Source of the DNA: Zoroaster sp. YZ-2022 | Taxonomy: Eukaryota > Echinodermata > Asteroidea > Forcipulatida > Zoroasteridae | NCBI GenBank assembly: GCA_029582265.1 | Contig: JAQQFT010000023.1 | Span: 62,001-126,000, forward strand | Direction: 5' to 3' | Length of the DNA stretch: 64,000 bases | Shown here: piece after piece, positions 1-64,000 of the stretch | Layout of the letters: every line of letters starts with the position of its first letter | Position numbering within the stretch: the first letter of the stretch is position 1 | Made by a program: the position numbers and the translations under genes | Notes under the pieces: generated by a model | Database searches by the model: none | Told to the model about the DNA's origin: nothing | What the model saw: only the letters and a program-made list of their open reading frames with translations

Positions 1-3000
1 ATATCCAAAGTAAAGCTTAGATTCTCCTCTTTTAGAAAATCACATGACTTTTACATTTAGATAATTTCTTCATACCTTAAATGGCCTTCATGCACACTGA
101 GCCCTCCGCAAAATACTGTCAAAATATGCGCCATAACTCAGGGTAGACAGCCTACATTGTTGTGATTAAAACACAAATACGAATGAAATTATTTCTAGCG
201 ACGGTTATAACTTTAAAAGTTTTTAAGGGAGGCCGACAAATTTATATCCAAATTAAATCTTGCGTTCTCCTCTTTTAGGAAATCACATGACTTTTACATT
301 TAGATCATTTCTTCATACCTTAAAGGACCACCATGCACACTTAGCCCTCCGCAAAATGCTGTCAAAATACGGGCCATAACTCAGGGTAGACAGCCTTTAT
401 AGTTGTGTGATTAAAACACAAATACGAATGAAATTATTTCTAGCGACGGTTATAACTTTAAAAGTTTTTAAGGGAGGCCGACAAATTTATATCCAAATTA
501 AAGCTTAGGTTCTCCTCTTTTAGGAAATCACATGACTTTTACATTTAGATCATTTCTTCATATCTTAAAGGACCACCATGCACACTTAGCCCTCCGCAAA
601 ATACTGTCAAAATACGGGCCATAACTCAGGGTAGACAGCCTATATTGTTGTGATTAAAACACAAATACGAATGAAATTATTTCTAGCGACGGTTATAACT
701 TTAAAGGTTTTTAAGGGAGGCCGACAAATTTATATCCAAATTAAAGCTTAGGTTCTCCTCTTTTAGGAAATCACATGACTTTTACATTTAGACAATTTTT
801 TCATACCTTAATCGGCCTCCATGCACACTTAGCCCTCCGCAAAATACTGTCAAAATACGGGCCATAACTCAGGGTAGACAGCCTATATTGTTGTGATTAA
901 AACACAAATACGAATGAAATTATTTCTAGCGATGGTTATAACTTTAACAGTTTTTAAAGGAGGCCGACAAATTTATATCCAAATTAAAGCTTAGGTTCTC
1001 CTCTTTTAGGAAATCACATGACCTTTACATTTAGCCAATTTCTTCATACCTTAAAGGACCACCATGCACACTTAGCCCTCCGCAAAATACTGTCAAAATA
1101 CGGGCCATAACTCAGTGTAGACAGCCTATATGTTGTGATTAAAACACAAATACGAATGAAATTATTTCTAGCGACGGTTATAACTTTAAAAGTTTTTAAG
1201 GGAGGCCGACAAATTTATATCCAAATTAAAGCTTAGGTTCTCCTCTTTTAGGAAATCACATGACGTTTACATTTAGACAATTTTTTCATACCTTAATCGG
1301 CCTCCATGCACACTTAGCCCTCCGTAAAATACGGTCAAAATACGGGCCATAACTCAGGGTAAACACCCGACATTGTTGTGATTAAAACACAAATACGAAT
1401 GAAATTATTTCTAGCGACGGTTATAACTTTAACAGTTTTTAAGGGAGGCCGACAAATTTATATCCAAATTAAAGCTTAGGTTCTCCTCTTTTAGGAAATC
1501 ACATGACTTTTACATTTAGATAATTTCTTCATACCTTAAATGGCCTCCATGCACACTGAACCCTCCGCAAAATACTGTCAAAATACGGGCCATAACTCAG
1601 GGTAGACAGCCTATATTGTTGTGATTAAAACACAAATACGAATGAAATTATTTCTAGCGACGGTTATAACTTTAAAAGTTTTTAAGGGAGGCCGACAAAT
1701 TTATATCCAAATTAAATCTTGGGTTCTCCTCTTTTAGGAAATCACATGACTTTTACATTTAGATAATTTCTTCATACCTTAAAGGACCACCATGCACACT
1801 TAGCCCTCCGCAAAATGCTGTCAAAATACGGGCCATAACTCAGGGTAGACAGCCTTTATAGTTGTGATTAAAACACAAATACGAATGAAATTATTTCTAG
1901 CGACGGTTATAACTTTAAAAGTTTTTAAGGGAGGCCGACAAATTTATATCCAAATTAAAGCTTAGGTTCTCCTCTTTTAGGAAATCACATGACTTTTACA
2001 TTTAGATAATTTCTTCATACCTTAAAGGACCACCATGCACACTTAGCCCTCCGCAAAATACTGTCAAAATACGGGCCATAACTCAGGGTAGACAGCCTAT
2101 ATTGTTGTGATTAAAACACAAATACGAATGAAATTATTTCTAGCGACGGTTATAACTTTAAAGGTTTTTAAGGGAGGCCGACAAATTTATATCCAAATTA
2201 AAGCTTAGGTTCTCCTCTTTTAGGAAATCACATGACTTTTACATTTAGACAATTTTTTTCATACCTTAATCGGCCTCCATGCACACTTAGCCCTCCGCAA
2301 AATACTTTCAAAATACGGGCCATAACTCAGGGTAGACAGCCTATATTGTTGTGATTAAAACACAAATACGAATGAAATTATTTCTAGCGACGGTTATAAC
2401 TTTAAAAGTTTTTAAGGGAGGCCGACAAATTTATATCCAAATTAAAGCTTAGGTTCTCCTCTTTTAGAAAATCACATGACTTTTACATTTAGATAATTTC
2501 TTCATACCTTAAATGGCCTTCATGCACACTGAGCCCTCCGCAAAATACTGTCAAAATATGCGCCATAACTCAGGGTAGACAGCCTACATTGTTGTGATTA
2601 AAACACAAATACGAATGAAATTATTTCTAGCGACGGTTATAACTTTAAAAGTTTTTTACGGAGGCCGACAAATTTATATCCAAATTAAAGCTTAGGTTCT
2701 CCTCTTTAGGAAATCACATGACTTTTACATTTAGATAATTTCTTCATACCTTAAAGGACCACCATGCACACTTAGCCCTCCGCAAAATACTGTCAAAATA
2801 CGGGCCATAACTCAGGGTAGACAGCCTATATTGTTGTGATTAAAACACAAATACGAATGAAATTATTTCTAGCGACGGTTATAACTTTAAAAGTTTTTAA
2901 GGGAGGCCGACAAATTTATATCCAAATTAAAGCTTAGGTTCTCCTCTTTTAGGAAATCACATGACTTTTACATTTAGATAATTTCTTCATACCTTAAAGG

Positions 3001-6000
3001 ACCACCATGCACACTTAGCCCTCCGCAAAATACTGTCAAAATACGGGCCATAACTCAGGGTAGACAGCCTATATTGTTGTGATTAAAACACAAATACGAA
3101 TGAAATTATTTCTAGCGACGGTTATAACTTTAAAGGTTTTTAAGGGAGGCCGACAAATTTATATCCAAATTAAAGCTTAGGTTCTCCTCTTTTAGGAAAT
3201 CACATGACTTTCACATTTAGATAATTTCTTCATACCTTAATCGGCCTCCATGCACACTTAGTCCTCCGCAAAATACTGTCAAAATACGGGCCATAACTCA
3301 GGGTAGACAGCCTATATTGTTGTGATTAAAACACAAATACGAATGAAATTATTTCTAGCGACGGTTATAACTTTAAAGGTTTTTAAGTGAGGCCGACAAA
3401 TTTATATCCAAATTAAAGCTTAGGTTCTCCTCTTTTAGGAAATCACATGACTTTTACATTTAGATAATTTCTTCATACCTTAAATGGCCTCCATGCACAC
3501 TTAGCCCTCCGCAAAATACTGTCAAAATACGGGCCATAACTCAGGGTAGACAGCCTATATTGTTGTGATTAAAACACAAATACGAATGAAATTATTTCTA
3601 GCGACGGTTATAACTTTAAAAGTGTTTAAGGGAGGCCGACAAGTATATATCCAATGTAAAGCTTAGATTCTCATCTTTAGGAAATCACATGACTTTTACA
3701 TTTAGATAATTTCTTCATACCTTAAATGGCCTTCATGCACACTGTGCCCTCCGCAAAATACTGTCAAAATATGCGCCATAACTCAGGGTAGACAGCCTAC
3801 ATTGTTGTGATTAAAACACAAATACGAATGAAATTATTTCTAGCGACGGTTATAACTTTAAAAGTTTTTAAGGGAGGCCGACAAATTTATATCCAAATTA
3901 AAGCTTAGGTTCTCCTCTTGTAGGAAATCACATGACTTTTACATTTAGATAATTTCTTCATACCTTAAAGGACCACCATGCACACTTAGCCCTCCGCAAA
4001 ATACTGTCAAAATACGGGCCATAACTCAGGGTAGACAGCCTATATTGTTGTGATTAAAACACAAATACGAATGAAATTATTTCTAGCGACGGTTATAACT
4101 TTAAAAGTTTTAAGGAGGCCGACAAATTTATATCCAAATTAAAGCTTAGGTTCTCCTCTTTAGGAAATCACATGACTTTTACATTTAGATAATTTCTTCA
4201 TACCTTAAAGGACCTCCATGCACACTTAGCCCTCCGCAAAATACTGTCAAAATACGGGCCATAACTCAGGGTAGACAGCCTATATTGTTGTGATTAAAAC
4301 ACAAATACGAATGAAATTATTTCTAGCGACGGTTATAACTTTAAAGGTTTTAAGGGAGGCCGACAAATTTATATCCAAATTAAAGCTTAGGTTCTCCTCT
4401 TTTAGGAAATCACATGACTTTTACATTTAGACAATTTCTTCATACCTTAATCGGCCTCCATGCACACTTAGCCCTCCGCAAAATACTGTCAAAATACGGG
4501 CCATAACTCAGGGTAGACAGCCTATATTGTTGTGATTAAAACACAAATACGAATGAAATTATTTCTAGCGACGGTTATAACTTTAAAAGTTTTTAAGGGA
4601 GGCCGACAAATTTATATCCAAATTAAAGCTTAGGTTCTCCTCTTTTAGGAAATCACATGACTTTTACATTTAGATAATTTTTCATTACTTAATCGGCCTC
4701 CATGCACACTTAGCCCTCCGTAAAATACGGTCAAAATACGGGCCATAACTCAGGGTAAACACCCGACATTGTTGTGATTAAAACACAAATACGAATGAAA
4801 TTATTTCTAGCGACGGTTATAACTTTAAAAGTTTTTAAGGGAGGCCGACAAATTTATATCCAAATTAAAGCTTAGGTTCTCCTTTTGGAAATCACATGAC
4901 TTTTACATTTAGATAATTTCTTCATACCTTAAATGGCCTCCATGCACACTGAACCCTCCGCAAAATACTGTCAAAATACGGGCCATAACTCAGGGTAGAC
5001 AGCCTATATTGTTGTGATTAAAACACAAATACGAATGAAATTATTTCTAGCGACGGTTATAACTTTAAAAGTTTTTAAGGGAGGCTGACAAATTTATATC
5101 CAAATTAAAGCTTAGGTTCTCCTCTTTTAGGAAATCACATGACTTTTACATTTAGATAATTTCTTCATACCTTAAATGGCCTCCATGCACACTTAGCCCT
5201 CCGCAAAATACTGTCAAAATACGGGCCATAACTCAGGGTAGACAGCCTATATTGTTGTGATTAAAACACAAATACGAATGAAATTATTTCTAGCGACGGT
5301 TATAACTTTAAAGGTTTTTAAGGGAGGCCGACAAATTTATATCCAAATTAAAGCTTAGGTTCTCCTCTTTTAGGAAATCACATGACTTTTACATTTAGAT
5401 AATTTCTTCATACCTTAAAGGACCACCATGCACACTTAGCCCTCCGCAAAATACTGTCAAAATACGGGCCATAACTCAGGGTAGACAGCCTATATTGTTG
5501 TGATTAAAACACAAATACGAATGAAATTATTTCTAGCGACGGTTATAACTTTAAAAGTTTTTAAGAGAGGGCGACAAATTTATATCCAAATTAAAGCTTA
5601 GGTTCTCCTCTTTTAGGAAATCACATGACTTTTACATTTAGATAATTTCTTCATACCTTAAAGGACCACCATGCACACTTAGCCCTCCGCAAAATACTGT
5701 CAAAATACGGGCCATAACTCAGGGTAGACAGCCTATATTGTTGTGATTAAACACAAATACGAATGAAATTATTTCTAGCGACGGTTATAACTTTAAAAGT
5801 TTTTAAGGGAGGCCGACAAATTTATATCCAAATTAAAGCTTAGGTTCTCCTCTTTAGGAAATCACATGACTTTTACATTTAGACAATTTTTTCATACCTT
5901 AATAGGCCTCCATGCACACTTAGCCCTCCGCAAAATACTGTCAAAATACGGGCCATAACTCAGGGTAGACAGCCTATATTGTTGTGATTAAAACACAAAT

Positions 6001-9000
6001 ACGAATGAAATTATTTCTAGCGACGGTTATAACTTTAAAAGTTTTTAAGGGAGGCCGACAAATTTATATCCAAATTAAAGCTTAGGTTCTCCTCTTTTAG
6101 GAAATCACATGACTTTTACATTTAGACAATTTTTTCATACCTTAATCGGCCTCCATGCACACTTAGCCCTCCGCAAAATACTGTCAAAATACGGGCCATA
6201 ACTCAGGGTAGACAGCCTATATTGTTGTGATTAAAACACAAATACGAATGAAATTATTTCTAGCGACGGTTATAACTTTAAAAGTTTTTAAGGGAGGCCG
6301 ACAAATTTATATCCAAATTAAAGCTTAGGTTCTCCTCATTTAGGAAATCACATGACTTTTACATTTAGATAATTTCTTCATACCTAAAGGCCTCCATGCA
6401 CACTTAGCCTCCGCAAAATACTGTCAAAATACGGGCCATAACTCAGGGTAGACAGCCTATATTGTTGTGATTAAAACACAAATACGAATGAAATTATTTC
6501 TAGCGACGGTTATAACTTTAAAAGTTTTTATGGGAGGCGGACAAATTTATATTCAAATTAAAGCTGAGGTTCTCCTCTTTCAGAAAATCACATGACTTTC
6601 ACCTTTAGATAATTTCTTAATACCTTTACTGGAGTCTATGCACACTTAGCCCTCCGCAAAATACTGTCAAAATACGGGCCATAACTCAGGGTAGACAGCC
6701 TATATTGTTGTGATTAAAACACAAATACGAATGAAATTATTTCTAGCGACGGTTATAACTTTAAAAGTTTTAAGGAGGCCGACAAATTTATATCCAAATT
6801 AAAGCTTAGGTTCTCCTTTAGGAAATCACATGACTTTTACATTTAGACAATTTCTTCATACCTTAATCGGCCTCCATGCACACTTAGCCCTCCGCAAAAT
6901 ACTGTCAAAATACGGGCCATAACTCAGGGTAGACAGCCTATATTGTTGTGATTAAAACACAAATACGAATGAAATTATTTCTAGCGACGGTTATAACTTT
7001 AAAGTTTTTAACGGAGGGCGACAAATTTATATCCAAATTAAAGCTTAGGTTCTCCTCTTTTAGGAAATCACATGACTTTTACATTTAGACAATTTCTTCA
7101 TACCTTAATCGGCCTCCATGCACACTTAGCCCTCCGCAAAATACTGTCAAAATACGGGCCATAACTCAGGGTAGACAGCCTATATTGTTGTGATTAAAAC
7201 ACAAATACGAATGAAATTATTTCTAGCGACGGTTATAACTTTAAAAGTTTTTAAGGGAGGCCGACAAATTTATATCCAAATTAAAGCTTAGGTTCTCCTC
7301 TTTTAGGAAATCACATGACTTTTACATTTAGATAATTTCTTCATACCTTAATCGGCCACCATGCACACTTAGCCCTCCGCAAAATACTGTCAAAATACGG
7401 GCCATAACTCAGGGTAGACAGCCTATATTGTTGTGATTAAAACACAAATACGAATGAAATTATTTCTAGCGACGGTTATAACTTTAAAAAAATTTAAGGG
7501 AGGCCGACAAATTTATATCCAAATTAAAGCTTAGGTTCTCCTCTTTTAGGAAATCACATGACTTTTACATTTAGATAATTTCTTCATACCTTAAAGAAAA
7601 TACGGGCCATAACTCAGGGTAGACAGCCTATATTGTTGTGATTAAAACACAAATACGAATGAAATTATTTCTAGCGACGGCAATAACTAAAAAATTTTTA
7701 GGGGAGGCCGACTAATTAATATCCAAAGTAAATCTTAGGTTCTCCTCTTTAGGAAATCACATGACTTTTACATTTAGATAATTTCTTCATACCTTAATCG
7801 GCCTCCATGCACACTTAGCCCTCCGCAAAATACTGTCAAAATACGGGCCATAACTCAGGGTAGACAGCCTATATTGTTGTGATTAAAACACAAATACGAA
7901 TGAAATTATTTATGACGGTTATAACTTTAAAAGTTTTTAAGGAGGCCGACAAATTTATATCCAAATTAAAGCTTAGGTTCTCCTCTTTAGGAAATCACAT
8001 GACTTTTACATTTAGATAATTTCTTCATACCTTAAAGGCCTCATGCACACTTAGCCCTCCGCAAAATACTGTCAAAATACGGGCCATAACTCAGGGTAGA
8101 CAGCCTATATTGTTGTGATTAAACACAAATACGAATGAAATTATTTCTAGCGACGGTTATAACTTTAAAAGTTTTTAAGGGAGGCTGACAAATTTATATC
8201 CAAATTAAAGCTTAGGTTCTCCTCCTTTTAGAAAATCACATGACTTTTACATTTAGATAATTTCTTCATACCTGAATTGACCACCATGCACACTTAGCCC
8301 TTCGCAAAATACTGTCAAAATACGGGCCATAACTCAGGGTAGACAGCCTATATTGTTGTGATTAAAACACAAATACGAATGAAATTATTTCTAGCGACGG
8401 TTATAACTTTAAAAGTTTTTAAGGAGGCCGACAAATTTATATCCAAATTAAAGCTTAGGTTCTCCTCTTTTAGGAAATCACATGACTTTTACATTTAGAT
8501 ATGTTCTTCATACCTTCTTCGGCCTCGATGCACACCGAGCCTCCGCAAAATACTGTCAAAATACGGGCCATAACTCAGGGTAGACAGCCTATATTGTTGT
8601 GATTAAAACACAAATACGAATGAAATTATTTCTAGCGACGGTTATAACTTTAAAAGTTTTAAGGAGGCCGACAAATTTATATCCAACTTAAAGCTTAGGT
8701 TCTCCTCTTTTAGGAAATCACATGACTTTTACATTTAGATAATTTCTTCATACCTTAAAGGACCACCATGCACACTTAGCCCTCCGCAAAATTCTGTCAA
8801 AATACGGGCCATAACTCAGGGTAGACAGCCTATATTGTTGTGATTAAAACACAAATACGAATGAAATTATTTCTAGCGACGGTTATAACTTTAAAAGTTT
8901 TTAAGGAGGCCGACAAATTTATATCCAAATTAAAGCTTAGGTTCTCCTCTTTAGGAAATCACATGACTTTACATTTAGACAATTTCTTCATACCTTAAAC

Positions 9001-12000
9001 GGCCTCCATGCACACTTAGCCCTCCGTAAAATACTGGTCAAAATACGGGCCATAACTCAGGGTAAACAGCCTGACATTGTTGTGATTAAACACAAAAATA
9101 CGAATGAAATTATTTCTAGCGACGGTTATAACTTTAAAAGTTTTAAGGGGAGGCCGACAAATTTATATCCAAATTAAAGCTTAGGTTCTCCTCTTTAGGA
9201 AATCACATGACTTTTACATTTACATAATTTCTTCATACCTTAAATGGCCTCCATGCACACTTAGCCTCTCCGCAAAATACTGTCAAAATACGGGCCATAA
9301 CTCAGGGTAGACAGCCTATATTGTTGTGATTAAAACACAAATACGAATGAAATTATTTCTAGCGACGGTTATAACTTTAAAAGTTTTTAAGGGAGGCCGA
9401 CAAATTTATATCCAAATTAAAGCTTAGGTTCTCCTCTTTTAGGAAATCACATGACTTTTACATTTAGACAATTTCTTCATACCTTAAACGGCCTCCATGC
9501 ACACTTAGCCCTCCGCAAAATACTGTCAAAATACGGGCCATAACTCAGGGTAAACACCCGACATTGTTGTGATTAAAAGACAAATACGAATGAAATTATT
9601 TCTAGCGACGGTTATAACTTTAAAGGTTTTTAGGGAGGCCGACAAATTTATATCCAAATTAAAGCTTAGGTTCTCCTCTTTTAGGAAATCACATGACTTT
9701 TACATTTAGATAATTTCTTCATACCTTAAAGGACCACCATGCACACTTAGCCCTCCGCAAAATACTGTCAAAATACGGGCCATAACTCAGGGTAGACAGC
9801 CTATATTGTTGTGATTAAAAGACAAATACGAATGAAATTATTTCTAGCGACGGTTATAACTTTAAAAGTTTTAAGGGAGGCCGACAAATTTATATATCAA
9901 ATTAAAGCTTAGGTTCTCCTCTTTAGAAAATCACATGACTTTTACATTTAGATAATTTCTTCATACCTTAAAGGACCACCATGCACACTTACGCCCCCGC
10001 AAAATACTGTCAAAATACGGGCCATAACTCAGGGTAGACAGTCTATATTGTTGTGATTAAAACACAAATACGAATGAAATTATTTCTAGCGACGGTTATA
10101 ACTTTAAAAGTTTTAAGGGAGGCCGTCAAATTTATATCCAAATTAAAGCTTAGGTTCTCCTCTTTTAGGAACTCACATGACTGTTACATTTAGATAATTT
10201 CTTCATACCTTAATCGGCCTCCATGCACACTTAGCCCTCCGCAAAATACTGTCAAAATACGGGCCATAACTCAGGGTAGACAGCCTATATTGTTGTGATT
10301 AAAACACAAATACGAATGAAATTATTTCTAGCGACGGTTATAACTTTAAAAGTTTTTAAGGGAGGCCGAAAAATTTATGTCCAAATTAAAGCTTATTTCC
10401 TCTTTTAGGAAATCACATGACTTTTACATTTAGAATTTTTTTTCATACCTTAATCGGCCTCCATGCACACTTAGCCCTCCGCAAAATACTGTCAAAATAC
10501 GGGCCATAACTCAGGGTAGACAGCCTATGTTGTTGTGATTAAAACACAAATACGAATGAAATTATTTCTAGCGACGGTTATAACTTTAAAAGTTTTTAAG
10601 GTAGGCCGACAAATTTATATCCAAATTAAAGCTTAGGTTCTCCTCTTTTAGGAAATCACATGACTTTTACATTTAGATAATTTCTTCATACCTTAAAGGA
10701 CCACCATGCACACTTAGCCCTCCGCAAAATACTGTCAAAATACGGGCCATAACTCAGGGTAGACAGCCTATATTGTTGTGATTAAAACACAAATACGAAT
10801 GAAATTATTTCTAGCGACGGTTATAACTTTAAAAGTTTTTAAAGGGAGGCCGACAAATTTATATCCAAATTAAAGCTTAGGTTCTCCTCTTTTAGGAAAT
10901 CACATGACTTTTACATTTAGATAATTTCTTCATACCTCAAAGGACCACCATGCACACTTAGCCCTACGCAAAATACTGTCAAAATGCGGGCCATAACTCA
11001 GGGTAGACAGCCTATATTGTTGTGATTAAACACAAATACGAATGAAATTATTTCTAGCGACGGTTATAACTTTAAAAGTTTTTAATGAGGCCGACAAATT
11101 TATATCCAAATTAAAGCTTAGGTTCTCCTCTTTAGGAAATCACATGACTTTTACATTTAGATAATTTCTTCATACCTTAAAGGACCACCATGCACACTTA
11201 GCCTCCGCAAAATACGGTCAAAATACGGGCCATAACTCAGGGTAGACAGCCTATATTGTTGTGATTAAAACACAAATACGAATGAAATTATTTCTTGCGA
11301 CGGTTATAACTTTAAAAGTTTTTAAGGGAGGCCGACAAATTTATATCCAAATTAAAGCTTAGGTTCTCCTCTGTTAGGAAATCACATGACCTTTACATTT
11401 AGAAAATTTTTTCATACCTTAATCGGCCTCCATGCACACTTAGCCCTCCGTAAAATACGGTCAAAATACGGGCCATAACTCAGGGTAGACAGCCTGACAT
11501 TGTTGTGATTAAAACACAACATACGAATGAAATTATTTCTAAGACTATATAACTTTAAAAGTTTTTAAGGAGGCCGACAAATTTATATCCAAATTAAAGC
11601 TTAGGTTCTCCTCTTTTAGGAAATCACATGACTTTTACATTTAGATAATTTCTTCATACCTTAAAGGACCACCATGCACACTTAGCCCTCCGCAAAATAC
11701 TGTCAAAATACGGGCCATAACTCAGGGTAGACAGCCTATATTGTTGTGATTAAAACACAAATACGAATGAAATTATTTCTAGCGATGGTTATAACTTTAA
11801 AAGTTTTTAAGTGAAGGCCGACAAATTTATATCCAAATTAAAGCTTAGGTTCTCCTCTTTTAGGAAATCACATGACTTTTACATTTAGATAATTTCTTCA
11901 TACCTTAAAGGACCACCATGCACACTTAGCCCTCCGCAAAATACTGTCAAAATACGGGCCATAACTCAGGGTAGACAGCCTATATTGTTGTGATTAAACA

Positions 12001-15000
12001 CACAAATACGAATGAAATTATTTCTAGCGACGGTTATAACTTTAAAAGTTTTAAGGGAGGCAGACAAATTTATATCCAAATTAAAGCTTAGGTTCTCCTC
12101 TTTAGGAAAATCACATGACTTTTACATTTAGATAATTTCTTCATACCTTAAAGGACCACCATGCACACTGAGCCCTCCGCAAAATACTGTCAAAAATACG
12201 GGCCATAACTCAGGGTAGACAGCCTATATTGTTGTGATTAAAACACAAATACGAATGAAATTATTTCTAGCGACGGTTATAACTTTAAAAGTTTTTAAGG
12301 GAGGCCGACAAATTTATATCCAAATTAAAGCTTAGGTTATCCTCTTTTAGGAAATCACATGACTTTTACATTTAGAAAAAATTTTCATACCTTAAACGGC
12401 CTCCATGCACACTTAGCCCTCCGCAAAATACTGTCAAAATACGGGCCATAACTCAGGGTAGACAGCCTATATTGTTGTGATTAAAACACAAATACGAATG
12501 AAATTATTTCTAGCGACGGTTATAACTTTAAAAGTTTTTAAGGGAGGCCGACAAATTTATATCCAAATTAAAGCTTAGGTTCTCCTTTAGGAAATCACAT
12601 TACTTTTACATTTAGATAATGTATTCATACCTTATTTGGCCTCAATTCTCACTTAAGACTCCGCAAAATACTGTCAAAATACGGGCCATAACTCAGGGTA
12701 GACAGCCTATATTGTTGTGATTAAAACACAAATACGAATGAAATTATTTCTAGCGACGGTTATAACTTTAAACGTTTTTAAGAAGGGCCGACAAATTTAT
12801 ATCCAAATTAAAGCTTAGGTTCTCCTCTTTTAGGAAATCACATGACTTTTACATTTAGATAATTTCTTCATACCTTAAATGGCCTCCATGCACACTTAGC
12901 CCTCCGCAAAATACTGTCAAAATACGGGCCATAACTCAGGGTAGACAGCCTATATTGTTGTGATTAAAACACAAATACGAATGAAATTATTTCTAGCGAC
13001 GGTTATAACTTTAAAAGTTTTAAGGAGGCCGACAAATTTATATCCAAATTAAAGCTTAGGTTCTCATCTTTTACGAAATCACATGACTTTTACATTTAGA
13101 TAATCTCTTCATACCTTAAAGGCCACCATGCGCACTTAGCCCTCCGCAAAATACTGTCAAAATACGGGCCATAACTCAGGGTAGACAGCCTATATTGTTG
13201 TGATTAAAACACAAATACGAATGAAATTATTTCTAGCGACGGTTATAACTTTAAAAGTTTTTAAGGGAGGCCGACAAATTTATATCCAAATTAAAGCTTA
13301 GGTTCTCCTCTTTAGGAAATCACATGACGTTTTACATTTAGATAATTTCTTCATACCTTTAAAATCGGCCTCCATGCACACTTAGCCCTGTCCAAAATAC
13401 TGTCAAAATACGGGCCATAACTCAGGGTAGACAGCCTATATTGTTGTGATTAAAACACAAATACGAATGAAATTATTTCTAGCGACGGTTATAACTTTAA
13501 AGGTTTTTAACCGAGGCCGACAAATTTATATCCAAATTAAAGCTTAGGTTCTCCTCTTTTAGGAAATCACATGACCTTTACATTTAGACATTTTTTTCAT
13601 ACCTTAATCGGTCTCCATGCACACTTAGCCCTCCGCAAAATACTGTCAAAATACGGGCCATAACTCAGGGTAGACAGCCTATATTGTTGTGATTAAAACA
13701 CAAATACGAATGAAATTATTTCTAGCGACGGTTATAACTTTAAAAGTATTTATGTGAGGCCTACAAATTTATATCCGAATTAAAGCTTAGGTTCTCCTCT
13801 TTTAGGAAATCACATGACTTTTACATTTAGATAATTTCTTCATACCTTAAAGGACCACCATGCACACTTAGCCTCCGCAAAATACTGTCAAAATACGGGC
13901 CATAACTCAGGGTAGACAGCCTATATTGTTGTGATTAAAACACAAATACGAATGAAATTATTTCTAGCGACGGTTATAACTTTAAAAGTTTTTAAGGGAG
14001 GCCGACAAATTTATATCCAAATTAAAGCTTAGGTTCTCCTCTTTTAGGAAATCACATGACTTTTACATTTAGAAATTTTTTTCATACCTTAATCGGCCTC
14101 CATGCACACTTAGCCCTCCGCAAAATACTGTCAAAATACGGGCCATAACTCAGGGTAGACAGCCTATATTGTTGTGATTAAAACACAAATACGAATGAAA
14201 TTATTTCTAGCGACGGTTATAACTTTAAAAGTTTTTAAGGGAGGCCGACAAATTTATATCCAAATTAAAGCTTAGGTTCTCTTTTAGGAAATGACATGAC
14301 TTTTACATTTAGATCATTTCTTCATACTTAAAGGGCCTCCATGCACACTTAGCCCTCCGCAAAATACTGTCAAAATACGGGCCATAACTCAGGGTAGACA
14401 GCCTATATTGTTGTGATTAAAACACAAATACGAATGAAATTATTTCTAGCGACGGTTATAACTTTAAAAGTTTTAAGGGAGGCCGACAAATTTATATCCA
14501 AATTAAAGCTTAGGTTCTCCTTTTAGGAAATCACATGACTTTTACATTTAGATAATTTTTCATACCTTAATCGGCCTCCATGCACACTAACCTCCGCAAA
14601 ATACTGTCAAAATACGGGCCATAACTCAGGGTAGACAGCTCATATTGTTGTGATTAAAACACAAATACGAATGAAATTATTTCTAGCGACGGTTATAACT
14701 TTAAAAGTTTTTAAGGAGGCCGACAAATTTATATCCAAATTAAAGCTTAGGTTCTCCTTTAGGAAATCACATGACTTTTTACATTTAGATAATTTCTTCA
14801 TACCTTAAAGGACCACCATGCACACTTAGCCCTCCGCAAAATACTGTCAAAATACGGGCCATAACTCAGGGTAGACAGCCTATATTGTTGTGATTAAAAC
14901 ACAAATACGAATGAAATTATTTCTAGCGACGGTTATAACTTTAAAAGTTTTTAAGGAGGCTGACAAATTTATATCCAAATTAAAGCTTAGGTTCTCCTCT

Positions 15001-18000
15001 TTAGGAAATCACATGACTTTTTACATTTAGATAATTTCTTCATACCTTAATCGGACCTCCATGCACACTTAGCCCTCCGCAAAATACTGTCAAAATACGG
15101 GCCATAACTCAGGGTAGACAGCCTATATTGTTGTGATTAAACACAAATACGAATGAAATTATTTCTAGCGACGGTTATCACTTTAAAAGTTTTTAAGGGA
15201 GGCCGACAAATTTATATCCAAATTAAAGCTTAGGTTCTCCTCTTTTAGGAAATCACATGACTTTTACATTTAGACAATTTTTTCATACCTTAATCGGCCT
15301 CCATGCACACTTAGCCCTCCGCAAAATACTGTCAAAATACGGGCCATAACTCAGGGTAGACAGCCTATATTGTTGTGATTAAAACACAAATACGAATGAA
15401 ATTATTTCTAGCGACGGTTATAACTTTAAAAGTTTTTAAGGTAGGCCGACAAATTTATATCCAAATTAAAGCTTAGGTTCTCCTCTTTTAGGAAATCACA
15501 TGACTTTTACATTTAGATAATTTCTTCATACCTTAAAGGGCCTCCATGCACACTTAGCCCTCCGCAAAATACTGTCAAAATACGGGCCATAACTCAGGGT
15601 AGACAGCCTATATTGTTGTGATTAAAACACAAATACGAATGAAATTATTTCTAGCGACGGGTATAACTTTAAAAGTTTTTATAGGAGGCCGACAAATTTA
15701 TATCCAAATTAAAGCTTAGGTTCTCCTCTTTTAGGAAATCACATGACTTTTACATTTAGATAATTTCTTCATACCTTAAAGGACCACCATGCACACTTAG
15801 CCCTCCGCAAAATACTGTCAAAATACGGGCCATAACTCAGGGTAGACAGCCTATATTGTTGTGATTAAAACACAAATACGAATGAAATTATTTCTAGCGA
15901 CGGTTATAACTTTAAAAGTTTTTAAGGGAGGCCGACAAATTTATATCCAAATTAAAGCTTAGGTTCTCCTCTTTTAGGAAATCACATGACTTTTACATTT
16001 AGATAATTTCTTCATACCTTAATCGGCCTCCATGCACACTTAGCCCTCCGCAAAATACTGTCAAAATACGGGCCATAACTCAGGGTAGACAGCCTATATT
16101 GTTGTGATTAAAACACAAATACGAATGAAATTATTTCTAGCGACGGTTATAACTTTAAAAGTTTTTAAGGGAGGCCGACAAATTTATATCCAAATTAAAG
16201 CTTAGGTTCTCCTCTTTAGGAAATCACATGACTTTTACATTTAGATAATTTCTTCATACCCAATCGGCCTCCATGCACACTTAGCCCTCCGCAAAATACT
16301 GTCAAAATACGGGCCATAACTCAGGGTAGACAGCCTATATTGTTGTGATTAAAACACAACAATGAATGAAATTATTTCTAGCGACGGTTATAACTTTAAA
16401 AGTTTTAAGGGAGGCCGACAAATTTATATCCAAATTAAAGCTTAGGTTCTCCTTTTAGGAAATCACATGACTTTTACATTTAGATAATTTCTTCATACCT
16501 TAAAGGACCACCATGCACACTTAGCCCTCCGCAAAATACTGTCAAAATACGGGCCATAACTCAGGGTAGACAGCCTATATTGTTGTGATTAAAACACAAA
16601 TACGAATGAAATTATTTCTAGCGACGGTTATAACTTTAAAAGTTTTTAAGGGAGGACGACAAATTTATATCCAAATTAAAGCTTAGGTTCTCCGATTTTA
16701 GGAAATCACATGACTTTTACATTTAGACAATTTCTTCATACCTTAAATGGCCTCCATGCACACTGAACCCTCCGCAAAATACTGTCAAAGTACGGGCTAT
16801 AACTCAGGGTAGACAGCCTATATTGTTGTGATTAAAACACAAATACGAATGAAATTATTTCTAGCGACGGTTATAACTTTAAAAGTTTTTAAGGGAGGCC
16901 GACAAATTTATATCCAAATTAAAGCTTAGGTTCTCCTCTTTTAGGAAATCACATGACTTTTACATTTAGACAATTTTTTCATACCTTAATCGGCCTCCAT
17001 GCACACTTAGCCCTCCGTAAAATACGGTCAAAATACGGGCCATAACTCAGGGTAGACAGCCTATATTGTTGTGATTAAAACACAAATACGAATGAAATTA
17101 TTTCTAGCGACGGTTATAACTTTAAAAGTTTTTAAGGGAGGCCGACAAATTTATATCCAAATTAAAGCTTAGGTTCTCCTCTTTTAGGAAATCACATGAC
17201 TTTTACATTTAGATAATTTTTTCATACCTTAATCGGCCTCCATGCACACTAACCCTCCGCAAAATACTGTCAAAATACGGGCCATAACTCAGGGTAGACA
17301 GCCTATATTGTTGTGATTAAAACACAAATACGAATGAAATTATTTCTAGCGACGGTTATAACTTTAAAAGTTTTTAAGGGAGGGCGACAAATTTATATCC
17401 AAATTAAAGCTTAGGTTCTCCTCTTTTAGGAAATCACATGACTTTTACATTTAGATAATTTCTTCATACCTTAAAGGACCACCATGCACACTTAGCCTCC
17501 GCAAAATACTGTCAAAATACGGGCCATAACTCAGGGTAGACAGCCTATATTGTTGTGATTAAAACACAACACGAATGAAATTATTTCTAGCGACGGTTAT
17601 AACTTTAAAAGTTTTATGGGAGGCTGACAAATTTATATCCAAATTAAAGCTTAGGTTCTCCTCTTTAGGAAATCACATGACTTTTACATTTAGATAATTT
17701 CTTCATACCTTAAAGGACCACCATGCACACTTAGCCCTCCGCAAAATACTGTCAAAATACGGGCCATAACTCAGGGTAGACAGCCTATATTGTTGTGATT
17801 AAAACACAAATACGAATGAAATTATTTCTAGCGACGGTTATAACTTTAAAAGTTTTTAAGGGAGGCTGACAAATTTATATCCAAATTAAAGCTTAGGTTC
17901 TCTCTTTAGGAAATCACATGACTTTTACATTTAGATAATTTCTTCATACCTTAATGGCCTCCATGCACACTTAGCCCTCCGCAAAATACTGTCAAAATAC

Positions 18001-21000
18001 GGGCCATAACTCAGGGTAGACAGCCCATATTGTTGTGATTAAAACACAAATACGAATGAAATTATTTCTAGCGACGGTTATAACTTTAAAAGTTTTTAAG
18101 GAGGCCGACAAATTTATATCCAAATTAAAGCTTAGGTTCACCTCTTTAGGAAATCACATGACTTTTACATTTAGATAATTTCTTCATACCTTAAAGGACC
18201 ACCATGCACACTTAGCCTCCGCAAAATACTGTCAAAATACGGGCCATAACTCAGGGTAGACAGCCTATATTGTTGTGATTAAAACACAAATACGAATGAA
18301 ATTATTTCTAGCGACGGTTATAACTTTAAAAGTTTTTATGAGGCCGACAAATTTATATCCAAATTAAAGCTTAGGTTCTCCTTGTTTTGTAAATCACATG
18401 ACTTTTTAATTTTGACAATTTCTTCATACCTTAAATGGCCTCCATGCACACTTAGCCCTCCGCAAAATACTGTCAAAATACGGGCCATAACTCAGGGTAG
18501 ACAGCCTATATTGTTGTGATTAAAACACAAATACGAATGAAATTATTTCTAGCGACGGTTATAACTTTAAAAGTTTTTAAGGAGGCCGACAAATTTATAT
18601 CCAAATTAAAGCTTAGGTTTCTCTTTAGGAAATCACATGACTTTTACATTTAGATAATTTCTTCATACCTTAAAAGGACCTCCATGCACACTTAGCCCTC
18701 CGCAAAATACTGTCAAAATACGGGCCATAACTCAGGGTAGACAGCCTATATTGTTGTGATTAAAACACAAATACGAATGAAATTATTTCTAGCGACGGTT
18801 ATAACATTATAATTTTAGATGTGAGGCCGACAAATTTATATCCAAATTAAAGCTTAGGTTCTCCTTTAGGAAATCACATGTCTTTAACATTTAGATAATT
18901 TCTTCATATCTTATCGGACCTCCATGCACACTTAGCCCTCCGCAAAATACTGTCAAAATACGGGCCATAACTCAGGGTAGACAGCCTATATTGTTGTGAT
19001 TAAAACACAAATACGAATGAAATTATTTCTAGCGACGGTTATAACTTTAAAAGTTTTTAAGGGAGGCCGACAAATTTATATCCAAATTAAAGCTTAGGTT
19101 CTCCTTTTTTAGGAAATCACATGACTTTTACATTTAGACAATTTCTTCATACCTTAAACGGACCACCATGCACACTTAGCCTCCGTAAAATACTGGTCAA
19201 AATACGGGCCATAACTCAGGGTAGACAGCCTATATTGTTGTGATTAAAACACAAATACGAATGAAATTATTTCTAGCGACGGTTATAACTTTAAAAGTTT
19301 TAAGGGAGGCCGACAAATTTATATCCAAATTAAAGCTTAGGTTCTCCTCTTTTAGGAAATCACATGACTTTTACATTTAGAAAAAATTTTCATACCTTAA
19401 TCGGCCTCCATGCACACTTAGCCCTCCGCAAAATACTGTCAAAATACGGGCCAAAACTCAGGGAACACAGCATATATGCTTGGGAATAAAAAACAAAATC
19501 GAATGAAATTATTTCTGGCGACCGTTATAACTTTAAAAGTTTTTAAGGAGGCCGACAAATTTATATCCAAATTAAAGCTTAGGTTCTCCTCTTTAGGAAA
19601 TCACATGACTTTTACATTTAGATAATTTCTTCATACCTTAAAGGACCACCATGCACACTTCTCCCTCCGCAAAATACTGTCAAAATACGGGCCATATCTC
19701 AGGGTAGACAGCCTATATTGTTGTGATTAAAACACAAATACGAATGAAATTATTTCTAGAGACGGTTATAACTTTAAAAGTCTTTAAGGGAGGCCGACAA
19801 ATTTATATCCAAATTAAAGCTTAGGTTCTCCTTTTAGGAAATCACATGACTTTTACATTTAGATAATTTCTTCATACCTTATGGCCTCCATGCACACTTA
19901 GCCCTCCGCAAAATACGGTCAAAATACGGGCCATAACTCAGGGTAGACAGCCTATATTGTTGTGATTAAAACACAAATACGAATGAAATAATTTCTAGCG
20001 ACTGTTATAACTTTAAAAGTTATAAAGGGAGTCCTACAAATTTATATCCAAATTAAAGCTTAGGTTCTCCTCTTTAGGAAATCACATGACTTTTACATTT
20101 AGACAATTTCTTCATACCTTAAACGGCCTCCATGCACACTTTCTAGCCCTCCGCAAAATACTGGTCAAAATACGGGCCATAACTCAGGGTAGACAGCCTA
20201 TATTGTTGTGATTAAAACACAAATACGAATGAAATTATTTCTAGCGACGGTTATAACTTTAAAAGTTTTAAGGAGGCTGACAAATTTATATCCAAATTAA
20301 AGCTTAGGTTCTCCTCTTTAGGAAATCACATGACTTTTACATTTAGATAATTTCTTCATACCTTAAATGGCCTCCATGCACACTTAGCCCCTCCGCAAAA
20401 TACTGTCAAAATACGGGCCATAACTCAGGGTAGACAGCCTATATTGTTGTGATTAAAACACAACATACGAATGAAATTATTTCTAGCGACGGTTATAACT
20501 TTAAAAGTTTTTAAGGAGGCTGACAAATTTATATCCAAATTAAAGCTTAGGTTCTCCTTTTTAGGAAATCACATGACTTTACATTTAGATAATTTCTTCA
20601 TACCTTAAAGGACCACCATGCACACTTAGCCCTCCGCAAAATACTGTCAAAATACGGGCCATAACTCAGGGTAGACAGCCTATATTGTTGTGATTAAAAC
20701 ACAAATACGAATGAAATTATTTCTAGCGACGGTTATAACTTTAAAAGTTTTTTAAGGGAGGCCGACAAATTTATATCCAAATTAAAGCTTAGGTTCTCCT
20801 CTTTAGGAAATCACATGACTTTTACATTTAGATAATTTCTTCATACCTTAATCGGCCTCCATGCACACTTAGCCCTCCGCAAAATACTGTCAAAATACGG
20901 GCCATAACTCAGGGTAGACAGCCTCATATTGTTGTGATTAAAAACACAAATGAATGAAATTATTTCTAGCGACGGTTATAACTTTAAAGTTTTTAAGAGG

Positions 21001-21640
21001 CCGACAAATTTATATCCAAATTAAAGCTTAGGTTCTCCTTTTTAGGAAATCACATGACTTTACATTTAGATAATTTCTTCATACCTTAATCGGCCTCCAT
21101 GCACACTCTAGCCCCTCCGCAAAATACTGTCAAAATACGGGCCATAACTCAGGGTAGACAGCCTATATTGTTGTGATTAAAACACAAATACGAATGAAAT
21201 TATTTCTAGCGACGGTTATAACTTTAAAAGTTTTTAAGGAGGCCGACAAATTTATATCCAAATTAAAGCTTAGGTTCTCCTTTTAGGAAATCACATGACT
21301 TTTACATTTAGATAATTTCTTCATACCTTAAATGGACCATGCACACTTAGCCCTCCGCAAAATACTGTCAAAATACGGGCCATAACTCAGGGTAGACAGC
21401 CCATATTGTTGTGATTAAAACACAAATACGAATGAAATTATTTCTAGCGACGGTTATAACTTTAAAAGTTTTTAAGGAGGCTGACAAATTTATATCCAAA
21501 TTAAAGCTTAGGTTCTCCTCTTTAGGAAATCACATGACTTTTTACATTTAGATAATTTCATACCTTAAAGGACCACCATGCACACTTAGCCCTCCGCAAA
21601 ATCCCGTAAAAATAATAACTCGGGGTAAAATAATTTTTAT
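1..21640 (+). repeat. Satellite array, left domain, ~243-bp monomers
   Basis: About 89 direct head-to-tail copies of an AT-rich monomer fill this stretch without any gene. The consensus length follows from spacing of the landmark GGCCGACAAATTTATATCC. Other landmarks in order are AAGCTTAGG (HindIII), TCACATGACTTTTACATTTAGA, a variable block around CCATGCACAC, GGGCCATAACTCAGGGTAGACAG, TTGTTGTGATTAAAACACAAA and AGCGACGGTTATAACTTTAAAAG. Two monomer kinds dominate: one reads CTTAAAGGACCACC, the other CTTAATCGGCCTCC, and both are usually followed by TTAGCCCTCCGC. From about 7.5 kb onward many copies lack single bases in homopolymers (CTCTTTAGG for CTCTTTTAGG, GTTTTAAGG for GTTTTTAAGGG). The last ~50 bases before the N run are badly corrupted. 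No RNA polymerase III boxes, CENP-B box or coding signal was recognised. Confidence 0.98.
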
Positions 21641-22140
21641 NNNNNNNNNNNNNNNNNNNNNNNNNNNNNNNNNNNNNNNNNNNNNNNNNNNNNNNNNNNN
21701 NNNNNNNNNNNNNNNNNNNNNNNNNNNNNNNNNNNNNNNNNNNNNNNNNNNNNNNNNNNNNNNNNNNNNNNNNNNNNNNNNNNNNNNNNNNNNNNNNNNN
21801 NNNNNNNNNNNNNNNNNNNNNNNNNNNNNNNNNNNNNNNNNNNNNNNNNNNNNNNNNNNNNNNNNNNNNNNNNNNNNNNNNNNNNNNNNNNNNNNNNNNN
21901 NNNNNNNNNNNNNNNNNNNNNNNNNNNNNNNNNNNNNNNNNNNNNNNNNNNNNNNNNNNNNNNNNNNNNNNNNNNNNNNNNNNNNNNNNNNNNNNNNNNN
22001 NNNNNNNNNNNNNNNNNNNNNNNNNNNNNNNNNNNNNNNNNNNNNNNNNNNNNNNNNNNNNNNNNNNNNNNNNNNNNNNNNNNNNNNNNNNNNNNNNNNN
22101 NNNNNNNNNNNNNNNNNNNNNNNNNNNNNNNNNNNNNNNN
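21641..22140. other. Assembly gap, exactly 500 N
   Basis: Five hundred N bases, a length typical of a placeholder gap of unknown true size. Satellite lies on both sides, but the flanks differ in monomer type and the base calls next to the gap are degraded on both edges (21600-21640 and 22141-22200). The missing sequence is probably more satellite, and the join may not be physically real. Confidence 0.99.
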
Positions 22141-22247
22141 CCCTCCGGGGTAGAAGCCTATTGTTGTGATTAAAACACAAATACGAATGAAATTAATTCC
22201 TAGCGACGGTTATAACTTTACAATTTTTTAGGGAGGCATACAAATTT

Positions 22248-24660
22248 ATATCCAAATTAAAGCTTAGGTTCTCCTCTTTTAGGAAATCACATGACTTTTA
22301 CATTTCGATAATTTCTTCATACCTTAAATGGCCTCCATGCACACTGAGCCCTCCGCAAAATACTGTCAAAATACGGGCCATAACTCAGGGTAGACAGCCT
22401 ATATTGTTGTGATTAAAACACAAATACGAATGAAATTATTTCTAGCGACGGTTATAACTTTAAAAGTTTTTAAGGGAGGCCGACAAATTTATATCCAAAT
22501 TAAAGCTTAGGTTCTCCTCTTTTAGGAAATCACATGACTTTTACATTTAGACAATTTCTTCATACCTTAAACGGCCTCCATGCACACTTAGCCCTAAGTA
22601 AAATACGGTCAAAATACGGGCCATAACTCAGGGTAGACAGCCTATATTGTTGTGATTAAAAGACAAATACGAATGAAATTATTTCTAGCGACGGTTATAA
22701 CTTTAACAGATTTTAAGGGAGGCCGACAAATTTATATCCAAATTAAAGCTTAGGTTCTCCTCTTTTAGGAAATCACATGACTTTTACATTTAGACAATTT
22801 CTTCATACCTTAAACGGCCTCCATGCACACTTAGCCCTCAGTAAAATACGGTCAAAATACGGACCATAACTCAGGGTAGACAGCCTATATTGTTGTGATT
22901 AAAACACAAATACGAATGAAATTATTCCTAGCGACGGTTATAACTTTAAAAGTTTTTAAGGGAGGCCGACAAATGTATATCCAAATTAAAGCTTAGGTTC
23001 TCCTCTTTTAGGAAATCACATGACTTTTACATTTCGATAATTTCTTCATACCTTAAATGGCCTCCATGCACACTGAGCCCTCCGCAAAATACTGTCAAAA
23101 TACGGGCCATAACTCAGGGTAGACAGCCTATATTGTTGTGATTAAAACACAAATACGAATGAAATTATTTCTAGCGACGGTTATAACTTTAAAGTTTTTA
23201 AGGGAGGCCGACAAATTTATATCCAAATTAAAGCTTAGGTTCTCCTCTTTTAGGAAATCACATGACTTTTACATTTAGACAATTTCTTCATACCTTAAAC
23301 GGCCTCCATGCACACTTAGCCCTCAGTAAAATACGGTCAAAATACGGGCCATAACTCAGGGTAGACAGCCTATATTGTTGTGATTAAAACACAAATACGA
23401 ATGAAATTATTCCTAGCGACGGTTATAACTTTAAAAGTTTTTAAGGGAGGCCGACAAATTTATATCCAAATTAAAGCTTAGGTTCTCCTCTTTTAGGAAA
23501 TCACATGACTTTTACATTTCGATAATTTCTTCATACCTTAAATGGCCTCCATGCACACTGAGCCCTCCGCAAAATACTGTCAAAATACGGGCCATAACTC
23601 AGGGTAGACAGCCTATATTGTTGTGATTAAAACACAAATACGAATGAAATTATTTCTAGCGACGGTTATAACTTTAAAAGTTTTAAGGGAGGCCGACAAA
23701 TTTATATCCAAATTAAAGCTTAGGTTCTCCTCTTTTAGGAAATCACATGACTTTTACATTTAGACAATTTCTTCATACCTTAAACGGCCTCCATGCACAC
23801 TTAGCCCTAAGTAAAATACGGTCAAAATACGGGCCATAACTCAGGGTAGACAGCCTATATTGTTGTGATTAAAAGACAAATACGAATGAAATTATTTCTA
23901 GCGACGGTTATAACTTTAAAAGTTTTTAAGGGAGGCCGACAAATTTATATCCAAATTAAAGCTTAGGTTCTCCTCTTTTAGGAAATCACATGACTTTTAC
24001 ATTTAGACAATTTCTTCATACCTTAAACGGCCTCCATGCACACTTAGCCCTCAGTAAAATACGGTCAAAATACGGGCCATAACTCAGGGTAGACAGCCTA
24101 TATTGTTGTGATTAAAACACAAATACGAATGAAATTATTCCTAGCGACGGTTATAACTTTAAAAGTTTTTAAGGGAGGCCGACAAATTTATATCCAAATT
24201 AAAGCTTAGGTTCTCCTCTTTTAGGAAATCACATGACTTTTACATTTCGATAATTTCTTCATACCTTAAATGGCCTCCATGCACACTGAGCCCTCCGCAA
24301 AATACTGTCAAAATACGGGCCATAACTCAGGGTAGACAGCCTATATTGTTGTGATTAAAACACAAATACGAATGAAATTATTTCTAGCGACGGTTATAAC
24401 TTTAAGTTTTTAAGGGAGGCCGACAAATTTATATCCAAATTAAAGCTTAGGTTCTCCTCTTTTAGGAAATCACATGACTTTTACATTTAGACAATTTCTT
24501 CATACCTTAAACGGCCTCCATGCACACTTAGCCCTCAGTAAAATACTGTCAAAATACGGGCCATAACTCAGGGTAGACAGCCTATATTGTTGTGATTAAA
24601 ACACAAATACGAATGAAATTATTTCTAGCGACGGTTATAACTTTAAAAGTTTTTAAGGGA
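22248..24660 (+). repeat. Two copies of a five-monomer higher-order repeat (~1213 bp)
   Basis: The order of monomer kinds A, B', B, A, B is repeated twice. The rare B' marker (CCCTAAGTAAAAT followed by TTAAAAGACAAAT) occurs at 22593 and again at 23806, 1213 bp apart, which is five monomers within a few single-base indels. Shared rare variants at matching positions indicate block duplication rather than independent mutation of single monomers. Confidence 0.8.
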
Positions 24661-25054
24661 GGCCGACAAATTTATATCCAAATTAAAGCTTAGGTTCTCC
24701 TCTTTTAGGAAATCACATGACTTTTATATTTAGACAATTTCTTCATACCTTAAACGGCCTCCATGCACACTTAGCCCTCAGTAAAATACGATCAAAATAC
24801 GGGCCATAACTCAGGGTAAACACCCGACATTGTTGTGATTAAAACACAAATACGAATGAAATTATTTCTAGCGACGGTTATAACTTTAAAAGTTTTTAAG
24901 GGAGGCCGACAAATTTATATCCAAATTAAAGCTTAGGTTCTCCTCTTTTAGGAAATCACATGACTTTTACATTTAGATAATTTCTTCATACCTTAAATGG
25001 CCTCCATGCACACTGAGCCCTCCGCAAAATACTGTCAAAATACGGGCCATAACT

Positions 25055-25058
25055 CAGG
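25055..25058 (+). repeat. Left copy of 4-bp target-site duplication CAGG
   Basis: CAGG directly precedes the left terminus and is repeated directly after the right terminus at 29363-29366. The intact satellite monomer reads AACTCAGGGTGGACAG at this place (seen at about 30817), so one CAGG is the original and the other is the duplication. Confidence 0.93.
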
Positions 25059-25072
25059 CACGGCTGTTTCAC
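25059..25072 (+). repeat. Left terminal inverted repeat, 14 bp
   Basis: CACGGCTGTTTCAC, the exact reverse complement of 29349-29362. Beyond these 14 bases the ends diverge (CGTTTT on this side, GCGTAT on the other strand of the right end). The CAC start is shared by Chapaev, CACTA and Transib/RAG-type elements. Confidence 0.97.
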
Positions 25073-25129
25073 CGTTTTAAAAGGCGCCCTCTTTCGGTTG
25101 ATATTAGTCAGCGAGCATAATGAAGTCTA

Positions 25130-25137
25130 TGACGTCA
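25130..25137. promoter_or_regulatory. Subterminal CRE-like palindrome TGACGTCA
   Basis: A consensus CRE octamer lies 71 bp inside the left end. An identical octamer lies 83 bp inside the right end (29272-29279). Each is followed inward by ATGCAT within about 25 bp (25140-25145 and 29297-29302; in the right end ATGCAT lies on the terminal side). The paired placement suggests a subterminal protein-binding or promoter site, but function is inferred only. Confidence 0.4.
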
Positions 25138-25299
25138 CCATGCATTTTATTTATAAACATTCCTTTTCGCGTCAACCGTTATGTAAAGTGGCCTTGTAAA
25201 AAGCGATAACCTGATTGGTTGATAGAAAGTTTTACATATGTAAATAGGTAAAATTATTTAAAAATATGTGACCTTCCGCCACCACCAAGCAGAAGTACG

Positions 25300-25490
25300 T
25301 TGGGGTCACGGAGTTAATGCGGGAGAAAGATACACGTGATGCATACAGCCCGCATTGTGTCTGGACTGCTCTACATGTCGACGGACGATCACCAGACATT
25401 TTGTCTCATTTCTCATAAACAAAAGCCACAACGGACCCTAAAAACATGTCATCATCTCACAAGATGATGTACTTCAGGAAAAATTAACAA
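25300..25490 (+). other. Putative 5' untranslated exon of left-end gene (start unknown)
   Basis: The sequence ends in AACAA followed by GTAAGTG at 25491, a strong splice-donor match. If joined to the exon at 26127, the frame of the downstream ATG meets a TAA at 25485-25487, so this exon would be untranslated leader. The 5' boundary given is arbitrary because no TATA box or initiator was recognised. Spliced-leader status rests on splice-site matches only. Confidence 0.3.
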
Positions 25491-26126
25491 GTAAGTGTAG
25501 GACATTTTGTTTTGGATGATTTAAAGCTATGAAAAGTTTGGCATTTTTTGTAAACATTTCAACACCGTTTATACGTTTCACGTGCTTTCGCCCCAGTACA
25601 ACTTCGCCCCTTAATTCCAATGAAGAATAAGATGCTACGGGGCGAGATTTGTGGGGGCGAACTGTACACATGTTAAAAACTGGAGATTTTAGCACATGTT
25701 TATTGACGTTGAAAGTCATGATTTTTATAGCTCTTGTTTGCTTCCATTCCCTAACGTACCACAACATTTGGCTTCAATCCCCTACCACATCATTTGGTTT
25801 TGGTAGGCCCTAATATTACCTGACAAAACAAGAGAGAGAAACAAACAAGCAGTACACAGCCCACACTGCCACAGATATTTCAAATATAATTTTTTTAAAG
25901 TTTTTTATAACTTTTTTATTTTTGTACATATGTATAAAATACTGCAGTATTATTAAAACGTATACAATAAGCGTGTTAACTTTACCTAATTGTTAGAATG
26001 CTCCCCCCCCCCTTATAAGTTGCAATTTGTGTTCGATGTATTCCAGAATGTCAAAACATTACACCACGAATTTAGAAATACTTGTTTTATAACTATAATT
26101 TGAATTTGCATTGGTTTATTTTGTAG
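25491..26126 (+). other. Putative intron in transposon left part
   Basis: Donor GTAAGTG at 25491 and acceptor TTTATTTTGTAG ending at 26126, preceded by a T-rich tract. It contains a short inverted repeat of GTACA-x-TTCGCCCC type (25596-25610 with 25653-25667), with extra GGGGCGA/TTCGCCCC copies beside it. It also contains an A/T-rich stretch at 25880-25980 and a C10 run at 26003-26012. The 97-codon minus-strand frame across 25474-25767 resembles no protein I recognise and is treated as chance. Confidence 0.35.
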
Positions 26127-26209
26127 GTTTCAACGAATTACAGGATGTTCAACTACTTGAGTGCTATTCATTCTTCAGATGACACAGTCTGTGTTGGTTT
26201 CGTAGAGCG
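26127..26209 (+). CDS. Putative first coding exon of plus-strand transposon gene (partial)
   Basis: Bounded by acceptor TTTTGTAG (ends 26126) and donor GCG|GTAAGTT (GT at 26210-26211). An ATG at 26145 opens a frame through the donor, giving MFNYLSAIHSSDDTVCVGFV then E-R, with two bases carried into the next exon. The frame is acidic and serine-rich in the middle and resembles nothing I can name. No downstream exon of this gene is recognisable; the region where it should lie is occupied by the foldback structure. It may be the remnant N-terminus of the element's transposase, which would make the element a convergent two-gene unit. This rests on splice signals and one short frame, so confidence is modest. 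Confidence 0.4.
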
Positions 26210-26367
26210 GTAAGTTTTGGTTGAAGTTATTGTATTTTAATTGAACAGCTCAACTTTGGGTTATTATTAGCCCCATAATTAGTGCCATTCTGCCAATATT
26301 CTAGACTCTGTCTGACCCTTGGCCCTATGCCGATAAAAAACGGTACAATTTTTGCTTAGTTAAATTA

Positions 26368-26917
26368 TGCCCACAATGTTTACTTATATGTTATGATGCT
26401 TGCCAGTAAAAAAGAAAATCGGTATTCCACTCACTTTTTTTGTTGAAATTTATAGAGAATAGCTACTGCTTTACCGACATCAGCTGCCATGATAAGTACT
26501 GATGCTCATGCGCACAGATACCACACTATGACCTCATGCGACCTGCATTTTTCGTTATTGATGGTCGCGCAACTGAAAACTTGACCCGTGATCATAAAAA
26601 AACTAAGTTTATAGTTAACGCTGAGGCATCTTTGATTAGTAGCCGAAGACGCTGGCGATCATCAGAGTTCGACGATCATCATCACGTCGCCACCAGACTA
26701 GACCGTGCACATACTACAAACGTATAAACACACACAGATAACTAACTACGCTGGGGCAAACTGACGTATCAGCGCACATGCGCATGGCGGCTGATGAGGT
26801 TTAAACGTGTTGGTAAAGTAGTAGCAATTCTCCACAAATTTTACCAAATCAATCAGGTGGAATGCCTTTTTTTGTACTGGCGAGCATCATAGAATAGGTA
26901 AGTAAACATTGTGGGCA
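26368..26917. repeat. Foldback structure with ~150-bp imperfect inverted arms
   Basis: The left arm begins TGCCCACAATGTTTACTTA (26368) and the right arm ends with its reverse complement (26907-26917 for the outer 11 bases). Matching continues inward through TATGATGCT-x-GCCAGTA, an A-rich tract, ATTCCAC, GAGAAT-x-GCTACT-x-CTTTACC and CATCAGC-x-GCCATG, to about 26517 on the left and 26762 on the right. The loop of about 240 bp contains GATCATC-rich sequence and no recognisable gene. No target duplication was found at its edges, so it may be an old nested MITE or an inverted duplication formed during internal deletion. The heptamer CACAATG equals the Transib/RSS-type heptamer. Confidence 0.7.
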
Positions 26918-27117
26918 AAAACACTCGGTATACAGCTTGTGCATAGCTGTGGAACTCCCAGTGCGAGTCCTGTATGGGGGACTTTATTTCTTCACGGGGG
27001 AATTTTGTGGAAACTTATGTACTGTTCCTGTGCAAATATTGCAAACTCTGTGGAACGCATGTAAAAATGAATATTGTGGAATTTGCAGGAAGACGATATT
27101 TTCATTTTGCTTATCCT
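26918..27117. other. Non-coding spacer with scattered TGTGGAA motifs
   Basis: Between the foldback and the RAG1-like pseudogene. TGTGGAA occurs at 26948, 27006, 27049 and 27075 with uneven spacing. TTGCAAA/GCAAATATTGC motifs lie between them. The 66-codon plus-strand frame here has no recognisable feature. A T10 tract followed by GCAG (27139-27152) resembles a plus-strand splice acceptor but leads into the antisense of the pseudogene. I see no gene. Confidence 0.5.
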
Positions 27118-28069
27118 TTATTTATTTTCTAATTTAAATTTTTTTTTTGCAGGCTTGATGACTTTTGACCGCACTTCTGGTGCGGTACTGATGTGATGCC
27201 GCCTCATTATGGACATCAGTCGCTCCAGGTCATCCCGCATACCATTGACGATTCTCCCTGTGCGGTTAAACTCAGTGTGAATCAGCTCACCACCCTGCTC
27301 ATTGAGTAAACCAATAATCGGGTTATTTGTCCAATGCCATCACATGCTGTACACACAACATTTAGATTGTCCAGTTGAACACTTAGCACTCTGGGACTTG
27401 AAGTGATGCTGCTATACTGTACATGTTGATTACATATTGGGCAGTTGATGTTTGGACTTAACGAATGCTTGAAACACTGTGTCAAACATTGCGCACAGAA
27501 GTTATGTTGGCACGGTGTCTGAACTGATGGCTTTCCCAGTATACATAGACAAATACTACAAATGAAGAGTGACTGTTCCCACTGATTTCAAAACTAATGG
27601 GATATTCCAGATGTTGCGCATCACTTAATTGATGAAATATATTGTCATCGCTCAGTGAAAAGGGCAAAGTTTGTGTACAAGCTATTGTTGATTTAGGCCT
27701 ACCAGCCTTTGGTTTAGACTGCGGTCCTCCTCTAGACTGTTGCGTAAAAAGTTCACACACGAACCAAGTTCCAGTTCTTGTATGCTTTGGTCAATTTTGT
27801 TGGATTCGCTGTTTATCTTTGAGGCTCTGAACAGTATAAAATCGTTCTCCAGATTTACAGTGTCTTAGTTTTCTTGAACATTTTTCACATATATTTCATG
27901 GATGCTGGTACGCTGAATCTTCCCATACACTTATACCGAAATTATTCAATAATTCTTTGCTATACTCACTGGTTTCCTTTGGAAGGTTACGAGAACCGTG
28001 AATTGTGATTCTGTTTGTACATACTGTACAGATTTTTCCTAGAGCTTGTTGATGGAATTTGAAACTCAT
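27118..28069 (-). pseudogene. Decayed RAG1 N-terminal-like zinc/RING protein of transposon
   Basis: The conceptual protein (about 317 codons) follows the non-catalytic N-terminal region of RAG1 in motif order. It begins at ATG 28069 (MSFKFHQQALGK), then ICTVC (Cys codons 28030 and 28021), about 40 residues, QHPxNICEKC (Cys at 27889 and 27880), PKHT, and a basic KPKAGRPKS segment. Next comes a C3HC4 RING (27560-27432): C-x2-C-x12-C-x-H-x2-C-x2-C-x14-C-x2-C. It ends with VVCTAC (27353, 27344) and a charged helical tail to TAA at 27118. The order, the CQHNFCAQC core and the extra Cys four residues after the sixth ligand match RAG1. Breaks: TGA at 27896-27898 (between P and N), TGA at 27791-27793 (before PKHT, where RAG1 has Trp), a frame change near 27560 just before the RING, and another between about 27335 and 27300. 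No RAG1 DDE core follows. RAG1 RING domains act as ubiquitin ligases; function here is lost or unknown. Reads toward the left end, convergent with the plus-strand exon. Confidence 0.8.
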
Positions 28070-28189
28070 AATGAATAAAATATGTGTAAATATCACTGAA
28101 ACTCATCTTTGTTCCTGTGCGTTTTTTATCACTGTACTCCCGTATAATCTACTGTGTAGAATATTTATGAAAGTTTTGTGTAAACTAGT

Positions 28190-28193
28190 GTAT
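28190..28193 (+). repeat. Left GTAT flank of palindromic MITE
   Basis: GTAT directly precedes the inverted-repeat unit and recurs at 28606-28609, consistent with a 4-bp target-site duplication. Confidence 0.65.
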
Positions 28194-28605
28194 GACATAA
28201 AACACAATAAAGGGGGCCACTTTCCTACCGTCACGTTAGCAGTTTTTCTAATGGTTGTATTTTTTTTTTTTATATCTGAAACCACCCAAAAAGAATTTCA
28301 ACATTTGAATAGACATGCATGCTTATCCTAAAGATAATTTGAGTTGATTATTACTATTATTTTTTTTAATTACCCTAAAATTTCCATCAACAAATGGACG
28401 GAAAAGTGCGGTAACTTTTTCCGTCCAATTTTTATGGAAATTTGAGGGAAAAAAAATAAATAAAATAATAAAATAATAAAATAAATCAACTCAAATTACT
28501 TCTAGTATAAGCCTGTTGAAACACTTTTTGGTCGGTTTCAGGTACTTAAAAAAAAACTGCTAACGTGACAGATGCAAAGTGGCCCCCTTTATTGTGTTTT
28601 ATGTC
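28194..28605. mobile_element. Near-palindromic MITE-like insertion, 412 bp
   Basis: The left arm starts GACATAAAACACAATAAA and GGGGGCCACTTT; the right arm ends in the exact reverse complement for its outermost 30 bases. Similarity continues inward through GTCACGTTAGCAGTTTTT, CTGAAAC, AAAAAG-x2-TTTCAAC and TAATTTGAGTTGATT to a central GGACGGAAAA/TTTTCCGTCC hairpin at 28396-28426. The unit is almost wholly palindromic, non-coding, and flanked by GTAT on both sides. The outer termini do not match a family I can name. It lies 125 bp upstream of the RAG1-like start codon, in what would be the promoter or leader of that gene. It is a nested insertion, so it came after the host transposon formed, though possibly before this copy entered the satellite. 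Confidence 0.85.
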
Positions 28606-29348
28606 GTATTTACATAGGTAAAACTTGTAGCTTTGCATGGTGAGGATGATAAGTAAGACTAATTGAAGTGACACCATGTCGAATCTCAATTGAGTAGTAA
28701 TTTACATAGTATTTACATAGCGCGCTGTTCTGACGTATTTCACCGGTGCCCACACAACACCGTACAAAATTATAGAGTTAATGGGATTACCAGCGAAGAA
28801 GTTACTGCGGCTGGGCCGTCTGCACGGAACGTTAGTAAACGATTTTAATGGAAGTTTTGTTAGGCCTCGGTTTTTACAAGTTTTCAACAACGGTATTGAA
28901 TACTTAAACGAAATGTCCTACATGAGATTAAACGTTTAAAAAGTGAACATAGTAGTTCGTTATTAATAATCCTTTTTGAAAAGTTAAAACTAGCCCCTGT
29001 TAAGTAAAAAGGGAGGTTTTTGGAACGTCGTTTGAATCTTTCGAACAACAAAAGACGATGTACGAATGTCGAATACGACGTAAAAATTGATTTTTTTCCC
29101 GGCTTTTAAATTTTTGTAAGCACCCACTAACCACAAGAGTATAATTTAATTATGATTCATCAGAAAAGTTTAATAGAACGTCTATTTATTTCGTGTGAAG
29201 GGTTAATTTAGCTGATATTTCGACCCTGTTTTCGTCAGCTCTGTGATCTGTGGGCGCAGCCATTATTGGCGTGACGTCATCCTTTTGACATGAATTATGC
29301 ATGAGTGGCTACGGTCTGGGAAAACTTCTTTACGCGCGTCACATACGC
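28606..29348. other. Right-end non-coding part of the transposon
   Basis: Unique sequence between the MITE and the right terminus. It would hold the promoter and leader of the minus-strand RAG1-like gene. CpG dinucleotides are relatively frequent at 28720-28870 and 29220-29350, unlike the AT-rich middle. The 62-codon minus-strand frame at 28702-28890 shows no known domain. Apart from the CRE-like octamer and ATGCAT near the terminus, I see no recognisable element. Confidence 0.5.
29272..29279. promoter_or_regulatory. Right subterminal CRE-like palindrome TGACGTCA
   Basis: Counterpart of the left-end octamer, 83 bp inside the right terminus, with ATGCAT at 29297-29302. It would sit upstream of the minus-strand gene. 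A transposase-binding or promoter role is possible but unproven. Confidence 0.4.
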
Positions 29349-29362
29349 GTGAAACAGCCGTG
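29349..29362 (-). repeat. Right terminal inverted repeat, 14 bp
   Basis: GTGAAACAGCCGTG, the exact reverse complement of the left terminus, directly followed by the CAGG duplication and then by the rest of the split satellite monomer (GTGGACAGCC). Confidence 0.97.
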
Positions 29363-29366
29363 CAGG
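29363..29366 (+). repeat. Right copy of target-site duplication CAGG
   Basis: Matches CAGG at 25055-25058; together with the empty site near 30817 it defines a 4-bp duplication. Confidence 0.93.
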
Positions 29367-30679
29367 GTGGACAGCCTATATTGTTGTGATTAAAACACAA
29401 ATACGAATGAAATTATTTCTAGCGACGGTTATAACTTTTAAAGTTTTTAAGGGAGGCCGACAAATTTATATCCAAATTAAAGCTTAGGATCTCCTCTTTT
29501 AGGAAATCACATGACTTTTACATTTAGAAAATTTCTTCATACCTTAAATAGCCTCCATGCACACAGAGCCCTCCGCAAAATACTGTGAAAATACGGGCCA
29601 TAACTCAGGGTAGACAGCCTATATTGTTGTGATTAAAACACAAATACGAATGAAATTATTTCTAGCGACGGTTATAACTTTAACAGTTTTTAAGGGAGGC
29701 CGACAAATTTATATCCAAATTAAAGCTTATGTTCTCCTCTTTTAGGAAATAACATGACTTTTACATTTAGACAATTTCTTCATACCTTAAACGGCCTCCA
29801 TGCACACTTAGCCCTCAGTAAAATACTGTCAAAATACGGGCCATAACTCAGGGTAGACAGCCTATATTGTTGTGATTAAAACACAAATACGAATGAAATT
29901 ATTTCTAGCGACGGTTATAACTTTAAAAGTTTTAAGGGAGGCCTACAAATTTATATCCAAATTAAAGCTAACGTTCTCCTCTTTTAGGAAATCACATGAC
30001 TTTTACATTTCGATAATTTCTTCATACCTTAAATGGCCTTCATGCACACTGAGCCCTCCGCAAAATACTGTCAAAATACGGGCCATAACTCAGGGTAGAC
30101 AGCCTATATTGTTGTGATTAAAACACAAATACGAATGAAATTATTTCTAGCGACGGTTATAACTTTAAAAGTTTTTAAGGGAGGCCGACAAATTTATATC
30201 CAAATTAAAGCTTATGTTCTCCTCTTTTAGTAAATCACATGACTTTTACATTTAGACAATTTCTTCATACCTTAAACGGCCTCCATGCACACTTAGCCCT
30301 CAGTAAAATACTGTCAAAATACGGGCCATAACTCAGGGTAGACAGCCTATATTGTTGTGATTAAAACACAAATACGAATGAAATTATTTCTAGCGACGGT
30401 TATAACTTTAAAAGTTTTTAAGGGAGGCCGACAAATTTATATCCAAATTAAAGCTTAGGTTCTCCTCTTTTAGGAAATCACATGACTTTTATATTTAGAC
30501 AATTTCTTCATACCTTAAACGGCCTCCATGCACACTTAGCCCTCAGTAAAATACGATCAAAATACGGGCCATAACTCAGGGTAAACACCCGACATTGTTG
30601 TGATTAAAACACAAATACGAATGAAATTATTTCTAGCGACGGTTATAACTTTAACAGTTTTTAAGGGAGGCCGACAAAT

Positions 30680-30920
30680 TTATATCCAAATTAAAGCTTA
30701 GGTTCTCCTCTTTTAGGAAATCACATGACTTTTACATTTAGATAATTTCTTCATACCTTAAATGGCCTCCATGCACACTGAGCCCTCCGCAAAATACTGT
30801 CAAAATACGGGCCATAACTCAGGGTGGACAGCCTATATTGTTGTGATTAAAACACAAATACGAATGAAATTATTTCTAGCGACGGTTATAACTTTAAAAG
30901 TTTTTAAGGGAGGCCGACAA
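30680..30920 (+). repeat. Uninterrupted block duplicate of the monomer hit by the transposon
   Basis: This type A monomer carries the rare GTGGACAG variant (at 30825), otherwise seen only directly after the right terminus. It is preceded by a B monomer with TTTATATTTAGAC, ATACGATC and AAACACCCGACATTG, and followed by a monomer with GGATCTCC, TAGAAAATTT, AATAGCC and CTGTGAAAATAC. The same three-monomer order flanks the transposon (24661-25058 plus 29367-29620). It therefore preserves the empty insertion site. Confidence 0.88.
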
Positions 30921-33900
30921 ATTTATATCCAAATTAAAGCTTAGGATCTCCTCTTTTAGGAAATCACATGACTTTTACATTTAGAAAATTTCTTCATACC
31001 TTAAATAGCCTCCATGCACACAGAGCCCTCCGCAAAATACTGTGAAAATACGGGCCATAACTCAGGGTAGACAGCCTATATTGTTGTGATTAAAACACAA
31101 ATACGAATGAAATTATTTCTAGCGACGGTTATAACTTTAAAAGTTTTTAAGGGAGGCCGACAAATTTATATCCAAATTAAAGCTTAGGTTCTCCTCTTTT
31201 AGGAAATCACATGACTTTTACATTTAGACAATTTCTTCATACCTTAAACGGCCTCCATGCACACTTAGCCCTCAGTAAAATACTGTCAAAATACGGGCCA
31301 TAACTCAGGGTAGACAGCCTATATTGTTGTGATTAAAACACAAATACGAATGAAATTATTTCTAGCGACGGTTATAACTTTAAAAGTTTTTAAGGGAGGC
31401 CGACAAATTTATATCCAAATTAAAGCTTAGGTTCTCCTCTTTTAGGAAATCACATGACTTTTACATTTAGATAATTTCTTCATACCTTAAATGGCCTCCA
31501 TGCACACAGAGCCCTCCGCAAAATACTGTCAAAATACGGGCCATAACTCAGGGTAGACAGCCTATATTGTTGTGATTAAAACACAAATACGAATGAAATT
31601 ATTTCTAGCGACGGTTATAACTTTAAAGTTTTTAAGAGGCCGACAAATTTATATCCAAATTAAAGCTTAGGTTCTCCTCTTTTAGGAAATCACATGACTT
31701 TTACATTTAGATAATTTCTTCATACCTTAAATGGCCTCCATGCACACTGAGCCCTCCGAAAAATACTGTCAAAATACGGGCCATAACTCAGGGTAGACAG
31801 CCTATATTGTTGTGATTAAAACACAAATACGAATGAAATTATTTCTAGCGACGGTTATAACTTTAAAAGTTTTTAAGGGAGGCCGACAAATTTATATCCA
31901 AATTAAAGCTTAGGTTCTCCTCTTTTAGGAAATCACATGACTTTTACATTTAGATAATTTCTTCATACCTTAAATGGCCTCCATGCACACTGAGCCCTCC
32001 GCAAAATACTGTCAAAATACGGGCCATAACTCAGGGTAGACAGCCTATATTGTTGTGATTAAAACACAAATACGAATGAAATTATTTCTAGCGACGGTTA
32101 TAACTTTAAAAGTTTTAAGGGAGGCCGACAAATTTATATCCAAATTAAAGCTTAGGTTCTCCTCTTTTAGGAAATCACATGACTTTTACATTTAGATAAT
32201 TTCTTCATACCTTAAATGGCCTCCATGCACACTTAGCCCTCCGTAAAATACTGTCAAAATACGGGCCATAACTCAGGGTAGACAGCCTATATTGTTGTGA
32301 TTAAAACACAAATACGAATGAAATTATTTCTAGCGACGGTTATAACTTTAAAAGTTTTTAAGGGAGGCCGACAAATTTATATCCAAATTAAAGCTTAGGT
32401 TCTCCTCTTTTAGGAAATCACATGACTTTTACATTTAGATAATTTCTTCATACCTTAAATGGCCTCCATGCACACTTAGCCCTCCGCAAAATACGGTCAA
32501 AATACGGGCCATAACTCAGGGTAGACAGCCTATATTGTTGTGATTAAAACACAAATACGAATGAAACTATTTCTAGCGACGGTTATAACTTTAAAAGTTT
32601 TTAAAGGAGGCCGACAAATTTATATCCAAATTAAAGCTTAGGTTCTCCTCTTTTAGGAAATCACATGACTTTTACATTTAGATAATTTCTTCATACCTTA
32701 AATGGCCTCCATGCACACTTAGCCCTCCGCAAAATACTGTCAAAATACGGGCCATAACTCAGGGTAGACAGCCTATATTGTTGTGATTAAAACACAAATA
32801 CGAATGAAATTATTTCTAGCGACGGTTATAACTTTAAAAGTTTTTAAGGGAGGCCGACAAATTTATATCCAAATTAAAGCTTAGGTTCTCCTCTTTTAGG
32901 AAATCACATGACTTTTACATTTAGATAATTTCTTCATACCTTAAATAGCCTCCATGCACAGCCCTCCGCAAAATACTGTCAAAATACGGGCCATAACTCA
33001 GGGTAGACAGCCTATATTGTTGTGATTAAAACACAAATACGAATGAAATTATTTCTAGCGACGGTTATAACTTTAAAAGTTTTTAAGGGAGGCCGACAAA
33101 TTTATATCCAAATTAAAGCTTAGGTTCTCCTCTTTTAGGAAATCACATGACTTTTACATTTAGATAATTTCTTCATACCTTAAATGGCCTCCATGCACAC
33201 TGAGCCCTCCGCAAAATACTGTCAAAATACGGGCCATAACTCAGGGTAGACAGCCTATATTGTTGTGATTAAAACACAAATACGAATGAAATTATTTCTA
33301 GCGACGGTTATAACTTTAAAAGTTTTTAAGGGAGGCCGACACATGTATATCCAAATTAAAGCTTAGGTTCTCCTCTTGTAGGAAATCACATGACTTTTAC
33401 ATTTAGATAATTTCTTCATACCTTAAATGGCCTCCATGCACACAGAGCCCTCCGCAAAATACTGTCAAAATACGGGCCATAACTCAGGGTAGACAGCCTA
33501 TATTGTTGTGATTAAAACACAAATACGAATGAAATTATTTCTAGCGACGGTTATAACTTTAAAAGTTTTAAGGGAGGCCGACAAATTTATATCCAAATTA
33601 AAGCTTAGGTTCTCCTCTTTTAGGAAATCACATGACTTTTACATTTAGACAATTTCTTCATACCTTAAACGGCCTCCATGCACACAAAGCCCTCAGTAAA
33701 ATACTGTCAAAATACGGGCCATAACTCAGGGTAGACAGCCTATATTGTTGTGATTAAAACACAAATACGAATGAAATTATTTCTAGCGACGGTTATAACT
33801 TTAAAAGTTTTTAAGGGAGGCCGACAAATTTATATCCAAATTAAAGCTTATGTTCTCCTCTTTTAGGAAGTCACATGACTTTTACATTTAGATAATTTCT

Positions 33901-36900
33901 TCATACCTTAATGGCCTCCATGCATACTGAGCCCTCCGCAAAATACTGTCAAAATACGGGCCATAACTCAAGGTAGACAGCCTATATTGTTGTGATTAAA
34001 ACACAAATACGAATGAAATTATTTCTGCCGACGGGTATAACTTTAAAAGTTTTAAGGGAGGCCGACAAATTTATATCCAAATTAAAGCTTAGGTTCTCCT
34101 CTTTTAGGAAATCACATGACTTTTACATTTAGATAATTTCTTCATACCTTAAATGGCCTCCATGCACACTTAGCCCTCCGCAAAATACTGTCAAAATACG
34201 GGCCATAACTCAGGGTAGACAGCCTATATTGTTGTGATTAAAACACAAATACGAATGAAACTATTTCTAGCGTCGGTTATAACTTTAAAATTTTTTAATG
34301 GAGGCCGAACAATTTATTAAAAAATTAAAGCTTAGGTTCTCCTCTTTTTTGATATCACATGACTTTTACATTTAGATAATTTCTTCATACCTTAAATGGC
34401 CTCCATGCACACTGAGCCCTCCGCAAAATACTGTCAAAATACGGGCCATAACTCAGGGTAGACAGCCTATATTGTTGTGATTAAAACACAAATACGAATG
34501 AAATTATTTCTAGCGACGGTTATAACTTTAAAAGTTTTTAAGGTAGGCCGACAAATTTATATCCAAATTAAAGCTTAGGTTCTCCTCTTTTAGGAAATCA
34601 CATGACTTTTACATTTAGATAATTTCTTCATACCTTAAATGGCCTCCATGCACACTTAGCCCTCCGCAAAATACTGTCAAAATACGGGCCATAACTCAGG
34701 GTAGACAGCCTATATTGTTGTGATTAAAACACAAATACGAATGAAATTATTTCTAGCGACGGTTATAACTTTAAAAGTTTTTAAGGGAGGCCGACAAATT
34801 TATATCCAAATTAAAGCTTAGGTTCTCCTCTTTAGGAAATCACATGACTTTTACATTTAGATAATTTCTTCATACCTTAAATGGCCTCCATGCACACTGA
34901 GCCCTCCGCAAAATACTGTCAAAATACGGGCCATAACTCAGGGTAGACAGCCTATATTGTTGTGATTAAAACACAAATACGAATGAAATTATTTCTAGCG
35001 ACGGTTATAACTTTAAAAGTTTTTAAGGGAGGCCGACAAATTTATATCCAAATTAAAGCTTAGGTTCTCCTCTTTTAGGAAATCACATGACTTTTACATT
35101 TAGATAATTTCTTCATACCTTAAATAGCCTCCATGCACACTGAACCCTCCGCAAAATACTATTAAAATACGGGCCATAACTCAGGGTAGACAGCCTATAT
35201 TGTTGTGATTAAAACACAAATACGAATGAAATTATTTCTAGCGACGGTTATAACTTTAAAAGTTTTTAAGGGAGGCCGACAAATTTATATCCAAATTAAA
35301 GCTTAGGTTCTCCTCTTTTAGGAAATCACATGACTTTTACATTTAGATAATTTCTTCATACCTTAAATGGCCTCCATGCACACAGAGCCCTCAAAATACT
35401 GTCAAAATACGGGCCATAACTCAGGGTAGACAGCCTATATTGTTGTGATTAAAACACAAATACGAATGAAATTATTTCTAGCGACGGTTATAACTTTAAA
35501 AGTTTTTAAAGGAGGCCGACAAATTTATATCCAAATTAAAGCTTAGGTTCTCCTCTTTTAGGAAATCACATGACTTTTACATTTAGATAATTTCTTCATA
35601 CCTTAAACGGCCTCCATGCACACTTAGCCCTCCGCAAAATACTGTCAAAATACGGGCCATAACTCAGGGTAGACAGCCTATATTGTTGTGATTAAAACAC
35701 AAATACGAATGAAATTATTTCTAGCGACGGTTATAACTTTAAAAGTTTTTAAGGAGGCCGACAAATTTATATCCAAATTAAAGCTTAGGTTCTCCTCTTT
35801 TAGGAAATCACATGACTTTTACATTTAGATAATTTCTTCATACCTTAAATGGCCTCCATGCACACTTAGCCCTCCGCAAAATACTGTCAAAATACGGGCC
35901 ATAACTCAGGGTAGACAGCCTATATTGTTGTGATTAAAACACAAATACGAATGAAATTATTTCTAGCGACGGTTATAACTTTAAAAGTTTTTAAGGGAGG
36001 CCGACAAATTTATATCCAATTTAAAGCTTAGGTTCTCCTCTTTTAGGAAATCACATGACTTTTACATTTAGATAATTTCTTCATACCTTAAATGGCCTCC
36101 ATGCACACTGAGCCCTCCGCAAAATACTGTCAAAATACGGGCCATAACTCAGGGTAGACAGCCTATATTGTTGTGATTAAAACACAAATACGAATGAAAT
36201 TATTTCTAGCGACGGTTATAACTTTAAAAATTTATATCCAAATTAAAGCTTAGGTTCTCCTCTTTTAGGAAATCACATGACTTTTACATTTAGATAATTT
36301 CTTCATACCTTAAATGGCCTCCATGCACACTGAGCCCTCCGCAAAATACTGTCAAAATACGGGCCATAACTCAGGGTAGACAGCCTATATTGTTGTGATT
36401 AAAACACAAATACGAATGAAATTATTTCTAGCGACGGTTATAACTTTAAAAGTTTTTAAGGGAGGCCGACAAATTTATATCCAAATTAAAGCTTAGGTTC
36501 TCCTCTTTTAGGAAATCACATGACTTTTACATTTAGATAATTTCTTCATACCTTAAATGGCCTCCATGCACACTGAGCCCTCCGCAAAATACTGTCAAAA
36601 TACGGGCCATAACTCAGGGTAGACAGCCTATATTGTTGTGATTAAAACACAAATACGAATGAAATTATTTCTAGCGACGGTTATAACTTTAAAAGTTTTT
36701 AAGGGAGGCCGACAAATTTATATCCAAATTAAAGCTTAGGATCTCCTCTTTTAGGAAATCACATGACTTTTACATTTAGATAATTTCTTCATACCTTAAA
36801 TGGCCTCCATGCACACAGAGCCCTCCGCAAAATACTGTCAAAATACGGGCCATAACTCAGGGTAGACAGCCTATATTGTTGTGATTAAAACACAAATACG

Positions 36901-39900
36901 AATGAAATTATTTCTAGCGTCGGTTATAACTTTAAAAGTTTTTAAGGAGGGCCGACAAATTTATATCCAAATTAAAGCTTAGGTTCTCCTCTTTTAGGAA
37001 ATCACATGACTTTTACATTTAGATAATTTCTTCATACCTTAAATGGCCTCCATGCACACTGAACCCTCCGCAAAATACTGTCAAAATACGGGCCATAACT
37101 CAGGGTAGACAGCCTATATTGTTGTGATTAAAACACAAATACGAATGAAATTATTTCTAGCGACGGTTATAACTTTAAAAGTTTTTAAGGGAGGCCGACA
37201 AATTTATATCAAATTAAAGCTTAGGATCTCTCCTCTTTTAGGAAATCACATGACTTTTACATTTAGATAATTTCTTCATACCTTAAATGGCCTCCATGCA
37301 CACTTAGCCCTCCGCAAAATACTGTCAAAATACGGGCCATAACTCAGTCTGGACAGCGTATTTTGTTGTGATTATATCACAAATCCGAGTGAAATTATTT
37401 CTAGCGACGGTTATAACTTTAAAAAAATTTAAGGGAGGCCGACAAATTTATATCCAAATTAAAGCTTAGGTTCTCCTCTTTTAGGAAATCACATGACTTT
37501 TACATTTAGATAATTTCTTCATACCTTAAATGGCCTCCATGCACACTTAGCCCTCCGCAAAATACTGTCAAAATACGGGCCATAACTCAGGGTAGACAGC
37601 CTATATTGTTGTGATTAAAACACAAATACGAATGAAATTATTTCTAGCGACGGTTATAACTTTAAAAGTTTTAAGGGAGGCCGACAAATTTATATCCAAA
37701 TTAAAGCTTAGGTTCTCCTCTTTTAGGAAATCACATGACTTTTACATTTAGATAATTTCTTCATACCTTAAATGGCCTCCATGCACACTGAGCCCTCCGC
37801 AAAATACTGTCAAAATACGGGCCATAACTCAGGGTAGACAGCCTATATTGTTGTGATTAAAACACAAATACGAATGAAATTATTTCTAGCGACGGTTATA
37901 ACTTTAAAAGTTTTTAAGGGAGGCCGACAAATTTATATCCAAATTAAAGCTTAGGATCTCCTCTTTTAGGAAATCACATGACTTTTACATTTAGATAATT
38001 TCTTCATACCTTAAATGGCCTCCATGCACACTGAGCCCTCCGCAAAATACTGTCAAAATACGGGCCATAACTCAGGGTAGACAGCCTATATTGTTGTGAT
38101 TAAAACACAAATACGAATGAAATTATTTCTAGCGACGGTTATAACTTTAAAAGTTTTTAAGGAGGCCGACAAATTTATATCCAAATTAAAGCTTAGGTTC
38201 TCCTCTTTTAGGAAATCACATGACTTTTACATTTAGATAATTTCTTCATACCTTAAATGGCCTCCATGCACACTGAGCCCTCCGCAAAATACTGTCAAAA
38301 TACGGGCCATAACTCAGGGTAGACAGCCTATATTGTTGTGATTAAAACACAAATAAGAATGAAATTATTTCTAGCGACGGTTATAACTTTAAAAGTTTTT
38401 AAGGGAGGCCGACAAATTTATATCCAAATTAAAGCTTAGGTTCTCCTCTTTTAGGAAATCACATGACTTTTACATTTAGATAATTTCTTCATACCTTAAA
38501 TGGCCTCCATGCACACTGAGCCCTCCGCAAAATACTGTCAAAATACGGGCCATAACTCAGGGTAGACAGCCTATATTGTTGTGATTAAAACACAAATACG
38601 AATGAAATTATTTCTAGCGACGGTTATAACTTTAAAAGTTTTTAAGGGAGGCCGACAAATTTATATCCAAATTAAAGCTTAGGATCTCCTCTTTTAGGAA
38701 ATCACATGACTTTTACATTTAGAAAATTTCTTCATACCTTAAATGGCCTCCATGCACACAGAGCCCTCCGCAAAATACTGTGAAAATACGGGCCATAACT
38801 CAGGGTAGACAGCCTATATTGTTGTGATTAAAACACAAATACGAATGAAATTATTTCTAGCGACGGTTATAACTTTAAAAGTTTTTAAGGGAGGCCGACA
38901 AATTTATATCCAAATTAAAGCTTAGGTTCTCCTCTTTTAGGAAATCACATGACTTTTACATTTAGATAATTTCTTCATACCTTAAACGGCCTCCATGCAC
39001 ACTTAGCCCTCAGTAAAATACGGTCAAAATACGGGCCATAACTCAGGGTAGACAGCCTATATTGTTGTGATTAAAACACAAATACGAATGAAATTATTTC
39101 TAGCGACGGTTATAACTTTAAAAGTTTTTAAGGGAGGCCGACAAATTTATATCCAAATTAAAGCTTAGGTTCTCCTCTTTTAGGAAATCACATGACTTTT
39201 ACATTTAGATAATTTCTTCATACCTTAAATGGCCTCCATGCACACTGAGCCCTCGACAAAATACTGTCAAAATACGGGCCATAACTCAGGGTAGACAGCC
39301 TATATTGTTGTGATTAAAACACAAATACGAATGAAATTATTTCTAGCGACGGTTATAACTTTAAAAGTTTTTAAGGGAGGCCGACAAATTTATATCCAAA
39401 TTAAAGCTTAGGTTCTCCTCTTTTAGGAAATCACATGACTTTTACATTTAGACAATTTCTTCATACCTTAAACGGCCTCCATGCACACTTAGCCCTCAGT
39501 AAAATACGGTCAAAATACGGGCCATAACTCAGGGTAAACACCCGACATTGTTGTGATTAAAACACAAATACGAATGAAATTATTTCTAGCGACGGTTATA
39601 ACTTTAAAAGTTTTTAAGGGAGGCCGACAAATTTATATCCAAATTAAAGCTTAGGTTCTCCTCTTTTAGGAAATCACATGACTTTTACATTTAGATAATT
39701 TCTTCATACCTTAAATGGCCTCCATGCACACTGAGCCCTCCGCAAAATACTGTCAAAATACGGGCCATAACTCAGGGTAGACAGCCTATATTGTTGTGAT
39801 TAAAACACAAATACGAATGAAATTATTTCTAGCGACGGTTATAACTTTAAAAGTTTTTAAGGGAGGCCGACAAATTTATATCCAAATTAAAGCTTAGGAT

Positions 39901-41029
39901 CTCCTCTTTTAGGAAATCACATGACTTTTACATTTAGATAATTTCTTCATACCTTAAATGGCCTCCATGCACACAGAGCCCTCCGCAAAATACTGTCAAA
40001 ATACGGGCCATAACTCAGGGTAGACAGCCTATATTGTTGTGATTAAAACACAAATACGAATGAAATTATTTCTAGCGACGGTTATAACTTTAAAAGTTTT
40101 TAAGGGAGGCCGACAAATTTATATCCAAATTAAAGCTTAGGTTCTCCTCTTTTAGGAAATCACATGACTTTTACATTTAGACAATTTCTTCATACCTTAA
40201 ACGGCCTCCATGCACACTTAGCCCTCAGTAAAATACGGTCAAAATACGGGCCATAACTCAGGGTAGACAGCCTATATTGTTGTGATTAAAACACAAATAC
40301 GAATGAAATTATTTCTAGCGACGGTTATAACTTTAAAAGTTTTTAAGGGAGGCCGACAAATTTATATCCAAATTAAAGCTTAGGTTCTCCTCTTTTAGGA
40401 AATCACATGACTTTTACATTTAGATAATTTCTTCATACCTTAAATGGCCTCCATGCACACTGAGCCCTCCGCAAAATACTGTCAAAATACGGGCCATAAC
40501 TCAGGGTAGACAGCCTATATTGTTGTGATTAAAACACAAATACGAATGAAATTATTTCTAGCGACGGTTATAACTTTAAAAGTTTTTAAGGGAGGCCGAC
40601 AAATTTATATCCAAATTAAAGCTTAGGTTCTCCTCTTTAGGAAATCACATGACTTTTACATTTAGTACATTTCTTCATACCTTAAATGGCCTCCATGCAC
40701 ACTTAGCCCTCCGCAAAATACTGTCAAAATACGGGCCATAACTCAGGGTAGACAGCCTATATTGTTGTGATTAAAACACAAATACGAATGAAATTATTTC
40801 TAGCGACGGTTATAACTTTAAAAGTTTTTAAGGGAGGCCGACAAATTTATATCCAAATTAAAGCTTAGGTTCTCCTCTTTTAGGAAATCACATGACTTTT
40901 ACATTTAGATAATTTCTTCATACCTTAAATGGCCTCCATGCACACAGAGCCCTCCGCAAAATACTGTCAAAATACGGGCCATAACTCAGGGTAGACAGCC
41001 TATATTGTTGTGATTAAAACACAAATACG

Positions 41030-44000
41030 AATGAAACTATTTCTAGCGTCGGTTATAACTTTAAAAGTTTTTAAGGGAGGCCGACAAATTTATATCCAAA
41101 TTAAAGCTTAGGTTCTCCTCTTTTAGGAAATCACATGACTTTTACATTTAGACAATTTCTTCATACCTTAAACGGCCTCCATGCACACTTAGCCCTCAGT
41201 AAAATACGGTCAAAATACGGGCCATAACTCAGGGTAGACAGCCTATATTGTTGTGATTAAAACACAAATACGAATGAATTTATTTCTAGCGACGGTTATA
41301 ACTTTAAAAGTTTTTAAGGGAGGCCGACAAATTTATATCCAAATTAAAGCTTAGGTTCTCCTCTTTTAGGAAATCACATGACTTTTACATTTAGATAATT
41401 TCTTCATACCTTAAATGGCCTCCATGCACACTGAGCCCTCCGCAAAATACTGTCAAAATACGGGCCATAACTCAGGGTAGACAGCCTATATTGTTGTGAT
41501 TAAAACACAAATACGAATGAAATTATTTCTAGCGACGGTTATAACTTTAAAAGTTTTTAAGGCAGGCCGACAAATTTATATCCAAATTAAAGCTTAGGTT
41601 CTCCTCTTTTAGGAAATCACATGACTTTTACATTTAGATAATTTCTTCATACCTTAAATGGCCTCCATGCACACTGAGCCCTCCGCAAAATACTGTCAAA
41701 ATACGGGCCATAACTCAGGGTAGACAGCCTATATTGTTGTGATTAAAACACAAATACGAATGAAATTATTTCTAGCGACGGTTATAACTTTAAAAGTTTT
41801 TAAGTGAGGCCGACAAATTTATATCCAAATTAAAGCTTAGCTTCTCCTCTTTTAGGAAATCACATGACTTTTACATTTCGATAATTTCTTCATACCTTAA
41901 ATGGCCTCCATGCACACTGAGCCCTCCGCAAAATACTGTCAAAATACGGGCCATAACTCAGGGTAGACAGCCTATATTGTTGTGATTAAAACACAAATAC
42001 GAATGAAATTATTTCTAGCGACGGTTATAACTTTAAAAGTTTTTAAGGGAGGCCGACAAATTTATATCCAAATTAAAGCTTAGGTTCTCCTCTTTTAGGA
42101 AATCACATGACTTTTACATTTAGAACATTTCTTCATACCTTAAATGGCCTCCATGCACACAGAGCCCTCCGCAAAATACTGTGAAAATACGGGCCATAAC
42201 TCAGGGTAGACAGCCTATATTGTTGTGATTAAAACACAAATACGAATGAAATTATTTCTAGCGACGGTTATAACTTTAAAAGTTTTTAAGTGAGGCCGAC
42301 AAATTTATATCCAAATTAAAGCTTAGGTTCTCCTCTTTTAGGAAATCACATGACTTTTACATTTCGATAATTTCTTCATACCTTAAATGGCCTCCATGCA
42401 CACTTAGCCCTCAGTAAAATACTGTCAAAATACGGGCCATAACTCAGGGTAGACAGCCTATATTGTTGTGATTAAAACACAAATACGAATGAAACTATTT
42501 CTAGCGTCGGTTATAACTTTAAAAGTTGTTAAGTGAGGCCGACAAATTTATATCCAAATTAAAGCTTAGGTTCTCCTCTTTTAGGAAATCACATGACTTT
42601 TACATTTAGATAATTTCTTCATACCTTAAACGGCCTCCATGCACACTTAGCCCTCAGTAAAATACTGTCAAAATACGGGCCATAACTCAGGGTAGACAGC
42701 CTATATTGTTGTGATTAAAACACAAATACGAATGAAATTATTTCTAGCGACGGTTATAACTTTAAAAGTTTTTAAGGAAGGCCGACAAATTTATATCCAA
42801 ATTAAAGCTTAGGTTCTCCTCTTTTAGGAAATCACATGACTTTTACATTTCGATAATTTCTTCATACCTTAAATGGCCTCCATGCACACTGAGCCCTCCG
42901 CAAAATACTGTCAAAATACGGGCCATAACTCAGGGTAGACAGCCTATATTGTTGTGATTAAAACACAAATACGAATGAAATTATTTCTAGCGACGGTTAT
43001 AACTTTAAAAGTTTTTAAGGGAGGCCGACAAATTTATATCCAAATTAAAGCTTAGGTTCTCCTCTTTTAGGAAATCACATGACTTTTACATTTAGATAAT
43101 TTCTTCATACCTTAAATGGCCTCCATGCACTCTGAGCCCTCCGCAAAATACTGTCAAAATACGGGCCATAACTCAGGGTAGACAGCCTATATTGTTGTGA
43201 TTAAAACACAAATACGAATGAAATTATTTCTAGCGTCGGTTATAACTTTAAAAGTTTTTAAGGGAGGCCGACAAATTTATATCCAAATTAAAGCTTAGGT
43301 TCTCCTCTTTTAGGAAATCACATGACTTTTACATTTAGACAATTTCTTCATACCTTAAACGGCCTCCATGCACACTTAGCCCTCAGTAAAATACGGTCAA
43401 AATACGGGCCATAACTCAGGGTAGACAGCCTATATTGTTGTGATTAAAAAACAAATACGAATGAAATTATTTCTAGCGACGGTTATAACTTTAAAAGTTT
43501 TTAAGGGAGGCCGACAAATTTATATCCAAATTAAAGCTTAGGTTCTCCTCTTTTAGGAAATCACATGACTTTTACATTTCGATAATTTCTTCATACCTTA
43601 AATGTCCTCCATGCACACTGAGCCCTCCGCAAAATACTGTCAAAATACGGGCAATAACTCAGGGTAGACAGCCTATATTGTTGTGATTAAAACACAAATA
43701 CGAATGAAATTATTTCTAGCGACGGTTATAACTTTAAAAGTTTTTAAGGGAGGCCGACAAATTTATATCCAAATTAAAGCTTAGGTTCTCCTCTTTAGGA
43801 AATCACATGACTTTTACATTTAGATAATTTCTTCATACCTTAAATGGCCTCCATGCACACTGAGCCCTCCGCAAAATACTGTCAAAATACGGGCCATAAC
43901 TCAGGGTAGACAGCCTATATTGTTGTGATTAAAACACAAATACGAATGAAATTATTTCTAGCGACGGTTATAACTTTAAAGGTTTTTAAGGGAGGCCGAC

Positions 44001-47000
44001 AAATTTATATCCAAATTAAAGCTTAGGTTCTCCTCTTTTAGGAAATCACATGACTTTTACATTTAGATAATTTCTTCATACCTTAAATGGCCTCCATGCA
44101 CACTGAGCCCTCCGCAAAATACTGTCAAAATACGGGCCATAACTCAGGGTAGACAGCCTATATTGTTGTGATTAAAACACAAATACGAATGAAACTATTT
44201 CTAGCGTCGGTTATAACTTTAAAAGTTTTTAAGGGAGGCCGACAAATTTATATCCAAATTAAAGCTTAGGTTCTCCTCTTTTAGGAAATCACATGACTTT
44301 TACATTTAGACAATTTCTTCATACCTTAAACGGCCTCCATGCACACTTAGCCCTCAGTAAAATACGGGCCATAACTCAGGGTAGACAGCCTATATTGTTG
44401 TGATTAAAACACAAATACGAATGAATTTATTTCTAGCGACGGTTATAACTTTAAAAGTTTTTAAGGGAGGCCGACAAATTTATATCCAAATTAAAGCTTA
44501 GGTTCTCCTCTTTTAGGAAATCACATGACTTTTACATTTCGATAATTTCTTCATACCTTAAATGGCCTCCATGCACACTGAGCCCTCCGCAAAATACTGT
44601 CAAAATACGGGCCATAACTCAGGGTAGACAGCCTATATTGTTGTGATTAAAACACAAATACGAATGAAATTATTTCTAGCGACAGTTATAACTTTAAAGT
44701 TTTTTAGGGAGGCCGACAAATTTATATCCAAATTAAAGCTTAGGTTCTCCTCTTTTAGGAAATCACATGACTTTTACATTTAGATAATTTCTTCATACCT
44801 TAAATGGCCTCCATGCACACTGAGCCCTCCGCAAAATACTGTCAAAATACGGGCCATAACTCAGGGTAGACAGCCTATATTGTTGTGATTAAAACACAAA
44901 TACGAATGAAATTATTTCTAGCGACGGTTATAACTTTAAAAGTTTTTAAGGGAGGCCGACAAATTTATATCCAAATTAAAGCTTAGGTTCTCCTCTTGAA
45001 ATCACATGACTTTTACATTTAGACAATTTCTTCATACCTTAAACGGCCTCCATGCACACTTAGCCCTCAGCAAAATACTGTCAAAATACGGGCCATAACT
45101 CAGGGTAGACAGCCTATATTGTTGTGATTAAAACACAAATACGAATGAAATTATTTCTAGCGACGGTTATAACTTTAAAAGTTTTTAAGGAAGGCCGACA
45201 AATTTATATCCAAATTAAAGCTTAGGTTCTCCTCTTTTAGGAAATCACATGACTTTTACATTTAGATAATTTCTTCATACCTTAAATGGCCTCCATGCAC
45301 ACTGAGCCCTCCGCAAAATACTGTCAAAATACGGGCCATAACTCAGGGTAGACAGCCTATATTGTTGTGATTAAAACACAAATACGAATGAAATTATTTC
45401 TAGCGACGGTTATAACTTTAAAAGTTTTTAAGGGAGGCCGACAAATTTATATCCAAATTAAAGCTTAGGTTCTCCTCTTTTTTGAAATCACATGACTTTT
45501 ACATTTAGATAATTTCTTCATACCTTAAATGGCCTCCATGCACACAGAGCCCTCCGCAAAATACTGTCAAAATACGGGCCATAACTCAGGGTAGACAGCC
45601 TATATTGTTGTGATTAAAACACAAATACGAATGAAATTATTTCTAGCGACGGTTATAACTTTAAAAGTTTTTAAGGGAGGCCGACAAATTTATATCCAAA
45701 TTAAAGCTTAGGTTCTCCTCTTTTAGGAAATCACATGACTTTTACATTTCGATAATTTCTTCATACCTTAAATGGCCTCCATGCACACTTAGCCCTCAGG
45801 GTAGACAGCCTATATTGTTGTGATTAAAACACAAATACGAATGAAATTATTTCTAGCGACGGTTATAACTTTAAAAGTTTTTAAGGGAGGCCGACAAATT
45901 TATATCCAAATTAAAGCTTAGGTTCTCCTCTTTTAGGAAATCACATGACTTTTACATTTAGACAATTTCTTCATACCTTAAACGGCCTCCATGCACACTT
46001 AGCCCTCCGCAAAATACTGTCAAAATACGGGCCATAACTCAGGGTAGACAGCCTATATTGTTGTGATTAAAACACAAATACGAATGAAATTATTTCTAGC
46101 GACGGTTATAACTTTAAAAGTTTTTAAGGGAGGCCGACAAATTTATATCCAAATTAAAGCTTAGGTTCTCCTCTTTTAGGAAATCACATGACTTTTACAT
46201 TTCGATAATTTCTTCATACCTTAAATGGCCTCCATGCACACTGAGCCCTCCGCAAAATACTGTCAAAATACGGGCCATAACTCAGGGTAGACAGCCTATA
46301 TTGTTGTGATTAAAACACAAATACGAATGAAATTATTTCTAGCGACGGTTATAACTTTAAAAGTTTTTAAGGGAGGCCGACAAATTTATATCCAAATTAA
46401 AGCTTAGGTTCTCCTCTTTTAGGAAATCACATGACTTTTACATTTAGACAATTTCTTCATACCTTAAACGGCCTCCATGCACACTTAGCCCTCAGTAAAA
46501 TACTGTCAAAATACGGGCCATAACTCAGGGTAGACAGCCTATATTGTTGTGATTAAAACACAAATACGAATGAAATTATTTCTAGCGACGGTTATAACTT
46601 TAAAAGTTTTTAAGGGAGGCCGACAAATTTATATCCAAATTAAAGCTTAGGTTCTCCTCTTTTAGGAAATCACATGACTTTTACATTTCGATAATTTCTT
46701 CATACCTTAAATGGCCTCCATGCACACTGAGCCCTCCGCAAAATACTGTCAAAATACGGGCCATAACTCAGGGTAGACAGCCTATATTGTTGTGATTAAA
46801 ACACAAATACGAATGAAATTATTTCTAGCGTCGGTTATAACTTTAAAAGTTTTTAAGGGAGGCCGACAAATTTATATCCAAATTAAAGCTTAGGTTCTCC
46901 TCTTTTAGGAAATCACATGACTTTTACATTTAGATAATTTCTTCATACCTTAAATGGCCTCCATGCACACTTAGCCCTCCGCAAAATACTGTCAAAATAC

Positions 47001-50000
47001 GGGCCATAACTCAGGGTAGACAGCCTATATTGTTGTGATTAAAACACAAATACGAATGAAATTATTTCTAGCGACGGTTATAACTTTAAAAGTTTTTAAA
47101 GGAGGCCGACAAATTTATATCCAAATTAAAGCTTAGGTTCTCCTCTTTTAGGAAATCACATGACTTTTACATTTAGATAATTTCTTCATACCTTAAATGG
47201 CCTCCATGCACACTGAGCCCTCCGCAAAATACTGTCAAAATACGGGCCATAACTCAGGGTAGACAGCCTATATTGTTGTGATTAAAACACAAATACGAAT
47301 GAAATTATTTCTAGCGACGGTTATAACTTTAAAAGTTTTTAAGGAGGCCGACAAATTTATATCCAAATTAAAGCTTAGGTTCTCCTCTTTTAGGAAATCA
47401 CATGACTTTTACATTTAGATAATTTCTTCATACCTTAAATGGCCTCCATGCACACTGAGCCCTCCGCAAAATACTGTCAAAATACGGGCCATAACTCAGG
47501 GTAGACAGCCTATATTGTTGTGATTAAAACACAAATACGAATGAAATTATTTCTAGCGACGGTTATAACTTTAAAATTTTTAAGGGAGGCCGACAAATTT
47601 ATATCCAAATTAAAGCTTAGGATCTCCTCTTTTAGGAAATCACATGACTTTTACATTTAGATAATTTCTTCATACCTTAAATGGCCTCCATGCACACAGA
47701 GCCCTCCGCAAAATACTGTCAAAATACGGGCCATAACTCAGGGTAGACAGCCTATATTGTTGTGATTAAAACACAAATACAAATGAAATTATTTCTAGCG
47801 ACGGTTATAACTTTAAAAGTTTTAGGAGGCCGACAAATTTATATCCAAATTAAAGCTTAGGTTCTCCTCTTTAGGAAATCACATGACTTTACATTTAGAC
47901 AATTTCTTCATACCTTAAACGGCCTCCATGCACACTTAGCCCTCCGCAAAATACTGTCAAAATACGGGCCTTAACTCAGTTTTGACAGCCTATATTGTTG
48001 TGATTAAAACACAAATACGAATGAAATTATTTCTAGCGACAGTTATAACTTTAAAAGTTTTTAAGGGAGGCCGACAAATTTATATCCAAATTAAAGCTTA
48101 GGTTCTCCTCTTTTAGGAAATCACATGACTTTTACATTTAGATAATTTCTTCATACCTTAAATGTCCTCCATGCACACTGAGCCCTCCGCAAAATACTGT
48201 CAAAATACGGGCCATAACTCAGGGTAGACAGCCTATATTGTTGTGATTAAAACACAAATACGAATGAAATTATTTCTAGCGACGGTTATAACTTTAAAAG
48301 TTTTTAAGGGAGGCCGACAAATTTATATCCAAATTAAAGCTTAGGTTCTCCTCTTTTAGGAAATCACATGACTTTTACATTTAGAACATTTCTTCATACC
48401 TTAAATGGCCTCCATGCACACAGAGCCCTCCGCAAAATACTGTGAAAATACGGGCCATAACTCAGGGTAGACAGCCTATATTGTTGTGATTAAAACACAA
48501 ATACGAATGAAATTATTTCTAGCGACGGTTATAACTTTAAAAGTTTTTAAGTGAGGCCGACAAATTTATATCCAAATTAAAGCTTAGCTTCTCCTCTTTT
48601 AGGAAATCACATGACTTTTACATTTAGATAATTTCTTCATACCTTAAATGGCCTCCATGCACACTGAGCCCTCCGCAAAATACTGTCAAAATACGGGCCA
48701 TAACTCAGGGTAGACAGCCTATATTGTTGTGATTAAAACACAAATACGAATGAAATTATTTCTAGCGACGGTTATAACTTTAAAAGTTTTTAAGTGAGGC
48801 CGACAAATTTATATCCAAATTAAAGCTTAGCTTCTCCTCTTTTAGGAAATCACATGACTTTTACATTTAGACAATTTCTTCATACCTTAAATGGCCTCCA
48901 TGCACACTTAGCCCTCCGCAAAATACTGTCAAAATACGGGCCATAACTCAGGGTAGACAGCCTATATTGTTGTGATTAAAAGACAAATACGATGAAATTA
49001 TTTCTAGCGACGGTTATAACTTTAAAAGTTTTTAAGGGAGGCCGTCAAATTTATATCCAAATTAAAGCTTAGGTTCTCCTCTTTTAGGAAATCACATGAC
49101 TTTTACATTTAGATAATTTCTTCATACCTTAAATGGCCTCCATGCACACTGAGCCCTCCCCAAAATACTGTCAAAATACGGGCCATAACTCAGGGTAGAC
49201 AGCCTATATTGTTGTGATTAAAACACAAATACGAATGAAATTATTTCTAGCGACGGTTATAACTTCCGACAAATTTATATCCAAATTAAAGCTTAGGTTC
49301 TCCTCTTTTAGGAAATCACATGACTTTTACATTTAGATAATTTCTTCATACCTTAAATGGCCTCCATGCACACTTAGCCCTCAGTAAAATACTGTCAAAA
49401 TACGGGCCATAACTCAGGGTAGACAGCCTATATTGTTGTGATTAAAACACAAATACGAATGAAATTATTTCTAGCGACGGTTATAACTTTAAAAGTTTTT
49501 AAGGGAGGCCGACAAATTTATATCCAAATTAAAGCTTAGGTTCTCCTCTTTTAGGAAATCACATGACTTTTACATTTCGATAATTTCTTCATACCTAAAT
49601 GGCCTCCATGCACACTGAGCCCTCCGCAAAATACTGTCAAAATACGGGCCATAACTCAGGGTAGACAGCCTATATTGTTGTGATTAAAACACAAATACGA
49701 ATGAAATTATTTCTAGCGACGGTTATAACTTTAAAAGTTTTTAAGGGAGGCCGACAAATTTATATCCAAATTAAAGCTTAGGTTCTCCTCTTTTAGGAAA
49801 TCACATGACTTTTACATTTAGATAATTTCTTCATACCTTAAATGGCCTCCATGCACACAGAGCCCTCCGCAAAATACTGTCAAAATACGGGCCATAACTC
49901 AGGGTAGACAGCCTATATTGTTGTGATTAAAACACAAATACGAATGAAATTATTTCTAGCGACGGTTATAACTTTAACGTTTTTAAGGGAGGCCGACAAA

Positions 50001-53000
50001 TTTATATCCAAATTAAAGCTTAGGTTCTCCTCTTGTTTGAAATCACATGACTTTTACATTTAGACAATTTCTTCATACCTTAAACGGCCTCCATGCACAC
50101 TTAGCCCTCAGTAAAATACGGTCAAAATACGGGCCATAACTCAGGGTAGACAGCCTATATTGTTGTGATTAAAACACAAATACGAATGAAATTATTTCTA
50201 GCGACGGTTATAACTTTAAAAGTTTTAAGGGAGGCCGACAAATTTATATCCAAATTAAAGCTTAGGTTCTCCTCTTTTAGGAAATCACATGACTTTTACA
50301 TTTAGATAATTTCTTCATACCTTAAATGGCCTCCATGCACACTGAGCCCTCCGCAAAATACTGTCAAAATACGGGCCATAACTCAGGGTAGACAGCCTAT
50401 ATTGTTGTGATTAAAACACAAATACAAATGAAATTATTTCTAGCGACGGTTATAACTTTAAAAGTTTTTAAGGGAGGCCGACAAATTTATATCCAAATTA
50501 AAGCTTAGGTTCTCCTCTTTTAGGAAATCACATGACTTTTACATTTAGACAATTTCTTCATACCTTAAACGGCCTCCATGCACACTTAGCCCTCCACAAA
50601 ATACTGTGAAAATACGGGCCATAACTCAGGGTAGACAGCCTATATTGTTGTGATTAAAACACAAATACGAATGAAATTATTTCTAGCGACGGTTATAACT
50701 TTAAAAGTTTTTAAGGGAGGCCGACAAATTTATATCCAAATTAAAGCTTAGGTTCTCCTCTTTTAGGAAATCACATGACTTTTACATTTAGACAATTTCT
50801 TCATACCTTAAACGGCCTCCATGCACACTTAGCCCTCAGTAAAATACGGTCAAAATACGGGCCATAACTCAGGGTAGACAGCCTATATTGTTGTGATTAA
50901 AACACAAATACGAATGAAATTATTTCTAGCGACGGTTATAACTTTAAAAGTTTTTAAGGGAGGCCGACAAATTTATATCCAAATTAAAGCTTAGGTTCTC
51001 CTCTTTTAGGAAATCACATGACTTTTACATTTCGATAATTTCTTCATACCTTAAATGGCCTCCATGCATACTGAGCCCTCCGCAAAATACTGTCAAAATA
51101 CGGGCCATAACTCAGGGTAGACAGCCTATATTGTTGTGATTAAAACACAAATACGGATGAAATTATTTCTAGCGACGGTTATAACTTTAAAAGTTTTTAA
51201 GGGAGGCCGACAAATTTATATCCAAATTAAAGCTTAGGTTCTCCTCTTTTTAGGAAATCACATGACTTTTACATTTAGATAATTTCTTCATACCTTAAAT
51301 GGCCTCCATGCACACTGAGCCCTCCGCAAAATACTGTCAAAATACGGGCCATAACTCAGGGTAGACAGCCTATATTGTTGTGATTAAAACACAAATACGA
51401 GTGAACTTGTTTCTCGCGACGGTTATAACTTTTAAAAGTTTTTAAGGAGGCCGACAAATTTATATCCAAATTAAAGCTTAGGTTCTCCTCTTTTAGGAAA
51501 TCACATGACTTTTACATTTAGATAATTTCTTCATACCTTAAATGGCCTCCATGCACACTGAGCCCTCCGCAAAATACTGTCAAAATACGGGCCATAACTC
51601 AGGGTAGACAGCCTATATTGTTGTGATTAAAACACAAATACTAATGAAATTATTTCTAGCGACGGTTATAACTTTAAAAGTTTTTAAGGGAGGCCGACAA
51701 ATTTATATCCAAATTAAAGCTTAGGTTCTCCTCTTTTTGGAAATCACATGACTTTTACATTTAGATAATTTCTTCATACCTTAAATGGCCTCCATGCACA
51801 CTGAGCCCTCCGCAAAATACTGTCAAAATACGGGCCATAACTCAGGGTAGACAGCCTATATTGTTGTGATTAAAACACAAATACGAATGAAATTATTTCT
51901 AGCGACGGTTATAACTTTAAAAGTTTTTTAGGGAGGCCGACAAATTTATATCCAAATTAAAGCTTAGGTTCTCCTCTTTTAGGAAATCACATGACTTTTA
52001 CATTTAGATAATTTCTTCATACCTTTTGGCCTCCATGCACACACTTAGCCCTCAGTAAAATACGGTCAAAATACGGGCCATAACTCAGGGTAGACAGCCT
52101 ATATTGTTGTGATTAAAACACAAATACGAATGAAATTATTTCTAGCGACGGTTATAACTTTAAAAGTTTTTAAGTGAGGCCGACAAATTTATATCCAAAT
52201 TAAAGCTTAGGTTCTCCTCTTTGATCAAATCACATGACTTTTACATTTCGATAATTTCTTCATACCTTAAATGGCCTCCATGCACACTGAGCCCTCCGCA
52301 AAATACTGTCAAAATACGGGCCATAACTCAGGGTAGACAGCCTATATTGTTGTGATTAAAACACAAATACGAATGAAATTATTTCTAGCGACGGTTATAA
52401 CTTTAAAAGTTTTTAAGGGAGGCCGACAAATTTATATCAAATTAAAGCTTAGGTTCTCCTCTTTTAGGAAATCACATGACTTTTACATTTAGATAATTTC
52501 TTCATACCTTAAATGGCCTCCATGCACACTGAGCCCTCCGCAAAATACTGTCAAAATACGGGCCATAACTCAGGGTAGACAGCCTATATTGTTGTGATTA
52601 AAACACAAATACGAATGAAATTATTTCTAGCGACGGTTATAACTTTAAAAGTTTTTAAGGAAGGCCGACAAATTTATATCCAAATTAAAGCTTAGGTTCT
52701 CCTCTTTTAGGAAATCACATGACTTTTACATTTAGATAATTTCTTCATACCTTAAATGGCCTCCATGCACACACAGAGCCCTCCGCAAAATACTGTCAAA
52801 ATACGGGCCATAACTCAGGGTAGACAGCCTATATTGTTGTGATTAAAACACAAATACGAATGAAATTATTTCTAGCGACGGTTATAACTTTTAAAAGTTT
52901 TTAAGGAGGCCGACAAATTTATATCAAATTAAAGCTTAGGTTCTCCTCTTTTGATATCACATGACTTTTACATTTAGACAATTTCTTCATACCTTAAACG

Positions 53001-56000
53001 GCCTCCATGCACACTTAGCCCTCAGAAAAATACTGTCAAAATAAGCTCCATAACACAAGGTACAAAGCCTATAAAGTTGTGATTAAAAAACAAATACGAA
53101 GGAAATTATTTCTAGCGACGGTTATAACTTGTTTTAAGGGAGGCCGACAAATTTATATCCAAATTAAAGCTTAGCTTCTCCTCTTTTAGGAAATCACATG
53201 ACTTTTACATTTAGATAATTTCTTCATACCTTAAATGGCCTCCATGCACACTTAGCCCTCCGCAAAATACGGTCAAAATACGGGCCATAACTCAGGGTAG
53301 ACAGCCTATATTGTTGTGATTAAAACACAAATACGAATGAAATTATTTCTAGCGACGGTTATAACTTTAAAAGTTTTTAAAGGGAGGCCGACAAATTTAT
53401 ATCCAAATTAAAGCTTAGGTTCTCCTCTTTTAGGAAATCACATGACTTTTACATTTCGATAATTTCTTCATACCTTAAATGGCCTCCATGCACACTGAGC
53501 CCTCCGCAAAATACTGTCAAAATACGGGCCATAACTCAGGGTAGACAGCCTATATTGTTGTGATTAAAACACAAATACGAATGAAATTATTTCTAGCGAC
53601 GGTTATAACTTTAAAAGTGTTTAAGGGAGGCCGACAAATTTATATCCAAATTAAAGCTTAGGTTCTCCTCTTTTAGGAAATCACATGACTTTTACATTTA
53701 GATAATTTCTTCATACCTTAAATGGCCTCCATGCACACAGAGCCCTCCGCAAAATACTGTCAAAATACGGGCCATAACTCAGGGTAGACAGCCTATATTG
53801 TTGTGATTAAAACACAAATACGAATGAAACTATTTCTAGCGACGGTTATAACTTTAAAAGTTTTTAAGGGAGGCCGACAAATTTATATCCAAATTAAAGC
53901 TTAGGTTCTCCTCTTTTAGGAAATCACATGACTTTTACATTTAGACAATTTCTTCATACCTTAAACGGCCTCCATGCACACTTAGCCCTCAGTAAAATAC
54001 GGTCAAAATACGGGCCATAACTCAGGGTAGACAGCCTATATTGTTGTGATTAAAACACAAATACGAATGAATTTATTTCTAGCGACGGTTATAACTTTAA
54101 AAGTTTTTAAGGGAGGCCGACAAATTTATATCCAAATTAAAGCTTAGGTTCTCCTCTTTTAGGAAATCACATGACTTTTACATTTCGATAATTTCTTCAT
54201 ACCTTAAATGTCCTCCATGCACACTGAGCCCTCCGCAAAATACTGTCAAAATACGGGCAATAACTCAGGGTAGACAGCCTATATTGTTGTGATTAAAACA
54301 CAAATACGAATGAATTTATTTCTAGCGACGGTTATAACTTTAAAAGTTTTTAAGGGAGGCCGACAAATTTATATCCAAATTAAAGCTTAGCTTCTCCTCT
54401 TTTAGGAAATCACATGACTTTTACATTTCGATAATTTCTTCATACCTTAAATGGCCTCCATGCACACAGAGCCCTCCGCAAAATACTGTCAAAATACGGG
54501 CCATAACTCAGGGTAGACAGCCTATATTGTTGTGATTAAAACACAAATACGAATGAAATTATTTCTAGCGACGGTTATAACTTTAAAAGTTTTTAAGGGA
54601 GGCCGACAAATTTATATCCAAATTAAAGCTTAGGTTCTCCTCTTTTAGGAAATCACATGACTTTTACATTTCGATAATTTCTTCATACCTTAAATGGCCT
54701 CCATGCACATAGCCCTCCGCAAAATACTGTCAAAATACGGGCCATAACTCAGGGTAGACAGCCTATATTGTTGTGATTAAAACACAAATACAGATGAAAT
54801 TATTTCTAGCGACGGTTATAACTTTAAAAGTTTTTAAGGGAGGCCGACAAATTTATATCCAAATTAAAGCTTAGGTTCTCCTCTTTTAGGAAATCACATG
54901 ACTTTTACATTTAGATACTTTCTTCATACCTTAAATGGCCTCCATGCACACTTATCCCTCCGCAAAACACTGTCAAAATACGGGCCATAACTCAGGGTAG
55001 CCTATATTGTTGTGATTAAAACACAAATACGAATGAAATTATTTCTAGCGACGGTTATAACTTTAAAAGTTTTTAAGGGAGGCCGACAAATTTATATCCA
55101 AATTAAAGCTTAGCTTCTCCTCTTTTAGGAAATCACATGACTTTTACATTTGATAATTTCTTCATACCTTAAATGGCCTCCATGCACACTGAGCCCTCCG
55201 CAAAATACTGTCAAAATACGGGCCATAACTCAGGGTAGACAGCCTATATTGTTGTGATTAAAACACAAATACGAATGAAATTATTTCTAGCGTCGGTTAT
55301 AACTTTAAAAGTTTTTAAGGGAGGCCGACAAATTTATATCCAAATTAAAGCTTAGGTTCTCCTCTTTTAGGAAATCACATGACTTTTACATTTAGACAAT
55401 TTCTTCATACCCTAAACGGCCTCCATGGACACTTAGCCCTCTATAAAATACGGTCAAAATACGGGCCATAACTCAGGGTAGACAGCCTATATTGTTGTGA
55501 TTAAAACACAAATACGAATGAAATTATTTCTAGCGACAGTTATAACTTTAAAAGTTTTAAGGAGGCCGACAAATTTATATCCAAATTAAAGCTTAGGTTC
55601 TCCTCTTTTAGGAAATCACATGACTTTTACATTTCGATAATTTCTTCATACCTTAAATGGCCTCCATGCACACTGAGCCCTCCGCAAAATACTGTCAAAA
55701 TACGGGCCATAACTCAGGGTAGACAGCCTATATTGTTGTGATTAAACGACAAATACGAATGAAATTATTTCTAGCGACGGTTATAACTTTAAAAGTCTTT
55801 AAGGAGGCCGACAATTTATATATCCAAATTAAAGCTTAGGTTCTCCTCTTTTAGGAAATCACATGACTTTTACATTTAGATAATTTCTTCATACCTTAAA
55901 TGGCCTCCATGCACACAGAGCCCTCCGCAAAATACTGTCAAAATACGGGCCATAACTCAGGGTAGACAGCCTATATTGTTGTGATTAAAACACAAATACG

Positions 56001-58920
56001 AATGAAACTATTTCTAGCGTCGGTTATAACTTTAAAAGTTTTTAAGGGAGGCCGACAAATTTATATCCAATTAAAGCTTAGGTTCTCCTCTTTTAGGAAA
56101 TCACATGACTTTTACATTTAGACAATTTCTTCATACCTTAAACGGCCTCCATGCACACTTAGCCCTCCAGTAAAATACTGTGAAAATACGGGCCATAACT
56201 CAGGGTAGACAGCCTATATTGTTGTGATTAAAACACAAATACGAATGAAATTATTTCTAGCGACGGTTATAACTTTTTAAAAGTTTTTTAAGTGAGGCCG
56301 ACAAATATATAACCAAATTAAAGAATAGCATCTCCTCTTTAAGGAAATCACATGACTTTTACAATTCGATAAATTCTTCATACATTAAAAGTACAACATG
56401 CACACTGAGCCCTCCGCAAAAAACTGTCAAAATACAGGCCATAACTCAGGGTGAACAGCCTATATTGTTGTGATTAAAACACAAATACAGATGAAATTAT
56501 TTCTAGCGACGGTTATAACTTTAAAGGTTTTAAGGGAGGCCGACAAATTTATATCCAAATTAAAGCTTAGGTTCTCCTCTTTTAGGAAATCACATGACTT
56601 TTACATTTAGACAATTTCTTCATACCTTAAACGGCCTCCATGCACACTTAGCCCTCAGTAAAATACGGTCAAAATACGGGCCATAACTCAGGGTAGACAG
56701 CCTGTGATTAAAACACAAATACGAATGAAACTATTTCTAGCGTCGGTTATAACTTTAAAAGTTTTTAAGGGAGGCCGACAAATTTATATCCAAATTAAAG
56801 CTTAGGTTCTCCTCTTTTAGGAAATCACATGACTTTTACATTTAGACAATTTCTTCATACCTTAAACGGCCTCCATGCACACTTAGCCCTCAGTAAAATA
56901 CGGTCAAAATACGGGCCATAACTCAGGGTAGACAGCCTATATTGTTGTGATTAAAACACAAATACGAATGAATTTATTTCTAGCGACGGTTATAACTTTA
57001 AAAGTTTTTAAGGGAGGCCGACAAATTTATATCCAAATTAAAGCTTAGGTTCTCATCTTTTAGAAATCACATGACTTTTTACATTTCTATAATTTCTTCA
57101 TACCTTAAATGGCCTCCATGCACACTGAGCCCTCCGCAAAATACTCTCAAAATACAGGCCATAACTCAGGGTAGACAGCCTATATTGTTGTGATTAAAAC
57201 ACAAATACAGATGAAATTATTTCTAGCGACAGTTATAACTTTAAAAAGTTTTAAGGGAGGCCGACAAATTTATATCCAAATTAAAGCTTATGTTCTCCTC
57301 TTTTAGGAAATCACATGACTTTTACATTTCGATAATTTCTTCATACCTTAAATGGCCTCCATGCACACTGAGCCCTCCGCAAAATACTGTCAAAATACGG
57401 GCCATAACTCAGGGTAGACAGCCTATATTGTTGTGATTAAAACACAAATACGAATGAAATTATTTCTAGCGACGGTTATAACTTTAAAAGTTTTTAAGGA
57501 GGCCGACAAATTTATATCCAAATTAAAGCTTAGGTTCTCCTCTTTTAGGAAATCACATGACTTTTACATTTAGATAATTTCTTCATACCTTAAATGGCCT
57601 CCATGCACACAGAGCCCTCCGCAAAATACTGTCAAAATACGGGCCATAACTCAGGGTAGACAGCCTATATTGTTGTGATTAAAACACAAATACGAATGAA
57701 ATTATTTCTAGCGACGGTTATAACTTTAAAGGTTTTAAGGGAGGCCGACAAATTTATATCCAAATTAAAAGCTTAGGTTCTCCTCTATTAAGAAATCACA
57801 TGACTTTTATATTTAGACAAGTTCTTCATACATTAAACGGCCTCCATCCAAACAGAGCCCTCCGCAAAATACTGTCAAAATACGGGCCATAACTCAGGGT
57901 AGACAGCCTATATTGTTGTGATTAAAACACAAATACGAATGAAATTATTTCTAGCGACGGTTATAACTTTAAAAGTTTTTAATGGAGGCCGACAAATTTA
58001 TATCCAAATTAAAGCTTAGGTTCTCCTCTTTTAGGAAATCACATGACTTTTACATTTCGATAATTTCTTCATACCTTAAATGGCCTCCATGCACACTGAG
58101 CCCTCCGCAAAATACTGTCAAAATACGGGCCATAACTCAGGGTAGACACCCTACATTGTTGTGATTAAAACACAAATACAGATGAAACTATTTCTAGCGT
58201 CGGTTTATAACTTTAAAAGTTTTTAAGGGAGGCCGACAAATTTATATCCAAATTAAAGCTTAGGTTCTCCTCTTTTAGGAAATCACATGACTTTTACATT
58301 TAGACAATTTCTTCATACCTTAAACGGCCTCCATGCACACTTAGCCCTCAGTAAAATACGGTCAAAATACGGGCCATAACTCAGGGTAGACAGCCTATAT
58401 TGTTGTGATTAAAACACAAATACGAATGAATTTATTTCTAGCGACGGTTATAACTTTAAAAGTTTTTAAGGGAGGCCGACAAATTTATATCCAAATTAAA
58501 GCTTAGCTTCTCCTCTTTTAAGAAATCACATGACTTTTACATTTCGATAATTTCTTCATACCTTAAATGGCCTCCATGCACACTGAGCCCTCCGCAAAAT
58601 ACGGGCCATAACTCAGGGTAGACAGCCTATATTGTTGTGATTAAAACACAAATACGAATGAAACTATTTCTAGCGTCGGTTATAACTTTAAAAGTTTTTA
58701 AGGGAGGCCGACAAATTTATATCCAAATTAAAGCTTAGGTTCTCCTCTTTTAGGAAATCACATGACTTTTACATTTAGACAATTTCTTCATACCTTAAAC
58801 GGCCTCCATGCACACTTAGCCCTCAGTAAAATACGGTCAAAATACGGGCCATAACTCAGGGTAGACAGCCTATATTGTTGTGATTAAAACACAAATACGA
58901 ATGAATTTATTTCTAGCGAC
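41030..58920 (+). repeat. Recurring variant cassette in right array
   Basis: A linked pair of rare variants recurs: a monomer end reading GAAACTATTTCTAGC (usually followed by GTCGG), then a B monomer, then an end reading GAATTTATTTC. It is seen at about 41.03/41.27, 44.19/44.42, 53.83/54.07, 56.73/56.97, 58.18/58.43 and 58.66/58.90 kb. The 56.73 and 58.18 kb copies are about 1460 bp (six monomers) apart. The interval given spans all copies and also contains ordinary monomers. Confidence 0.65.
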
Positions 58921-61900
58921 GGTTATAACTTTAAAAGTTTTTAAGGGAGGCCGACAAATTTATATCCAAATTAAAGCTTAGGTTCTCCTCTTTTAGGAAA
59001 TCACATGACTTTTACATTTCGATAATTTCTTCATACCTTAAATGGCCTCCATGCACACTGAGCCCTCCGCAAAATACTGTCAAAATACGGGCCATAACTC
59101 AGGGTAGACAGCCTATATTGTTGTGATTAAAACACAAATACGGATGAAATTATTTCTAGCGACGGTTATAACTTTAAAAGTTTTTAAGGGAGGCCGACAA
59201 ATTTATATCCAAATTAAAGCTTAGGTTCTCCTCTTTTAGGAAATCACATGACTTTTACATTTAGATAATTTCTTCATACCTTAAATGGCCTCCATGCACA
59301 CAGAGCCCTCCGCAAAATACTGTCAAAATACGGGCCATAACTCAGGGTAGACAGCCTATATTGTTGTGATTAAAACACAAATACGAATGAAATTATTTCT
59401 AGCGACGGTTATAACTTTAAAAGTTTTTAAGGGAGGCCGACAAATTTATATCCAAATTAAAGCTTAGGTTCTCCTCTTTTAGGAAATCACATGACTTTTA
59501 CATTTAGATAATTTCTTCATACCTTAAATGGCCTCCATGCACTGAGCCCTCCGCAAAATACTGTCAAAATACGGGCCATAACTCAGGGTAGACAGCCTAT
59601 ATTGTTGTGATTAAAACACAAATACGAATGAAATTATTTCTAGCGACGGTTATAACTTTAAAAGTTTTTAAGTGAGGCCGACAAATTTATATCCAAATTA
59701 AAGCTTAGGTTCTCCTCTTTTAGGAAATCACATGACTTTTACATTTAGATAATTTCTTCATACCTTAAATGGCCTCCATGCACACAGAGCCCTCCGCAAA
59801 ATACTGTCAAAATACGGGCCATAACTCAGGGTAGACAGCCTATATTGTTGTGATTAAAACACAAATACGAATGAAATTATTTCTAGCGACGGTTATAACT
59901 TTAAAAGTTTTAAGGGAGGCCGACAAATTTATATCCAAATTAAAGCTTAGGTTCTCCTCTTTTAGGAAATCACATGACTTTTACATTTAGACAATTTCTT
60001 CATACCTTAAACGGCCTCCATGCACACTTAGCCCTCCGTAAAATACTGTCAAAATACGGGCCATAACTCAGGGTAGACAGCCTATATTGTTGTGATTAAA
60101 ACACAAATACGAATGAAACTATTTCTAGCGACTGTTATAACTTTAAAAGTTTTTAAGGGAGGCGACAAATTTATATCCAAATTAATGCTTAGGTTCTCCT
60201 CTTTTTGTAAATCACATGAACTTTTAATTTAGATAATGTCTTCATACCTTAAACGGCCTCCATGCACACTTAGCCCTCAGTAAAATACGGTCAAAATACG
60301 GGCCATAACTCAGGGTAGACAGCCTATATTGTTGTGATTAAAACACAAATACGAATGAAATTATTTCTAGCGACGGTTATACCTTTAAAAGTTTTTCAGG
60401 GAGGCCGACAAATTTATATACAAATTAAAGCTTAGGTTCTCCTCTTTTAGGAAATCACATGACTTTTACATTTCGATAATTTCTTCATACCTTAAATGGC
60501 CTCCATGCACACTGAGCCCTCCGCAAAATACTGTCAAAATACGGGCCATAACTCAGGGTAGACAGCCTATATTGTTGTGATTAAAACACAAATACAAATG
60601 AAATTATTTTTAGCGACAGTTATAACTTTAAAAGTTTTTATGAGGCCGACAAATTTATATCCAAATTAAAGCTTAGGTTCTCCTCTTTTAGGAAATCACA
60701 TGACTTTTACATTTCGATAATTTCTTCATACCTTAAATGGCCTCCATGCACACTGAGCCCTCCGCAAAATACTGTCAAAATACGGGCCATAACTCAGGGT
60801 AGACAGCCTATATTGTTGTGATTAAAACACAAATACAGATAAATTATTTCTAGCGACAGTTATAACTTTAAAAGTTTTAAGGGAGGCCGACAAATTTATA
60901 TCAAATTAAAGCTTAGGTTCTCCTCTTTTAGGAAATCACATGACTTTTACATTTAGATAATTTCTTCATACCTTAAATGGCCTCCATGCACTGAGCCCTC
61001 CGCAAAATACTGTCAAAATACGGGCCATAACTCAGGGTAGACAGCCTATATTGTTGTGATTAAAACACAAATACGAATGAAATTATTTCTAGCGACGGTT
61101 ATAACTTTAAAAGTTTTTAAGGGAGGCCGACAAATTTATATCCAAATTAAAGCTTAGGTTCTCCTCTTTTAGGAAATCACATGACTTTTACATTTCGATA
61201 ATTTCTTCATACCTTAAATGTCCTCCATGCACACTGAGCCCTCCGCAAAATACTGTCAAAATACGGGCCATAACTCAGGGTAGACAGCCTATATTGTTGT
61301 GATTAAAACACAAATACGAATGAAATTATTTCTAGCGACGGTTATAACTTTAAAAGTTTTAAATCGAGGCCGACAAATTTATATCCAAATTAAAGCTTAG
61401 GTTCTCCTCTTTTAGGAAATCACATGACTTTTACATTTAGACAATTTCTTCATACCTTAAACGGCCTCCATGCACACTTAGCCCTCAGTAAAATACGGTC
61501 AGAATACGGGCCATAACTCAGGGTAGACAGCCTATATTGTTGTGATTAAAACACAAATACGAATGAATTTATTTCTAGCGACGGTTATAACTTTAAAAGT
61601 TTTTAAGGGAGGCCGACAAATTTATATCCAAATTAAAGCTTAGGTTCTCCTCTTTTAGGAAATCACATGACTTTTACATTTCGATAATTTCTTCATACCT
61701 TAAATGTCCTCCATGCACACTGAGCCCTCCGCAAAATACTGTCAAAATACGGGCAATAACTCAGGGTAGACAGCCTATATTGTTGTGATTAAAACACAAA
61801 TACGCATGAAATTATTTCTAGCGACAGTTTATAACTTTAAAGTTTTTAAGGAGGCCGACAAATTTATATTAAAATTAAAGGTTCTCCTCTTTTAGGAAAT

Positions 61901-63634
61901 CACATGACTTTTACATTTAGATAATTTCTTCATACCTTAAATGGCCTCCATGCACACTGAGCCCTCCGCAAAATACTGTCAAAATACGGGCCATAACTCA
62001 GGGTAGACAGCCTATATTGTTGTGATTAAAACACAAATACAGATGAAATTATTTCTAGCGACGGTTATAACTTTAAAAAGTTTTAAAGGAGGCCGACAAA
62101 TTTATATCCAAATTAAAGCTTAGGATCTCCTCTTTTGAAATCACATGACTTTTACATTTAGATAATTTCTTCATACCTTAAATGGCCTCCATGCACACAA
62201 GGCCCTCACGCAAAATACTGTCAAAATACAGGCCATAACTCAGGGTAGACAGCCTATATTGTTGTGATTAAAACACAAATACAGAATGAAACTATTTCTA
62301 GCGACAGTTATAACTTTAAAAGTTTTTAAGGGAGGCCGACAAATTTATATCAAATTAAAGCTTAGGTTCTCCTCTTTTAGGAAATCACATGACTTTTACA
62401 TTTGAACAATTTCTTCATACCTTAAACGGCCTCCATGCACATAGCCCTCATAAAATACGGTCAAAATACAGGCCATAACTCAGGGTAGACAGCCTATATT
62501 GTTGTGATTAAAACACAAATACGAATGAAATTATTTCTAGCGACAGTTATAACTTTAAAGTTTTTAAGGGAGGCCGACAAATTTATATCCAATTTAAATC
62601 TTAGGTTCTCCTCTTTTAGGAAATCACATGACTTTTACATTTAGATAATTTCTTCATACCTTAAATGGCCTCCATGCACACTGAGCCCGCCGTAAAATAC
62701 TGTCAAAATACGGGCCATAACTCAGGGTAGACAGCCTATATTGTTGTGATTAAAACACAAATACGAATGAAATTATTTCTAGCGACGGTTATAACTTTAA
62801 AAGTTTTTAAGGGAGGCCGACAAATTTATATCCAAATTAAAGCTTATGTTCTCCTCTTTTAGGAAATCACATGACTTTTACATTTAGATAATTTCTTCAT
62901 ACCTTAAATGGCCTCCATGCACACTTAGCCCTCCGCAAAATACTGTCAAAATACGATCCATTACTCAGGGTATACAGCCTATATTGTTGTGATTAAAAAA
63001 CACAAATACGAATGAAATTATTTCTAGCGACGGTTATAACTTTAAAAGTTTTAAGGAGGCCGACAAATTTATATCCAAATTAAAGCTTAGGTTCTCCTCT
63101 TTTAGGAAATCACATGACTTTACATTTAGATAATTTCTTCATACCTTAAATGTCCTCCATGCACACTTAGCCCTCCGCAAAATACTGTCAAAATACAGGC
63201 CATAACTCAGGGGTAGACAGCCTATATTGTTGTGTTTAAAAGACAAATACAGAATGAAAATTATTTCTAGCGACGGTTTATAACTTTAAAAGTTTTTAAG
63301 GAGGCCGACAAATTTATATCCAAATTAAAGCTTAGTTCTCCTCTTTTAAAAATCACATGATTTTACATTTAGACATTTCTTCATACCTTAAACGGCCTCC
63401 AACACACTTAGCCCCCCAGTAAAATACGGTCAAAATACGGGAATACGCCATAACTCCAGGGTAGAACACCCGACATATTGTTGTGCGATTAAAACACAAA
63501 TACGAATGAAATTCTATTTCTCCTGCGACGGTTATAACTTTAAAAAGTTTTTACTATGAGGGAGGCCGACACAATTTATATCCAAATTAAAGCTTAGGTT
63601 CTCCTCTTTAGGAAATCCACATGACTTTTACATT

Positions 63635-64000
63635 NNNNNNNNNNNNNNNNNNNNNNNNNNNNNNNNNNNNNNNNNNNNNNNNNNNNNNNNNNNNNNNNNN
63701 NNNNNNNNNNNNNNNNNNNNNNNNNNNNNNNNNNNNNNNNNNNNNNNNNNNNNNNNNNNNNNNNNNNNNNNNNNNNNNNNNNNNNNNNNNNNNNNNNNNN
63801 NNNNNNNNNNNNNNNNNNNNNNNNNNNNNNNNNNNNNNNNNNNNNNNNNNNNNNNNNNNNNNNNNNNNNNNNNNNNNNNNNNNNNNNNNNNNNNNNNNNN
63901 NNNNNNNNNNNNNNNNNNNNNNNNNNNNNNNNNNNNNNNNNNNNNNNNNNNNNNNNNNNNNNNNNNNNNNNNNNNNNNNNNNNNNNNNNNNNNNNNNNNN
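63635..64000. other. Assembly gap, N run to window end
   Basis: N bases from 63635 to the last base of the window (366 visible). It probably continues past the edge as another 500-N placeholder. The preceding ~400 bases contain many single-base insertions inside otherwise normal satellite. Confidence 0.99.

Follow-up and report, generated by a model that had tools for sequence, protein, structure and literature searches.

We found that the window, the whole 64,000-nucleotide stretch of Zoroaster sp. YZ-2022 DNA analysed here, very probably holds a Chapaev-type, predicted cut-and-paste transposon whose predicted core was lost in one deletion that joined a RAG1-like exon to the likely last exon of the transposase gene. 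Elsewhere in this genome, uninterrupted copies have the RAG1-like module and the core one after the other, which makes it likely that the module belongs to an ordinary transposase and is not a transposon of its own. Two sets of sequences served for comparison. The gene region was found at 94-100% identity at no fewer than 40 places in the 1.0-Gb host genome, the window included, which is a lower bound since 40 of 201 candidates were scored; 39 loci besides the window were fetched, with L048, L049 and L050 as longer versions of L045-L047. Among proteins, the main reference was P0008, an uncharacterised Asterias amurensis protein of 1,025 aa with a RING and a DUF1280 domain (the latter at 2e-22). 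The features of the window are as follows, with the strand given where a feature has one.

1..25058, satellite array left of the element, 243-bp unit with a 486-bp higher-order period (Tandem Repeats Finder)
25055..25058, target-site duplication CAGG, left (sequence reading)
25059..29362, minus strand, whole element, a predicted core-deleted Chapaev-type transposon, likely non-autonomous, 4,304 bp (perfect terminal inverted repeats and target-site duplication; ends as in other copies)
25059..25072, terminal inverted repeat, 14 bp, CACGGCTGTTTCAC (sequence reading)
26140..26999, block with a second inverted-repeat pair, 26365-26386 / 26899-26920 (blastn: missing in L048, found in L049 and L050)
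27118..28069, minus strand, remnant of the transposase gene, in which a deletion has joined the first exon (Chapa-like zinc region and RING) to the C-terminal exon (tblastn of P0008)
27118..27315, minus strand, C-terminal, likely last, exon of a DUF1280 transposase with an EQGGE motif (76% identity to P0008 residues 965-1022)
27312..27314, minus strand, internal-deletion junction with 3-bp TTG microhomology, about 3.3-3.5 kb missing (blastn against L048, L049 and L050; printed breakpoints)
27342..27353, minus strand, CxxC behind the RING (translation; first cysteine aligned to RAG1 in the PDB search)
27432..27560, minus strand, C3HC4 RING finger (Pfam RING models; best PDB match RAG1)
27791..27793, minus strand, second TGA stop, common to a subgroup (28 TGA against 12 TGG in 40 aligned copies including the window)
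27878..27904, minus strand, HP-x3-C-x2-C motif, which holds the shared TGA stop at 27898-27896 (translation and copy alignment)
28019..28030, minus strand, first CxxC of the Chapa/RAG1-N zinc region (translation)
28194..28710, nested palindromic insert, MITE-like, 517 bp (inverted repeats I1-I4; gap in blastn)
29349..29362, terminal inverted repeat, 14 bp, GTGAAACAGCCGTG (sequence reading)
29363..29366, target-site duplication CAGG, right (sequence reading)
29363..63634, satellite array right of the element (Tandem Repeats Finder, row 7597-63634)

The terminal inverted repeats are perfect and of the CAC...GTG type, and AACTCAGGGTAGAC is the sequence at the insertion place in all three uninserted satellite units printed for comparison. 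The element breaks the 243-bp satellite at 25059-29362, which bears out an initial annotation that had placed it inside a satellite array. Almost throughout, positions 1-63634 of the window form one 243/486-bp array, and runs of N occupy 21641-22140 and 63635-64000. The same satellite also borders L025 and L033, and thus at least two other family copies (78-97% matches); because the ends of these copies abut it too, the satellite is a repeated landing place for the family. Within the element, the block at 26140-26999 either came in as a nested mobile element or was deleted from L048. A plus-strand exon proposed by eye at about 26128-26211 was dropped, as it lies mostly inside this block.

Translation of the minus strand from the ATG at 28069 gave, in order and across three frames, CxxC, HP-x3-C-x2-C, GRPK, a C3HC4 RING and CxxC, so the zinc and RING layout annotated at 27118..28069 is present. 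The layout is far beyond chance, since the pieces of the module show 82-92% identity to P0001 and 46-76% to P0008. The window reading contains two in-frame TGA stops, at 27898-27896 (inside HPxxxC) and at 27793-27791. A loss of 10 nt near 27589 causes the first frame change and occurs in the window and, of the 39 fetched copies besides it, in L030 alone; the second frame change is the junction of the large internal deletion and not small-scale decay. The further CxxC reads CFVC in uninterrupted copies, where the window has tryptophan in place of the first cysteine. At this codon, 35 of the 40 copies aligned, the window included, have TGG and 5 have TGT, including all 3 uninterrupted ones.

Profile searches of the PDB related this module to RAG1. 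One profile was built from eleven module sequences, of which this genome supplied one, and it produced a single co-linear match over mouse RAG1 residues 101-376 (2.6e-24, 89 bits). The best non-RAG1 protein was an RNF4 chain, at 62 bits over two matched stretches, so RAG1 scored higher than any TRIM/RNF chain listed. The same profile matched 21wb, a RAG1 fragment that is 137 residues long and lies upstream of the RING, at 2.3e-13. With a profile of the upstream zinc region built from six of the window's closer relatives, including one of this genome, 21wb ranked first at 1.3e-5, full-length RAG1 chains reached only 0.09-0.1, the first non-RAG1 match stood at 0.11, and no TRIM/RNF protein occurred among the 12 matches listed. 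A single upstream-region sequence reached only 0.26, with RAG1 as the sole match.

The joined reading of the window matched zebrafish RAG1 first (5e-8) and TRIM31 next (9.7e-7), and an uninterrupted copy gave 6.1e-7 for RAG1 and 1.7e-6 for TRIM31. Because the TRIM31 E-values are close behind, the slight lead of RAG1 on the RING alone decides little. Pfam RAG1_imp_bd scored above its cut-off in 4 of the 9 relatives scanned (P0017, P0018, P0022 and P0025), and the window family did not reach the cut-off. As judged by profile alignment, the relationship of the module to the N-terminal third of RAG1 is real when the RING and the upstream zinc region are taken together, and the annotated RAG1 likeness, including that of the HPxxxC-x2-C region, was upheld.

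The annotation had further described a RAG1 N-terminal-like gene without a catalytic core. The core is indeed missing from the window copy, but a natural lack of it in the transposon is not supported, as uninterrupted copies carry both module and core. By tblastn, residues 1-171, 172-266 and 965-1022 of P0008 are present in the window, where residues 267-964 had one chance-level match only (E 7.7), away from the gene; across the 29 proteins compared, the best match of the window to any part of the missing core had an E-value of 1.0. Protein matching to P0008 likewise covered residues 3-263 and 965-1022 and left out the core between them. Behind the junction, window positions 27315-27142 code for the C-terminus of a DUF1280 transposase. 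We infer that 27118..27315 is likely the last exon of the transposase gene, and its EQGGE motif likely holds the catalytic glutamate. Comparison with uninterrupted copies placed the breakpoints where ...ATTATTG is joined to GTTTACTC..., with a 3-bp TTG overlap, and blastn against L048-L050 put the length removed at about 3.27-3.54 kb. On this sequence evidence, the window copy is a secondary product, its predicted core lost through one internal deletion.

Three of the 39 fetched copies, L048-L050, lack the deletion and show exon 1 followed by core segments in order through P0008 residue 1012-1022, with LH and parts of the Chapaev core motifs. L048 has both terminal repeats and measures 6,467 bp; its flanking 4-mers are unlike (GCGA/GCCA), which counts against the preferred explanation. 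L048 and L049 have an open exon 1, and that of L050 contains a stop. A protein search in which 45 of 2,264 candidates were scored detected further Chapaev subfamilies in the genome, and three additional loci were fetched. L051 and L052, from the same other subfamily, carry the module and then the core in order. In the third, L053 (1-5101), from another subfamily than the window copy, P0008 residues 348-805 are missing through a different internal deletion that spared the Chapa-RING exon. Core-deleted derivatives thus arose at least twice, in the window family and in L053, and the keeping of exon 1 in such derivatives may be recurrent. The exon 1 frames of L048, L049, L051 and L052 end in GGR then VS, which fits a GTAAGT-type splice donor, so a single exon may encode the entire RAG1-like module in two subfamilies.

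Published descriptions of Chapaev transposons, as given in the accessible portion of PMC4079192, list CAC...GTG ends, target-site duplications of 3-4 bp, and a DDE core marked by C(2)C, LH and H(4)H motifs. The element has 5'-CAC and GTG-3' terminal inverted repeats, and the duplications fall in the published size range, with an exact 4-bp duplication at 19 of the 24 copies that have both terminal repeats perfect (window included) and none exact at the other 5, which count against the preferred explanation. The DDE-core motifs occur in full-length relatives, and the window copy keeps only the C-terminal segment. Rough motif patterns were found in the 25 core-bearing proteins for the first D in 24, the second D in 19, C2C in 17, H4H in 22 and E in 15. 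DUF1280, which the available text of PMC3985635 equates with the Chapaev transposase core and places in the same clade as RAG1, is present in P0005, P0007 and P0008, among others. At the sequence level, a core profile retrieved neither RAG1 nor Transib chains from the PDB, so the predicted DDE identity of the DUF1280 core rests on these motifs and on PMC3985635.

Kapitonov and Koonin 2015 (PMC4411706, seen in part) described two Chapaev subgroups in which, as in RAG1, a RING comes after a Chapa domain, and Chapa is there called part of the RAG1 N-terminus. The same order of Chapa zinc region and RING is found here, judged by co-linearity with the RAG1 N-terminus (alignment A5). Because the element has the published hallmarks and Chapa-RING Chapaevs are already described in that source, it belongs to a new family of these known transposons. 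Protein searches placed sea-star proteins among the nearest named relatives, and a scan of viral contigs detected no relative of the element.

Besides the window, 34 of the 39 fetched copies carry the junction with at most 2 mismatches, and 3 have the uninterrupted arm. The remaining two, L025 and L040, are altered in sequence at the junction, which counts against the preferred explanation. A TGA inside HPxxxC occurs in 36 of 37 deletion copies including the window (the exception, L030, has a gap of 1 nt at this place), and the site is TCA in all 3 uninterrupted copies. Variable module sites in the 37 deletion copies numbered 34, 41 and 36 at codon positions 1, 2 and 3, as expected without selection. 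The 19 exact 4-bp duplications differ as printed, with CAGG and CCTG being the same duplex. The 517-bp palindromic insert at 28194-28710 occurs in 33 of the 36 deletion copies that were fetched and is missing from all 3 uninterrupted copies, so it marks order within the deletion family; the deletion copies that lack it are L015, L042 and L044, the last two of which end before its place. Together, the shared TGA, the even codon-position variation and the 4-bp duplications suggest that the founder of the family had most likely already lost its reading frame and was moved by an outside enzyme. The junction in 34 of 39 copies and the stop common to 36 of 37 also indicate that the deletion element likely spread as a passenger.

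These observations fit a model in which one internal deletion would have removed the core and fused the zinc-and-RING first exon to the likely last exon. The resulting dead copies would be mobilised in trans by the transposase of full-length copies with the same terminal repeats, and the RAG1-like exon would persist in the deletion family as a passenger without protein function. In intact Chapaevs, as in RAG1, the module would form the front end of the transposase and act through zinc binding and its RING, the latter possibly as a ubiquitin ligase.

We weighed this model against four other readings. Truncated P-element proteins repress transposition, and the core-less product might likewise be made as a trans-acting repressor. 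An open exon 1 in L048 and L049 and the repeated origin of core-deleted derivatives would be compatible with such a regulator, which is nonetheless highly improbable given the stop in the upstream zinc region of nearly all deletion copies and the about equal variability of codon positions. A separate "N-RAG" transposon, naturally encoding only a RAG1 N-terminal-like protein, would account for the many copies that combine the module with the core-deletion junction, and such an element has been described for Aplysia (PMC8355894, seen in part). This reading, the least improbable of the four, is still very unlikely: a DUF1280 transposase C-terminus is fused behind the RING at the deletion junction, the same genome holds uninterrupted copies, and the reading frame was apparently broken by the time the family spread.

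The two readings that concern the source of the module appear the least credible, to an equal degree. RAG1 as its best solved-structure relative would suit a fragment of a RAG1-like (Transib/RAGL) transposon, for which the available text of PMC7204232 gives 5-bp target-site duplications. No exact 5-bp duplication was found at any of the 24 copies with both terminal repeats perfect, where duplications are of 4 bp, and the C-terminal exon that was kept, like the core of full-length copies, is of the DUF1280 rather than the Transib type. Membership of that group was therefore rejected, and the annotation of a non-RAG DNA transposon was retained. Capture of a fragment of a host TRIM/RNF RING gene by the transposon would be consistent with the matches to generic RING models and with the nearness of TRIM31 to RAG1 on the RING alone. 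Against capture, the upstream zinc region matches RAG1 first, with TRIM/RNF proteins missing from its listed matches, and the same exon begins the transposase gene in full-length relatives.

The preferred reading, a core-deleted Chapaev, bears on two accounts of how the RAG1 N-terminus arose. In one, it derives from N-RAG-TP, a transposable element in its own right (PMC8355894, in the part available); in the other, Chapaev-like transposases already combined Chapa, RING and core (PMC4411706, likewise in part). The initial annotation had taken the window as support for a separate transposon origin, a reading that is not supported given the DUF1280 C-terminus fused at the junction and the occurrence of module and core together in L048-L052. 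A profile search aimed at RAG1 and Aplysia proteins (7,996 candidates scored) returned 31 proteins, of which 22 contained DUF1280, one was a fungal RING protein, and none was named as RAG1 or as from Aplysia. Aplysia-named proteins were also absent from the matches listed in the protein searches. In the literature as searched, which took in few subscription papers, we saw none that accounts for N-RAG-TP by core deletion from a Chapaev.

We regard it as quite possible, though falling just short of an even chance, that all "N-RAG" transposons, including Aplysia N-RAG-TP, are core-deleted Chapaevs and that the RAG1 N-terminus was taken or inherited from a complete Chapaev-type transposase. If so, the first exon of the transposase would be a self-contained, easily reshuffled module. 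This genome shows a core-less element arising from a complete one, with deleted and uninterrupted copies side by side and breakpoints that can be read, and therefore the evidence for a separate transposon needs re-checking. Exon 1 is likewise kept in L053, whose core deletion is a different one.

Compared with known systems, the window copy has the domain order of P0008 and is 51% identical to it in the module and 76% in the C-terminal segment, but lacks about 700 intervening residues. It shares with the N-terminal region of RAG1 (mouse PDB 6oem; fragment 21wb) a co-linear zinc region, RING and subsequent cysteines, whereas the RAG1 core is Transib-derived according to the available part of PMC4411706 and the core of the window's family is DUF1280. 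N-RAG-TP of Aplysia is described in the accessible text of PMC8355894 as a transposable element made up of RAG1 N-terminal-like sequence, and in this description lies its likeness to the window copy. The Chapa and RING Chapaevs of PMC4411706, to which the family was likened by the published description in the part available, share with it CAC...GTG termini, 4-bp duplications and, in full-length relatives, a zinc region, RING and DUF1280-type core; the window family differs in having lost that core by deletion and in sharing a stop.
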